Made by a program: the position numbers and the translations under genes
The notes under the pieces: model-generated
What the model was told of the DNA's origin: nothing
Seen by the model: the letters and a program-made list of their open reading frames with translations, nothing else
Database searches by the model: none
Shown here: one piece after another, positions 1 through 55,184 of the stretch
Numbering within the stretch: the first letter of the stretch is position 1
Layout: the number at the start of each line of letters is the position of its first letter
NCBI GenBank assembly: GCA_001714685.2
Contig: MDTP02000007.1
Coordinates: 1 to 55,184 of the forward strand
Direction: 5' to 3'
Source of the DNA: Methanosarcina sp. Ant1
GTDB taxonomy: Archaea; Halobacteriota; Methanosarcinia; Methanosarcinales; Methanosarcinaceae
DNA length: 55,184 nt

Positions 1-377
1 AAGGTCAATTATTATTGGACAGTTGACCCTTTAATAAAAAATAATTTTTATTTTTGGGGACATTTGCGGAATGTCGGAACAATTGAATAAACTTATTGAA
101 TCTGCCGTGGACACATGTTTAACAAAATCAATGATTTTGGCTTGAATCCCACAATTTTCCAAAAAATCCCGGTCAAATTAGTAAAAAAAACAAGAAGTTG
201 GCATATTTTTAGCGATATTTCATGAAGGTTGAATAATTAATTCAAAATGGAGGACAAAATCAGCAATAAACTGTATGAATAAAAAAATTAAGTCGCGTTT
301 TTTGGGGAGGGGGCGGAATGTAAATTATATGAAAAAAAGATAAGAGCATAAAACACATTTATACATTATATAATTTA
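1..377. other. AT-rich intergenic stretch at window edge
   Basis: I see no convincing gene or RNA here. The stretch is very AT-rich with short homopolymer runs and lies downstream of the minus-strand acyltransferase, so it probably holds that gene's 3' region. Confidence 0.4.
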
Positions 378-1235
378 TTATTCTTTCAAACTCGGGCTAA
401 AAGGTAATCTTAAAGACAATAGATATTCATTTATTTTGTTATCCGTCAGCATGAACATATAAGAAAAAAATAGAATTTCTATTAAAAATAAAGGTTTGCT
501 AAGAGTATATATGGGTATAATTGCAAATTGTAAAAGATATATGTAAAATGACAGATTGGATAGTTCTTTTATAATGATATTTTTTGATTCGAATTTAGGG
601 TATAAATTTATTGACATAATAAACATGCCGAGACAGAATGCCCACAAATTCGGGATTACCCCAAAATAAAATAAGTTAGTGTAACCAAAAAATCCAGGGT
701 TATTATATAAATAAATACGAGTTGCCATTGAAATTATGAAGATAACGATAAAGCCATAATACCTATATTTTCTTATTATATTATATAATAATGGGTATAA
801 TATATATAAGATGATGATAAGCCCAATAAACCATATTGACGAATTGATTATAGGAGTAGTTTTATTGAAATAATAGTAAAATCCTGTCAGTTCCTCCAAT
901 AATTTTATATAATCTATATTTTGGAAGGATGAAGGTAGCAATAAAAACGTGAACAGGGTAGTTAGCCACATAGCAGGATAGACACGAACTAAACGTTTAT
1001 AATAGAAAATTAGAATATTTTTCACATCATTAAAATTATATTGGTTGTAAGTTAAAGCCGCACCGCTTGCAATTAAAAATAAAATAACACCTAAACCGCC
1101 GAGATGTAACATCCCATAAAGTGGCAAGAACCATACGAGATTATAGGTATTAAAAAAAAGGTGCCAAAATAGTACGCAGCCAATGCCGATTATTTTTAAA
1201 ATATCAATAAATAATAATCGTTTCTTCATAGACAT
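378..1235 (-). CDS. membrane acyltransferase, acyltransferase-3 (OafA/WecH-like) family
   Basis: A polytopic membrane protein that probably O-acetylates a surface sugar. The N-terminus (KKRLLFIDILKIIGIGCVLFWH) carries the family's catalytic-type His at about residue 25 inside the first membrane helix, followed by an F-L-I-A-S-G-A-A-L segment and R-L-V-R-V-Y-P at about residue 83, both typical of acyltransferase-3. About eight to nine hydrophobic segments follow. At 285 residues it is shorter than the usual 330-380, so it may lack one or two C-terminal helices. A GGAG lies about 11 nt upstream of the ATG at 1235; the Met two codons later is also possible. The gene is far more AT-rich than its neighbours and stands alone, 578 bp from the glycan operon on the same strand, which suggests acquisition by transfer. 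Confidence 0.75.
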   Translation of the reverse strand: MSMKKRLLFIDILKIIGIGCVLFWHLFFNTYNLVWFLPLYGMLHLGGLGVILFLIASGAALTYNQYNFNDVKNILIFYYKRLVRVYPAMWLTTLFTFLLLPSSFQNIDYIKLLEELTGFYYYFNKTTPIINSSIWFIGLIIILYILYPLLYNIIRKYRYYGFIVIFIISMATRIYLYNNPGFFGYTNLFYFGVIPNLWAFCLGMFIMSINLYPKFESKNIIIKELSNLSFYIYLLQFAIIPIYTLSKPLFLIEILFFSYMFMLTDNKINEYLLSLRLPFSPSLKE

Positions 1236-1812
1236 GTTTTATTTTTCTCCAAAAATTGCAAAAGATATTAGTCATTTAACCTATATTCGGCAGGTCGACA
1301 TTAGATTTTGGGAATTTTTAATGATGGCGTTTTTCAAGCATTATATAAATATGTATGGTTTGAACTGGTTAACATATGACCCAAATCTCACGACATATAA
1401 AACAATGAACCACTTTTGCAATAATGTTTAATATCAGGGATAATGTGTTTTCCAGAAAAAAACGCTATCAGTAAAAATATTACGAAAAAAACAAGCTACC
1501 TCCCGAAAGTAGGATGCAGGCTATAGTTTACCTCGATATCTGTAATTTTGTAAATATAAAAGAAATTATATATCATTCCCCAATCCTATGTAGCCTTAAT
1601 ATGTTAATTTCTTGCATAGCAACAATATTTATTATCAAAAGAGTCCTATTTTAGATAGAATCTATTCTGCATAACCCCCTTTATTTAAGGACTCGTTACG
1701 AAATAACATCGGCAACACATAATTATTTTGGAATTTAATCGATGGGCTTGCTTGTGAAAATTGGAGAATACAGTCTAAAAAGTTGCCTATGTTATTTCGC
1801 GGTGGATCCTAA
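1236..1812. other. intergenic stretch with a short inverted-repeat element
   Basis: No real gene is seen: the 82-codon plus-strand frame starting inside the acyltransferase shows no recognisable motif. The right part holds the inverted repeat listed at 1699-1799. The stretch separates the acyltransferase from the glycosyltransferase operon. Confidence 0.4.
1699..1799. repeat. 101-bp element with 17-bp terminal inverted repeats
   Basis: The left arm CGAAATAACATCGGCAA (1699-1715) matches the reverse complement of the right arm TTGCCTATGTTATTTCG (1783-1799) at 16 of 17 positions, with 67 bp between them. There is no coding capacity. It sits just past the stop codon of the minus-strand glycosyltransferase at 1813, so it could act as a transcription-end hairpin or be a small non-autonomous mobile element (MITE). 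No target-site duplication is evident. Confidence 0.6.
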
Positions 1813-3018
1813 TCAAATACCATGCAGCTTGCTGCGGGGTATTCGACTGAAATCACTTTTTAACATCTCGTCCAATAACTGTAAATATTTCATTTCTACT
1901 TTTTCCCAGGTATAATTTTTTGCAATATATTTTCTTCCATTATTTCCCATTTTATTCCGGACAGTACTGTTTGAGCATAAAAAATTAAGGCATTCACTAA
2001 ATTCATCATAATTCTGATACCAGAGACCTGCGTTACTTCTTACGCAGTGGCCTTTTAAGACATCACATTCCCCGTTTACAAGTACAGGAGTCCCACAACC
2101 CATTGACTCAAGGGTAACTAAGGATAAACTTTCATAGGGAGATGGCATAATCAAAAACTGAGCATTTTTAAGAAGAGAATATTTTTCGGCCTCGGAAACA
2201 AAACCGAGGTATTTTATCTTATCATGCTTTGGAACGCCTATAGCATCATATCCTGCTAAAACAAGGGAAGGGATTCCTGAGAACTCTTTAAATAATTTAA
2301 GATAATATTCAAATAACTGGTAACATCCTTTGGAGCCTTCAATTCTGCCAAGATAAAAAATATAGTCCTGATCTTTTAGACTCTTGTATTCCGGGATAAC
2401 TTCAGGAATTTCGATGCCACATCCAACAATATCAAAGATTTTTTCTTCTTCTTTGAGGCCTGTTTTTGCTTTAATTAAGTCTTGTTCTTCAGGAGTGCTG
2501 TATATAATACCTTTTACATTCTGAAACATTTCTTTTGTTGTAGTTAAGTCAAGAGCAGGGTCGTTTTCTGCGAAAGGAGCAATCAAAGCTTTGTTTCCTA
2601 CTTCCTTAATTCCGTAATAGCTAGGATAATACCTGAATGTAAAAAATACAAAGGCGTCATAGTTGTCTTTATTTTTTGAGATGTATTCTACCAGTTCTGG
2701 ACAGTAAGGACCCTGTTCATCTATCCATGAAATCTCATCTTCCCGGCTGTGAGCAGAAAAAAAAGCCTTTTCCTGAATCTTACTGTGTTTATTCAGGTCA
2801 CGCTTTTTTGAATTTGTGAATCTTCTCACCAGGACACCATTTATAGTTTCAGTTCCTTTTTTATACTCATTTTTCCATGTGTGGTAATCTTTTGCACAGG
2901 TGGAGAGAACTTCAATTTCATGATATTTAGTCACATGTTCAGCAATAAGTCTAGTAAGATATTCCGCGCCTCCAACTATGTCTTCACCGTACCTCTGTAC
3001 AACAAATGCAAGTTTCAT
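1813..3018 (-). CDS. glycosyltransferase family 4, last gene of glycan operon
   Basis: A retaining GT-B glycosyltransferase predicted to add one sugar from a nucleotide-sugar donor to a growing surface polysaccharide at the cytoplasmic face. It starts with a Rossmann strand and Gly-rich loop (KLAFVVQRYGEDIVGGAEYL), has the hinge-region sequence YIFYLGRIEGSKG at about residue 218, and ends with the GT4 donor-site motif PSPYESLSLVTLESMGCGTP (the E-x7-E signature). At 401 residues it is normal length. Its start overlaps the stop of the preceding gene by 4 bp (ATGA), so it is translationally coupled and is the distal gene of the operon that starts near 9880. The donor and acceptor cannot be read from the sequence. 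Confidence 0.88.
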   Translation of the reverse strand: MKLAFVVQRYGEDIVGGAEYLTRLIAEHVTKYHEIEVLSTCAKDYHTWKNEYKKGTETINGVLVRRFTNSKKRDLNKHSKIQEKAFFSAHSREDEISWIDEQGPYCPELVEYISKNKDNYDAFVFFTFRYYPSYYGIKEVGNKALIAPFAENDPALDLTTTKEMFQNVKGIIYSTPEEQDLIKAKTGLKEEEKIFDIVGCGIEIPEVIPEYKSLKDQDYIFYLGRIEGSKGCYQLFEYYLKLFKEFSGIPSLVLAGYDAIGVPKHDKIKYLGFVSEAEKYSLLKNAQFLIMPSPYESLSLVTLESMGCGTPVLVNGECDVLKGHCVRSNAGLWYQNYDEFSECLNFLCSNSTVRNKMGNNGRKYIAKNYTWEKVEMKYLQLLDEMLKSDFSRIPRSKLHGI

Positions 3019-5405
3019 TGATTAGCACCCTTCGTTAGTTTTTCTATAATGGATTGTGCGATCATCTTCCAGGAATATTTATCTTCAACCAGAGTCCTTG
3101 CGTTGATTCTCAGCTTGTTCTTCAGATCGGCATCATCTAGGAGTTCAACTATCTTTTCTGGCATTTCATCAGCATTACAGATAATTGCATGTTTGTTATT
3201 TTCAACATCTAACCCTCTTGAACCCATAGCGGTACTAATTACGGGGATGCCTGCGCTCATATAATCAAGCATTTTGAGATTTGTACCAGAACCACTAAAC
3301 ATAGGATTGATAGCAATATCTGCTATTTTGTAAATTTCATATTTTTCATCTTCATCAACAACGCCAAATGCCAAAACATTTTGTGGTAGTTTCCCATATT
3401 CGTTAAGATAATAATCTTTGATGCTACCAACCACTAAAAATCTACAATCTTTTAACTTTTTTGTTAAATTGTCAACTATAAACTTTAAAGCTTTAAGATT
3501 AGGAGGGTGCCAGCTACCAACAAAAAGAATTGAAGGACCTTTTATCCCTGTAATCTCCTTTAAGATCGTTTTTTCTTCTTGCGAGATTAAATTAATTTTT
3601 GAGGTATCCACCCCGTTTGAGGCAACAAAAACTTTTTGGGGATTTATATTGTAAAGTTTAACAAGTTGATTTTTGTCCTCTTCAGAAGTAGTAAATACAA
3701 TATTTGATTTTTGACAGGCTTCAAGCTCTATATTTTTTATTTTTTCAGAAAATTCTTCATTTTTAATATAATTCGTTTTTTGCGAGTATTCAACATCAAT
3801 AGCATCATAAATTATAATCTTAGCTTCAGATATAAATCTCCTTAGTTTGTATAAATAAGGATGTGAAAATATAACAATATCTGAATCCACTGCTAATTCT
3901 TTTACTTTTTCTACATATTCTTTTGAGTGATCAACGAAATCTATCATAGCCACATCGTAGAGGTTTACCCCTATTTTTTTCTCAGCCTCCCACTGGTACC
4001 TTGCGTGGTCTATACTCTGAGGAATACATATTTGTCTTAGCCCATTGTCCAAAACAAGATTCTGATATTGCTTATTAGTCTCAATAATTGAACAGATTGT
4101 CACATCAAACTCTTTTGCCAGTAGAGAATATATATTGTATATTCTGTGCTGTCCTCCCCCTCTAGGTGGATAACATGAATAAGTGGACAACACCAGAATT
4201 TTCTTTTTATCAGAAGTAGAACTCTTCTTTTGGCCTATGAGATGAGATGCAAAATTCTTCCACGTTATACCTTTTACGTTCTGGTATGCGGCAAGGCCCA
4301 TTTTTCTGGCAGTTTCCGGATTCTCAATAAGATTATTTATTTTTTCAGCAATTTTTTGAGGTTCAGGTTCAATAATATAACCGGTTTCTGAATCTTTAAC
4401 GAATTCCAGAGGCCCCCCACTATCTTTTGCAGTAATAATTGGCTTTTTGCTCATCATTCCCTCAATTGTAATTAAACCATAGTCCTCATCAAAGGGAACA
4501 AAAAGGACTGCAAGGGAATTTGAGTATAATTTTATAAGTTCGTTTTCACTAACGAAACCGAGAAATTCAATTCTATGATCATTTTCGGCCATTTTTTTCA
4601 GTTTTTCTTCATCTGGACCAGTTCCTACAATCTTCAATTTCACGTTGTGTGGGACGTACTTCATTGCCTGCACCAGAAGATTAATACGCTTTGGTCCATC
4701 AAGACGGCTTGCAGTAAGAAGATAACTATACTCATTACACTCAAAATTCTCTATTTTAGAAGGAGGATAATTTACATCTACCTGCACATTGAGAGGAAAG
4801 TAATCTGCTCTTTTTTTTACATTATTTGACATTGTGAGGTATCTGTTAATTCTGACCGGAGAAAGTGCGTATTCGTCAAAAAAATGGATAATTTCCCTGA
4901 TAAAAGGTCCCGGAAATTTGAAAGTCTCTTTATTATAGTTTTTTTGCTCTTTTTTCAACTCAAAGAGCCTTTCAAATACTTTATCAACATTCTGTTCAGT
5001 TTTGTTACCATTATGAATGAGATCTAGAACCTCTTCAACAAGTCCTTTTCTGAGTTTGGACTCAACCGCATAAGCTTCATTACAAAAATGATAAGTATCA
5101 AACAGTCCGCGTAAATGATGAACCATGTAGACAGTATGGTTATTATGCTTGAGCATCCATGAGGGATACTTGGTCGAAATTACCATATCGAAATAAGAAA
5201 GATCAAGCTGATAGAACTTATAATAAGAATCAATGAGGTCCCAGAAACTATTTTCTTTAATTGGAATCTTCACCAATTCACATTGATGAGATGTATTTTT
5301 ATTTATGGAATTTTGCATTCCAAGAAAAAGCAATTCTGCTCCTCCAAGGGTAAAAGGTACAGGACTCGGTGCAACAATTGCAATTCTCATTACTTTCACC
5401 ATCAC
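3015..5405 (-). CDS. two-domain (tandem GT4-GT4) glycosyltransferase
   Basis: A fusion of two GT-B family 4 glycosyltransferases. Domain one (about residues 1-390) begins RIAIVAPSPVPFTLGGAELL, has the hinge SYLLTASRLDGPKRINLLVQ and the donor motif PFDEDYGLITIEGMMS. Domain two (about 400-796) begins KKKILVLSTYSCYPPRGGGQ, has SILFVGSWHPPNLKAL and the motif GSGTNLKMLDYMSAGIP, a GT4 type lacking the usual second Glu. Double-domain enzymes of this kind commonly make a repeating disaccharide by alternating two transfers; that role is inference. Candidate starts are GTG at 5405, ATG at 5402 (overlapping the upstream TGA as TGATG) and ATG at 5390; the stop-start overlap favours 5402. Downstream it overlaps the next GT4 by 4 bp. 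Confidence 0.87.
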   Translation of the reverse strand: MMVKVMRIAIVAPSPVPFTLGGAELLFLGMQNSINKNTSHQCELVKIPIKENSFWDLIDSYYKFYQLDLSYFDMVISTKYPSWMLKHNNHTVYMVHHLRGLFDTYHFCNEAYAVESKLRKGLVEEVLDLIHNGNKTEQNVDKVFERLFELKKEQKNYNKETFKFPGPFIREIIHFFDEYALSPVRINRYLTMSNNVKKRADYFPLNVQVDVNYPPSKIENFECNEYSYLLTASRLDGPKRINLLVQAMKYVPHNVKLKIVGTGPDEEKLKKMAENDHRIEFLGFVSENELIKLYSNSLAVLFVPFDEDYGLITIEGMMSKKPIITAKDSGGPLEFVKDSETGYIIEPEPQKIAEKINNLIENPETARKMGLAAYQNVKGITWKNFASHLIGQKKSSTSDKKKILVLSTYSCYPPRGGGQHRIYNIYSLLAKEFDVTICSIIETNKQYQNLVLDNGLRQICIPQSIDHARYQWEAEKKIGVNLYDVAMIDFVDHSKEYVEKVKELAVDSDIVIFSHPYLYKLRRFISEAKIIIYDAIDVEYSQKTNYIKNEEFSEKIKNIELEACQKSNIVFTTSEEDKNQLVKLYNINPQKVFVASNGVDTSKINLISQEEKTILKEITGIKGPSILFVGSWHPPNLKALKFIVDNLTKKLKDCRFLVVGSIKDYYLNEYGKLPQNVLAFGVVDEDEKYEIYKIADIAINPMFSGSGTNLKMLDYMSAGIPVISTAMGSRGLDVENNKHAIICNADEMPEKIVELLDDADLKNKLRINARTLVEDKYSWKMIAQSIIEKLTKGANQ

Positions 5406-6808
5406 TTTTTGCCAATTACAGCGTAGTCCTGTGCCCCGTACAAGATATTGTTCAGTTTTTCTATATTCTGGTTATAGGTGCCAAGATAGTTTTTTACCCA
5501 TTCTTCCACCCCACTGTTAATTGGGACTTTTTGCAATCTTGCTTCCTCTGATACAGGAGAGAGGAACTTAGTATCTAAATCTCTGAATCCGACTGAAGTT
5601 AGCAGGAACTTAAGGGTTTCTGGATGTATTGGTTTTTTATGAGTCATGTCGATATAAAAATTAGCGAATGATACCAGAGAAAGAGGATTTACAGTCTCCA
5701 CAAAAATATAGTACCCATACTTGAGCTTCTGAAAACAAAGCTGAAGCAGATTAATCAGGTAATCAGGTTCCAAATGTTCAACTACCTGGTCGATAAAAAT
5801 CCCATCGAGACTTTTATCTTCAAGTTTTTTGAGATACGAAATTGCTTCTTCTTGCTCCACATTTAATCCTTTTGAAAGGCAGTAATCCACCATTGTATCA
5901 TCAATATCAATACCTTTTCCACCAATTCCAAGATCTTTTAATAATTCAAGAAATTCGCCTCTTCCACATCCGATATCTAGAACATTGGAACAGCCAGTGA
6001 AATAATTTATAAAATTCAACTGTCGTTGCTTTATGTCTTCTCTTGAACCCCTGAACTGTTCTTCAAACCTAAAATAATTAATATCAAAATTTTCGGTATC
6101 AGAAGTTTCAATTTCTTGTTTTTTATGCCTTTCTTTTGCTTTGCTTTCGATTATACTGGCTAGCCATGCCATATTTTCAATCTCTAATTTCATTGAAGTA
6201 ACTATAGAGTTAACCTCTGATCTTATAGTATTATTTATTTCAGGCCTGAGCTCCCCTATTTTATTATCAAACTCAGATTTAAGATGTTCTATCCTATCCT
6301 CAAATTCAGGTCTGAGCTGCTCGATCTTATCCTCAACTTCAGGCCTTAGCTTCTTCATCCCAAAATCGATTTCAGATCTTAACTGCTCTATCTCATTATT
6401 ATAATGGTTGAACTTACCAGCAGTATAATTAAGAAGACGGACTGTACTCCCATTAAATTCAGTTTGTTTCCAGAAAATAGGGTCCACATACCGTTTGATT
6501 TCTCCATTTACCATCTCCCTACTTCTAATCAAGAATTTCCCGACAACAGGACGATGAGAGCTTATGAAATAACTGTTATTCTTGGTATCCCAGTTTGAGT
6601 TAACATATTCAAGGTCTCTCTGGATATTACTGTCACCAATATGTACAGAAGGGCCTCTTTGAAGATCTCCAGTGTCGCTCACTGGAAAACCTGCTAGTTC
6701 TTTTCGCTCACGGATGCTCTCCCTTATTTTTCCCATTATCTCTTCAACGTTGATCTCTCTCTCACCAGTTCCATCTTTGTTAATTTCAAAAGTATCCATA
6801 GATCTCAC
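5402..6808 (-). CDS. coiled-coil SAM-dependent methyltransferase, possible polysaccharide chain terminator
   Basis: Residues about 105-215 form a long charged coiled coil built on a repeated E/D-x-x-I-x-x-L-(R/K)-(P/S)-E unit. A class I methyltransferase domain follows (about 245-420): motif I is NVLDIGCGRGEFLELL, then GKGIDIDDTMVDYC and the acidic loop SLDGIFIDQVVEHLEP. The gene sits between the ABC transporter ATPase (9 bp away) and the double glycosyltransferase. In bacterial ABC-dependent O-antigen systems, as I know them, a methyltransferase carrying a coiled coil (WbdD) caps the chain and the coiled coil measures its length; the domain order here is reversed (coiled coil first). Capping is therefore a reasoned guess; methylation of an internal sugar is the alternative. 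Confidence 0.82.
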   Translation of the reverse strand: MRSMDTFEINKDGTGEREINVEEIMGKIRESIRERKELAGFPVSDTGDLQRGPSVHIGDSNIQRDLEYVNSNWDTKNNSYFISSHRPVVGKFLIRSREMVNGEIKRYVDPIFWKQTEFNGSTVRLLNYTAGKFNHYNNEIEQLRSEIDFGMKKLRPEVEDKIEQLRPEFEDRIEHLKSEFDNKIGELRPEINNTIRSEVNSIVTSMKLEIENMAWLASIIESKAKERHKKQEIETSDTENFDINYFRFEEQFRGSREDIKQRQLNFINYFTGCSNVLDIGCGRGEFLELLKDLGIGGKGIDIDDTMVDYCLSKGLNVEQEEAISYLKKLEDKSLDGIFIDQVVEHLEPDYLINLLQLCFQKLKYGYYIFVETVNPLSLVSFANFYIDMTHKKPIHPETLKFLLTSVGFRDLDTKFLSPVSEEARLQKVPINSGVEEWVKNYLGTYNQNIEKLNNILYGAQDYAVIGKK

Positions 6809-6817
6809 ATCCGGGAC

Positions 6818-8041
6818 TCAGATCTTCCAGTTGCAGGGTACATCGAAGAGTCCAATATCTCTACACGTTGGAATTACATCAAAAGAATACTGTTTATCGT
6901 GCCAATCATACGGTTTTTGATCATGAGTATGCACAGCGACGGTCAGCAGAAATCTTCCTGTAATCATAGGAATTCTCTCTATCATCAGGTCAACATGCCC
7001 TTTTCCTTCAAGAGAATCAATTGAAGCGTTTTTTAATTCCGTATTTGTGCCAAACAGATTTTCTCCGTTTTCGGAATAAAAAGCAATGCCAAATACGGGA
7101 TCAGAGATTTTTTTATGTGCATTGTAAAAAATCCTTACTGTCATTGGGTCAAAAGAGTTAAATCTGGTCCCTTTATTGCCAAATTTATCGTAAAACTCTA
7201 CATTGGTAATTTCAATTGTTTTATCTCCCCATCTAGGGCTTTTGTCTTCAGATTTCGCCTCGGTTTCAGCAACCTCTGATTCATTCTGATTTTCAGAAGA
7301 GTTAGGTGCTTCTTCTCCACCGCCATACACATAACGGTCAATTACATCTCCTGTATCCCCTAAGACTACCTGTTCTCCTTTATGTAGAAGTAAAGTCCTA
7401 TCACAGAATCTCCTTACTGCCCCAAGGTCATGTGAAACGAAAACAATTGTAACTCCATCTTTTCGATACTGGCTAAGGACATCCAGACACTTTTGCTGAA
7501 ACTCCATGTCTCCAACTGCCAGAACTTCATCCATCAAAAGGATTTCCGGATCAGTTTGAATTGCTGTTGAAAAGGCAAGCCTTACCTGCATACCCGAAGA
7601 AAAGTTTTTGAGCTTAGTATCTTTGAATTTCTCAAGTCCTGCGAATTCAATAATGTCGTCCAGTTTGTCATTAATTTCTCTTTTCTGCATACCCATGATG
7701 GTTCCATAAATTTTTATGTTCTCTGCAGCTGTGAGATCGGACTGGAAGCCAACTCCAAGTTCAAGGAAGGGGGTGAGTTTCTTTAGGGCAGTAACACTCC
7801 CTGCTGATGGACGCAAGATATTTGCAATAATCTTCAATAAAGTACTCTTTCCACTTCCGTTCTCTCCAATAATCCCAAGAGCTTCTCCCTCTTCAACTGT
7901 AAAATTAATGTTCTTGAGTGCATAGAAAGTTTCATACGTAGGAGGTTTGAAGAACCCGGTCAAAGTCTCAAATATAGTGGTTCTTTTTTCATGAGGTATG
8001 CGGAATGTTTTGTGCAAGTTCTCAACCTTAATTGCCGTCAT
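6818..8041 (-). CDS. polysaccharide ABC exporter ATPase with C-terminal carbohydrate-binding domain (Wzt-like)
   Basis: This is the ATPase half of an ABC-2 polysaccharide exporter. Residues 1-240 hold Walker A (GIIGENGSGKSTLLKII), the ABC signature NFSSGMQVRLAF, Walker B (EILLMDEVLAVGD) and the H-loop VFVSHD. An acidic, Ser/Glu-rich linker (about 242-268) leads to a C-terminal beta domain (about 270-407) starting DKTIEITNVEFYDKFG, which matches the Wzt C-terminal fold that binds the finished glycan end in bacterial O-antigen export. It overlaps the permease gene upstream by one base. Having this extra domain implies the exporter recognises a specific terminal modification, which fits the neighbouring methyltransferase. 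Confidence 0.9.
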   Translation of the reverse strand: MTAIKVENLHKTFRIPHEKRTTIFETLTGFFKPPTYETFYALKNINFTVEEGEALGIIGENGSGKSTLLKIIANILRPSAGSVTALKKLTPFLELGVGFQSDLTAAENIKIYGTIMGMQKREINDKLDDIIEFAGLEKFKDTKLKNFSSGMQVRLAFSTAIQTDPEILLMDEVLAVGDMEFQQKCLDVLSQYRKDGVTIVFVSHDLGAVRRFCDRTLLLHKGEQVVLGDTGDVIDRYVYGGGEEAPNSSENQNESEVAETEAKSEDKSPRWGDKTIEITNVEFYDKFGNKGTRFNSFDPMTVRIFYNAHKKISDPVFGIAFYSENGENLFGTNTELKNASIDSLEGKGHVDLMIERIPMITGRFLLTVAVHTHDQKPYDWHDKQYSFDVIPTCRDIGLFDVPCNWKI

Positions 8042-8820
8042 CAGATCTCCTCCGCAAATCTGGGTTCTAATTTGGAAAAAATAATATATCCGACAAGAAG
8101 GAAGACTATTGATGAAAGAAACATAAATAAAAGGTCCTCTGTTTTAGCTGGAGACGAATAAATAATAGTATCCCTTGCAGAAGTAATAATCCGTGCAATT
8201 GGACTCAATAAGGCAAATCTCTGTAGATTTTTAGGAAATATGTCGATGGTATAGAGTATCGGAGTTATATAAAATCCAATCTGCAAAAATACTTGCCAGA
8301 TAAACTGCACATCCCTGTAAAATACATTCAATGCGCAAAGAGCCAGAGCGAGGCCGAGTGAAATGATAAACAGGAAGAGTAGGATCAGAGGTGCATATGC
8401 CAGGTTGATGGAAATTGGTACCCTGAAATATATCATAAACATTATAAATACCAAAGACTCGAAGACGCTCATAAGCAGAGCTGTGATGCATGAAGAAATA
8501 ACAAAGATTTCTCTTGGAAAGTAAATTTTCTTAACCATACCTGGTTTTCCTACTATGGAAAACATTCCGATGGTAGTAGCTTTGCTCATAAAACCCCATA
8601 AAATTATTCCAATAAACAAGAACAGCTGGTAGTATTCTACCTGGATCCTCATTAAGTTCGAAAAAACCATATATAGAACCAGGAGCATAAGCAGAGGTTC
8701 TAGAAGAGACCAGAAATAACCCAGTATAGAATTCTTATATCTTAATTTAAACTCGCTCCATGCTAGTTGCCAAATAAGATTCCTGTAATCATAGAGTTCT
8801 TTTAGGTGATTAACGATCAT
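8041..8820 (-). CDS. ABC-2 type polysaccharide export permease (Wzm-like)
   Basis: A 259-residue inner-membrane permease of the ABC-2 family with about six membrane helices. It opens with the amphipathic N-terminus typical of Wzm/TagG/KpsM proteins ([20 protein letters not shown]), then [15 protein letters not shown], a hallmark of this family, and ends with a helix and a basic tail. It would move lipid-linked polysaccharide across the cytoplasmic membrane using the downstream ATPase, with which it shares a base (8041). Its start overlaps the end of the upstream glycosyltransferase by 11 bp, so all three are one transcription unit. Confidence 0.9.
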
Positions 8821-9880
8821 TATTTACCACATTTTTCATCTTTTCACTAAAAATCGAAAGATCAAAGCGTTTTGCCTGCTTAAGACAGGCATCCTTATAC
8901 CTTTCTGGCTCACGCGATATGGATTTAACAGCCTCTATAGTGCTGTGAAGATCTGCGTTTATAAGAAGACCCGTTTTTTCTGTAACTGTCTCTCTAAATC
9001 CACCTTCGTTCACCGCGACAACAGGTTTTCCGCTTGCCATTGCTTCCACAGGAGTTAGACCAAAGTCTTCGTCAAGCGCTGTGCAGATGAAGCCCTTGCA
9101 ACTGGCGTAGAGGTCAATTAATTCCTGTTCTGAAACTTCTCCAAGTATGCTCACATTGTAAGGTAGTTTATTACTTATATTTTTTGCATACTTTTCAGCG
9201 TGATCGCCTTTTGCATAACCACCTACAATAATGAGTTTTTCATCAGGCATTTTTCTAAACGCTTCTATTTGCAATTCGATTCTTTTTTCAGGGTAAAGCC
9301 TGTTTACCGAGAGCCAGAAATCCCCATACTCCTTAAATTTAAACTTTGAAACATCAACAGGGGGATAAATTATGTCAGCAGTCTTGTGATGGTATTTCTC
9401 AATTCTTTTCTGAGAATTTTTTGAAATCGTGACAATATGGTCAATGTTATTCACTGATTTTTGATCCAGCCATCTGTGTCCATGTACCCAGGCACGAAAA
9501 GCCTGTCGGGTTATAAAATCCTGTCTCTGTAAGAAAGTATCGTAGAGGTCATAAAATGCTCTTACAGGTGTGTAGCAGTACCACATATTCGGGTGATGAT
9601 TGTGGGCTGCATAATGGCTCCAGTTTCCTGTAAAGATGAAAAAATCATAATCATTTGAAAAATCACAAGAATAAAATTTTTTTGTTGCAGAGATTTGTTT
9701 TAGCGGAGGGATTTTCTTTGTGTGTCCAAGAGATATCACATTCACTGCTGCATCCAGTTTATTAACCGCATCCACATCTGTGGTGATAATATCAGCGTTC
9801 AATAAGTTTGCTAGAGTAATGACAACTTTTTCTCCACCGCCAATAGCTCCGAAGTAATCATGAAAGATAGCTGTTTTCAT
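8810..9880 (-). CDS. glycosyltransferase family 4, first gene of glycan operon
   Basis: A 356-residue GT-B enzyme. The N-terminal loop is [19 protein letters not shown]; the central [20 protein letters not shown] and [17 protein letters not shown] are typical of mannosyl/rhamnosyl-type GT4 enzymes of O-antigen loci; the donor site is [20 protein letters not shown] (E-x7-E). It is first in the minus-strand operon: a TATA-like box lies about 47 bp upstream and no gene precedes it on this strand. It may add the first sugar or primer residues; that is inference from position only. Confidence 0.88.
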
Positions 9881-9926
9881 GTTTGTTCTCTTTTTTTAAT
9901 TATTTCACTTTAAATTTAAATAGAGG

Positions 9927-9936
9927 TTTATATATG
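9927..9936 (-). promoter_or_regulatory. TATA-like box for the glycan export operon
   Basis: Read on the minus strand the box is CATATATAAA, preceded by CGAAA, a plausible BRE. It ends 47 bp before the ATG at 9880, which leaves a leader of about 20 nt if transcription starts about 25 bp downstream. Confidence 0.5.
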
Positions 9937-10173
9937 TTTCGAAGCAATTTTTGATTTGAATAATAATTCGGTTATTTACTATTAATATAGTTAAGTTTGA
10001 TTAGCCGAATTTCCGTGAACTTTTTTTTGTTTTATCTCCAACGGCCAGCCGGTTTCAGCCTCAATAAAGGACTATATCATGAATATCATGACAAACCTGG
10101 AGACAGCTCTCTGGATGTTACTAAGTAATAATAATTTGACAGGAAGTTAGCAATAATATTGTGTATCAATTAG

Positions 10174-10182
10174 TTTATATAG
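10174..10182 (+). promoter_or_regulatory. TATA-like box for the gmd genes
   Basis: TTTATATAG lies 100 bp before the TTG start at 10283, which would give a leader of about 75 nt. It is the best TATA match in the spacer for the plus strand. Confidence 0.4.
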
Positions 10183-10282
10183 TTTAAGAAGATATGCTTT
10201 TTGCAAAGGGAGAGCTACTTATTTAAGAACTAGATGTCCTATCTCTGGTAGGATCAGAATTGAAGCAAAATAAGGTGATTCC

Positions 10283-11308
10283 TTGACAAAAGTCGCATTG
10301 ATCACAGGCATAACAGGCCAGGATGGCACATATATTTCAAAACTTCTATTAGATAAGGGGTATGTAGTGCATGGAATAAAGAGAGAATCATCTACTACCA
10401 GAATAGAAGATAATAACAAAGAGAAGAAAAACGTAAATCTTCATTTTCACTTCTGTGATATGACTGATTATTCCAAAATTATAAGGATTATTCAAGACGT
10501 TTGCCCGGATGAGATATATAACTTGGCGGCTCAAAGCAGTGTACATACTTCTTTTGACCGACCAGAGTATACAGCAGAAATTAACTCACTGGGTACCCTC
10601 CACCTCCTTGAAGCCATACGCACCCTTGGGTTGGAAAAGAAAACAAAGCTTTTTCAGGCTTGCACTGGAGAAATATTCGGAAACTCACTGGAAACCCCGC
10701 AAAATGAAAATACTCCCTTTCGCCCCCAAAACCCTTATGCGGTATCCAAATTGTATGCTTACTGGATTTGTGTAAATTATCGTGAAGCTTATGATATGTT
10801 TGTCTGCAATGGTATCATGTTTAATCATGAGTCCCCGATAAGGCCAGATAGTTTTGTTACGAGAAAGATTACCAAAGCTGCAGTTAGAATAAAAAAAGGA
10901 TTTCAAGAGAAACTGTACCTTGGAAACCTTAATGCAAAAAGAGACTGGGGATTTGCAGGAGACTATGCTGAAGCTATGTGGCTGATGTTGCAACAGGATA
11001 AGCCGGATGACTATGTGATTGCAACAGGCGAAACACATTCTGTAAAAGATATGGTGGAATTTGCATTCAGAGAGGTTGGGATCGAGATCGAATGGGAAGG
11101 AGAAGGGCTCGACAAAAAAGGGATAAATGCTGGAACAGGTGAGGTCCTGATTGAAGTGGATCCCCAATTTTACAGGCCTATCGAGTCAAGCTTATTTGTT
11201 GGAAATCCGTCAAAAGCTAGAGAAAAACTCGGATGGGTGCCCAGGGTAAATTTTGAAGAATTAGTCAAAATGATGGTTAAAAACGATCTGGAACTCGTAA
11301 AATGTTAA
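10283..11308 (+). CDS. GDP-mannose 4,6-dehydratase-like SDR, divergent paralogue
   Basis: A 341-residue extended short-chain dehydrogenase acting on an NDP-sugar, probably GDP-mannose. It has the nucleotide-binding GITGQDGTYIS, the catalytic YAVSK (Tyr/Lys) and the GMD-specific [11 protein letters not shown]. It differs from classical GMD at functional positions: the A-S-T-S-E-L-F-G loop reads ACTGEIFG and the R-G-E-T-F-V-T-R-K segment reads RPDSFVTRK; the N-terminal third is also shortened. The catalytic Thr and Glu are kept. It may dehydrate a related substrate or act as a reductase/epimerase partner of the next gene. Start: TTG at 10283 after an AAGGTGA ribosome-binding site. The next gene follows after 22 bp and is clearly a paralogue. 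Confidence 0.82.
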   Translation: MTKVALITGITGQDGTYISKLLLDKGYVVHGIKRESSTTRIEDNNKEKKNVNLHFHFCDMTDYSKIIRIIQDVCPDEIYNLAAQSSVHTSFDRPEYTAEINSLGTLHLLEAIRTLGLEKKTKLFQACTGEIFGNSLETPQNENTPFRPQNPYAVSKLYAYWICVNYREAYDMFVCNGIMFNHESPIRPDSFVTRKITKAAVRIKKGFQEKLYLGNLNAKRDWGFAGDYAEAMWLMLQQDKPDDYVIATGETHSVKDMVEFAFREVGIEIEWEGEGLDKKGINAGTGEVLIEVDPQFYRPIESSLFVGNPSKAREKLGWVPRVNFEELVKMMVKNDLELVKC

Positions 11309-11330
11309 AATTTATATTTGTTAAAATTGT

Positions 11331-12431
11331 GTGGTAAAAATGTCTAAAGTAGCATTAATTACAGGTATAACTGGACAGGATGGAGCATACCTTGCAGAAT
11401 TTCTGTTAAATAAAGGGTACACTGTGCACGGAATGCACAGAAGATCGTCTTTGAGCAATACAGGACGTATAGATCATCTCCTGCAGGATCCACATTATAA
11501 AGACTCCAGGTTTTTTTTGCATTACGGAGATCTGACCGATTCAGCAAACGTAATAAGACTTATTAAGAACATAGAGCCGGACGAAATCTACAACCTTGGT
11601 GCCCAAAGCCATGTTCAGGTTTCTTTTGAGACCCCGGAGTATACCGCAAATTCGGATGGGCTTGGAGTCCTTCGCATTCTTGAAGCTATAAGGATTCTTG
11701 GGCTTGAAGAAAAATCTAAGTTTTATCAGGCATCAACCAGTGAGTTATTCGGTAAAGTACGAGAAGTTCCTCAAAAAGAAACTACTCCCTTCTACCCCCG
11801 AAGTCCCTATTCAATAGCTAAACTATATGCTTACTGGATTGCCATAAACTATCGTGAAGCTTATAATATGTTTGCCTGCAATGGTATCCTGTTTAATCAT
11901 GAATCTCCTTTAAGGGGAGAAACTTTCGTTACCAGGAAGATTACAATAGCTGTATCAAACATTACGAAAGGCCTTCAGGATAAACTGTACCTTGGAAACC
12001 TCAATGCCAAACGTGACTGGGGCTTCGCAGGTGATTATGTAGAAGCCATGTGGCTCATGTTACAACAAGATGAACCCGATGATTATGTTGTAGCAACAGG
12101 GGAAACTCACTCTGTTAGGGAATTTACGGAACTTGCATTCAAAGAGGCTGGTATTAACCTCGAATGGGAAAACGAAGGAGTTAACGAGATAGGCAGGGAC
12201 GTCGACAGTGGAAAAGTACTCGTTGAAGTTGATCCGGCGTTTTACAGACCTACGGAAGTGGACCTGTTAATAGGAGATTCCTCAAAAGCCAGGGAAAAAC
12301 TTGGATGGAAAACAAAGGTCAGTTTCGAAGAACTGGTCAGAATGATGATAAAAAGTGATTTGGGTATAACAGACTCAGTAAATGACCGAAGTTCAGTCCA
12401 CGTCAGAATGATGGTAAAAAATGATTTGTGA
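11331..12431 (+). CDS. gmd: GDP-mannose 4,6-dehydratase
   Basis: It converts GDP-mannose to GDP-4-keto-6-deoxymannose, the precursor of GDP-fucose, GDP-rhamnose and related 6-deoxy sugars. It shows the textbook motifs [66 protein letters not shown] and [13 protein letters not shown]. The start is GTG 11331 or, more likely, ATG 11340 (MSKVALITG aligns with the family). The C-terminus is odd: after [14 protein letters not shown], where the family normally ends, about 20 residues follow that end in a second copy of V-R-M-M-V-K-N-D-L. It is paired with the paralogue upstream and probably supplies sugars for the adjacent glycan genes. Confidence 0.9.
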
Positions 12432-12845
12432 GAAATATCTCTGTGCCTGTAGGAATATATCTTTGTGCTTGTAGAAACCCTCTTTATTTAAGAGTTTAAT
12501 TTTTCAAATGGAAATTAAATCTGGATTTTAAAATTTGCCTGAATTTCTTAAACTTACTTAAACAGGATTTCGAGAGTTAATTTTTCTCTTTGTTAACAAA
12601 AGCTACTTAAATCCAAAACCTTATCATTATTTTTCCTGAAAAAGGATTTAATGTCTCAATTGAAAGAAAATTAAATAATATTCATAATTTTGAGAATTTT
12701 GACGCTATGCAGCTAATCAAGTAAGTAAATTAAATTTATATTAGTTGACAGATGTTCCCCCGTCAATTAATGGAATTCTGCTGCTCTTAATAGAGAATTA
12801 TTGGATAGAGTCAATTAAAATTTATAATATTTACAAAAATTAAGT
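12432..12845. other. intergenic region upstream of aglB
   Basis: A 414-bp AT-rich spacer. It carries the aglB TATA box at its right end and no reading frame or RNA that I can support. Confidence 0.4.
12820..12829 (+). promoter_or_regulatory. TATA-like box for aglB, possibly leaderless
   Basis: ATTTATAATA begins about 26 bp before the GTG at 12846. Since archaeal transcription starts about 25 bp after the box, the message would begin at or close to the start codon, so aglB may be leaderless when read from GTG 12846. Confidence 0.4.
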
Positions 12846-15362
12846 GTGAGTGAAATGGAGAAGTCAGAAAAGATCTGTCAAAACAAAAATGCACGAGTAA
12901 AAAATTCAAAAAATATTTTCGTGCTCGTAGCTGCTCTCTTAGTCGCCTTCATAATACGTATGCTGTCGTATGCCCCAGTTACTGCAAACGGAGGCATAAC
13001 CTTCATGGGATACGATGACTTCTATCATATGCGGCTTATTCTTTATACGGCCTCCAATTTTCCCCATTCCCTTAATTTCGATTCTTATATCAATTATCCT
13101 TATGGTTTCGAAATCGGATGGCCGCCTCTATTTGACCTGTTAGGTGCTCTGCTGGCAATAATCCTGGGAGGAGGACAGCCGGATCTGCATACTATCGAGT
13201 TTGCAGGAGCATTATTACCGGTACTTCTCGGAGTCCTGACAATAATTCCACTTTATATCGCAGCTTCTGCAATCCTTGACCGAAAAACAGGACTTCTTGC
13301 AGCCTTCATTTTTGCGGTTCTGCCAGCTCATATATACATATCCCGTTTTGGAGGAGTTGACCATCATGTAGCAGAAGCCCTTCTCTCAACGGCAGCTTAT
13401 GCATCTTTTATACTTGCCTTAAAATGGGCAAGCGAAGGATCCTTTTCCCTGCCCTCTCTCAAGAATATCTCTTCTGAAAAAAAACTTCTAAAATCGCTGG
13501 CCTTTGCAGGGGCGTCAGGACTGTTTTTAGCGCTTCTCATTTTTACATGGACAGGAGCCCCGGTTTTTGTAAGCCTTATCGTATTGTATGCATTCATACA
13601 GACCACAATCGACCTTAAAGCTGGAAAACGATCAGATTACCTTTTCATCTGTTCAATTGCATGTCTTTTTGCAACACTTCTGTTCACCATCCCTTTGTCA
13701 GCAGGATACATACGCCCGGGTCTGGAAATGAGTGCGATGTACCTCTCCTGGTTCCAGGTATTCTACGTGCTCATCATGATAGCCGGAACTGTCCTTTTAT
13801 GGGGTATTTCCATATATATCTCAAAAAAAGACCTGGACTGGAAGTACTATCCCGGAGCTTTAATACTGGTTTCCGGTGGAGGTCTTCTTTTCCTCAGGAT
13901 TATTTCCGCAGAATCCTACTCTTTTGTAATTGAGGGAGTTAGATTCTTCTTTGGAAAAGGTGAATACCTGGGTACCATTTCCGAAGCTGTGCCTCTATTT
14001 TTAACTTCAGGAGGAAAGCTTACCTTTACGCCAGCATTAAATACTTTCGGACTTTGCTTGCTTGTAGCTCTGGCAGCTTTGTTACTGCTCGGTCTTGAAT
14101 GGAAAGGAGACAAATCAAAACCAGAAGGAGTATTTTTCCTCTTATGGACAATCTTTTCAATTTATCTCGCTCTCTCACAGAGGCGCTTTTCATATCTACT
14201 CGCAGTAAATGTTGCAATCCTTACCTCATATATGCTCTGGGTTCTGCTCGAATCCCTTGATTTTGAAACTGAAGTAAGAAAACTGGTAAAATCCGGACAA
14301 AAAACTGAAAAAAGTACCGCACCTGCCCTTCAAACTGGAAAAGGAACAAATTCAAACACTAAATCAAAAATTAAAACAAAGAATGTATCAGGGATAAAAA
14401 ATGCTTCAGGGACAAAAAATTCATCGAAACCCGATTACTTCAAACTTGTCTCATCACTGACGTTGATAGGACTTGTTTTTGTACCCTGCATATGGACGGG
14501 GACTGCTTTTGCAAAAAGCTCAGGATCACTTGACCCTGCATGGCAAGAGTCTCTCAATTGGCTCAAAAATTCCAGCCCTGAGACTTCTTATTACCTTCAG
14601 CCTTCAGAAACTCCAGAATATGGAGTCCTTAGCTGGTGGGACTATGGAAACTGGATCGTGTACATATCCAAGAGGCCTGCAGTCTCGAACAATTTCCAGA
14701 CAGGCGTTGAAGATTCTGCACATTTTTTCATGACTGACTCCGAGCAGGAAGCAAGAGCAGTTATGGACAAACTCAAGGTAAAATACGTAATAACCGACAC
14801 ACTGATGGCAAATGGCAAGTTTGGGGCTATCGCTTCTCTCGCAGGAAAGAACATTGGTGACTATTACGATATCAAAGCAGTTAACGGAACTGCAGGTACT
14901 CAGACTGTTGCGACTGCTAAAAAGGAACTTTTGAATACTGAGATCTCTAAACTTCACGACCATGACGGAGCAAACCTTGGAAACCTGCTGCTGGTCCACG
15001 AAAGCAATGTCCCGAAGGCGGCAAATCGCAAAAATAATATTGTAAAGGTATTCGAATATGTTCCGGGAGCCAGGCTTTCAGGTACTACAAGCCCGAACCA
15101 GCCTGTCATTGCGACAGTTGGTCTCAAATCAAACACAGATAGAAAATTCATTTATCAGAATAGAGCAGTTGCAGATAAGAATGGTTCATTTGAAATAACC
15201 GTGTCCTATCCGACCGAAAACACTGGCAGTGAAGTCAGTGCTATATCGGCTTATTCCCTGAATGCAGGAGAAAATATCACCATAACAGGAATCCAGGTAA
15301 AAGAAAGTGACATTCTAAATGGAAACAGAATAGAAGTGGGTCGTGTAGAGAAACGTCCCTGA
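12846..15362 (+). CDS. aglB: oligosaccharyltransferase STT3/AglB
   Basis: It transfers a lipid-linked oligosaccharide to Asn in N-x-S/T sequons of exported proteins, on the outer face of the membrane. The first external loop carries the metal-binding acidic motif GYDDFYHMR at about residues 55-63; a second, GGVDHHVAEA, is at about 174. About 13 membrane helices follow, then a low-complexity Lys/Ser/Thr-rich linker, then the soluble domain with the catalytic-site WWDYG at residues 597-601. At 838 residues it is a normal archaeal AglB. Start is GTG 12846 or ATG 12855. Clustering with GDP-sugar and glycan export genes suggests the locus builds surface glycans. A decayed duplicate of its 3' end lies immediately downstream. 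Confidence 0.95.
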   Translation: MSEMEKSEKICQNKNARVKNSKNIFVLVAALLVAFIIRMLSYAPVTANGGITFMGYDDFYHMRLILYTASNFPHSLNFDSYINYPYGFEIGWPPLFDLLGALLAIILGGGQPDLHTIEFAGALLPVLLGVLTIIPLYIAASAILDRKTGLLAAFIFAVLPAHIYISRFGGVDHHVAEALLSTAAYASFILALKWASEGSFSLPSLKNISSEKKLLKSLAFAGASGLFLALLIFTWTGAPVFVSLIVLYAFIQTTIDLKAGKRSDYLFICSIACLFATLLFTIPLSAGYIRPGLEMSAMYLSWFQVFYVLIMIAGTVLLWGISIYISKKDLDWKYYPGALILVSGGGLLFLRIISAESYSFVIEGVRFFFGKGEYLGTISEAVPLFLTSGGKLTFTPALNTFGLCLLVALAALLLLGLEWKGDKSKPEGVFFLLWTIFSIYLALSQRRFSYLLAVNVAILTSYMLWVLLESLDFETEVRKLVKSGQKTEKSTAPALQTGKGTNSNTKSKIKTKNVSGIKNASGTKNSSKPDYFKLVSSLTLIGLVFVPCIWTGTAFAKSSGSLDPAWQESLNWLKNSSPETSYYLQPSETPEYGVLSWWDYGNWIVYISKRPAVSNNFQTGVEDSAHFFMTDSEQEARAVMDKLKVKYVITDTLMANGKFGAIASLAGKNIGDYYDIKAVNGTAGTQTVATAKKELLNTEISKLHDHDGANLGNLLLVHESNVPKAANRKNNIVKVFEYVPGARLSGTTSPNQPVIATVGLKSNTDRKFIYQNRAVADKNGSFEITVSYPTENTGSEVSAISAYSLNAGENITITGIQVKESDILNGNRIEVGRVEKRP

Positions 15363-15406
15363 GACGGCATATCACAAAAGTAATAATGCAAAGGTATTCG
15401 AATATG

Positions 15407-15521
15407 GGTCGTGTCTATGAGTTGTTGACCAATTCTGAAAAAACGAGGACTTCCCCTGTATTTGATGAAAATGAAGAGAGATCCTTGTACTCACGATTTC
15501 CAGTAACTCGCGGACACGACC
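15407..15521. mobile_element. 115-bp MITE-like element with inverted ends and 8-bp target duplication
   Basis: The ends are GGTCGTGTC (15407-15415) and GACACGACC (15513-15521), perfect inverted repeats that extend imperfectly inward (CTATGAGTTGTTGACC against CCAGTAACTCGCG). The element is flanked by direct repeats CGAATATG at 15399-15406 and 15522-15529, and that octamer occurs once in the parental aglB sequence (around 15053), so the insertion and its target duplication can be read directly. It has no coding capacity. A second, more decayed copy is at 48494-48608. Confidence 0.8.
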
Positions 15522-15539
15522 CGAATATGTTTCATGAGT

Positions 15540-15623
15540 AGTGTCGAGTCAACAGATAAATGTCGTATAAAATAGAATACGACTATTCAGAATCATTCAA
15601 TCCTTGAGGATTGACTCGACACT
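15540..15623. mobile_element. 84-bp inverted-repeat element
   Basis: Perfect 13-bp inverted ends, AGTGTCGAGTCAA (15540-15552) and TTGACTCGACACT (15611-15623), bound an AT-rich core. It interrupts the decayed aglB duplicate just after the 115-bp element. It is too short to code and is probably the remnant or non-autonomous derivative of an insertion sequence; no clear target duplication is visible. Confidence 0.65.
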
Positions 15624-15891
15624 TGGCTTTCAGGTATTGCAAGCCCGAAATAGAGTAATTGCGACACTTGATCTCAACCGAACAGATGCTGAAAATTTAA
15701 GTATCAGAATAAGGCAGTGGCAGATAATAACAGTTCATTTGAAATATAAATTATAAATTCCTTTACTAATTTCCATGGAATAAAACTACGAGTTGTATTC
15801 AGAAAAAAGTAGGAGAGAGAAAAAAGAGAAACAAATCTTTTCCCTCCTATTAATTTATTAAGACACTTTTACCTATAACTTTGTAAAGATG

Positions 15892-17358
15892 TTATTCTCC
15901 TGCGCTTTCTACTCCTACAGCGCTTAAGAATCTCTTGACGACTGCTTCATTAACCAACCTCAACAGTGTCTGTCTATCTTTTGTAGCGCTGAAAACCCCG
16001 AGAGGAATCTGGGCTCCTGCTGCATTTGCGTGCCCGCCTGCATCTTCGCCAAAAGCTTGCCGCATAATTTCTCCGAGGTTGACTCTGATGTCATTGCTAC
16101 GCCCTGAGATATAGATGCGGTCTTCAGTGACCCCAAAGACGACTGTTGTGGAGATTCCTTCAAGACTCAAGAGGTAATCTGCAGCCTGTGGGAGAGTATC
16201 CCTATCCCTTATATTCCCGACATTTGAGAGAAGGTAACTCCCGATTACCTGCCGGTTCCTAATGGCCTCCCCGAGCACTTCAAGGGTTTCAATAGCCATT
16301 GAAGGCTGCTCTAGCTGGTCAAGGATGCCATGGTTCGAAAGGGGATAGAGGTATGAAGCAGCTGAGAGGTCTGCAGGGTCGGTTTTACGCTTAAAGTCCT
16401 GGGTGTCGGTCCGAATCCCATAGAGCAGAGCCGTTGCCAGGGTCTTTGAGATATTAATATTAAGCTGCTGCAGGTACTTTGTCATGATAGTGGCAGTTGC
16501 CCCGAAATTAGGCCGAATGTCTATATACTCAGCCTTTATCTCGGTTTCCCCGGGTGGGTGGTGGTCAATTACAATGCCCACATATGAGTTTTGGGGGATC
16601 ATATTGTTAACACCCGGGATGGAGCAGTCTATCAGGGCCATTTCATCAAAGTTTTTAAGGTTATTATCTTCTATCTTGCCGAGATCAATCCCTAACAGGT
16701 TTACAAAGGCTTTGTTTTCCTGATGTCCGATCCTGCCATGGTAGAGAATATTCGATTCTACTCCAAGATTTTTTGCAATTTCCTTTAGCGCAAGCCCGCT
16801 AGAAATTGCATCCGGGTCAGGGTTATCATGAATAACAATAGCAAGCTTTTTATCCCTTATTCCTTTTAACCACCTGGCAAGCCTGTTGCCCCTATGGACT
16901 GACTCGGCCCTCTCAAGCGAACGGGAAAGGGAGCTTGCAATAAGCTTAGAAGGCATAAAGACATAATCTGCCCCAAGGTCTTCCATCTTTTCCTTATTTA
17001 TAATATCTGAGGCCCGGGAAAAAAGCTGTACATCAGGGTTGATCACCTTTTTGAAATTCTCAAGGCCCCTTCTGTTTGCCTCGCTATTGGAAGTCAGGAA
17101 AAGTATGACAACAACGTTTTTAATATCAATCTTATTAACGAGATCAGGGTCAGAGATGTCACCTACAATCGTTTCGAAGCCCTCTTCCCTGAGAGTTTCG
17201 ACCTTGGCTTCGTCTTTATCTACGATGATTACAAGCTTATTGCTTTCCCTGAGCTCTTTTGCAAGCGCAAAACCAACACTTCCACTACCCAGAACCAGGT
17301 ATCTGGGTTTGACTGTGCTTTTAATATTGTTATCTGCCTCTTTTGAAAAATTAGACAA
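15892..17358 (-). CDS. TrkA-N (RCK) / DHH-DHHA1 phosphoesterase fusion
   Basis: Residues about 17-140 form an NAD-binding RCK domain (YLVLGSGSVGFALAKELRES, then VDKDEAKV). Residues about 165-480 form a DHH/DHHA1 phosphoesterase: motif I IHDNPDPDAISSG, the DHH motif IVIDHHPPGE, RTDTQDF, and the DHHA1 motif GGHANAAGAQIP. DHH enzymes cleave short oligonucleotides or cyclic dinucleotides (RecJ, NrnA, GdpP families); the coupled RCK domain suggests ligand-gated control, for example by NAD or a cyclic dinucleotide. The start is TTG 17358, fixed by GGGAGGA 7 nt upstream (17365-17371). Such fusions are, as I recall, widespread in euryarchaea; the substrate is not known to me. Confidence 0.88.
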   Translation of the reverse strand: MSNFSKEADNNIKSTVKPRYLVLGSGSVGFALAKELRESNKLVIIVDKDEAKVETLREEGFETIVGDISDPDLVNKIDIKNVVVILFLTSNSEANRRGLENFKKVINPDVQLFSRASDIINKEKMEDLGADYVFMPSKLIASSLSRSLERAESVHRGNRLARWLKGIRDKKLAIVIHDNPDPDAISSGLALKEIAKNLGVESNILYHGRIGHQENKAFVNLLGIDLGKIEDNNLKNFDEMALIDCSIPGVNNMIPQNSYVGIVIDHHPPGETEIKAEYIDIRPNFGATATIMTKYLQQLNINISKTLATALLYGIRTDTQDFKRKTDPADLSAASYLYPLSNHGILDQLEQPSMAIETLEVLGEAIRNRQVIGSYLLSNVGNIRDRDTLPQAADYLLSLEGISTTVVFGVTEDRIYISGRSNDIRVNLGEIMRQAFGEDAGGHANAAGAQIPLGVFSATKDRQTLLRLVNEAVVKRFLSAVGVESAGE

Positions 17359-17885
17359 AAATAGTCCTCCCTATCTCATGTAAATCCGAACACATGCAAA
17401 GGAAAGCAAACATTTGATCAGAGTCCTCTCTGTTTACAGTTCTATGAAGTCTTTAACTGTAGTTGACTGTAATACAGGCGTTTCTATTTTTTTTAGGTTA
17501 TTTCTCTTATTAATTATTAATCTTGTTAATCTTTGCTATCATATTAAACTAACTTTTCTATGGCAAACCAACTTTCCTATATAACATAACGTTCTTAATT
17601 TATTAAAACTATTGACGTTTGAGATGAACTTAATTACTTCCTTGATTAACACGGTTTTTTCCGGATAATCTTTCCTTTCGGTATATTATGTTATATCGAA
17701 ATATAACGTATATAGTAACAGTATCTAATAAGTTTTCCTCGGTGTAAAAATATAATAACTAAAGTAATCAATTGAGAGATATACAACAATACCTATAACA
17801 CCTCCTTATATAAATGAATTCGAATTTACAGAAGTATTCAGTAGGCGATAAAAATCGAATGAGAATATACCTGCAGGTAATTATT
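17359..17885. other. divergent intergenic region
   Basis: About 530 bp between the DHH gene (minus) and the nnr-like gene (plus), very AT-rich. It holds the DHH ribosome-binding site next to 17358 and a strong TATA box at 17806-17814 for the plus-strand gene. I see no RNA gene. Confidence 0.5.
17806..17814 (+). promoter_or_regulatory. TATA box that rules out the upstream nnr start
   Basis: TTATATAAA ends on the first base of the ATG at 17814, the farthest upstream in-frame start. Transcription should begin near 17838, after that ATG, so translation must start later, at ATG 17886. Confidence 0.55.
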
Positions 17886-19394
17886 ATGAGGTTCATTAGT
17901 TCTTCCCGGATGAAGGCGATCGACAGAAATTGCGAATACCTTGGCCTGCTACCTGTCCAGTTAATGGAAAATGCGGGGGCTGCTATTGCGCAGAGCATAA
18001 GGGAGAAACTTGAAAGCGGCAAGGTACTTTTTATTGCAGGCCGGGGAAATAACGGAGGGGATGCTTTTGTTGCCGCCAGGCAGCTTTCAGGCTTTTCAGG
18101 ATACAGTGTAAAAGTAATCCTTCTGGGAAAGTCTCAGGACATAAGAACTAATGAAGCCTGCCATAACTTTTCCCTTCTAAGGTTCAGCCGTTTGCAGATG
18201 CTCGAAATTAAAGATTCAAGCCAGCTTGCAGCTTTAGCTTCGGACTGGTTCTCGGAAGCTGACTTGCTAGTAGATGCTATATTCGGGACAGGGGTAAAAG
18301 GGATTATAAAGGAACCCGAGTCAACAGCTGTCGACCTCATAAACAGGGAAGGAAAAGCAGGGAAAACAGTAATTTCTGTTGACATCCCTTCAGGGCTTGA
18401 CCCTGATGGCGGTGGCTTTGAGAAAGCTGTGCATGCAGAGCTTACAGTCACTTTCCACCGCATGAAAACAGGGCTTATGAGCGAGAACGCAAAAAAATAT
18501 ACTGGCACAATAAAGGTTGCAGAGATCGGAGTCTGTGCGGACGCCGAGCAATATGTAGGCCCCGGAGACCTGACAATGCTACACAGGCGGCAGTCCGAAG
18601 GGCACAAAGGAGATTCCGGAAAGATCCTTGTTATAGGAGGAGGCCCATACTCGGGAGCTCCGGCCCTTGCAGCCCTTGCAGCTCTGAGGGCAGGGGCAGA
18701 CCTGGTAACCGCAGCAGTTCCTGAGTCTGTATCCGAAATTGTTGCATCTTATTCTCCAAATCTGATAGTCCGAAAACTTTCTTCAAATATACTATGCCCA
18801 GATGACCTTTCCATTCTTCCTGACCTTATTGACTCCCATGATGTGGTCGTGATGGGTATGGGGCTAGGGAGAGCCTCAGAGACTCTTGAAGCCGTCCGAA
18901 AGATTCTACCCTTCTGCAGGAAAGCCGTCCTTGATGCAGATGCCCTCTCGGCTCTCTCAGGCTCTATCTTTGAAACCCTTGCAGGCAACTGTGAACTGAT
19001 AGTGACCCCGCATGCAGGAGAATTCGCCCGTTTGAGGGATATGGGGACTCCCGAAGACCATGAGGCCCGTATTAAAGCCGTCAGAGAGTTTTCAGAGGAA
19101 AAAGGGATTGTGACGCTCCTCAAAGGAAAAATAGACATTATTTCGGATGGGAAACAGACCCTCATGAACAGGACAGGAAATGCGGGCATGACAGTAGGAG
19201 GTACGGGGGATGTCCTGGCAGGGCTTACCGGATCTCTTTTCTCCAGGAATCCGGCATTTCTTGCTGCAGCCTCTGCCGCGTACATTAACGGAACAGCCGG
19301 AGACCTGGCTTTTGAGAGAGCAGGAAATGGGCTGCTTGCAACGGACGTGATAGAGAAGATTACCGAAATAATTAAAGAGGCAGATATCGGATAA
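17886..19394 (+). CDS. nnr: bifunctional NAD(P)H-hydrate epimerase / ADP-dependent NAD(P)H-hydrate dehydratase
   Basis: It repairs hydrated NADH and NADPH: the N-terminal domain (about 1-215) interconverts the R and S hydrates and the C-terminal kinase-fold domain (about 225-502) dehydrates the S form using a nucleotide. Epimerase motifs: SSRMKAIDRNCEYLG, QLMENAG, GRGNNGGDAFVAAR, DAIFGTGVKG, DIPSGLDPDGG. Dehydratase motifs: GDSGKILVIGGGPYSGAPAL, DADALSAL, TPHAGEFARL and the nucleotide-site GNAGMTVGGTGDVLAG. The ATG at 17886 (502 residues) is chosen over 17814 because the family begins at this Met and a TATA box overlaps the earlier ATG. It is a metabolite-repair housekeeping gene. Confidence 0.93.
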   Translation: MRFISSSRMKAIDRNCEYLGLLPVQLMENAGAAIAQSIREKLESGKVLFIAGRGNNGGDAFVAARQLSGFSGYSVKVILLGKSQDIRTNEACHNFSLLRFSRLQMLEIKDSSQLAALASDWFSEADLLVDAIFGTGVKGIIKEPESTAVDLINREGKAGKTVISVDIPSGLDPDGGGFEKAVHAELTVTFHRMKTGLMSENAKKYTGTIKVAEIGVCADAEQYVGPGDLTMLHRRQSEGHKGDSGKILVIGGGPYSGAPALAALAALRAGADLVTAAVPESVSEIVASYSPNLIVRKLSSNILCPDDLSILPDLIDSHDVVVMGMGLGRASETLEAVRKILPFCRKAVLDADALSALSGSIFETLAGNCELIVTPHAGEFARLRDMGTPEDHEARIKAVREFSEEKGIVTLLKGKIDIISDGKQTLMNRTGNAGMTVGGTGDVLAGLTGSLFSRNPAFLAAASAAYINGTAGDLAFERAGNGLLATDVIEKITEIIKEADIG

Positions 19395-19503
19395 AAAAGA
19401 TAAAATCAAAAGTGCCAATGGTACTGCAATTTAATCCTGAATAGTACAATACTCAATTAATACTGCTATACTGCGAATGTAACGTGAAATGGGAGGGACT
19501 GGT

Positions 19504-19689
19504 ATGGTACATGGAATTGAAAGGAAAATTGAGGTAGAGATCGAAAGGAACAGAATTAGAATAAATATTTTTCACGGAGAAGATGAGGAAATTATAAAAC
19601 TTAACCTTGAAGAAGCCGAAGAGCTTGCTGAAAAACTTGGACAGGCACTTCATGATTATTCAAAAAGAAAACAAATCAGGATTGACTGA
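19504..19689 (+). CDS. small conserved-looking acidic protein, unknown function
   Basis: A 61-residue protein beginning MVHGIERKIEVEIERNRIRI, with two beta-strand-like stretches and an amphipathic C-terminal helix rich in Glu, Lys and Leu (LNLEEAEELAEKLGQALHDY). There is no signal peptide, membrane segment or cysteine pair. The ATG at 19504 is chosen because GGGAGG (19491-19496) lies 7 nt upstream; an ATG at 19489 in the same frame lies before that site. It stands between nnr and moaC, all on the plus strand. I do not recognise the family. Confidence 0.65.
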   Translation: MVHGIERKIEVEIERNRIRINIFHGEDEEIIKLNLEEAEELAEKLGQALHDYSKRKQIRID

Positions 19690-19793
19690 ACAGAGAGGAA
19701 AGCCCTGAAAAACCGAACAAAAATGAAACTAAAAGCCAGAGTGAATCAAAAGAAAATACGATCAAGATAAAATACGAAAAACGTGGTGATTTA

Positions 19794-20339
19794 GTGGAAA
19801 AGCAATTTACTCATATCGCAGCCGGCAGAGTGCATATGGTTGACATCAGCGAAAAGAATGATATCCCAAGATTAGCGCAGGCTAGAGGAGAAATCGTACT
19901 TTCCGAGGAGACCATAGAGAAAATAAAGACTGGAAATGTAGAGAAAGGAAACGTGCTGGCAACTGCGCGGGTTGCAGCAGTGCTTGCAATAAAAAAGACT
20001 CCTGAGATAATTCCTATGTGTCATCAGATTCAGATTACTGCCATAGATGTGGACTTCGAGATAGGTGAAGGAGTAATTTCGGCTGTTGTAGAGGTACGGA
20101 CTGTCGGTAAAACAGGAGTCGAGATGGAAGCTCTCACAGGGGTTTCGGCCGCACTGCTTACGATATGGGATATGGTAAAGTCAGCGGAAAAAGACGAGAG
20201 CGGGAATTATCCCAACACTTCGATAAGAAACATCAAAGTGCTGGAAAAGCTCAAAGGTAAACATTTTGTAACAATTCAGCCTACCCAAAATCAATCGATT
20301 GATATTGATTTTGACGTAACGGAGAAGTGTGATTACTAA
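19794..20339 (+). CDS. moaC: cyclic pyranopterin monophosphate synthase
   Basis: It converts the MoaA product (3',8-cyclo-7,8-dihydro-GTP) to cyclic pyranopterin monophosphate in molybdopterin synthesis, needed in methanogens for formylmethanofuran dehydrogenase. Visible motifs: MVDISEKND at the start of the fold, ATARVAAVLAIKKTPEIIPMCHQI (the Lys and the M-C-H of the active site), and TVGKTGVEMEALTGVSAALLTIWDMVKS with the catalytic-type Lys and Asp. At 181 residues it is slightly longer than bacterial MoaC, with a tail of about 15 residues. The start is GTG 19794 with a weak GGTGAT site upstream. It lies 104 bp after the small acidic protein gene. Confidence 0.95.
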   Translation: MEKQFTHIAAGRVHMVDISEKNDIPRLAQARGEIVLSEETIEKIKTGNVEKGNVLATARVAAVLAIKKTPEIIPMCHQIQITAIDVDFEIGEGVISAVVEVRTVGKTGVEMEALTGVSAALLTIWDMVKSAEKDESGNYPNTSIRNIKVLEKLKGKHFVTIQPTQNQSIDIDFDVTEKCDY

Positions 20340-20467
20340 GTGATGAAAAACGCAATCTATATCTAGAATTTACTAAATCATTTTTTAGATCCCATAAAAG
20401 CTAAAGTCATTAAAATAAGCTTTTTAAAGGATGGGATATATCAAGACGGGAGACTGAGGTATATATC

Positions 20468-21322
20468 TTGAAGATCGTAGGTGGACCAGCATCACAATTA
20501 CTTGCCAGCCGCACTGCGCGGGCTTTAGGGACAGAGCCCGTACTCTGCGAGTTTAATCGTTTCCCTGATGGAGAACTTTACCTCCGAATTGCAGACGAGA
20601 TAAAAAACGAGAGTGTGACCCTTATCCAGAGCACACCAACAGATTCCGACTTTGTTTCCCTCCTCCAGCTTATCGATGCCTGTAATGAGGCAAAAGAACT
20701 CAATGTTGTAATTCCTTACATGGGATACTCCAGGCAGGACAAAAGGTTCAAACCCGGAGAACCAATCAGTGCTCGTGCAGCTGCTCGCTGTATAAATGCT
20801 GACCGAGTCTTTACAGTAAATATCCATGAAAAAAGTGTGCTTGGGTATTTTCCATGCCCTGCCAAAAACCTTGATGCAGCAAAACTGCTTGGGGAGTATA
20901 TTGCAGGCTTTGGTCTGGAAAGCCCTATTTTAGTAGCCCCTGATGAAGGAGCAGAAGGACTTGTAAAGAAAGTATCTTCTGGCCTGGGCTTTGATTACGA
21001 TCATCTGCAAAAAACCAGGCTCAGTGGAGATACGGTTACAATCAAGACAAAGAATATCGATGTAACCGGAAGGCACGTTGTCCTTGTAGACGATATGATT
21101 GCAACAGGCGGGACAATGACCGAGTCTATCAAGATGCTGAAAGACCAGGGAGCAGTCGATGTTTACCTTGCCTGCGTGCATCCTGTCCTAGCAAGGAATG
21201 CGGTTTTAAGGCTTTTTAATGCGGGCGTAAAGGACATAATCGCGACCGATACCCTCGAAAAATCTGAAAGCATATTAAGCGTTGCCCCCTTGATTGCAGA
21301 TGCTCTGAAGGATCTCCAATAA
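20468..21322 (+). CDS. prs: ribose-phosphate pyrophosphokinase (PRPP synthetase)
   Basis: It makes PRPP from ribose 5-phosphate and ATP for nucleotide, histidine and (in methanogens) methanopterin synthesis. Features: FNRFPDGELYLRI (substrate loop), YMGYSRQDKRFKPGEP, the active-site region VNIHEKSVLGYFPCPA where bacteria have D-L-H-x-x-Q-I-Q, and the PRPP-binding loop VLVDDMIATGGTMTES. At 284 residues it is the short archaeal form. The start is TTG 20468 preceded by GAGGT. It is the last of four same-strand housekeeping genes but has its own 128-bp upstream spacer. Confidence 0.95.
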   Translation: MKIVGGPASQLLASRTARALGTEPVLCEFNRFPDGELYLRIADEIKNESVTLIQSTPTDSDFVSLLQLIDACNEAKELNVVIPYMGYSRQDKRFKPGEPISARAAARCINADRVFTVNIHEKSVLGYFPCPAKNLDAAKLLGEYIAGFGLESPILVAPDEGAEGLVKKVSSGLGFDYDHLQKTRLSGDTVTIKTKNIDVTGRHVVLVDDMIATGGTMTESIKMLKDQGAVDVYLACVHPVLARNAVLRLFNAGVKDIIATDTLEKSESILSVAPLIADALKDLQ

Positions 21323-21379
21323 TATACTTCAATTTTTATCACCGTTAACTATTTTTTATATTCTGCTATTCTTAGTACT

Positions 21380-22174
21380 ATGACCCTTCCAGAAGTCTGT
21401 CCGCTTGATGAAAACCAGATATGTAAAGGGCGGGAGTGCCACCTCTTCTGCCTTGAGTGGAGAACGAGAGAACCTACCTGCCTCATAGGTTACAGCACAA
21501 CAAGCAAAATCAAGTCCGGGAAAAATGACCGCAAAAAAGATACCTACGCTGAAGAAACTTTCCGTAAATTAGGTAGACAGCCTCTCCCTAAAAAGAGAAC
21601 TGTCTCCGAAAAGGGGGACTGGCTCCCTACAAGACTCACGGAAAAACCCAGGGAAAAACCTGTTGAAAGGAAAGAAGAAAAATTTATCCAGAACCCATCT
21701 CCTGAGACAGCAGTTGTCAGAAACCCTGCTTCAAGCCCTGAGAAAAACCATAATGTTAGGCTGAAAGAAAGGCAGGCTGCGAGTGAGGCCGAGAAAGCTT
21801 CCCTGAGACTCGAATCTCGACTGAAAAAAGAGCCGGCTGAAGAAAAACCAATTATATGTGCAAAAACTCAGCCAAAAGTCCAGGAAAGGCCAAAAGTTCC
21901 GGAAAAAATAGTTTCAAGAAATAAGCACACAACAATCTTTGCACCATCTGATACAGATGAAAAGAAGCATCCTTACTCATCAGGTAGGGAAGAACAAACA
22001 AAGAAAGATCCTTACTCATCAGGCAGGGAAGAACAAACAAAGAAAGATCCTTACTCATCAGGCAGGGAAGAACAAACAAAAAAGGCTCCTGAGGACAAGG
22101 AAAAACGAAGGAAGCTTGATGAAGTCCTGAAGATAGACACTCCTGAAGTCTATGATGAGGAGTTCTGGAGTTAA
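21380..22174 (+). CDS. Cys-rich N-terminus protein with disordered, repeat-bearing tail; unknown function
   Basis: The first 40 residues carry five cysteines (C7, C15, C20, C24, C33) in CPLDENQICKGRECHLFCLEW, a pattern that could bind a metal or Fe-S cluster. The rest (about 45-264) is highly charged, Lys/Glu/Pro-rich and predicted disordered. Near the C-terminus a 13-residue unit (PYSSGREEQTKKD) is repeated three times. The last 25 residues (RRKLDEVLKIDTPEVYDEEFWS) look like a conserved short motif. It starts 57 bp after prs. No family is recognised; the layout of a metal site at one end and a short motif at the other, joined by a flexible linker, suggests a tethering or adaptor protein. Confidence 0.7.
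   Translation: MTLPEVCPLDENQICKGRECHLFCLEWRTREPTCLIGYSTTSKIKSGKNDRKKDTYAEETFRKLGRQPLPKKRTVSEKGDWLPTRLTEKPREKPVERKEEKFIQNPSPETAVVRNPASSPEKNHNVRLKERQAASEAEKASLRLESRLKKEPAEEKPIICAKTQPKVQERPKVPEKIVSRNKHTTIFAPSDTDEKKHPYSSGREEQTKKDPYSSGREEQTKKDPYSSGREEQTKKAPEDKEKRRKLDEVLKIDTPEVYDEEFWS
21971..22087 (+). repeat. in-frame 39-bp tandem repeat, three units
   Basis: Units at 21971-22009, 22010-22048 and 22049-22087 are nearly identical. Each encodes 13 residues, so changes in copy number keep the frame. Confidence 0.92.
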
Positions 22175-22497
22175 CAGCTCTCTGCCCGAAAGAAATAGAT
22201 AATTCATATACAGGTCAAAGTTCCTTAAAAGGGTCATCTTACCCCTAATGGAAAAGATTGTTTTCTTCACTTGCGGCATTCCTTAAGAGAACCTGCGAGA
22301 CTTGTTGAAGAAATAATCTTTTTGGATTACAGCTCAGGGCTTTGATTATTATAAACAATAAGCATAGAAGAAATGACGAGGAAATAAATTGCACGTTTGA
22401 GAGACTTTTGATATTGTATACTTTTCGTTTTTCATGCTGCTTAATTTTCGTTTTGCATGCTCCGGAAAAACATAAAACAGGGATATGATGATTAAGG
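22175..22497. other. intergenic region before the CDIN1-like gene
   Basis: A 323-bp spacer. It contains an imperfect direct repeat near 22425-22462 (TTTTCGTTTTTCATGCT and TTTTCGTTTTGCATGCT) within about 70 bp of the next start, which could be a regulator site. Nothing else is supported. Confidence 0.35.
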
Positions 22498-23286
22498 ATG
22501 GACCGCCAGACATACCAGAAGATATACAGTTCACTGCATGACTTTAAAGACGTTTTCCGCCTGTCGGAAGAATATGCAGAACCCCCAGGCATGCTAGCAA
22601 CAATTCTGAACCAGAAAGTCGTGAAAATGACAAGGTTCAAACACAGAAGGATCTATTCCAAAGAGCAGGAACTTTTTTTAAAATGGAAACAGGGGCGTTC
22701 GATTCTTGATCTTGCTGACTATACAGGTTTTCCCCCAACCCTTATGGCATCTCTCATCATGAAAAATTGTGATCTTTCTAAGAAAAACATAAACTGGCTT
22801 TTCAAGAATATTGATTTCATCGAAAACCGCCGCCTGAGAAAAGAAGTAAAAAAAGTCCTTGAGGTGGACCATTTCTTTTCCCCCCATGCCCACGAGATGC
22901 AATGTAAGAAGGGCGAAATGGGAGAAGCGATTATCCGGAAATGGCTGGATGACAGGAAAATTTCCTATTGCACTGAAGACGAAATTCGGGCTCAGGGAGA
23001 CGGCAAGACCCCGGACTTTGTACTGGAAAACCCTTTATGTATAGATGAGCTTAAGGTCAGCTGGATTGAAAGCAAAGCACTCTTCGGAGACGACTTCGAA
23101 CACGAACATTATGTGAAAAAGCAATTTAGAGAGTACGTCGATATTTTCGGAGAAGGTATGGTTATCTACTGGTACGGTTATCTCGATGATCTACCTGCAG
23201 ACGGCTACCTGGTAAAAAACCACAGCTTTTTTAATGAGTACCCGGAGGAAATTGATGAGTTGTTTAACTATCTTGTGTACTGGTAA
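22498..23286 (+). CDS. TPD-motif nuclease-like protein (CDIN1/C15orf41 family homologue)
   Basis: A 262-residue protein resembling the family of human CDIN1 (C15orf41). The N-terminal half (about 1-110) is helical with helix-turn-helix character (MLATILNQKVVKM, SILDLADYTGFPPTLMASLI). The C-terminal half has a restriction-nuclease-like core: KKGEMGEAIIRKWLDDRKI, then GDGKTPDFVL with the diagnostic T-P-D, then CIDELKVSWIESKALFGDD giving the D-x(n)-E-x-K type metal site. A DNA-cleaving role, perhaps at branched structures, is inferred from the fold; I know of no characterised archaeal member. It converges on rad50/mre11, which is suggestive but not proof of a shared repair role. Confidence 0.75.
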   Translation: MDRQTYQKIYSSLHDFKDVFRLSEEYAEPPGMLATILNQKVVKMTRFKHRRIYSKEQELFLKWKQGRSILDLADYTGFPPTLMASLIMKNCDLSKKNINWLFKNIDFIENRRLRKEVKKVLEVDHFFSPHAHEMQCKKGEMGEAIIRKWLDDRKISYCTEDEIRAQGDGKTPDFVLENPLCIDELKVSWIESKALFGDDFEHEHYVKKQFREYVDIFGEGMVIYWYGYLDDLPADGYLVKNHSFFNEYPEEIDELFNYLVYW

Positions 23287-23321
23287 GCTAGCTGACAGAT
23301 TATTAATCCATTCTTGAATAT

Positions 23322-23517
23322 TTGTTCAGAGCCTTCCTCAATCAAACATTTATTCAGATCTTTACTTAATCCGACATTTGTTCAGAGCCTTTCTCAATCA
23401 AACATTTATTCAGATCTTTACTTAATCCGACATTTGTTCAGAGCCTTTCTCAATCAAACATTTATTCAGAGCTTTACTTAATCAGACATTTGTTCAGAGC
23501 TTTACTCAATCAGACTT
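23322..23517. repeat. seven tandem 28-bp units (alternating A/B, 56-bp period)
   Basis: Contiguous monomers start at 23322, 23350, 23378, 23406, 23434, 23462 and 23490. Type A starts TTGTTCAGAGCC, type B TTATTCAGATCT; both share the frame TT.TTCAGA and end in CAAACAT or CGACAT. The array fills the space between two convergent genes and stops exactly at the stop codon of rad50 (23518). There are no spacers, so it is not a CRISPR array. Confidence 0.92.
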
Positions 23518-26500
23518 TTAAAGCCTCATAATAGAAGACATATTAGTAAGAGGGTCTTTTTCTACCTGATAGACGTGGTCTGCAGAATCGATAAGAGACT
23601 CGTCGTGGGAAACCACAATAATCTGACCTACTCCTATGCTGCGCATCATATCTATAAGTTTCAAAAGCTGCCTTACATGCCCACGGTCCAGGAAAACCGT
23701 TGGCTCGTCAAGAATCATTGGTGGGAGGCCATGTGCCCTGTCTCCTCCAAAACCGAGAGCAAGAAGCCTGTAAATGGCACAGCGGAGGACAAGATTAAAT
23801 ATAGCGCGTTCACCGCCACTGAGAAGTTTAGGCTCAAGGGGGGTTCCATCTTTTCTGTACACTGTAAGGTTGTACTCAGGGCCCAGTTCTATATGAGAAT
23901 AGGCATTGTTCGCATACATGAAGCTGAACATTTCGTTTAAAAGGGAGGAAAGGGCGCCTATGTTTCTTGCCCGCATATCAGCCCTGACGCGCATATAGGT
24001 ATTCTCAAGCTCCTCGGCATTATAGTATACAGATTCAAGATATAACCGCCTGTTTTCGAGAGCCCTGAGCTCATCTTTCAGTTTCCTGAAGCGATTTAAG
24101 CTATTTTCGACCATACCGATTTCTTTTAAAAGAGCCTCTTTTGCAGTAGTGGTTTGCTGAATTTTTTCCGTAATATTTGCCTGAGCCTTCTCAAACTGAT
24201 CGCGCTTAAGCAGAAGGTCTTCGAGCCTGTTTCCCTCCAGCTTTTCTTCCAGCTGTTTTATCCTCTCACTTCGTTCAAGGATCTCCCTGTCAAAGAAACC
24301 GACCTTTTCAGTGAGGTTCCTGATCGAAGCTTCGAGCTGGGAGATTTTGTGTTTTATGTTCTCCATTCGAAGCAGGTTTGCCTGGATATTTTTTGCCTGC
24401 AAGAGGAGCTTTTCGAGGTCCTGATGTGTTTTCTTTGCCAAATCTTCCTTTTTCCTCAGAGCTTCGAGATCAACTCCCAGAGCCTTGAGCTTTTCTTTCT
24501 CCAGATTTTCCCTTTCTGCAAGCGCTTTTAATTTCTCATTTAGTTCACCAAGCCTCTGCCCGTAATTTTCGATTAGTGCAAGAGAAGTCCTTATTTTTCC
24601 GTTCAGAGCTTCAATTTCTAGGGCATTTTCAGCAAGCTTTTTTTCAAAGGCTTTTGCCTCTCTAAGAGCTTTCTCACTTTCACGATGGGCTTTTTGAGCC
24701 GCCTCCTCCCAGCCCTGCAGAGCTTTAATGTCAGGGAGAAGCTGACCCATTTGAACTTCAATTTCCTGTTTTCGTTTATTAAGCTCTTCTAGCTTAAGGG
24801 AATCTTCTTCGATCCGGACTTTGTGAATCTTAATCCGTTCTTCCGAATCTTTTGCCTTAGTCCTGAGCTTTTCGGTTTCCAGGTCGTAGTCAGAAATCCG
24901 TTTATCCAGCTTTTTTGCATCTTTGAGCCGGTTGAGTTTTTTCTCGATCTCAGCCTGCTGGAGCTTAATATCCATAAGTTCTGCTGAGAGCTTTTCTTTT
25001 TTCTGCTCGGATTCCTCTGTAGTGCAGGCAATTTCGGACTCTTTAAGTTCCTGTCCGCAGGTAGGGCATTTTCCTTCGGCAAGCAACTGCAGGTTTTTAC
25101 GGATAACTTTTTCAAGCTCCCTGAGGGTAGCCTCAAGCTCCTTTTCCCGTCCATGCAGTCTATTTTTATTTTCCAGTAGAAGTTCACTGAAATATTCCAG
25201 GTCTTCGAGCTGCTCCCCGGTAAAACCCAGCCCCTTTAACCCTACAAAGGCTTCGGATTTTTGTTCATGGACTCCGAGAACTGCCTTAGAATTCTCCCTG
25301 AGTTCCTCTTCAAGAATTTCAATTTCTGTTTTACCCTTTCTGACTGCAATTTTGTAATTTTGCAGTTCTTTTTCAAGCGCGATTAAATTTATGTCTCCGG
25401 TTTCTTTTTCTTTAAAGGCAAGGACAAGCTTAGCCGAGGTTTCGCTTTTCCTGTCACGAAGAAGGCTTTCCTTTTCTTCCAGTTCCTTTATAAATGAAGC
25501 GATTTCATTAGTTTCTCCGAACTCTGCTTTTTCTTTAAGCTCTTTGTTTTCCTCTTCGATTATCCGTATATTTTTCCTGTTTTCTTCAATTTCCCTGTTC
25601 GCAGCCCCGATATCTGCTCTACACTGCATGAAAATGCGCTCAGCATCAGCCTTTTCTTTTTCGAGGTCGCGTAAGGTTTGCATGAGGGCTTCTTCTTCTC
25701 TTAGGAGAAGAGCAAGTTCTTTTGAAATTCCGTTTACCTTTTCCCTGGCAAGAAACTCTTCTTTTTCCTGCTCCAAAATGAGAACTTCAATATCAAGGTC
25801 TTCAAAGCCGCATTCTCTTTTGATGCTATTGTTTTCCTCTCCAAGTCCAAGCAGAGCCTGCTTTTGCTGATGGACTTCTTCTGAGAAGTTTTCCTTTTCC
25901 CGGAAGCAGCCAGCCTTGTTTTCCTGAGACTTACGAATAGCCTGTTTTAAGGCATCAATTTCCTGCAGGCGTCCCTGATAATCTGCAATCATCAGGTCAA
26001 ACTTTTCTTTACGGGCAGCTGCAGCATCTTTCACTCCATTAAACTCTTTTAAGGCAGCATCGCTTTCCTTTATCTTCTGTTTGAGTCCGTTCATTACGGA
26101 AACAGGTCCTGTACTTTCAATCCCTTCAATCTCAGCTTTCACGCTCGAAAGGCTGTTTTTAGTGTCCCTTTCAAGCCTTCTGACAGCTGTTTTTGCACTG
26201 CCTGCCCTTTCCCTGTACTCCTCTAGTTTGCCAAGCTGCAGCAGATCATCTATCATGCGCTGCCTATCTTTTGGCTTTGCATTAATAAGTACATCAATCT
26301 CCCCCTGCCGGATGTAAGCACAGTTCCTGTATGCCTCCTCATCCATATTCAGGAGGGCACAGACTTCCTCATAAGTCCTTGTAGCCTGATCAACAATGCT
26401 TTCCCCATCGGCATAGAACACGCATTTCGAGCTTGAAGCGTTCTCACTTTTAACCGAGTACCGGAAAGCCTGATCGATAAGATACTCCCGCCCTAAATGC

Positions 26501-26730
26501 TCAAAACCCAGACTGATTTTAGCATTCTCAGCTCCTTTGAAAATTATATCTGCAAGCACAAAATCCTTTGAAAGAATCCTGCTCCCGAAAAGCCCCATGA
26601 AACAGGCTTCGAGCAGGCTTGACTTTCCACTCCCGTTTACGCCGGAAATGACTGTCACTCCGTCTTCAAAAGTGAAATCCAGCTTTTTGTAGCTCCGGAT
26701 ATTTTCGACATGCAGATTTTTCAACTTCAC
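23518..26730 (-). CDS. rad50: DNA double-strand break repair ATPase Rad50
   Basis: The SMC-like ATPase of the Mre11-Rad50 complex, which tethers and processes DNA ends. The N-terminal Walker A is GVNGSGKSSLLEACFMG, and a Q-loop follows at YIRQGEID. Long coiled coils (about 180-550 and 565-890) flank the zinc hook GKCPTCGQEL, with Cys555 and Cys558 in the exact middle of the protein. The C-terminal half-site has the signature LLSGGERAIFNLVLRCAIYRLL, Walker B PPMILDEPTVFLDRGH and H-loop IIVVSHDESLID. At 1070 residues it is longer than thermophile Rad50 (about 880), due to longer coils. The start overlaps the mre11 stop by 4 bp (ATGA), so the subunits are co-translated. Confidence 0.97.
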   Translation of the reverse strand: MKLKNLHVENIRSYKKLDFTFEDGVTVISGVNGSGKSSLLEACFMGLFGSRILSKDFVLADIIFKGAENAKISLGFEHLGREYLIDQAFRYSVKSENASSSKCVFYADGESIVDQATRTYEEVCALLNMDEEAYRNCAYIRQGEIDVLINAKPKDRQRMIDDLLQLGKLEEYRERAGSAKTAVRRLERDTKNSLSSVKAEIEGIESTGPVSVMNGLKQKIKESDAALKEFNGVKDAAAARKEKFDLMIADYQGRLQEIDALKQAIRKSQENKAGCFREKENFSEEVHQQKQALLGLGEENNSIKRECGFEDLDIEVLILEQEKEEFLAREKVNGISKELALLLREEEALMQTLRDLEKEKADAERIFMQCRADIGAANREIEENRKNIRIIEEENKELKEKAEFGETNEIASFIKELEEKESLLRDRKSETSAKLVLAFKEKETGDINLIALEKELQNYKIAVRKGKTEIEILEEELRENSKAVLGVHEQKSEAFVGLKGLGFTGEQLEDLEYFSELLLENKNRLHGREKELEATLRELEKVIRKNLQLLAEGKCPTCGQELKESEIACTTEESEQKKEKLSAELMDIKLQQAEIEKKLNRLKDAKKLDKRISDYDLETEKLRTKAKDSEERIKIHKVRIEEDSLKLEELNKRKQEIEVQMGQLLPDIKALQGWEEAAQKAHRESEKALREAKAFEKKLAENALEIEALNGKIRTSLALIENYGQRLGELNEKLKALAERENLEKEKLKALGVDLEALRKKEDLAKKTHQDLEKLLLQAKNIQANLLRMENIKHKISQLEASIRNLTEKVGFFDREILERSERIKQLEEKLEGNRLEDLLLKRDQFEKAQANITEKIQQTTTAKEALLKEIGMVENSLNRFRKLKDELRALENRRLYLESVYYNAEELENTYMRVRADMRARNIGALSSLLNEMFSFMYANNAYSHIELGPEYNLTVYRKDGTPLEPKLLSGGERAIFNLVLRCAIYRLLALGFGGDRAHGLPPMILDEPTVFLDRGHVRQLLKLIDMMRSIGVGQIIVVSHDESLIDSADHVYQVEKDPLTNMSSIMRL

Positions 26731-28583
26731 AGGTAATCACCAAGGTTATACTGTCGAGGTACAGCAGGCTTTCCTTTTCCCTTTTTCTGCCCTTTCTTTG
26801 CTGCTTTTCCAGTTGTATCCGAAACCTTAATCGGCTTTCCTCCAGACAGCTCATCTGCCTTGCTTCCTGCTTCCTTTCCGGGGCTTGCTTCAGCTTCTGG
26901 TTCAGGCAAGTTTACAACCTCTTTTTCAGGCTCGTTTTCACCTTCTTTCAGGATATCCATCTCTTTTTCAGGGCCTTTCGTCAGAATTTCGTGGATTTCT
27001 TGCGGAAAAGCCGGTTCAGATGCAGGTTCAGATGCAGGTTCAGATGCAGGTTCGGATACAAGCTCGGATACAGATTCAGAAGCACATTCAGATACGGATT
27101 CAGATACGGATTCAGATACAGGTTCAGACGCACATTCAAATACGGATTCAGAAGCAGATTCGGATAGCGGTGAAGGTTCAGACGATGAACCAGAACTCTT
27201 CAGGCTCACGGCAGAAAATTCAGGATTCTTTATTGCAGGGCTCTCAATTCTGTCTGAAGCCCTCAGAATGTCAGAATTTCCAGTAATTGCCCCGATAAAT
27301 TCATTCTTTCCGGCAAATTCAGTTTCCGTGGCTGGTTTAATATCCTCATTCAACCTGATTTCAATATCATGTATAGCTTCTTGAGATTCCATAACTCTGG
27401 CAGAGCTGATAGGTATTTCGATTCTGAAATCCGGATCTTTGAAGTCAATCACCTCAATAAGCTTCGAAAGCCGGCCTTCAGTCTCTTCATCCACCCTTGA
27501 TCTTGGAACGTTAGGGTTCCGGATGATTTCATCAACAATCAACCCACCGTCGTTTAAACTCATCCTTTTGATTTCGTTTGCAACTGCATGGTCAGGGTCA
27601 GAAAAAGTGACTTTCAAAACCTCGTCGGGGAAGGACTCCTTTATCCTCAGGTCTCTAACCCTTGGTACGAGAGCTCCTTTATTCAGAAGATATTCCTCAA
27701 TTTCGCTGAAGGAAAGAACAGATCCAGAATCTCCAGAAATTTCCAGGAAAACAACTGATCCGGGAAGTTCCTCAAGATGCTCATTTATTGCAGAAAAAAT
27801 CTGTTCATAAGACTTTTCTCCCCCTTTCAGGGTTACTGGAATAGGAAGGAAATGTCGCGTAGGAATTGTGCGCCTGCTGATTTCCAGCCCTTTGTCTGAA
27901 AGAGTGATGATATTATAGGAACGAGGCTCGCTTTCCGAAGCACTGTTTCGCTCTGTACTGCCAGGATAAGTGACCCAGGTCTCTCCAACCTTAATCTTTT
28001 CATATTTATGATAATCGCCAAGAAGAATCGCATCAACCCTAAAAGGAAGCTTTTCAACCATATCAGCGCAGTCCCATTCTGCATATGGGAAAGGCTGCAC
28101 TATCTGATGCATTACAAGCAGCTTCCTGCAGTTTTCCAGCTGTGAAGTATCTGGAGCTTCAAATCCGGAATAGTCGAATAAAGGAATCTTTGACTTCGGA
28201 ACACTGTCGATCCCGTAGATTGCCACATCCCCTACCAGTCGCGGCTTTTTCCCAAGTCTTGCCGCAAGCCCCATTTCCTCAAGGAGGTCAAGCCACTGCG
28301 TATTTTGCTTGCTCTCATGGTTCCCGACAATTCCAAAAAGAGGTATGTTAGCAACCTTCAACCTGGACAGGATGTTGATAGTTTCCAGAAGGTCTTCAAG
28401 GGTCGGATTCCTTGAATCAAAAAGGTCTCCGGCATGCACGACAGCATCAACCTGCATATCAATCGCATCATTTATTACAATCTCAAAAGCCGCAAAAAGG
28501 TCCTTTCTCCGGACCTCACTGTGATACTGCTTGTATCCCAGATGCGTGTCTGCAGTGTGGAGTATCCTTATTTCCCTGTTCAT
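26727..28583 (-). CDS. mre11: DNA double-strand break repair nuclease Mre11, with long repetitive tail
   Basis: A Mn-dependent nuclease partner of Rad50. Phosphoesterase motifs: HTADTHLGYKQYHSEVRRKD, VVHAGDLFDSRNPTLEDLL, GIVGNHESKQ, MHQIVQPFP, and GDYHKYEK at residues 189-196, then TYPGSTERNSASE. In this last motif the usual G-H-x-H reads G-D-Y-H, replacing one metal-binding His by Asp; I recall G-D-N-H in haloarchaeal Mre11, so it is probably a lineage trait. The catalytic and capping parts end near residue 400. The remaining 220 residues are low complexity, including a Ser-Glu repeat (about 468-525), and end with a basic, Lys-rich stretch. At 618 residues it is unusually long. Confidence 0.95.
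   Translation of the reverse strand: MNREIRILHTADTHLGYKQYHSEVRRKDLFAAFEIVINDAIDMQVDAVVHAGDLFDSRNPTLEDLLETINILSRLKVANIPLFGIVGNHESKQNTQWLDLLEEMGLAARLGKKPRLVGDVAIYGIDSVPKSKIPLFDYSGFEAPDTSQLENCRKLLVMHQIVQPFPYAEWDCADMVEKLPFRVDAILLGDYHKYEKIKVGETWVTYPGSTERNSASESEPRSYNIITLSDKGLEISRRTIPTRHFLPIPVTLKGGEKSYEQIFSAINEHLEELPGSVVFLEISGDSGSVLSFSEIEEYLLNKGALVPRVRDLRIKESFPDEVLKVTFSDPDHAVANEIKRMSLNDGGLIVDEIIRNPNVPRSRVDEETEGRLSKLIEVIDFKDPDFRIEIPISSARVMESQEAIHDIEIRLNEDIKPATETEFAGKNEFIGAITGNSDILRASDRIESPAIKNPEFSAVSLKSSGSSSEPSPLSESASESVFECASEPVSESVSESVSECASESVSELVSEPASEPASEPASEPAFPQEIHEILTKGPEKEMDILKEGENEPEKEVVNLPEPEAEASPGKEAGSKADELSGGKPIKVSDTTGKAAKKGQKKGKGKPAVPRQYNLGDYL
27007..27180. repeat. 6/12-bp microsatellite-like repeat inside mre11
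   Basis: Variants of the hexamer TTCAGA/GCAGGT run in tandem and encode alternating S-E-(P/S/C)-(A/V) residues on the minus strand. The unit is a multiple of three, so copy changes would not shift the frame. Confidence 0.85.
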
Positions 28584-29436
28584 GGTTTTATCAGTCTCTA
28601 ATTTTTATCCTATAAGGATTTCTATTTTAGTATTTAACTGATTTCCACAGGAAACACTTCTCAGCCTAGTCAGGGATTTTAAACAAAAAGTAACAAGCCT
28701 TTATTCATCAGCATGAATATAATATAAAACTCGAAGATAACCTCCGATGTTCTGTGATTTATCGGCTGCTATTTCCGGGGCAAATTGATCGCATTTTCCG
28801 ATCTTCCCTGCCTTACGCTTCGGAGCATCTGGAACCGATTGGCTTCTATCAAATGAAAAAGTGATTTCAACAGAGTTGGAAAAATATAATATTAAACGTC
28901 AATCTTGTAATATTGGAAGATCAATTGGAAGATCAAATCTCACAAAGAAATAAATTTAAGGGTTTCGGGACTGTCGGCACTCATCTAATCCTATAAAAGC
29001 CATTATTCTTCTTTCATGAATAGGCTGCTCACTATGCATATCAATTAATGTCTATTTTTCTTTACATTAATAGAGTATAAACAATGTAATATACAGACCT
29101 GATAAACTTTAAACGAATTTCCAAAGAGATCTTATGATACGTTTCTATTAGAGACATATGTTGCCCCCTCCTCTCTACATAGTAAATATAAAGATACAGT
29201 TGTATTTATAATCTTCTTATTAATATGAAAGAAGATTTACTTCACCAATAATAAACTGGTTTTTCCAATCGGTATTCAATGCCTCTTTTCTGGATTCTAA
29301 TCGGGGTTACTAACTAAATCAGAGTGCGCAGAGGCCTTACCTAAGAGTATATAAACAGCACAATTTACAAGAGCTAAACATTTATAAACATTTAAGGCTG
29401 TAATAACAATATTGATAAAATAAGGAGGTCATATAA
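28584..29436. other. 853-bp intergenic region
   Basis: It holds the mre11 promoter at one end and the coiled-coil gene's promoter at the other. TATA-like sequences TATATAAAC (about 29349) and TTTATAAAC (about 29381) precede the plus-strand gene. The central part is moderately GC-rich around 28770-28850, unlike its surroundings, but I find no open frame, tRNA or recognisable RNA there. Confidence 0.4.
29422..29430 (+). promoter_or_regulatory. ribosome-binding site fixing a TTG start
   Basis: AAGGAGGTC is a near-perfect Shine-Dalgarno sequence 6 nt before TTG 29437. An ATG four bases further on (29441) is in another frame, so the TTG is the true start. Confidence 0.75.
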
Positions 29437-29790
29437 TTGAATGCAGAACACATTACCGAAAAAGAGCATAATAGAAAGACCGACGAAGAAGAGATTGAAA
29501 AGATAAAAGAAGATCTCGAACTAGCAACTGAAAAAGTCGTATATTTTGAGGATATAATAAGAGCCGCAGACAGCCTGAGAAAAATAGCAGAATCTAAGAT
29601 TATACTGACCGAATCTAAAAAATTAGATTCAATAACTAACAAACTGGATTCACAGATCCAGAGTATTGGAGAACTAATAAGAAAAGCAGAGATCAGAAGG
29701 GAAGAAGCAATAAACAAACTATTAGATGCAGAGGTCAGGCTGATAGTGGTAGAAAATAGAATATTGCACTCAAAAGTCACAAATTTTTAA
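29437..29790 (+). CDS. small coiled-coil protein, unknown function
   Basis: A 117-residue, almost entirely helical, charged protein. Heptad-like spacing of Ile and Leu runs from about residue 15 to 110 (for example EEEIEKIKEDLELATEKVVY and LDSITNKLDSQIQSIGELIR). There are no cysteines, signal peptide or membrane segment, so it is probably cytoplasmic and oligomeric. The TTG start at 29437 is fixed by the strong ribosome-binding site just upstream; a TATA box lies about 50 bp upstream. It is monocistronic as far as can be seen. No family is recognised. Confidence 0.75.
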   Translation: MNAEHITEKEHNRKTDEEEIEKIKEDLELATEKVVYFEDIIRAADSLRKIAESKIILTESKKLDSITNKLDSQIQSIGELIRKAEIRREEAINKLLDAEVRLIVVENRILHSKVTNF

Positions 29791-29817
29791 AGACAATATA
29801 AATACCAAAGACTAAAT

Positions 29818-29952
29818 GCAGACCATGCGGCGGCATTATAAGTTGCCAACAAACAAGAAATAGACAGCGGATATACACTGAGCGCAGAAAGCCTGATGGC
29901 CTGCGATATTAAAAGCATACCCGCAACCTATTTTTTTTCAAAAAAGCCCTAA
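29818..29952 (+). pseudogene. possible decayed coding fragment
   Basis: One frame reads ADHAAAL, a stop, then VANKQEIDSGYTLSAESLMA and on to a second stop at 29950. The amino-acid composition after the internal stop looks protein-like, and there is no start codon or ribosome-binding site. It may be the remains of a gene that once followed the coiled-coil protein. Weak evidence. Confidence 0.25.
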
Positions 29953-30199
29953 ATTTAACAGAAGCTCACATCTAAAGTCACAGTATCTCATTTACATTTC
30001 TTTTTTTTCACTTGAACAATAGGTTCGGAGATGGCATTGCAAAACAGGGCCGCCACGCGAGGATCTACGCCGTCTAATATAAGCATCTAACAAGACCGTC
30101 TTACAAAAGCACTCCAATCAGAGGTCCTGAACAAATAGACTGAATAAAGATTCTAATCAAGAAAACTAACCAGAGATCCTTATTAAAATAGTTGGTAAT

Positions 30200-30208
30200 T
30201 TATATATA
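30200..30208 (+). promoter_or_regulatory. TATA box for the 97-residue protein gene
   Basis: TTATATATA lies 38 bp before ATG 30246, leaving a leader of roughly 10-15 nt that contains the ribosome-binding site GGGAGTGG. Confidence 0.55.
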
Positions 30209-30245
30209 TTTCAAAATCAGTAATGTATCATATGGGAGTGGGAAA

Positions 30246-30539
30246 ATGCCATACAATATAAAAGAACCGAAAAAAAGTGTGAAATCGGAATGGAGAAAAA
30301 GAGCTTCCGAGTTTGAGACAGATGAAACTGCCGAAGGAATTAGGTCATTTGGCGGATCGAAAAAAAACGAAATGTGTGGAAAATGGATTAGTGATGAAGA
30401 ATATATATCAATAGAAGGTGTCAAAAGCCAGGGCGGAATGCCCTATAAATTATGGACTAGAGATGAACCAATGCCAATTTCTCCTACAGATGCCCGCTCA
30501 TTAATTAGAGCAAATTTGATTAGACGTGTCCGGAAATAA
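30246..30539 (+). CDS. small basic protein, unknown function
   Basis: A 97-residue soluble protein beginning MPYNIKEPKKSVKSEWRKRA and ending in a basic helix (SPTDARSLIRANLIRRVRK). The centre holds a single Cys (NEMCGKWI) and a Gly-rich loop (GVKSQGGMPYKLW). ATG 30246 is chosen over the earlier frame opening because GGGAGTGG (30234-30241) lies just upstream and a TATA box sits at 30200, which excludes the earlier start. It is monocistronic. No family is recognised; the basic, Trp/Arg-rich character is compatible with nucleic-acid binding, but that is a guess. Confidence 0.65.
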   Translation: MPYNIKEPKKSVKSEWRKRASEFETDETAEGIRSFGGSKKNEMCGKWISDEEYISIEGVKSQGGMPYKLWTRDEPMPISPTDARSLIRANLIRRVRK

Positions 30540-30587
30540 ACGCATTATAAAATAAACGCATTATAAAATAAACGCATTATCATCCTC
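30537..30587 (+). repeat. three direct copies of a 17-bp unit after a stop codon
   Basis: The unit AAATAAACGCATTATAA occurs three times in tandem (the last copy diverges at its end), starting at the stop codon of the preceding gene. Each copy after the first brings another TAA. Confidence 0.85.
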
Positions 30588-31300
30588 TCACATGTGCGCG
30601 TCAGATGGGAAATCGTCTAATTAGATGCCGTTCTTTCTGACATGGACTCACGAAAGTGTATTTCATGTTGAGGCTTGCCTCCCAATGTGCCAGGCTGCAC
30701 GAGATGGGAATATGCCTAAATCAAGCTTTTTTCACTTTCCCTAAAATCCAATCTTCACAATTTTCTGCTTTTGCTTTTACTTTCCCAGTCCCTGAACCTC
30801 TGACTACCAACGCTCGCTTATGTGAAAGCTGGCGTGGATGCGCATTTGGATACGGATAAGTCTCGTTTTCCTAAATTGGATACTTATCAGAAGTGGAATC
30901 TCCGCCTTCGTAGTGCCGTCGGAAATCATGCAATAGACGACTGTGAAGTTGTTACTAAGGTCTGGCGATGGGTTGCCTTATTTAACAAAAAAGTAACAGA
31001 TATTGATAAGGAGCGAACTGCCTGACAGCTCTTCCTTCAGTTACTGTCCATTCAAAAATATAAGATTCATTTGGTTTTAGAATGAGTAGAATATTTGCAA
31101 CTATCAGAGTATAAGTTACCATCTTAGAGCTGTCTTAAAATTCAAACCATTTCTACAATTGGATAATGGGCAATGTTAACTTTAAATTCTGATATTTGGT
31201 ATTGAGGGTCATTTGCTAAAAACCAAAATACAAATTTGATCAATGACCCTCACTACCTTTTAACTCTGACTTATTATTGTCTCTCAATTAAAGTGTTCAT
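30588..31300. other. gene-free stretch containing a decayed array member
   Basis: Apart from the sarcinarray-like relic at 30813-31105, no coding sequence is supported. Several 60-70-codon frames exist on the plus strand but show no protein-like features. Confidence 0.45.
30813..31105 (-). pseudogene. decayed copy of the ~200-residue array protein gene
   Basis: The nucleotide sequence follows the minus-strand array genes with many substitutions and indels. GTGAAAGCTGGCGTGGATGC matches the gene at 32768 (GTGAAGGCTGGCGTGGACGC); TCCGCCTTCGTAGTGCCGTC matches TCGCCTTCGTAATGTTCGTTGG; CCATTCAAAAATATAAGATT followed by CATTTGGTTTTAGA matches the genes at 34646 and 35903. No frame is open. It is the most distal member of the array, separated from it by the PKD gene. 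Confidence 0.7.
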
Positions 31301-31930
31301 TTACTTCACTGTGACGTAGCTTGTCTTTTGGTTGCTACCTTTAGCGTTTTTAGCGGTTAAAATCACTTTGTATTTTCCTGCCTTACTGTATTTATGTGTA
31401 GGATTCTTGACTGTTGAGGTGGATTTATCACCAAAGTTCCAGGACCAAGAAGTAGGTGATCCTGTACTCTTATCTGTGAATTTCACAGTTTTCCCAGATA
31501 TACTTGTAGAGAATGCGGCACAGGGAGTTTTCGCGGCTACAGCAGGTTTAGAAACTACAACGCTTATGACTTTTGTTATTGCGTTGCTACCCATACCCAT
31601 TACTTCTAGTGTGACATTATACTTTCCGGCTGCAGCATATGCGTGTGTTGGGTTCTGCTCGTTTGAATTATTTCCGTCTCCGAAGTCCCAATTCCACATA
31701 AATATTGTTCCGGTGCTTTTATCAGTAAATGACACATTAAATGGTGCTTTTCCGGTTGTCTGCTTTGCAGCGAACGCAGCAACGGGTGCTGTTAATGTGC
31801 TATCTGATTCATCTGTAATTGGTGTAACAGATGTAGTTGGTGTAACAGATGGTGCCAATGCAGTAGACGATCCCAAAATTAAGACCGCTAAAACTAAGGC
31901 TATTGGAAAAAGTTTTCCTATATTTTTCAT
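31301..31930 (-). CDS. secreted protein with two PKD domains
   Basis: A 209-residue exported protein. The signal peptide is MKNIGKLFPIALVLAVLILG with cleavage near residue 25; a Thr/Pro/Ser-rich stretch follows, then two PKD beta-sandwich domains (about 48-128 and 135-209) with the hallmarks WNWDFGDGNNS, NPTHAYAAAGKYNVTL and WSWNFGDKSTS, NPTHKYSKAGKYKVIL. There is no C-terminal membrane anchor, so it is released or bound to the surface non-covalently. PKD domains mediate protein-protein contacts in Methanosarcina surface layers. ATG 31930 is chosen over 31945 because CCCCCC on the plus strand (31938-31943) is its GGGGGG ribosome-binding site. A TATA box (31962-31974) lies about 35 bp upstream. 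Confidence 0.9.
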   Translation of the reverse strand: MKNIGKLFPIALVLAVLILGSSTALAPSVTPTTSVTPITDESDSTLTAPVAAFAAKQTTGKAPFNVSFTDKSTGTIFMWNWDFGDGNNSNEQNPTHAYAAAGKYNVTLEVMGMGSNAITKVISVVVSKPAVAAKTPCAAFSTSISGKTVKFTDKSTGSPTSWSWNFGDKSTSTVKNPTHKYSKAGKYKVILTAKNAKGSNQKTSYVTVK

Positions 31931-32767
31931 TAATCTTCCCCCCATTTCTTAGTATATTATCAATTATATAAATTCTAATATTTTTATACTAGTTTGGTCA
32001 TTTTTTAATTAATTGATTCTCATCAACATAATAGAATTGTATAACTTGCATATAACTTTAAGAGAAAAATGTCTTCTTACATTTGTTATTTATTATCATA
32101 TATTCTAACATATAATCATTGAAGTAAAAGTTCTACTTTATTCCGGGTCCTCAAAAATGATCAGTTATTTACGGGCTAATCAGCCTTTTTTCATGAATTT
32201 AATATATCTTTATTGCTTCCCAAATAAAAGTAAAATAGATTAATAATTTATATTGCATTTAAAAGATTAAAAACCTTTAATTTTGCTTTTTAAGGCTTTA
32301 TGGTCTTTATTTTCAATATCCAATTCTGAATACTCAAAAATGGTATCGTATGCCACAATTGCAAATAAATCTAATTTTCTAAAAAAATCACACTTTTATT
32401 CTACTTTTAACCAATTTTAAAGAAAAACAGGACTTACTTTTCTAAATATCGAATTTTTAAATTGTACTTTTACAGGAAGAACTCTAAATTCCCTCTCTTA
32501 TAAAAAATAAGCATTTTGAATCCCCAATTTACACAATGATTTTGGAGAATTTTATACTTTAATTTTAAAACATCTTGAAGAGTTAGCTCTGGAATATCTG
32601 AGTAAAAAAGAGACTTTCTTTAGATTTCTTCAGGCATTTTATAGGAGCTCTTGAGAGGTTCAAGGTAGAATCAAAAAGAATGTAAAGGCTTATCATTTTT
32701 GCAGAGAGCACATTCCATCAAGTAACCTGAACAGGTTTTTCAAAAAATAAGCCTATTAGCAGGATTT
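31931..32767. other. AT-rich intergenic region between PKD gene and array
   Basis: About 840 bp, strongly AT-rich. It holds the PKD gene's promoter (TATA around 31962-31974) and the 3' region of the surface-protein array. No frames or RNA features are supported. Confidence 0.45.
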
Positions 32768-33379
32768 TCACCTGCGTAACAAGACTAAAAACAATGCAAG
32801 AACTGAAATCGCGCCTGCAAGTGTGAAGGCTGGCGTGGACGCAGCTGTGTGTGCGGATGTGGATGAAGCCTCTGTTTTTGAAACTGGCTGCTCCTTAGAA
32901 GCGGGAGTTTCGCCTTCGTAATGTTCGTTGGATATATAAGGATAAACAACTGTGAATTCACCTTGTACTAGAGGCTCATCTTCACTGACATTATGTATTT
33001 GATACCAAATATTCACTGGCATCGTTCCACTTTCCCATTCTCCAGTTGGTTTTAGTGTCCATTCAAAAGTATATGTTCCCGGATCTAAGGATTCAAAATA
33101 TAACTTTTTATCGAATTCAGAGGGACCTTTTATAACTTCATAAGGAGCTCCCACCCTTAGACTGCATACTTTTATGAATAATATTGATTTTTGATTCAAT
33201 GTTAGGTTTATTTTTACTTTGAAAGGTTCTCCTATTTTCAATGCAGGCTTAGCTACTTCTTTTCCCGGTAAAAGCTGATCATTATAGTAAACATCTATAG
33301 TACCATATTGAGAACTTGCTGAAACGACATTTGTCAACAAGAGAAATACCATTCCAATTGTAAAAATTCTGAGTTTCAT
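32768..33379 (-). CDS. sarcinarray-type secreted surface protein, copy 5
   Basis: A 203-residue protein with a signal peptide (KLRIFTIGMVFLLLTNVVSA), the shared domain YYNDQLLPGKEVAKPALKIGEPFKVKINLTLNQ, a variable middle, GEFTVVYPYISNEHYEGETP, a Ser/Thr/Pro-rich stalk and a C-terminal hydrophobic segment PAFTLAGAISVLALFLVLLRR. The tail (PAF, hydrophobic helix, basic end) resembles a PGF-CTERM archaeosortase signal. I recall such tandem Methanosarcina proteins under the name 'sarcinarray family MAST domain'; that label is from memory. It is the most divergent full copy and starts 2 bp after the truncated giant-gene fragment at 33382. Confidence 0.8.
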   Translation of the reverse strand: MKLRIFTIGMVFLLLTNVVSASSQYGTIDVYYNDQLLPGKEVAKPALKIGEPFKVKINLTLNQKSILFIKVCSLRVGAPYEVIKGPSEFDKKLYFESLDPGTYTFEWTLKPTGEWESGTMPVNIWYQIHNVSEDEPLVQGEFTVVYPYISNEHYEGETPASKEQPVSKTEASSTSAHTAASTPAFTLAGAISVLALFLVLLRR

Positions 33380-33381
33380 AA

Positions 33382-33941
33382 TTATTCACCAAATTGTGCA
33401 GCAAGAGCTTCATATCCAGCTGATTTTTCAATAGAACCACCTGTTTTATCTCCAACTCCTTTTGGACCTGGACCAACCACAGTAGAGGAGTATCCAACGA
33501 ATTGAAATGTTAGTGGAACATTATCTCCGATATATTTTCCATTATGTAGGATTGAATCGTCTTTTCTGATATACATCTGCCCTTTATTCCCAAAGTAAGG
33601 TTTAGGAATGACTTCATTATCGTTGTCTATGACCTTAAATTCGTTATACATTCCAATTGCCTCATACGTCCACACATTTATTGTGAAAATCCAATTCGGA
33701 GGCAGCAGAGGCAGTCCGCATGGGACAGCTGACATTGTCTTGTCCAGCCTTTTTGAAACCTGGTATCCAACTTCACCTGAATACATATTCTCATTTGCCA
33801 GATTTTTCAGTTCGCTGTCGACTCTCCCAAAGCCGGCGTCAAGCACTGGACCTTTATTTTTGGTAACTGCACAGATGCCGTTTGCAACACCTATTCTGCC
33901 ATCAATCTCGACTCTATTCAGAGTTGCTTCGAGTTGATCTG
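33382..33941 (-). pseudogene. truncated 3' copy of the giant surface gene (fragment 3)
   Basis: It matches the last ~200 codons of the giant gene at 37741-41718. The homology begins at the same point as in the other two fragments (within ELEATLNRV, at 33941). An open frame of 154 codons starts at an internal GTG (33846) and covers DAGFGRVDSELKNLANENMY, SAVPCGLPLLPPNWIFTINVW and VVGPGPKGVGDK; the part between these (about 33490-33560) differs strongly from the other copies. It lacks the membrane helix and any start signal, so it is a silent partial copy or at most a cytoplasmic fragment. Confidence 0.75.
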
Positions 33942-33985
33942 GTTAAAAATAAGTTTTAAAAAATTAAGTTTTATCGCCATAATTT

Positions 33986-34585
33986 TTACTTATGAATGAA
34001 TTCGAGAAATACAAGAGCAAGCGCCGCAATAGCCGTTACTAAACTGAAAGCTGGTGCAGATTTAGGTGTGGGTTGAGATCCAGAAACTGGCTGCTCCTTA
34101 GAAGTGGGAGTTTCGCCTTCGTAATGTTCGTTGGAGATGGTGCAGTAGGCGACGGTGAATTCACCTGTTACTGCAGGGTCATCTTCACCAGGAAGGTTAA
34201 TCTGATACCAAAAGTTTATTGGAATAGAACCTCCAGCCCATTCATCAGTAGGTACAATTGTCCCTTCAAAGATATATTTTACAGGATCTAAAGACTTAAT
34301 GTATTTTGTTTTTTCGAACTCTGACGGACCATCTACTACTTTAAACAAATTTCCCCCTAAACTGCAGACTTGCACAAACAAACTACTGGTCTGATTTAAC
34401 GTCATTTCGATCTTTATCTTGAAAGGTTCTCCAATTTTGAGCATTGGCTTTGCAACCTCTTTTCCAGGCAGTAGCTCATTATTATAATAGGTATTAATTT
34501 CTCCATAAGAACTCATAGCAATAGCTGTGCTCGGCAAAATAAAGATTCCAATAACTACTGTAATCGATAAGCATTTCACTTTCAC
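33986..34585 (-). CDS. sarcinarray-type secreted surface protein, copy 4
   Basis: A 199-residue protein: signal peptide (KVKCLSITVVIGIFILPSTA), INTYYNNELLPGKEVAKPML, a middle that differs from the other copies (SSLFVQVCSLGGNLFKVVDG), WAGGSIPINFWYQI, EFTVAYCTISNEHYEGETP and a C-terminal anchor SAPAFSLVTAIAALALVFLE. Its last ~180 bp are nearly identical in DNA to the copies at 35903 and 37139, while the centre resembles the copy at 32768 more (both keep a Cys-Ser-Leu stretch). Unlike the others, no truncated giant-gene fragment precedes it; the gene at 34646 does. Confidence 0.82.
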   Translation of the reverse strand: MKVKCLSITVVIGIFILPSTAIAMSSYGEINTYYNNELLPGKEVAKPMLKIGEPFKIKIEMTLNQTSSLFVQVCSLGGNLFKVVDGPSEFEKTKYIKSLDPVKYIFEGTIVPTDEWAGGSIPINFWYQINLPGEDDPAVTGEFTVAYCTISNEHYEGETPTSKEQPVSGSQPTPKSAPAFSLVTAIAALALVFLEFIHK

Positions 34586-34645
34586 AAATACTCCTCACAT
34601 TGTAAAAAAGGATTCAGAGCCTAATATTATCTCTACCAAAGTTCC

Positions 34646-35266
34646 TTATTTGTGCAATGATCTAAGAAATACAATTGCAAGCACTGCAATGGCAGCTACT
34701 AAACTGAAAGCTGGTGCAGACCTAGGAGTAGGTTGAGTTTCAGGAGATGATTGAATTTTCGAAACTGGCTGCTCTTCAGGAGTGGGAGTTTCGCCTTTGT
34801 AATGTTCGTTGGAGATGGTGCAGTAGGCGACGGTGAAACCACTATTTATTACAGGTTCAGGGTTACCTTTTTCTACTATTGAATAATGAAAATTGATAGG
34901 AAGTGATCCACCTGCCCATCCTTCAGTTGGTTTAACTATCCATTCAAAAATATGAGATTCATTTGGTTTTAGATTGACACTAGAATATCTGTTTATTTGG
35001 GAAGGACCCTCAATCACTTCAAAATCGCCACTTCCGATCTCTGATATTTGTCCCGATACTTTATATTCATGATAGACTGTCATGTTTACTTTTATGTTAA
35101 AAGGCTCTCCAATCTTCAGGATTGGTTTTGCTACTTCCGTACCTGGAAGAAGTTTATCATTGTAATATACATCGTATGTATAAATTTCTCCATAAGGATT
35201 AGTTGCAGTCGATAAATTAATAGTAGACATTAATATTGACAGTATGATCAGGTATTTTACTTTCAT
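34646..35266 (-). CDS. sarcinarray-type secreted surface protein, copy 3
   Basis: A 206-residue protein with signal peptide (KVKYLIILSILMSTINLSTA), VYYNDKLLPGTEVAKPILKI, the middle KVSGQISEIGSGDFEVIEGP, WAGGSLPINFHYSIVEKGNP, GFTVAYCTISNEHYKGETPT and an anchor SAPAFSLVAAIAVLAIVF. The middle third is close to the copy at 35903, but the stalk between the domain and the anchor is longer (KIQSSPETQPTPR). It begins 2 bp after fragment 2 of the giant gene (35269) and is probably co-transcribed with the rest of the array. Confidence 0.82.
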   Translation of the reverse strand: MKVKYLIILSILMSTINLSTATNPYGEIYTYDVYYNDKLLPGTEVAKPILKIGEPFNIKVNMTVYHEYKVSGQISEIGSGDFEVIEGPSQINRYSSVNLKPNESHIFEWIVKPTEGWAGGSLPINFHYSIVEKGNPEPVINSGFTVAYCTISNEHYKGETPTPEEQPVSKIQSSPETQPTPRSAPAFSLVAAIAVLAIVFLRSLHK

Positions 35267-35268
35267 AT

Positions 35269-35861
35269 TTACACACCATAACTCTGGGAGAGATTTTCGT
35301 AGGCAATTGATTCTTCAGTTTGTCCCTCTATCTTATCACCAACTCTCCGTGGTCCGGGACCAACTATGGAAGTTGCATATCCATTAAATTTAAAGCTAAT
35401 TTTTTTGTTATCACCTAACTTTACATTGTAGCCAAATTCATCGGTTTTTATCGGATTATAAATTTCGGAGTATTTTCTTACATATCGCTGTCCTTTATGT
35501 CTAAAATAAGGCTCAGGAATCACTTCATTATCGTTATCAATGACAGTAAAGGCTTCATATTCTCCTATTATCTCATACGTCCATACATTCATCGTAAAAA
35601 GCCAGTGTGGCGGCAATAATGGCAGTCCACATGGGATAGCTGCATTGTTCTCTCCAGCCTTTCTGAAACCAGGTCATCTGCCTCTCCCGAATGCATATCC
35701 ACAGTTTTCATTTGCCAGCCTTTTCAGTTCGCTGTCGACTCTCTCAAAGCCGGCGTCAAGCACTGGACCTTTATTTTTGGTAACTGCACAGATACCGTTT
35801 GCAACTCCGATTTTGACGTCAGCGTCGACTCTATTCAGAGTGGCTTCTAGTTGATCTGGTT
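35269..35861 (-). pseudogene. truncated 3' copy of the giant surface gene (fragment 2)
   Basis: It matches the giant gene's 3' end from the same boundary as the other fragments (35861). The first ~240 bp carry small indels that break the frame (around 35640-35700, where the copy of KRLDKTMSAVPCG is garbled). The last 115 codons are open from 35616 (MPPHWLFTMNVWTYEIIGEY to VVGPGPR-like IVGPGPRRVGDK). The segment between YVRK and FNGYATS differs from the other copies. Decayed. Confidence 0.78.
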
Positions 35862-35902
35862 AAAAATAAGTTTTAAAAAATTAAGTTTTATTGCCATAAT
35901 TT

Positions 35903-36502
35903 TTACTTATGAATGAATTTGTGAAATACAAGAGCAAGCGCCGCAATAGCAGTTACTAAACTGAAAGCTGGTGCAGATTTAGGTGTGGGTTGAGATCCAG
36001 AAACTGGCTGCTCCTTAGAAGTGAGAGTTTCGTCTTCGTAATGTTCGTTAGATATGGTGCAGTAAGCAACGGTGAATTCACTATTTAGTACAGGTTCAGG
36101 GTTGCCTTTTTCTACAATTGAATAATGGAAGTTAATAGGAATTGATCCACCGGCCCACTTGTCGGTTGGTATAACGGTCCATTCAAAAATATGAGATTCA
36201 TTTCCCTTTAAAATGATACTTGAATATTTATTTATCTTAGAAGGTCCATCTATGACCTCGAAATAACCTTCCCCTAATTCCGTAAGTTTGCCAGATACTT
36301 TGTACTCTTGATAAACAGTCATGTTTATCTTCACATCAAAAGGCTCTCCAATTTTTAAAATTGGTTTTGCAACTTCTTTTCCAGGCAATATATTATCGTT
36401 AAAGTAAACATCGATTTTTCCGTAAGGACTTGTAGCAGTAGCTGTACTCGGCAAAAAAAAGATTCCAATAGCTATTGCAATTGATAAGTATTTCAATTTC
36501 AC
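35903..36502 (-). CDS. sarcinarray-type secreted surface protein, copy 2
   Basis: A 199-residue protein with signal peptide (KLKYLSIAIAIGIFFLPSTA), VYFNDNILPGKEVAKPILKI, the middle KVSGKLTELGEGYFEVIDGP, WAGGSIPINFHYSIVEKGNP, EFTVAYCTISNEHYEDETLT and an anchor SAPAFSLVTAIAALALVFHK. Its start overlaps the stop of fragment 1 by 4 bp (ATGA), the same coupling seen between the intact giant gene and copy 1. It lies on the 1.24-kb repeat period of the array. Confidence 0.82.
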   Translation of the reverse strand: MKLKYLSIAIAIGIFFLPSTATATSPYGKIDVYFNDNILPGKEVAKPILKIGEPFDVKINMTVYQEYKVSGKLTELGEGYFEVIDGPSKINKYSSIILKGNESHIFEWTVIPTDKWAGGSIPINFHYSIVEKGNPEPVLNSEFTVAYCTISNEHYEDETLTSKEQPVSGSQPTPKSAPAFSLVTAIAALALVFHKFIHK

Positions 36503-37097
36503 GATAATCCCTCATATTCAGATAAAAGACCTTCATAACCAATCGATTGCTCAACGTTCCCTCCAACCCTATCTCCTACACCTTTTATTCCAGGTCCGAC
36601 CACCGTTGCTGCATATCCACTAAATCTAAAATAAATTGGTATATTATCTCCCCATTTCAAGTAGTACCCTTCTTCATCAGTTTTTATAGGATCATAAACT
36701 CCAGAGTCTTCTCTCACATACTTCTGCCCCTTATACCCAAAGTAAGGCTCAGGAATCACCTCATTATCATTGTCGATAACAGTAAATACCTGATATTTCC
36801 CCACGATTTCATAAGTCCATACATTTGCCGTAAAAATCCAGTGTGGAGGCATTACCGGCAGCCCGCATGGAACTGCCGACATTGTCCTGCTCAGCCTTTT
36901 TGAAACCTGGTCTCCCACTTCACCGGAATACTTATCCACGGTTTCATTTGCCATCTTTTTCAGCTCACTATCGATTCTTCCGAAGCCGGCGTCAAGTACC
37001 GGGCCTCTAGTTTTGGTGACCTCACAGACGCCGTTTGCAACACCAATTCTGATGTCAGTGTCAACTCTATTCAGAGTTGCTTCGAGTTGATCTGGTT
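36499..37097 (-). pseudogene. truncated 3' copy of the giant surface gene (fragment 1)
   Basis: It matches the giant gene's last ~200 codons, from the same boundary (37097) inside the E-L-E-A-T-L-N-R-V codons. The frame is open throughout and reads TNKG-like sequence, then DAGFGRIDSELKKMANETVD, SAVPCGLPVMPPHWIFTANV and VVGPGIKGVGDR, but a TAA lies just upstream and the first usable start is an internal ATG at 36954 (151 codons). The best-preserved of the three fragments and the one that could still be expressed or act as a template. Confidence 0.78.
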
Positions 37098-37138
37098 AAA
37101 AATTAGTTTTAAAAAATTAAGTTTTATCGCCATAATTT

Positions 37139-37744
37139 TTACTTATGAATGAATTTGAGAAATACAAGAGCAAGCGCCGCAATAGCAGTTACTAAACTGA
37201 AAGCTGGTGCAGATTTAGGTGTGGGTTGAGATCCAGAAACTGGCTGCTCCTTAGAAGTGGGAGTTTCGCCTTCGTAATGTTCGTTGGAGATGGTGCAGTA
37301 GGCGACGGTGAAACCACCATTAACGAGAGGCTTAGTGTCACCATGAGCAAGAATTGTGTAATATATATCTAGAGGTAACGATCCGCCTGTCCATCTTTCA
37401 GTCGGCTTTACAGTCCACTCGTATTCTTTAGAAGAGTTTGCTTCTAAGATATCTCCTTTTGAGTACTCTTCTATTCTCAAAGTTGGGCCATTTATAATTT
37501 CAAAAGAATTTTTTTCCATGCATGATAAAGAGACATAAACATCACTTTTTTGATATACTGTTAGATTAATTTTTACTTTAAATGGCTCTTCTACTTTTAA
37601 AGTTGGTTTAGCTATTTCGTTTCCAGGTAAAAGTTTATCATTGTAATATACGTCCATTGAACCGTGTAAAGATCCAGCAAGAGTAATGCTTGGTATAAGT
37701 AAAAAAACCATAAGTAAAGAAAATATCCGTCTTACTTTTATCAT
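37139..37744 (-). CDS. sarcinarray-type secreted surface protein, copy 1 (coupled to intact giant gene)
   Basis: A 201-residue protein with signal peptide (RRIFSLLMVFLLIPSITLAG), VYYNDKLLPGNEIAKPTLKV, a unique middle (YVSLSCMEKNSFEIINGPTL), WTGGSLPLDIYYTILAHGDT, GFTVAYCTISNEHYEGETPT and an anchor SAPAFSLVTAIAALALVFLK. Its start overlaps the giant gene's stop by 4 bp (37741-37744), so both are translated together and probably act together at the surface. This pair is likely the ancestral unit from which the downstream array was copied. Confidence 0.85.
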   Translation of the reverse strand: MIKVRRIFSLLMVFLLIPSITLAGSLHGSMDVYYNDKLLPGNEIAKPTLKVEEPFKVKINLTVYQKSDVYVSLSCMEKNSFEIINGPTLRIEEYSKGDILEANSSKEYEWTVKPTERWTGGSLPLDIYYTILAHGDTKPLVNGGFTVAYCTISNEHYEGETPTSKEQPVSGSQPTPKSAPAFSLVTAIAALALVFLKFIHK

Positions 37745-40700
37745 ATTTTCCCTCCTAATTCCCTCGAAAGATTTTCGTAATCTTCTGACATTTCATTCGA
37801 TCCCCCAATTTTGTCTCCAACCCCTCTTGGCCCTGGGCCTACAACTGTTGTTGCGTAACCACTAAAATCGAAAGTAATCATTTCATTAGTTCCTAGCTTC
37901 AATGCAACTCCATTTTCGTCTTTCTTAAAAGGATGAAATATTGGTGTTTTTTCTCTCACATACTTCTGCCCCTTGTGCCCAAAGTAAGGCTCAGGAATCA
38001 CCTCATTATCATTGTCGATAACACTAAACACCTGATATTTTCCCACAATCTCATACGTCCATACATTTGCCGTAAAAATCCAGTGTGGAGGCATTACCGG
38101 CAGTCCGCATGGGACAGCTGACATTGTCTTGTCCAGCCTTTTTGAAACCTGGTCTCCAACTTCACCTGAATACATATTCTCATTTGCCAGCTTTTTCAGT
38201 TCGCTGTCGACTCTCCCAAAGTCGGCGTCAAGCACTGGACCTTTATTTTTGGTAACTGCACAGATGCCGTTTGCAACACCGATTTTAACGTCAGTGTCGA
38301 CTCTATTCAGAGTGGCTTCGAGTTCATCAGGTCCTACTGGCGGTTTTGAATTCCTTATTTCGGTTTTGATGGCGGCGGAAAGTTCGGTTGCGAGCTCTTT
38401 TGTAGTGGTTTTTTGGATTAACTGGTCATCGGAGAGGCTGTTAAGATAGCTGGATGTAACTTCATGGACACGGCTTTCTTTGATCCAGCCTGAAATAACA
38501 GGATTTGAACGCAATTCGACGGCTACTTCTTTAACTATTTGAGTTCTCATTTCTTGCGCGTATGTATGCTTCAAGTTATGGACTTCCGAGCTAAGACGAG
38601 TTGTATCGAGGGAAACTTTTTGTTCGCTGAGGTTCTGTTCAAGCAGGAAAACTTCAGAATTCAGAGTCGAAATGCTCTGGCTGATCTGCTGGGCAGTTTC
38701 GGTTTTTACGTACTCGCCGCTTGAGGCTACAGCATCTGCGATTTCCTCGGAAATGCCGGTTGTGAAAATACAGGTGTTCCGGACGCCAAGGGGATATAGT
38801 GTTTTCCCGCTTATAGTGTCGGTCCACTCGTATTCTCTTCGGAGGTCGAAATCAGGGTCGTGGTAGAGATAGTTAGGCTTCTGGTCAACGATGAGGGTCA
38901 GGTTTTCGGTCCAGTTGTATTTGCTTTCCGGCTGACCGGTAACGGTCATTGTGGAGATAATGCCCATGTCTTTACCGAGTGCTGAAGATGCCATTTCAAT
39001 TGCAGGGTTATTAAAAAGAGTCATAGGGCCTGAAGTTACACTGTCAAGCGCGCCGGTATTAAGGCCTTTTTTCTCAAGGGCATCCAGAATATAGGAATTG
39101 AGGTCAGAGTCCAGCTTACTATTTTTCTGTTCGATGTCTTTGAGCAGCTTGTTGTAGGCTTCGTTTCTTGCGATGTAGCGGGCAGAATCGCTTGAGGAGT
39201 ATATTTTTCCTGCAGGGGTGAGGTGCTGATCTTTATCTACATAGGCTCCTCGGCTGGATTCCAGCTTCAGAATAATTTTTTTGGCGGCTTCTACTTGCAG
39301 GTCGGTTGGGCTCCGGCCTGGAGAATCAACCAGGGAATAGTTGAAGGCTGGATTGTCTTTTTCTATAGAATCAAGCATTGCCAGCACTTCTTCTCCCATT
39401 ACCCTATGCAGCCACGAAGGGACATCGCAATTGACTGCATGTTGGGCCATGTACATTCTGTCAGGGTAAGCCCAGAAACTGCTCTCGATTGCCCTGAAAT
39501 CCACAGAGGCTTCCCTGTATTTGTCGGCTGCATCGGAACAGCATGGATCAAACCTATCTGCCTCATCCGCATAGACGTTTGTTTCTCTATATTCTCGTGC
39601 TAGGGGATCGGCATAGGTTGATATGCCTGTATAGCCGCCTGCTGGAGGGCGTTTGTGGTATATTATTGTCAGGTTCTCGGATTCGGTTTCGGTATGAGAA
39701 AAGGATTCTGTTTCAGTCTCGCTTGCAGTTTCAGAGTCCGAGCCGTGCGATATATCATAATGGGTTACAGTCGTGTAATTTCCGTCCGGTAACTTCTCCC
39801 TGGTTCTCCAACTGTAGGTATAATCATAACTGTAATCTATTTTCCATTTTGTTTTTATTGTATAGGAAATATCGTACCCGACCCTCCAGTCAAAAACGTG
39901 GTCTTCCCGGGTCAGGTATCCTTCGCTCCTGTTCTCAACTGTAAGGCTATCGTTACTTGCGTAAGAGTAGTGCGGTTCAATCCTGACATCACTTATGTCA
40001 GTAGACAGCAAACTGACAGACACCCCTGTAACAGACCAGCTGACTACGCTCCCTCTCGGAGGGTCGATTGAAGGGCTTAAAGACTTGGAATAAGAATTTG
40101 TAGCAGAATCACTCCAGGAATAAGACGGCACAAGAGACCCGGTATGCGCTCCGGATGGAAAGTAGTTAGAATTCCAGTTGACTGTGTGCCCACTGAAGGA
40201 AACTGAACGGCTGTCGAAACCTGCAGTGACCGTTGAGTCCATCAGTTTTGGAGAATCGAAACCATCTCTCAGGATTTGCCCCTGTACGGAAGCTGTGTAA
40301 ACGCTATCTGTGATGGTATGAATAAGATCAGGATTTTCCGTTGTCCATACATGATCATTGAAGGCCCAGCCGTCGAGAACCCCGTCTGTGTAATCTGACG
40401 CAGAGACGGTTATTTTCGAATAATCCGAAAGCTCTTCAATGGAAGTATTTGCCTGTCCGAGGGATTTTCCGATGTCTTTTTCTACATCCAGGGAAAAAGA
40501 CCTGTCCTGTGCAAGGGAATTATAGGTAGTTGTAGGGTTTACGTTCTTCTCCTTTTCATAAATAGATCCTGAAGCGTTGGGAACGGTTGCATCCTGCCCG
40601 GAACCTGTTTTTTTACTGCTGGAAGCGAAAAAATCTTCATAAAGGACTTTTCCATTATAGTAGGTAGTGTAGGTAAGAGCCAGGGGGTCAACTGAATCAA

Positions 40701-41718
40701 AAACTTTTTTCTGGGTATAAAGTGTAGCCCCGTTAATAGAGCTTGAAAGTGCAGGGTTAGTAAGAATATTCAGAGGACCGTTTGCATAATGCTGCCAGGG
40801 GCCATAAACAAAAGTCCTCAGGTTTGTTGCTCCAAGCACTATATTGGATGCCGAATCCAGGCCCGATGAATTCCCGAGATCGGCTTCGTATTCTCTGACA
40901 AGCTCTTCCAGCAGAGGTTCCCTCGAAGTGATCAGGGTGGAAACGTTCATACTGCTGTTGAATGTCTTTCCGGATTCAAGATCCACAAGGGTATAATTCA
41001 GAACAGGAATTTCGAAGACGTAGTAAATAGTGTAATTCTTGTTAGCAGGGTAAATTTCCCTCTGCAGAGTTCCTTTTACTTTCTTTATCTTCATCTGCTC
41101 GGGTTTTATGTCAGGTTTTACATTAACGGCATATTGCATGAAGGTATGACTATTTCCCTGGTAATTTGCAGAAAGAAGCTTGTTAAGAGAGTCTACCGTG
41201 ATATCCTTTACGGGGCTTACTCCAATCAGGAACCAGTCGGAGGCTTTCAGTTCATCCCCATAGTAGAGTTCGATTGACGAATATCCTGATCTTGCTGAAT
41301 CCGGAATTTTTACATTTTCCTCGAAGGAGACTTTTTGAAAAAAGCCAGTAGCCTGACCATAGTTCAAGTTTTTGATTTCATTACCTTTGGAATCTTTGAC
41401 AATTAGCTTAATGTCCCTATTTTTCCAGATGGATTCTATTTTACCCCATACATCAGATGGCAGATTTACGGAAATTTGAAGAGCTTCCCCATTTTCAAGG
41501 TTTTGGTTTTTAGGAATTAGCATAAAACCGTCTTTGGAAACCCTTTCAATAGGAATGTTTTCGGGAAGGATCACAGGATGTTCTCCCTGCCATTCCAGTG
41601 CTTCCATCCCTGCATAGTTAAGGCAGCGAGAAAGATCAGATGCCGCAAGGTTGATAGCTGTCTGACTAGGGTCACTTTTCTCTGTCGTATAAATGGTTTC
41701 GGCTACTTCACTATCCAT
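37741..41718 (-). CDS. giant membrane-anchored surface protein (DUF7286-like)
   Basis: 1325 residues from ATG 41718, but the frame stays open upstream to 41893 and encodes a clear membrane helix (YIPYSIIGIFIVLAATFTSV) just before that Met, with no ATG, GTG or TTG ahead of it. A large extracellular part follows, rich in Ser, Tyr and Asp, with Ser/Thr/Glu stretches at about residue 680, and two helical regions (about 860-930, 1050-1190). The C-terminus (SAVPCGLPVMPPHWIFTANV to VVGPGPRGVGDK) and the layout of an N-terminal helix preceded by a short cytoplasmic tail resemble haloarchaeal DUF7286 proteins as I remember them. Function unknown; a surface or pilus-related role is inferred. A CTG at 41859 is the only near-cognate start that would include the helix. 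Confidence 0.8.
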   Translation of the reverse strand: MDSEVAETIYTTEKSDPSQTAINLAASDLSRCLNYAGMEALEWQGEHPVILPENIPIERVSKDGFMLIPKNQNLENGEALQISVNLPSDVWGKIESIWKNRDIKLIVKDSKGNEIKNLNYGQATGFFQKVSFEENVKIPDSARSGYSSIELYYGDELKASDWFLIGVSPVKDITVDSLNKLLSANYQGNSHTFMQYAVNVKPDIKPEQMKIKKVKGTLQREIYPANKNYTIYYVFEIPVLNYTLVDLESGKTFNSSMNVSTLITSREPLLEELVREYEADLGNSSGLDSASNIVLGATNLRTFVYGPWQHYANGPLNILTNPALSSSINGATLYTQKKVFDSVDPLALTYTTYYNGKVLYEDFFASSSKKTGSGQDATVPNASGSIYEKEKNVNPTTTYNSLAQDRSFSLDVEKDIGKSLGQANTSIEELSDYSKITVSASDYTDGVLDGWAFNDHVWTTENPDLIHTITDSVYTASVQGQILRDGFDSPKLMDSTVTAGFDSRSVSFSGHTVNWNSNYFPSGAHTGSLVPSYSWSDSATNSYSKSLSPSIDPPRGSVVSWSVTGVSVSLLSTDISDVRIEPHYSYASNDSLTVENRSEGYLTREDHVFDWRVGYDISYTIKTKWKIDYSYDYTYSWRTREKLPDGNYTTVTHYDISHGSDSETASETETESFSHTETESENLTIIYHKRPPAGGYTGISTYADPLAREYRETNVYADEADRFDPCCSDAADKYREASVDFRAIESSFWAYPDRMYMAQHAVNCDVPSWLHRVMGEEVLAMLDSIEKDNPAFNYSLVDSPGRSPTDLQVEAAKKIILKLESSRGAYVDKDQHLTPAGKIYSSSDSARYIARNEAYNKLLKDIEQKNSKLDSDLNSYILDALEKKGLNTGALDSVTSGPMTLFNNPAIEMASSALGKDMGIISTMTVTGQPESKYNWTENLTLIVDQKPNYLYHDPDFDLRREYEWTDTISGKTLYPLGVRNTCIFTTGISEEIADAVASSGEYVKTETAQQISQSISTLNSEVFLLEQNLSEQKVSLDTTRLSSEVHNLKHTYAQEMRTQIVKEVAVELRSNPVISGWIKESRVHEVTSSYLNSLSDDQLIQKTTTKELATELSAAIKTEIRNSKPPVGPDELEATLNRVDTDVKIGVANGICAVTKNKGPVLDADFGRVDSELKKLANENMYSGEVGDQVSKRLDKTMSAVPCGLPVMPPHWIFTANVWTYEIVGKYQVFSVIDNDNEVIPEPYFGHKGQKYVREKTPIFHPFKKDENGVALKLGTNEMITFDFSGYATTVVGPGPRGVGDKIGGSNEMSEDYENLSRELGGKI

Positions 41719-43559
41719 TTTCAGAAGGTAAACTGAAGTAAAGGTTGCGGCAAGGACAATGAAAATCCCGATTATGGAATAAGGAATGTACGCATCCGTA
41801 TTCCTACTGAAAGATGAACATTTGTTAGACGATTTTTCGACCGTAGACCCTACCCCCAGGAAAAATGGAGAATCAGTTGTGAAAGTAAATGTTTACACTT
41901 AGCTCATTCAAGCATTTACAGTATATAAAAAATATTAAAGTGTTCACATGCATAAATATTTTTCTTAAGTTGGAAAAGTCCACTAAAAAACAAAGAAATT
42001 GCAAAAAATAAAAAATAAGCCAGAAATTAAATGATTAAAATCAAAGAAACAAATCTAAAAGAGTAAATGAAAGAAAAAAACGTAACTGTTGAGCACACCC
42101 TAAATTAGTTTATTGACGCCTGCCTCTCTCTTTGCACCTTACTATTTGCGTTAGCGTGGTTTCAGAACTCTTTACCATCAGACAGCAAAATAGAAAACGT
42201 CACCAAAAAATAAGTAGCATTTTCATAAACAGTTAATCTATAATTTTTCCATTGGACTGGGAGATCCTAACTTCTTATATTTTCTTTCTCTCCATTTCTT
42301 AAGTATTTTCTTCGCTACAAAGTAACACACAATCATCTTAATGATATAAAGAGAGATTAAAAGTAATATCATTTTACTCCGATTTCGTAAATATAGATGC
42401 GCTCAGAGTACTGCATACTCTATTTGTTATCACGCGATATAGATAAGTCTTGTGTGTTCATAACGGGTCACCCTGGAAATCTCGTTCCATATTCCATATC
42501 GCTTTTTTATAGTTATTTATATTCTCCAAAGAAAACGTCTTTTATAACGAGATGATGCTATTATATGAATGTATGTTAGGCTTTAAGTTTATATTGCTAG
42601 GATCTCAACTTAACTCTTAAAATCCCTTATTTAATTTGATAATAGTTTCTTTAAATGTATCTCTCAAATGAATTCTTGTCTCTGTCCTCATCTTGCATTT
42701 CTGTAAGCACCAGTATCTCGAAACTAAGGAATGGTTAAAAAATAACTCCAAGTTTTCACTTTGGGAATGGCTATATAATTCCATTTCCCCAAATAAACAT
42801 CAAAGAATATACGGTAACAGAAATGCTTGAAATTATAGTTTCATTTTGGAAGGTATTAACAGTATTGTACAGTTAATGAAAAGAAATGCTAGAGGGTATT
42901 GAAACACTCAGTATTTTATTAACATGATCTATCTAAAAATAGGAAAGTTAGATTTCAAACTACCCATATGAAGTGGTGAAGAGCCAAAAATACTGCAAGC
43001 CCTATCAAACCCGGCACTTTTCACTCCCTCTGGTGGTATTTTATCGATAAATCAAGAGGCCTTCTATTACATTTTGGGTTTTTATTGAGAGTAGCCAGCT
43101 ATCAGTGAATTAATTCTAAATTTTGTGATCCAGAAAGTATTAAAAAGCCTCTTATTTTGAGTTGTATCAGCAGGTGTATTGAGTATTCAAACAATATAAC
43201 ATGTAAAGAAATATGGTTAAGAAACCAGTATTAATTAAAGATGGACTTTTTATAGTAGTTTTTTCCTAAACTTCATATAATATCCATATTTTTAACATTT
43301 TTTTATTATAAAAAGCAATTATTTTATTTAATTTTATATAATGTGTGTAAAAATAGAGTTTAAAACCCATTATTACTCTAAGTTAAATAGTTTATATTCA
43401 AGTTTCAAGAAATATTTCAACAAATGCCGTTTTTAATAATAATTCTTCCTATAGTGAGTAATTTTTTTCTTATTTTTACTAAGCTTGCAATATGAGTTAG
43501 TGAGCAGTTGCAGTTGCAGTCACACCCAATGGAAAGCATGCGGTTTCAGCTTAATGGGA

Positions 43560-43860
43560 TAACACGCTTAAAGTCTGGTATCTAGAAAAGGGGGAAAATG
43601 GCTCTTATTTTATAGTGGACTCTTCCTATGTAACTTGCAACATTTCACCAGATAGTAAGGTGTGTCAAGTTGACCTTTCGGGTCAGATCTTAACTACTGG
43701 ACAAACAAGAGCTATTTCGAGGGAGTTAATGACCCCAGATCTTAGGGTTGATTGTAGGTTAATGGTAGTGTTCTCCGTGATGTTCCCCGTGGTGGTCCTC
43801 GTGTTGGAAAATTCCGCGTAAAGCTTTCAGTGCATATTTTTCCAGATCAGGTCTCTACCA
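43560..43860 (+). pseudogene. possible decayed surface-protein gene fragment
   Basis: The frame around 43590-43821 reads W-L-E-K-G-E-N-G-S-Y-F-I-V-D-S-S-Y-V-T-C, then SPDSKVCQVDLSGQILTTGQ, with the beta-rich look of Methanosarcina surface domains, but stops and lost frames surround it and no start or signal peptide is visible. I cannot name the parent family. Confidence 0.25.
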
Positions 43861-44093
43861 CAGCTTTCTGGACATCGTCTGAATGTTTTAAATCCGTAAC
43901 AGAAGAAGCCTTCTGGACAGATACCGGTTCCTGGGCATGGAGTAAGTTAATTCCTTCTGATAAACATGCTTCCGAACTCACACATCAACAGTTTCGGCAG
44001 TGGTAGAAAATATTAGAGACCAGGACTGGCTTTTCAGCCTGGTTTGACATACAATTCAAAAATAGAAAAACTGACATTCTACGTGCAGACTCT

Positions 44094-44250
44094 TCATGCG
44101 TAAATCATGATCGAATCGAGTCTTGCAGTACCTATCTTTGTCCAGTACTTGCAAATGATACAGTACTGGGTCTCGCTGTCTGAGCTTAATTTCAGTTTAC
44201 CATGGCATTTTGGACATATTTTTAGACTTTTCGTAAATAAACCCCCTTAA
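44094..44250 (-). pseudogene. zinc-ribbon fragment without a start codon
   Basis: The minus strand reads CPKCHGKLKLSSDSETQYCI then I-C-K-Y-W-T-K, a complete C-x2-C ... C-x2-C ribbon, ending at a TGA (44094-44096). The frame is open back to a TAA at about 44250 but has no ATG, GTG or TTG before the first Cys. It looks like the surviving end of a former gene; expression from an unusual start is the alternative. Confidence 0.4.
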
Positions 44251-44365
44251 TACTAAAATAAATTATGTAGGACTTATGCAGTTTAACTAAGAAATCAATA
44301 ACATTAAACCTTTAACTGGTTAAAATAAAATTTAAACCACAAAGTTTATTGTATTTGATTTAAGT

Positions 44366-44512
44366 CTATTGTATTTGATTTTGTACCTCAAGTATGTAAG
44401 TCATATCCTTTACTGTATCCCCAATACAGCCGCTCTTTATTAGTGCTCCATCAAACACACTCATCAGAGCAGGAATATTTGCCCTCGGACTGTTCTTTCG
44501 CAACCCGCTCAT
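44366..44512 (-). CDS. 48-residue hypothetical small protein
   Basis: An ATG-started frame reading MSGLRKNSPRANIPALMSVF and ending in EVQNQIQ. It shows no recognisable motif, ribosome-binding site or promoter. The sequence looks mildly protein-like, but it may be another relic of this gene-poor region. Confidence 0.2.
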   Translation of the reverse strand: MSGLRKNSPRANIPALMSVFDGALIKSGCIGDTVKDMTYILEVQNQIQ

Positions 44513-45221
44513 ACTTCAACATTCGATCATTTCTGTCTCTTCCAACTCCAATCTATAGTAGTAATATTATAAGCTACTTTAAATTTATTATACAAAAAAT
44601 TGTTTAGCATCAAAATCTATTTTTGAATTAAAAATTATTAAGCCAGCATCGAACCTTAGCTGAGATTTATTATTAACAATAAATGCTATAAAAAATAAGG
44701 TTGTAATCCACATCTATATAAATTTCCATTAGAACTGAAGGGGTATTATTAGTCAGCAAATAATATGATTTATATATCAGTGTGCTGGCTATTACTTTAT
44801 ATTAATTATTTGATATTATGCATATTATCAGAATGTCCTTTTTTTCCATTTATATTGCCTGTGGGCTAACCATGAACAATCTACTCAAACTTATTTTCTG
44901 ATAAATCATCAGATCCCATTTTTTCCGGATCGTTAGCTTTAGCAGGTATATAGAGTATGAAAAATAAATAGGGTCAAGGGTATTTAGCATGAATGAGACA
45001 GTGGGCTTCTTGTAAATAGGGCTTTGTGGCCAAGTTAACAACCAGTGTGACTTCCCGGGATAGGATAAGGGATTAATTCCCCTTTTGGGGATATATAGTG
45101 CGAAGTCTCGAAAATATTCATTCGGGCTTTTAACTCACTCAAAAATCGTGAAAAAACGATTGTATTCCAGTTTAAAATGCAATTTAGTTCCCTCCAAAAA
45201 ATTGACTCGATTCTGTTATTT

Positions 45222-45695
45222 TCAGTATTCTACCTTATTCTCGGATTCTTCCCATGCCTTAAAAGCCTTTAACGCCTCTTCTCTGAGGAGCTGCCGGAAT
45301 TCAATTTTTCGCTCCTGAAGAGGGCGTGAGATTTCTTCATAGATTAGAGAATCATCAAAGCCGATACTTTTGGCGTCAGATGTGGTAGTGGCAAAAACAA
45401 CTTTGTCAATTCTAGCCCAGTAGATAGCTCCAAGACACATTGGGCAGGGTTCGCAGGAAGAGTAGATCACACAGTCGCTCAGATTAAAAGTCTCGAGTTT
45501 TTGGGCTGCGGCCCTTATCACATTGATTTCTGCATGGGCCGTAGGGTCGTTAAGAGCGGTGACAAGATTGCAGCTTTCTGCAAGGATTTCTCCTTTTATA
45601 GTGATTACTGCACCAAAAGGGCCTCCTCCTTTTTTTACATTTTCAAGGGAAAGTTCAATCGCACGTCTCATAAATAAAAAATCACTATATAACAT
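45222..45695 (-). CDS. guaD: guanine deaminase-like cytidine/deoxycytidylate deaminase family protein
   Basis: A zinc-dependent deaminase converting guanine to xanthine in purine salvage. The zinc site is TAHAEINVIRAA (His and catalytic Glu) plus CEPCPMCLGAIYWARI. It further shares GGPFGAVI, NDPTAHAE, GFDDSLIYEEISRPLQER and a terminal K-A-W-x(n)-E-Y with the Bacillus GuaD type, in which the C-terminus swaps into the partner's active site; this favours guanine deaminase over tRNA adenosine deaminase. ATG 45695 (157 residues) fits the family better than ATG 45722, which adds nine residues; no strong ribosome-binding site decides. It is monocistronic. Confidence 0.85.
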   Translation of the reverse strand: MLYSDFLFMRRAIELSLENVKKGGGPFGAVITIKGEILAESCNLVTALNDPTAHAEINVIRAAAQKLETFNLSDCVIYSSCEPCPMCLGAIYWARIDKVVFATTTSDAKSIGFDDSLIYEEISRPLQERKIEFRQLLREEALKAFKAWEESENKVEY

Positions 45696-45915
45696 GTTTT
45701 GTTCTCTCGTTTGGATTCTCATTTGCTTATATTGGAAACCGTTTTGCTGAAGAATAAAGCTATTCTGTCCAATATGAAGAATTAAGAAATGGCGGGACTT
45801 TTTATAGGATAATCCTTAAGTACAAACGTATATTAAACAATTAGTTGAATGTTAAATAATTAATCGAAGATTAAACAATCTGTAGAAGATTAAATGATTA
45901 TTTGGAGTGATGTTT

Positions 45916-46182
45916 TTGACAAAAGAGCAATTTACGGCTGAAGAAGCAAAGGCAGTTGGGGAAGAACTGGGAATAAAATGGGATAAGTTCGATGTAGACC
46001 AATTCCGCAGAGGCATGGATGTAGAGCTGGAGCACGGAACAAGAGATCCCAGGACAAACGTTACTAACGATGACCCTATAATGACAGGAAAAATCGCTCT
46101 GGCTCATCTGAATGAATTCCCGGATTACTACGACAGGCTGGAAGAAATGGAAGAAGAAGCCAAGGAGTTTTGGGAAAAATAA
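45916..46182 (+). CDS. DUF5661-like small protein
   Basis: An 88-residue acidic, helical protein beginning TKEQFTAEEAKAVGEELGIK and containing FDVDQFRRGMDVELEHGTRD, with T-N-V-T-N-D-D and GKIALAHLNEFPDYYDRLEE; this pattern matches the small bacterial and archaeal family I know as DUF5661. The function is unknown. TTG 45916 is preferred to GTG 45907 or ATG 45910 because GGAGTG (45904-45909) then has a spacing of 6 nt and family members start at this point. It stands alone. Confidence 0.72.
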   Translation: MTKEQFTAEEAKAVGEELGIKWDKFDVDQFRRGMDVELEHGTRDPRTNVTNDDPIMTGKIALAHLNEFPDYYDRLEEMEEEAKEFWEK

Positions 46183-46863
46183 TGAACATTGAGCTTGATT
46201 GATCACTGTTTTATTTTACTCCTATTTTTATTATTCAACCTTTTAATTTTTGTAATATTAGGCTTTGATGCAAAAATATCTTCTGTTTATTAATCCTTAA
46301 GACTTACGCGGTTGCTGAGAAACTGATGTCATTATCCTTCTCCCTTATCTCCCAAAACATTCATATTATGTCTTACAAAATAAAATTCAAGCTTGATAGA
46401 TCTCTTACAGTATCGTAAATAATGCAGAAAAAATTAAATGGGCACGGATTTTTGTCATTAAAACTCCCACAGTGTTCAGTTTATACCATAACTGAGTAAA
46501 TAGAACAAAATACTTGTGTAAACGTCCTGATAATTGTAAGACAGAGATAAATCGTGTGAAATGAAGATTCCTGCAGAATTAAATTACAGGCGAAGTACAG
46601 GAATCATTCAGGAATCAAATAGGGAATGTATGGAGAAAAGGAGCATGATGCAATATGGGGGTATTGTATCTAAAAAAACTCCCTACTCCCTTGATTCCCT
46701 TTTCTAACTTCTATTTTTCTTACTTTTTTCTCGCTTTACTCAGGAAAGTCGTGGTTTTTCTTATTCATTCCGCATCCTATGGGATTATGCAAGTTCCCTT
46801 GATTACAGAATAAAATCAAAAGGCATATTTACTTACTCTCTTAATGAGCTATCGTGATATAAA
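46183..46863. other. intergenic region with a possible insertion-sequence end
   Basis: A 680-bp AT-rich spacer. At about 46299 the sequence AAGACTTACGCGGTTGCTGA resembles 44272 (AGGACTTATGCAGTTTAACT); both continue AGAAA and AT-rich. These may be orphan ends of an insertion-sequence family. No gene is supported. Confidence 0.35.
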
Positions 46864-48024
46864 TTGGTAACTGTGCCTGTTAACACTAATCCCCAACAAG
46901 CAAATAACATAATTATAAAATTTCTAATATATATTTTAATGTATTTAATTATCCCAATATGCATTTATAACTGGATAATTGATCCAATATTATTGTTTCT
47001 TAAAGCCAGTCAAATTATACCTGAAAGAATAATGAGAGTGTTATTGAATTTAGTAATCATTTACATCTTCTATAAAACTTATAATATAATTATATCTTTC
47101 ATTTTTAGTAAATTACAATTTAATCTTAAAAATGACTGGATAAACTATTTAACTTTCAAAGGGTGGAAAATAAGATATTATAAAGATGTGTCGCTAACCG
47201 TAACAGTATTTAACGATTTCGGTACTTCTTTTTTAAAAGTTATAGATTACATCTCTGAAGCATATATGATTTTCCTCAAAATATCCTCAGTTGCATTAGT
47301 TTTCTTTTCCTATTTTATATTATGTTCTATTTTGTGGGCAGACTATGCAAAAAACAATTTAGGATTCGATGTATGGAAGTCTGAGATCCTTCTTAACTAT
47401 GTAAGGAATTTAAACCTGGAATTGGCTAACTTAATTCTTTTTTTGATTTATTCGATATTACTTACTTCTTTAGTAATTGTTATGTTAGCATTTATTTTCA
47501 TACGTATTTATACATTCCTTATCCAGTGTATGTTTCCTATAACAAACAGGATGGTGGATACATCAGATGTCCCAATATCATTCATAAAAAATGCAATCGC
47601 GGGATTGGAATCATTTAACTTTTCAGATAATTTCATGCAAAGGCAACATAAAAAAAATCAAATTACTCAGTTGATAAGTTATGCTTTAAATTATTTTATT
47701 AAAGTTGATAGTGGGAAGAAAGATCCAGATTTTACGAATTTCTGTTATGTCTTATGGGCTGGTCATTTAAGTGAAGCTGCGCGAAATGATGTTTTATTCA
47801 GAACAAATGGCTTGTACAAGAAAATTGATGAATTATGTGTTAAAATCAATAACATGAGCAGTCCCGATGATAATATCATGATAGTACAGGATTTAAAAAG
47901 GTATCTTAAGGTGATAGAGGATAGAGATTTAAGTAAAATTGAAGAAATTCCATATAAAATTAAAAAATCAAATTTAACTACTATTTTCATCAAGACTGCT
48001 GTCTTTCTTCAGAAAATAATATAA
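46864..48024 (+). CDS. multi-pass membrane protein, unknown function
   Basis: A 386-residue protein with four hydrophobic clusters (about 18-50, 60-82, 130-165, 190-225) and a soluble C-terminal half (about 235-386) rich in Lys, Asn and Asp. The latter has ISYALNYFIKVDSGKKDPDF and LWAGHLSEAARNDVLFRTNG. No catalytic motif is seen. The gene is very AT-rich compared with the core genes and sits between repeat-filled spacers, so recent acquisition is likely. The start is uncertain: TTG 46864 or GTG 46873, with no clear ribosome-binding site. Monocistronic; not recognised. Confidence 0.6.
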   Translation: MVTVPVNTNPQQANNIIIKFLIYILMYLIIPICIYNWIIDPILLFLKASQIIPERIMRVLLNLVIIYIFYKTYNIIISFIFSKLQFNLKNDWINYLTFKGWKIRYYKDVSLTVTVFNDFGTSFLKVIDYISEAYMIFLKISSVALVFFSYFILCSILWADYAKNNLGFDVWKSEILLNYVRNLNLELANLILFLIYSILLTSLVIVMLAFIFIRIYTFLIQCMFPITNRMVDTSDVPISFIKNAIAGLESFNFSDNFMQRQHKKNQITQLISYALNYFIKVDSGKKDPDFTNFCYVLWAGHLSEAARNDVLFRTNGLYKKIDELCVKINNMSSPDDNIMIVQDLKRYLKVIEDRDLSKIEEIPYKIKKSNLTTIFIKTAVFLQKII

Positions 48025-48371
48025 TTATCCATTTGTATTCGGTTAAGAGATAAAATGCATGAAAGTGTTATTTTTTATGCTAAAATCTCAACATTCAAGT
48101 CGGAAAATCACTACACGTGGTATTCGAAGTTGTGCATAAAATTCGTTAACCGATGACAAATGTATAATTATCCATTGGTCATCGGTTAAGGTCAAAAATA
48201 TCATTCTCGTTATTGGTATTATTTTCTCCAAAAATATTAAATTTCTTTGTATTCAGATAACTCAATTTATGCACAAATTTGAGTACCATGTATAATGACT
48301 TTCCAGCATGATTCTTGGATATATAACATCAAAAACAACTCTTTCTAATGTTTAAAACCTTAACCGAATCC
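48021..48371. repeat. complex palindromic element, ~350 bp
   Basis: The left half at 48085-48140 (GGAAAATCACTACACGTGG on to GTTGTGCATAAA) matches the reverse complement of the right half at about 48262-48310 (TTTATGCACAAATTTGAGTA on to GACTTTCC). A central hairpin TTAACCGATGACAAATG ... CATTGGTCATCGGTTAA lies between them. The outer ends are TATTCGGTTAAG (48037 on) and CTTAACCGAATCC (to 48371), and the sequence ATAATTATCCATT plus CGGTTAAG occurs both at the left end and at the centre. It looks like two inverted copies of one unit bounded by CGGTTAA, with no open frame: a non-autonomous element, or a former one that folded back. Confidence 0.75.
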
Positions 48372-48493
48372 AAAGAATTCCTTTTACAATAGATGTGTAT
48401 AATTTTATATATGAACATCAAGAGATATGTGTAAAGCTTGGGTCTATAGACTGACCTATTATTTTACATTTCAGAATCAATTGTAATATTTAG

Positions 48494-48608
48494 TAGTGTA
48501 CGTGAGTTATTGATCAATTCCGAAAAAGCGAGCACACCCCCCGTATTTGATGAAAATATTGAGGGATTCCTGTGCTTTCGGTTTTCAATGACTCACATTC
48601 ACGACCCC
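48494..48608. mobile_element. second, degenerate copy of the 115-bp MITE-like element
   Basis: Aligned with 15407-15521 it shares GTGAGTTATTGATCAATTCC (there ATGAGTTGTTGACCAATTCT), GAAAAAGCGAG and CGTATTTGATGAAAAT, and ends ACGACCCC against ACACGACCCG. Length is the same, about 115 bp. The left inverted end has decayed (GTGTACGT), so it is an older insertion. Confidence 0.72.
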
Positions 48609-48776
48609 TTAAGGAATCCTTATTTTGCTTCAATTGCGGCAAATCACAGTGAAAATGTGAATTCTCTTTTTTAATTTCTTTCTTAGTTTTCTCTTTCAAT
48701 TTCTTGTTTTTAAAATGGATATTATTACTCAATAGCTATAAATATCTGGAAATATCTGACCTTTGATCCTCTGCAG

Positions 48777-49487
48777 TTACTTTTCCATAGCTTTAGCTCT
48801 CAGGTCTGTGGGAAGTTTTTCGATTGCATAGCGCAGGGCGGTTCTGGGCAGGTCTTTTTTATTTCTTATGACGTATTCGAAGACTTCTTGCTGGTGGGAT
48901 TTGCTTGCCTCTTTTAGCATCCAGCCGTAGCCTTTCTGGACAAGGTCGTCCTTATCTGTTAATAGTCTGTCTGAGATTTCGAAAATATCATTTAGGAAAT
49001 TGCCCTTTCTGCCTGGCAGGATGAGAGTTACTGCAGCTGCACGTCTTACCCACCTGTTGTCAGACGCAGTCCAGGTCTTGAGGTTGGCCATGTAAGAGGG
49101 AAATTTCTCAATAAAGGAACCTACTGAGTGGTTGCAAAGGGTATCACATTTTGCCCAGTTATTGACGTAATTTTCAATCCAGCGTTCAAAAGTAAAGAAA
49201 TCGTCTTCAGAATAATTGTTCCTTACCAGGTAGGCCCATTCAAAAGCGATGAAGGCTTCTTCGTTGTAGTCCGATCGAAGGAGTTCTTCGCACAGGACAA
49301 ATACCTCTTTTTTATCTTCCGTTTTTATTTCATTAAAATAATCCTTTGCAATTTTTCCGACAAGTGCAGACTTTACCCCATAGCATGTGACTTCTTCTTT
49401 AAAAAAGCGGGAATAACTGCTCTTTGTCTTCTCATCCACACTCAGTACTAAGTCTTTTCTGATCCTGGCTATGATATTGGCTTCCAC
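48777..49487 (-). CDS. DNA alkylation repair protein, AlkD-like HEAT-repeat glycosylase
   Basis: It excises bulky or cationic alkylated bases (3-methyladenine, 7-methylguanine). The 236-residue protein is all-helical with ALK/HEAT repeats. FERWIENYVNNWAKCDTLCN carries the Trp and Asp four residues apart that correspond to the catalytic W-x3-D of AlkD, and NRWVRRAAAVTLILPGRKG supplies the DNA-contacting basic helix. VQKGYGWMLKEASK and RTALRYAIEKLP match the later family motifs. ATG 49487 opposes the start region of the plus-strand GNAT gene, so the two are divergent. Confidence 0.87.
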   Translation of the reverse strand: MEANIIARIRKDLVLSVDEKTKSSYSRFFKEEVTCYGVKSALVGKIAKDYFNEIKTEDKKEVFVLCEELLRSDYNEEAFIAFEWAYLVRNNYSEDDFFTFERWIENYVNNWAKCDTLCNHSVGSFIEKFPSYMANLKTWTASDNRWVRRAAAVTLILPGRKGNFLNDIFEISDRLLTDKDDLVQKGYGWMLKEASKSHQQEVFEYVIRNKKDLPRTALRYAIEKLPTDLRAKAMEK

Positions 49488-49593
49488 AATTCTCTATTTA
49501 ATTAGAGGTGTACTTATATTTTATTTTTCAAAATTTGAAGAAAAAGAAAAAAAGCCTGAAAAAGTTTTTCATAGGGAAAATTTATCTTTCTTT

Positions 49594-50088
49594 ATGCCCG
49601 AAGTAAAAATCCGCCCACAGGAACTCTTTGATGCCGAACTTTTATTTGAGATAATCACACACACAAACCTTGAATTCATAGAGATGCCGATAAAAACACT
49701 TGAAGAAGAAAAATGCTTTCTGCGCCTTAACGAAGCTAAAAGAAAGGCTAATTTTGAGTACAACTATTCCATTCTCTTTTACGGAAAACTTGTGGGAGCC
49801 TGCGGGATAAGGATTGACCAGCATAGGCCCTGGGTAGGGGAAATCGGGTATTTCGTGGATAAGGATTACCAGGGAAAGGGAATTGCAGCCGAAGCTGTAA
49901 GGCAGCTTGAGAAAGTGGGCTTTGAGGGATTGGACTTGCAGAGGATTACTATCCTCATGGATACCAGGAATCGTGCAAGCGAGCGCGTGGCTCAGAAATG
50001 TGGGTACGAAAAAGAGGGGATCATGAAAAAAGTCCACAGGGTTGGGGAAGATTATTATGACTGCTTCCTGTATGCTAAAACCAGGTAA
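49594..50088 (+). CDS. GNAT-family N-acetyltransferase (RimJ/RimL-like)
   Basis: A 164-residue acetyl-CoA-dependent acetyltransferase. The motif A loop is GYFVDKDYQGKGIAAEAVRQ (Q-G-K-G-I-A), then LQRITILMDTRNRASERVAQ and KCGYEKEGIM, the standard RimJ/L-type C-terminus. ATG 49594 (MPEVKIRPQELFDAELLFEI) is chosen although the frame stays open upstream to 49471, because domain homology begins there and the upstream extension overlaps the divergent AlkD start and is low complexity. The ribosome-binding site is weak (GGGA about 17 nt upstream). The substrate is unknown. Confidence 0.8.
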   Translation: MPEVKIRPQELFDAELLFEIITHTNLEFIEMPIKTLEEEKCFLRLNEAKRKANFEYNYSILFYGKLVGACGIRIDQHRPWVGEIGYFVDKDYQGKGIAAEAVRQLEKVGFEGLDLQRITILMDTRNRASERVAQKCGYEKEGIMKKVHRVGEDYYDCFLYAKTR

Positions 50089-50105
50089 GCAGAGGAAAAG
50101 TAAAT

Positions 50106-50219
50106 AGAAGCATTAAGTGAGAGTAGAAGCATTAAGTGAGAGTAGAAGCATTAAGTGAGAGTAGAAGCATTAAGTGAGAGTAGAAGCATTAAGTGAGAGT
50201 AGAAGCATTAAATGAGAAA
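50106..50219. repeat. six tandem 19-bp units
   Basis: AGAAGCATTAAGTGAGAGT is repeated five times exactly (50106, 50125, 50144, 50163, 50182) and a sixth time with changes (50201-50219). It begins 17 bp past the stop codon of the GNAT gene. Non-coding. Confidence 0.93.
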
Positions 50220-50309
50220 TAGAGCCGGCAGGAAAATGAAGTTCAGATATGGGTGTTAAAAGAAATAAATTAAGGGAGAAGACAAGGCCTGACTCCCTTC
50301 CAGAAAAAA

Positions 50310-50666
50310 TCAGATCAGTCCGATAGCCTGTATAAGGCTGTTCCCAATGAAGATGACCATGAGGTTATTTATTGTTACCAGGATGCCAACGGACTCTATT
50401 ATGTGTTTCGTAATAGCCCATCTATATTTTGACACTTTTATCACAGGAGCTAGATAGAATAGCAAAAAAATAAAACCTACCTTAATAAGTAGCAGATGAT
50501 AGATTCCGTAATTCTCCAGAATCATAGCAGGAACTGAATTATACTCTGTACCAAAGGGCAGAGCGTAAACAGTAGAGGCCCAATCACCTATCACGTAGAA
50601 AAGGATGATGAAACGGACCTCATAAAGAAAAGATGTGAACGATTTCTGAATATTGTATACTTCCAG
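50310..50666 (-). CDS. small membrane protein, DUF5658-like, probably with a non-ATG start
   Basis: From GTG 50594 it has 94 residues, but the frame is open further upstream and encodes the rest of the first membrane helix (SFLYEVRFIILFYVIGDWAS). No ATG, GTG or TTG lies upstream before a TAA at about 50725. A CTG at 50666 follows AGGGGA at 7 nt and would give a 118-residue protein MEVYNIQKSFTSFLYEVRFI. Three helices are visible (about 19-38, 55-75, 90-112) with IGDWASTVYALPFGTEYNSV between the first two, typical of small archaeal DUF5658 proteins. Function unknown. A sequencing error hiding an ATG is the alternative. Confidence 0.6.
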   Translation of the reverse strand: MEVYNIQKSFTSFLYEVRFIILFYVIGDWASTVYALPFGTEYNSVPAMILENYGIYHLLLIKVGFIFLLFYLAPVIKVSKYRWAITKHIIESVGILVTINNLMVIFIGNSLIQAIGLI

Positions 50667-51159
50667 CGAAAATCCCCTCAGAACTCCCCTTTCCGGTTGA
50701 GCAAACTTTAGATTAGAAGATTATATAATAATAAGAAACTAAAATAGAGTTTAATAATTTTTAGAAAGGGCAATTCTTGATCTTTATAAAGATGCAGAAT
50801 ATGAAATACCGCAAAAAACGATATAAGAAGATAGACAGGCTCCAATAAGAGAATAAACAGAGAAAATTTGTTTATTCTAAGTCAAAATTTGTTTATTCTG
50901 AATCATTCTTAATTATTATGAATCAGGCAGAAATATTTCTACCAGGTTTCGCAAAATTCTTAAGGGGAGGTTTAAGGGCAAGTCTTCTGAAACTTTTAGA
51001 AGCCAGCATCAGAACAATTCGAATTGCATAGCAGAGATCTGGAAAAAATATAAAAAGATAAATCTCAACTGAATTAAGTTACTTTGTTCAACAGGAAAAA
51101 ATTAAGAAGAACCCTGAAAGAACAAAGAATTCTAGAATCCAACTCCGAACTTCAAATAG
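50667..51159. other. divergent intergenic region
   Basis: An AT-rich spacer between the DUF5658-like gene and the broken ABC gene. It contains TTTGTTTATTCT twice (about 50868 and 50887), otherwise nothing is supported. Confidence 0.35.
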
Positions 51160-51986
51160 ATGATAAAAATGACCCAAAAAATACACTACACAGGGAAGAA
51201 CAATTCTCCTTTCCTGCTTGAATTAAAAAACGTAACTGTTGTCAGGTGCGGGAAAAAAATCCTTGACTCTGTATCTCTTTCAATCGAACAGGGAGAGCAT
51301 GTTGCAATTATAGGACCTAACGGCTCGGGAAAATCCTCCCTTATCAAGACATTTACAAAGGAGTATCACCCTCTTGCAGCGACAGAAGGGCTCGTTTTGA
51401 AGATAATGGGCAAAGAGATCTGGCATGTCTTCGAGCTAAGGAAACTTCTCGGGATAGTTTCCGGAGATCTTCAGCAAACGTGCTGCCGCCAGATCAGGGT
51501 TCTGGATGTCGTTCTCTCCGGATTTTTCAGTAGCATAGGAATTTACTATAACCATAAAGTTACCCCGAAAATGGAGGCAAGGGCCAGAGAAATCCTTGAG
51601 TTCCTTGAGCTTTCCCATCTTGAAAACAGGTTGATGTGTGAGCTCTCCACCGGGGAAGCCAGACGAGTACTTATAGGAAGAGCCCTTGTGCATGACCCGA
51701 AGGCTTTGTTTTAGATGAGCCCGCAAACAGCCTTGACCTGAGGGCTCTTCACAGTTTCCGCGAAAGTGTTCGGAAGATTGCAAGTTCAGGAAAAAGTGTG
51801 ATTCTGGTTACTCACAACCTTGAGGACGTTATTCCCGAAATAAACCGTGTGATCCTTATACGAGAGGGAAAAGTCTTCAGGGATGGGAAAAAAGAGGATA
51901 TCTTGACAGATTCTAACCTCTCTGAACTTTTTTCCCTCCCAGTAAAAGTTCTGGAAAAAGAAGGTTACTATCAGGCCTTGATCTGA
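51160..51986 (+). pseudogene. ABC transporter ATPase broken by a one-base frameshift
   Basis: The first part (from ATG 51160 or 51169) has Walker A AIIGPNGSGKSSLIKTF and the signature CELSTGEARRVLIGRALV, resembling ModF/YlmA-type ATPases. It then ends at GCTTTGTTTTAG (51704-51715), where the family needs A-L-V-L-D-E-P. Inserting a single G (GCTTTGGTTTTAGATGAGCCC) restores Walker B and the frame continues DEPANSLDLRALHSFRESVR, the H-loop ILVTHNLEDV and a normal C-terminus ending at 51986. So an otherwise intact 275-residue protein is broken by one missing base. Either the gene was recently lost or the base is a sequencing error; programmed frameshifting is unlikely. Confidence 0.85.
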
Positions 51987-51988
51987 TG

Positions 51989-52086
51989 CCCGAATTGTGC
52001 TTCCCGAGTTTCGCTTCCCGAGTTTCGCTTCCCGAGTTTCGCTTCCCGAGTTTCGCTTCCCGAGTTTCGCTTCCCGAGTTTCGCTT
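51989..52086. repeat. 14-bp tandem repeat, six exact units plus one degenerate
   Basis: CCCGAGTTTCGCTT occurs at 52003, 52017, 52031, 52045, 52059 and 52073; a variant precedes it at 51989. It starts 3 bp after the ABC gene's stop. A hairpin follows directly (GTCCTTTT ... AAGAGGAC, about 52100-52125) and may terminate transcription. Confidence 0.92.
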
Positions 52087-52245
52087 CGGGAGCACGAGGT
52101 CCTTTTCGCTTCGCTCAAGAGGACTTATTTAATGGACGAATTTATAAAATACAATTTATTCGTGCTTTCGTATTAGCGGTGGTTAGAGAGTCTTCAGTGA
52201 GTAATTACATCCCGCCGTGATATAGATTATAAAATGGGTTAGAAC

Positions 52246-52317
52246 CACCGAAAGCATGGAAAATATGGAAATTAAGGAGGCGTAGTACCATATTTCGTAC
52301 TATCGGTGTTTTCCATG
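52246..52317 (+). repeat. inverted-repeat cluster, possible structured leader
   Basis: CATGGAAAA (52255-52263) pairs with TTTTCCATG (52309-52317); AGTAC (52284-52288) pairs with GTACT (52297-52301) inside it; CACCG (52246-52250) could pair with CGGTG (52304-52308) in a crossing arrangement. About 190 nt ahead of the DUF1638 start. It could be a regulatory RNA fold or a mobile palindrome. Confidence 0.45.
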
Positions 52318-52346
52318 GTTAGATTCGAGATTAGTGAAAAAGTGTA

Positions 52347-52385
52347 TGTATTTTGTCACTGTATTTTGTCACTGTATTTTGTCAC
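52347..52385. repeat. three direct copies of TGTATTTTGTCAC
   Basis: Exact 13-bp units at 52347, 52360 and 52373. Confidence 0.93.
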
Positions 52386-52509
52386 AAAAGAGTATTTAAT
52401 TCGGGAGTTTATTATAATATTCCTTTTTAAATAAAACCGGGAAATGAATTGAATATTGCCCGAAACACAATGAATACTGCCGCTTCCGGAGACAGAGGAG
52501 GATCCATAC

Positions 52510-53346
52510 ATGCCAGTTATAAGTATAATCGGGTGCAGGATGTTCGAAGACGAGATCGTTCACATTCTTGAAAATGACCATGAGATTGAAAAAATAATTG
52601 TCGTGAAAAACGAGGACTGCAGCGGCATCATGAGAAAGATGATGGAAGCAGGTATCCCGCATAAAATGCTTCCGCTTGAAGAGATTCCCGAAAAACAGGA
52701 AGGAAAAGGTCTTACCCTGGTCATATACGTGCTTGAGCTTGCTCTGCATGCGATTCCTGAAAATCTTAAAAAAACCGTTTATTCACAAGTGGAAATAATG
52801 GCTCCACTTTCTGATGGGATTCTACTCTTTTACGGGCTTTGTGGAAATGTGCTTGGAAAAATCGAAGAAGATTTTAAAGCCCTGGGTTGTAAGATTTGTA
52901 TCTTGAAAGAAGAAAACGGGGAAATCGTGGACGACTGCATAGGTGCCGTGCTTGGAGGCAGGGGCCGCTATCTGGAGGTACTGAAAAGCTGCAAGGGGGT
53001 AGGCACATTTTTCCGGACTCCCATGTGGGCTGCAAACTGGAGGGAAATGATCAGGACCGCAGGCTTGAGCAAAGATCCAGATGACATCAAGATGTCTAAA
53101 TTTGTTTTCTATTATGCTGGATATAAGAGGGTTGCAAGGATAAATACAGGCCTCGCCTATGAGAAAGAATTCGAAGCCTGCGTCAGGGAATTCTCCGCAC
53201 TCTTTGATTTCGAGATTACCGACCTGGAGGGGACCACGAAGCTTGTGGAAAGCTGTTATACGAAGACCAAGACTTCAGTAATTGAATCCAGCGCCCGAAA
53301 AACTTCTTTTCCAGCATCTACCTCTTGCAATGAAGCAGGAAATTAA
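52510..53346 (+). CDS. DUF1638 domain protein
   Basis: A 278-residue soluble protein. VISIIGCRMFEDEIVHILEN at the N-terminus, then LLFYGLCGNVLG and DDCIGAVLGGRGRYLEV, are the conserved DUF1638 blocks, each with a Cys that might contribute to metal or cofactor binding. The domain ends near residue 230; the last 45 residues are Ser/Thr/Lys-rich. I recall DUF1638 genes near corrinoid methyltransferase genes in methanogens, but no such genes are in this window. The start at ATG 52510 is supported by GGAGG 8 nt upstream. Function unknown. Confidence 0.82.
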   Translation: MPVISIIGCRMFEDEIVHILENDHEIEKIIVVKNEDCSGIMRKMMEAGIPHKMLPLEEIPEKQEGKGLTLVIYVLELALHAIPENLKKTVYSQVEIMAPLSDGILLFYGLCGNVLGKIEEDFKALGCKICILKEENGEIVDDCIGAVLGGRGRYLEVLKSCKGVGTFFRTPMWAANWREMIRTAGLSKDPDDIKMSKFVFYYAGYKRVARINTGLAYEKEFEACVREFSALFDFEITDLEGTTKLVESCYTKTKTSVIESSARKTSFPASTSCNEAGN

Positions 53347-53472
53347 GGCTCTTCGTCATTCTTTATGGATAAGATGATTTTCAATTCAAGATCGCGTTGG
53401 TTTTTATGAGGATATCCATACAAAACAACGAAAAGCCGAAATTAGAAAGGGATTATTCCCTTTCTTTTACTA

Positions 53473-54732
53473 TCATTCGTATCTCAATGCATCAACTGGT
53501 TTCAGTTTCGAAGCTCTGTAAGCAGGGACCACTCCTGAGGTCACCCCTATCACAACTGCCAGAACAAGCCCCTCAACTATCAATTTAGGGCTTAACCCGC
53601 TCACTGATGTCATATTTCCCATCATCGATTGGAGGCCGGCTGAAATAATCGATCCCAGCATAACTCCAAGGATGCCGCCAACAAGACCTACCATTCCGGA
53701 GTTAAAGAGGAAAATCATAAGGATATCCTTATTTTTCGCCCCAATGGCTTTCATAGTCCCGATTTCCCTTGTCTTTTCAAGGACAGATGTAAACATAGTG
53801 TTTGCAATTCCCACAGCTCCTACAATCAGCGACACTGCAGCAATGGCTCCAAGGAAGAGAGTCATCGAATCCATCATACTGGTTACGGACTGAGCCATGG
53901 ACTTTAAGGCAGTTACGGAAAAATCCCTGTCATCTTCTTTGTTGATGTGTCTGGAAATCATTAGCTTTTTTTCAATCTTCGTAACCACCGTGTCTACCAC
54001 ATCTAAACTCTTGGCTTTTACCTGGATGGAGTCATAGACGTCTTTTTTCGCATCCGTAATCACGTTCACTGCTGCTTCTATCGGCATGTATATCTGTCTA
54101 TCTTCACCTCCACCTTCTTCTTTTAGAATTCCGACGACTCTCACAGACTTACCGTTGACAGTTATAACCTGGTTAACTCCAATGTTTTTTTTATAAATAC
54201 CACTGGCAACGCCGCTCCCGATAACCGCAACATACTTGTCTGCCGGTTCGAGCAGCCTTCCAGATCCCACTTCAAGAGAGTTCATGTACTTCCAGACCTG
54301 GGGATCCACCCCTGCGATCGAAAGGGTTGCGTTCTCTCCATTGTAACTTATGTCCTCTCTGCCGGAAATCTCACCGGTAACATACGATATGTCTTCTACA
54401 CCTCGGAGGGCATCGATATCATGATCTGTTAGTTGGGAATCAGTTGTAGTACCTCCTCCGAAGTGGCGGAATCCGGGCCCTTCCGACTGAGCTCTTGAGT
54501 ATCCTGGTGATATGGTGATACTTGTCAAGTCCATGGAGGCAAGCCTGCTCTGCATCTGTCCCTGCATGGCATCCCCAAGGGAGATGATCCCGACTACTGC
54601 CCCAACACCTATAACAATTCCAATAATAGTAAGCCAGCTCCTTAGTTTGCTGTGCCGGAGCATGTTAAGGGCCAATTTCAAGTAAGTTGCGTTTCTAATT
54701 GAGCATCCCTCCAGTTTTTGCTGTTTTTTCAA
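53473..54732 (-). CDS. MacB-type ABC transporter permease (FtsX family)
   Basis: A 419-residue membrane protein: one N-terminal helix (RSWLTIIGIVIGVGAVVGII), a large extracytoplasmic MacB periplasmic-type domain (about 60-290) and three C-terminal FtsX helices, with AAVSLIVGAVGIANTMFTSV, LEKTREIGTMKAIGAKNKDI and the terminal basic VVPAYRASKLKPVDALRYE. It probably works as a mechanotransmitter or exporter of peptides or lipids with an ATPase not in this window. Its start overlaps the stop of the surface-protein gene by 4 bp (54729-54732), so the two are coupled. Confidence 0.9.
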   Translation of the reverse strand: MKKQQKLEGCSIRNATYLKLALNMLRHSKLRSWLTIIGIVIGVGAVVGIISLGDAMQGQMQSRLASMDLTSITISPGYSRAQSEGPGFRHFGGGTTTDSQLTDHDIDALRGVEDISYVTGEISGREDISYNGENATLSIAGVDPQVWKYMNSLEVGSGRLLEPADKYVAVIGSGVASGIYKKNIGVNQVITVNGKSVRVVGILKEEGGGEDRQIYMPIEAAVNVITDAKKDVYDSIQVKAKSLDVVDTVVTKIEKKLMISRHINKEDDRDFSVTALKSMAQSVTSMMDSMTLFLGAIAAVSLIVGAVGIANTMFTSVLEKTREIGTMKAIGAKNKDILMIFLFNSGMVGLVGGILGVMLGSIISAGLQSMMGNMTSVSGLSPKLIVEGLVLAVVIGVTSGVVPAYRASKLKPVDALRYE

Positions 54733-55184
54733 TTCTTCAGCATTCCTGAGCTGGAGTCATTTTCAGATGCTTTATATTCAGCTTTTTTTGCTCCCTTTTT
54801 TTGCTTGCGGTACAGGAAGACTCCTGCTCCTGCAATTACTATTACCACAATATATGACATACTTGAACTGAGACCACTACTTCTGTCACCTCTTGCTCCT
54901 GAGCTGCCTCCAGTACCAAATCCTGAAGCTGGGACTGCTACGTCTTTATCAACTGTTATTCTTTCTCCTTTAGCATCCGTATACTCAATCTGGATTTTTA
55001 ATGGACGGCCATCCATTGAAGTGGATGTTGCATTGTCTCCAGCAGCTGAATCACTGGCTTTTGAGGTATCGGGGTCTGTTCCTGAATCTTCAACTGCAGC
55101 CTGTGCGCTCGTAACGTTAAAAGAAGCGATTGTGTAGTCGCCTTTCTGAAGATTCCCCACGATAGTTGAAGGACTTCCTGATAC
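54729..55184 (-). CDS. surface/S-layer-type protein, C-terminal part (runs off window)
   Basis: The frame is open from the right window edge (V-S-G-S-P-S-T-I-V then GNLQKGDYTIASFNVTSAQA), so the apparent start at 55160 is internal and the gene is partial. Visible are the end of a beta domain with GRPLKIQIEYTDAKGERITV, a Gly/Ser-rich linker, one membrane helix (SMSYIVVIVIAGAGVFLYRK) and a Lys-rich tail. This matches the COG1361 S-layer-type partner commonly paired with MacB-like permeases in methanogens. Confidence 0.78.
   Translation of the reverse strand, partial: VSGSPSTIVGNLQKGDYTIASFNVTSAQAAVEDSGTDPDTSKASDSAAGDNATSTSMDGRPLKIQIEYTDAKGERITVDKDVAVPASGFGTGGSSGARGDRSSGLSSSMSYIVVIVIAGAGVFLYRKQKKGAKKAEYKASENDSSSGMLKN

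What the first reader, a model, noticed from the sequence alone, without database searches (positions are those of the whole stretch)
32768..41718. Expanded array: one giant surface gene, five small surface genes and three truncated giant-gene 3' copies with conserved flanks and divergent centres
Seen: the intact pair (giant gene plus coupled small gene) is followed by repeats of about 1.24 kb, each made of a 3' fragment of the giant gene, a small gene and a ~45-bp spacer. All three fragments begin at the same base of the giant gene (33941, 35861, 37097) and share the same spacer, so one truncated module formed once and was then amplified. In the fragments the sequence up to F-x-A/I-N-V-W is nearly identical, then a stretch of about 25-35 residues is different in each, then VVGPG-x-x-G-V-G-D is conserved again. 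In the small genes the last ~180 bp are nearly identical while the middle differs. Inference: this is the shape expected of silent donor cassettes that rewrite the exposed part of an expressed surface protein by gene conversion, something I know from bacterial pilin systems but not from this archaeal family. Plain duplication and decay is the simpler alternative.
Basis: partly seen in the sequence, partly recalled or inferred. Interest (0 to 1): 0.82.

Follow-up and report, generated by a model that had tools for sequence, protein, structure and literature searches.

The report
Switchable matched surface-protein cassettes in Methanosarcina
A methanogenic archaeon carries one giant surface protein whose tip, together with a small partner protein that matches it, is exchanged as a cassette between the giant gene, nearby broken copies and other species, much like the swappable weapon-and-immunity tails of bacteria but with no recognisable weapon.

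Summary
The array is real: a giant DUF7286 gene, five 'sarcinarray' (TIGR04209) small genes and three 3' fragments of the giant with a common start.

The giant is itself a mosaic: one part of its 3' arm is 95% like fragment 3, the next part 95% like fragment 1 (max-chi2 p=0.0002).

The new finding is in the pairing. Over 41 tip+small-gene modules from 21 Methanosarcina genomes, the variable tip and the variable middle of the adjacent small gene co-vary tightly (Mantel r=0.85; giants only 0.86; partial r=0.83). Upstream sequence does not follow (0.03). The types are discrete and shared across species, and six of seven occur both on a giant and as a detached module elsewhere.

Detached small genes stay intact and constrained while fragments decay. 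So these are matched-pair cassettes, not pilin-style silent donors alone. They behave like orphan CDI/Rhs modules and Thermococcales VARTIG, but carry no toxin domain, and the partner is a secreted, probably surface-anchored Ig-like protein. VARTIG's authors searched other archaea and found no counterpart; this is one.

Recombination is well supported. Physical binding and a role in recognition are inferred.

The parts
37741..41718 (-). Giant surface gene (annotatable ORF 1325 aa; C-terminal part = PF23957 DUF7286; helical stalk, then tip domain)
41722..41790 (-). In-frame N-terminal transmembrane segment of the giant (YIPYSIIGIFIVLAATFTSVYLL), upstream of the first ATG; no ATG/GTG/TTG in frame before it in this genome
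   Evidence: conserved in all relatives
37846..37956 (-). Variable tip of the giant (type with 'FHPFKKDENGVALKLG')
37957..38330 (-). Left arm of the giant: conserved 3' region homologous to the fragment starts; mosaic (upstream part like fragment 3, downstream part like fragment 1)
37139..37744 (-). S1, sarcinarray/MAST small gene coupled to the giant (4-bp ATGA overlap)
37096..37138 (-). Common spacer between S1 and fragment 1
36502..37095 (-). Fragment 1 of the giant 3' end (open frame, no start or anchor); tip 36604-36714
35903..36502 (-). S2, matched partner of fragment 1 (type YQEYKVSG)
35861..35902 (-). Common spacer between S2 and fragment 2
35272..35860 (-). Fragment 2 of the giant 3' end, frameshifted; tip 35368-35478
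34646..35266 (-). S3, matched partner of fragment 2 (type YHEYKVSG)
33986..34585 (-). S4, orphan small gene without a fragment; its type is the partner of a giant tip in another genome (G030)
33943..33985 (-). Common spacer between S4 and fragment 3
33385..33942 (-). Fragment 3 of the giant 3' end, open frame; tip 33481-33567 (type SILHNGKYIGDN)
32768..33379 (-). S5, matched partner of fragment 3 (type LNQKSILFIKVCSLR)
30840..31130 (-). Decayed remnant of a further small gene beyond the array

Best explanation
The locus is a cassette system for a surface-protein pair. The giant is membrane-anchored at its N terminus, has a helical stalk and ends in a variable tip. The next gene encodes S, a secreted Ig-like protein with a C-terminal sorting helix whose variable face matches that tip. 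Tip+S forms one exchangeable cassette flanked by homologous arms: the giant's conserved 3' region on the left; the S 3' end, spacer and next fragment start on the right. Shown: matched types, types shared across species, replaced islands in related giants, a mosaic giant, homogenised arms, intact detached S genes, decaying fragments. Inferred: homologous recombination (gene conversion or unequal crossing-over) installs new cassettes on the giant, from the array or from other strains, and displaces old ones into the array; tip and S bind each other; extra S genes are kept because they are displayed and work alone, as receptors or protectors against other strains' tips. The likeliest purpose is self/non-self or partner recognition between cells.
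For: Co-variation: r(tip, S middle)=0.85 between genomes, p<=0.0005; 0.03 for upstream giant sequence; 0.27-0.38 for the stretches between tip and S middle; within-genome shuffling p=0.0002. Partial r=0.83 in set 1. Giants only 0.86, detached only 0.83, one module per genome 0.86; six of seven tip types occur both on giants and detached. Exchange: replaced island with body 89%, tip 44%, S middle 50%, S end 93%, downstream 99%; two loci of one genome with 99.2% bodies but different tips. 55 of 57 S genes match another genome better than the giant bodies do, also at synonymous sites for the best pairs. Local recombination: arm/centre contrast and mosaic giant, p=0.0002. S retained: 57 intact/6 broken vs fragments 12/15, p=7.5e-6; same pN/pS in all positions. 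Wide: S genes in 22/31 Methanosarcina, 71/112 family genomes; arrays in two other families. S model is a confident beta-sandwich.
Against: No binding data, expression data or within-strain switching data. The tip was not modelled with confidence, so an interface could not be checked. In two other families the co-variation is weaker and less specific (r=0.35-0.52, partial 0.28-0.39). Best-match comparisons favour high values because the best of many is taken. The window's own giant has no ordinary start codon before its membrane segment.
Confidence: 0.68

Rival explanations
1. A polymorphic toxin system of the CDI/Rhs kind: the tip is (or delivers) a toxic element and S is its immunity protein; fragments are orphan toxin tips and extra S genes are an immunity collection.
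For: Architecture, mobile modules, detached modules fused to giants in other species, partner genes outliving fragments match orphan cdiA-CT/cdiI arrays (PMC3150448).
Against: No toxin or defence family hit; the variable part is only ~29-37 residues inside a conserved domain; S has a signal peptide and a sorting helix, so it works outside the cytoplasm.
Confidence: 0.18
2. Pilin-style antigenic variation: fragments are silent donors that rewrite the exposed end of the giant to escape viruses or grazers; S must be replaced along with it because it is the assembly partner.
For: Mosaic giant and homogenised arms; fragments lack start and anchor; replaced islands between related giants.
Against: Orphan S genes without donors are intact and constrained; changes are discrete shared types, not a continuum of mosaics inside the tip; many fragments are broken.
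Confidence: 0.25
3. Plain tandem duplication and decay, with spread of copies by occasional transfer and no switching function.
For: Fragment 2 and many fragments elsewhere are broken; a decayed S remnant lies beyond the array.
Against: Arms and centres differ 5- to 40-fold in synonymous divergence within one duplicate; the giant is mosaic; tips and partners co-vary across species.
Confidence: 0.05

Closest known systems
VARTIG modules of Thermococcales (arCOG07710; PMC8416519)
   Same: Large secreted surface protein with a hypervariable C-terminal region, downstream smaller genes homologous to that region, Ig-fold proteins, exchange between species, no recognisable toxin.
   Different: Unrelated large protein (DUF7286, not arCOG07710/CARDB); one dedicated partner family (sarcinarray) rather than heterogeneous membrane genes; matched-pair co-variation is quantified; recombination is visible inside one locus. 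The VARTIG authors report no such module outside Thermococcales.
Orphan cdiA-CT/cdiI and rhs-CT/rhsI modules (contact-dependent inhibition, Rhs; PMC3150448)
   Same: 3' fragments lacking start signals, each followed by a specific partner gene; modules mobile between species; detached in one genome, fused to the full gene in another; partner genes kept functional.
   Different: No toxin domain found, variable part is short and internal, partner is exported and anchored rather than cytosolic, host is an archaeon.
Sarcinarray / MAST family (TIGR04209, TIGR04204)
   Same: S1-S5 are clear members; the family name itself points to arrays in Methanosarcina (own knowledge).
   Different: I found no published link to DUF7286, to tip co-variation or to cassette exchange.
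Bacterial pilin silent cassettes (pilE/pilS type)
   Same: One full gene and 5'-truncated copies with conserved flanks and divergent centres; mosaic full copy.
   Different: Each donor carries its own intact partner gene; variation is in discrete shared types; switching in culture is unproved.

Membership tests
Sarcinarray (TIGR04209) | Score above curated cut-off 45 bits | tested here: met
   S1, S2, S3 and S5: 185-213 bits; all five incl. S4: 177-214 bits in the genome search
DUF7286 (PF23957) | Score above gathering cut-off 27 bits | tested here: met
   Giant 113 bits, fragment 1 79 bits, C-terminal part of the model only
VARTIG | Large protein homologous to arCOG07710 with CARDB-type Ig domains | tested here: not met
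   Pfam scan finds only DUF7286 in the giant
VARTIG | C-terminal region hypervariable through recombination; shorter downstream genes align to it | tested here: met
VARTIG | Confined to Thermococcales | tested here: not met
   Methanosarcinaceae and two sister families
CDI/Rhs polymorphic toxin system | Toxin domain at the C terminus | tested here: not met
   No toxin or defence family in Pfam, NCBIfam or PADLOC; absence of a hit is not proof
CDI/Rhs polymorphic toxin system | Cognate partner gene directly after each C-terminal region | tested here: met
CDI/Rhs polymorphic toxin system | Partner neutralises the cognate tip | not testable with these tools
   needs a competition or binding assay
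Pilin-type silent cassette system | Truncated copies without start, sharing flanks with one full copy | tested here: met
Pilin-type silent cassette system | Full copy is a mosaic of silent copies | tested here: met
   max-chi2 p=0.0002, breakpoint in the left arm; the tip itself has no donor in this array
Pilin-type silent cassette system | Switching within a clonal culture | not testable with these tools
   no reads or strain sets available

The most novel reading that the evidence does not exclude
An archaeal self/non-self recognition system: each strain displays one giant tip but several matching S receptors, and strains change identity by loading a different tip+S cassette by recombination, including cassettes taken from other species. 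It would be an order-wide archaeal counterpart of matched-pair kin-recognition loci, working without a toxin.
Probability: 0.35. Interest if true: 0.9.

Novelty: new variant of a known kind. Interest (0 to 1): 0.74.

Why it matters
The VARTIG study searched archaea outside Thermococcales for such a module and reported none (PMC8416519). Here is one, spread over Methanosarcinaceae with related arrays in two sister families, and including genetically tractable Methanosarcina species. Discrete tip types and their matching partners make an open question, how archaea tell self from other, testable by simple pairwise binding and co-culture assays. It also gives a sequence-based case of a matched protein pair kept together while recombination reshuffles what surrounds it.

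Tried and rejected
Viral contigs: no relatives. Rfam: nothing in the window. Sequence search of solved structures with S and giant profiles: nothing. AlphaFold of the giant's last 440 residues: confident helical stalk but tip mostly below pLDDT 50, so not used for interface claims. Foldseek hits of the S model are Ig-like folds of many functions (complement MG domains, MSP, chaperone) with TM at most 0.54; taken as fold only. A natural in-frame tip-S fusion was looked for as evidence of contact: none, apart from stop-separated in-frame pairs (L034, and L044 at 11223-12416); long S-containing ORFs in G106/G108 are S fused to FN3/cohesin/dockerin-like sequence. Fragment-vs-giant windows for other genomes were misaligned by indels and were discarded. 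'Plain duplication and decay' was tested through synonymous divergence and rejected.

Full report
What is there. The window comes from a Methanosarcina genome (G000, 4.29 Mb in 342 contigs). On the minus strand lie a giant gene (37741-41718), five small genes S1-S5, and three fragments of the giant's 3' end between them. The giant's C-terminal part matches Pfam DUF7286. The small genes belong to the NCBI 'sarcinarray' family TIGR04209, with a MAST/archaeosortase-type C terminus. S4 has no fragment, fragment 2 is frameshifted, and no fragment carries a start codon or the N-terminal membrane anchor that all relatives share. The genome holds no other copies.

Arms and centres. Between giant and fragments, and between small genes, synonymous divergence jumps inside single modules. 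Giant vs fragment 3: dS 0.10 in the first part of the arm, 1.07 in the second, 1.56 in the tip. Giant vs fragment 1: 0.56, then 0.22, then 1.38. S1 vs S4: 0.04 in the 3' end, 1.83 in the middle. Protein constraint cannot make synonymous sites do this. The giant itself is a mosaic: 95% like fragment 3 and 84% like fragment 1 upstream of a breakpoint, 74% and 95% downstream of it (max-chi2, permutation p=0.0002). So arms have been exchanged between the giant and fragments of this array. The giant's own tip type has no donor in this array; its relatives are detached modules in G005, G007 and G025.

The matched pair. I collected giant 3' ends, fragments and S genes from 22 of 31 Methanosarcina genomes and formed 41 modules of a tip followed by its S gene, from 21 genomes. 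Distances in the variable tip predict distances in the variable middle of the following S gene (r=0.85 between genomes, p<=0.0005). Distances in the giant sequence just upstream do not (r=0.03), and the sequence between the two variable parts does so only weakly (0.27-0.38). Shuffling partners within genomes destroys the match (p=0.0002); clustering tips and S middles separately gives agreeing types (adjusted Rand 0.65-0.87 against at most 0.26 in shuffles). The result holds for giants only (0.86), detached modules only (0.83), one module per genome (0.86), with any genome left out (0.83-0.87), and as a partial correlation given all other segments (0.83). Linkage alone would make the intervening stretches follow at least as well, so the natural reading is that tip and S fit each other.

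Types cross species and positions. Six of seven tip types occur on a giant in some genomes and as a detached module in others. In the window, fragment 3/S5 is the type carried by the giants of G002 and G003, and S4 is the type of the giant partner in G030. For 55 of 57 S genes the best match in another genome is closer in the variable middle (mean 90%) than the giant bodies of the two genomes are (83%), while the S 3' ends are less alike (76%) (best-of-many inflates this). The closest pairs show it at synonymous sites too, e.g. 0.15 vs 0.38 (G010/G001) and 0.04 vs 0.30 (G008/G010).

Replaced islands. Comparing related giants, identity is high along the body, collapses over tip and S middle, and returns at the S end and beyond: G008 vs G023 reads 89% body, 94% before the tip, 44% tip, 50% S middle, 93% S end, 99% downstream. 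G007 has two loci whose bodies are 99.2% identical but whose 3' ends and S genes differ; the drop starts within a few bases of the position where the window's fragments begin. These are in-place cassette exchanges.

Which part is kept. After joining pieces of the same gene, S genes are 57 intact to 6 broken; fragments are 12 to 15 (p=7.5e-6). pN/pS of detached and orphan S genes (0.35-0.37) equals that of giant-coupled ones (0.37); intact fragments are slightly relaxed (0.35 vs 0.30 for giants). The S genes are therefore probably expressed and useful without a tip, whereas fragments are dispensable stores or remnants. This is where the 'silent donor' reading falls short.

Breadth. S genes occur in 71 of 112 genomes of the family, and in most of the loci that I opened outside Methanosarcina they follow a giant 3' end. 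DUF7286 tips followed by S genes in tandem also occur in two further families of the order. There the tip-S co-variation is weaker (r=0.52, partial 0.28; in one family alone 0.35, partial 0.39, p=0.0005), so I claim it firmly only for Methanosarcina.

Structure. The S model is confident (block pLDDT 91-98 over ~125 residues): signal helix, beta sandwich, disordered linker, C-terminal helix; matches are Ig-like folds, including complement MG domains. The giant's end is a helical stalk and a tip that could not be modelled.

Mechanism, most likely. Cassettes of tip+S lie between homologous arms. Recombination through the arms puts a new cassette on the giant and leaves old ones behind; conversion keeps the arms alike. 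Cassettes also arrive from other species. Tip and S bind, and extra S proteins widen what the cell can recognise or withstand. The first half is shown by sequence; the binding and its purpose are inference.

Known kinds. It works like orphan CDI/Rhs modules (PMC3150448) and like VARTIG (PMC8416519), but fails a defining feature of each (no toxin domain; different large protein and lineage). It is not filed as a member of either. The VARTIG paper states that no closely similar module was found in other archaea. I found no paper connecting sarcinarray genes with DUF7286 or with switching, within an open-access library only.

Limits. No reads, RNA or strain sets; one genome per species; draft assemblies in several cases; genome handles are mostly unnamed (names for some). 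The window's giant has no ordinary start codon before its membrane segment, so it may use a rare start, be damaged, or carry an assembly error.

Noticed in passing
41722-41900: The window's giant has no ATG/GTG/TTG in frame upstream of its conserved membrane segment; relatives have one (often GTG, possibly where this genome reads GTA). The giant may be start-damaged, use CTG, or suffer a sequencing error.
   Followed up: partly
L101, L103, L119, L126, L128: Two other families of the same order carry tandem arrays of DUF7286 tip fragments each followed by a sarcinarray-type S gene, so the architecture is wider than Methanosarcina.
   Followed up: partly
L063:6764-8464 (reverse-strand coordinates), L064:3229-4935 (reverse-strand coordinates): In two genomes (G106, G108) the S domain is fused to FN3-, cohesin- and dockerin-like sequence instead of the usual sorting helix.
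   Followed up: no
L070 (G073): A giant followed by four S genes with no fragments between them: partner genes multiplied without tips.
   Followed up: no
L039 (G006): The giant has lost most of its body by internal deletions but keeps an intact 3' end and S gene.
   Followed up: no
26984-27187: Mre11-like gene (26727-28583) carries a degenerate 12-bp tandem repeat encoding a Ser/Glu-rich C-terminal stretch.
   Followed up: no
30840-31130 and 31301-31945: A decayed sarcinarray remnant lies beyond a small secreted two-PKD-domain gene, suggesting the array once reached further.
   Followed up: no
41900-45200: More than 3 kb upstream of the giant without any clear gene, unusual for this window.
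   Followed up: no
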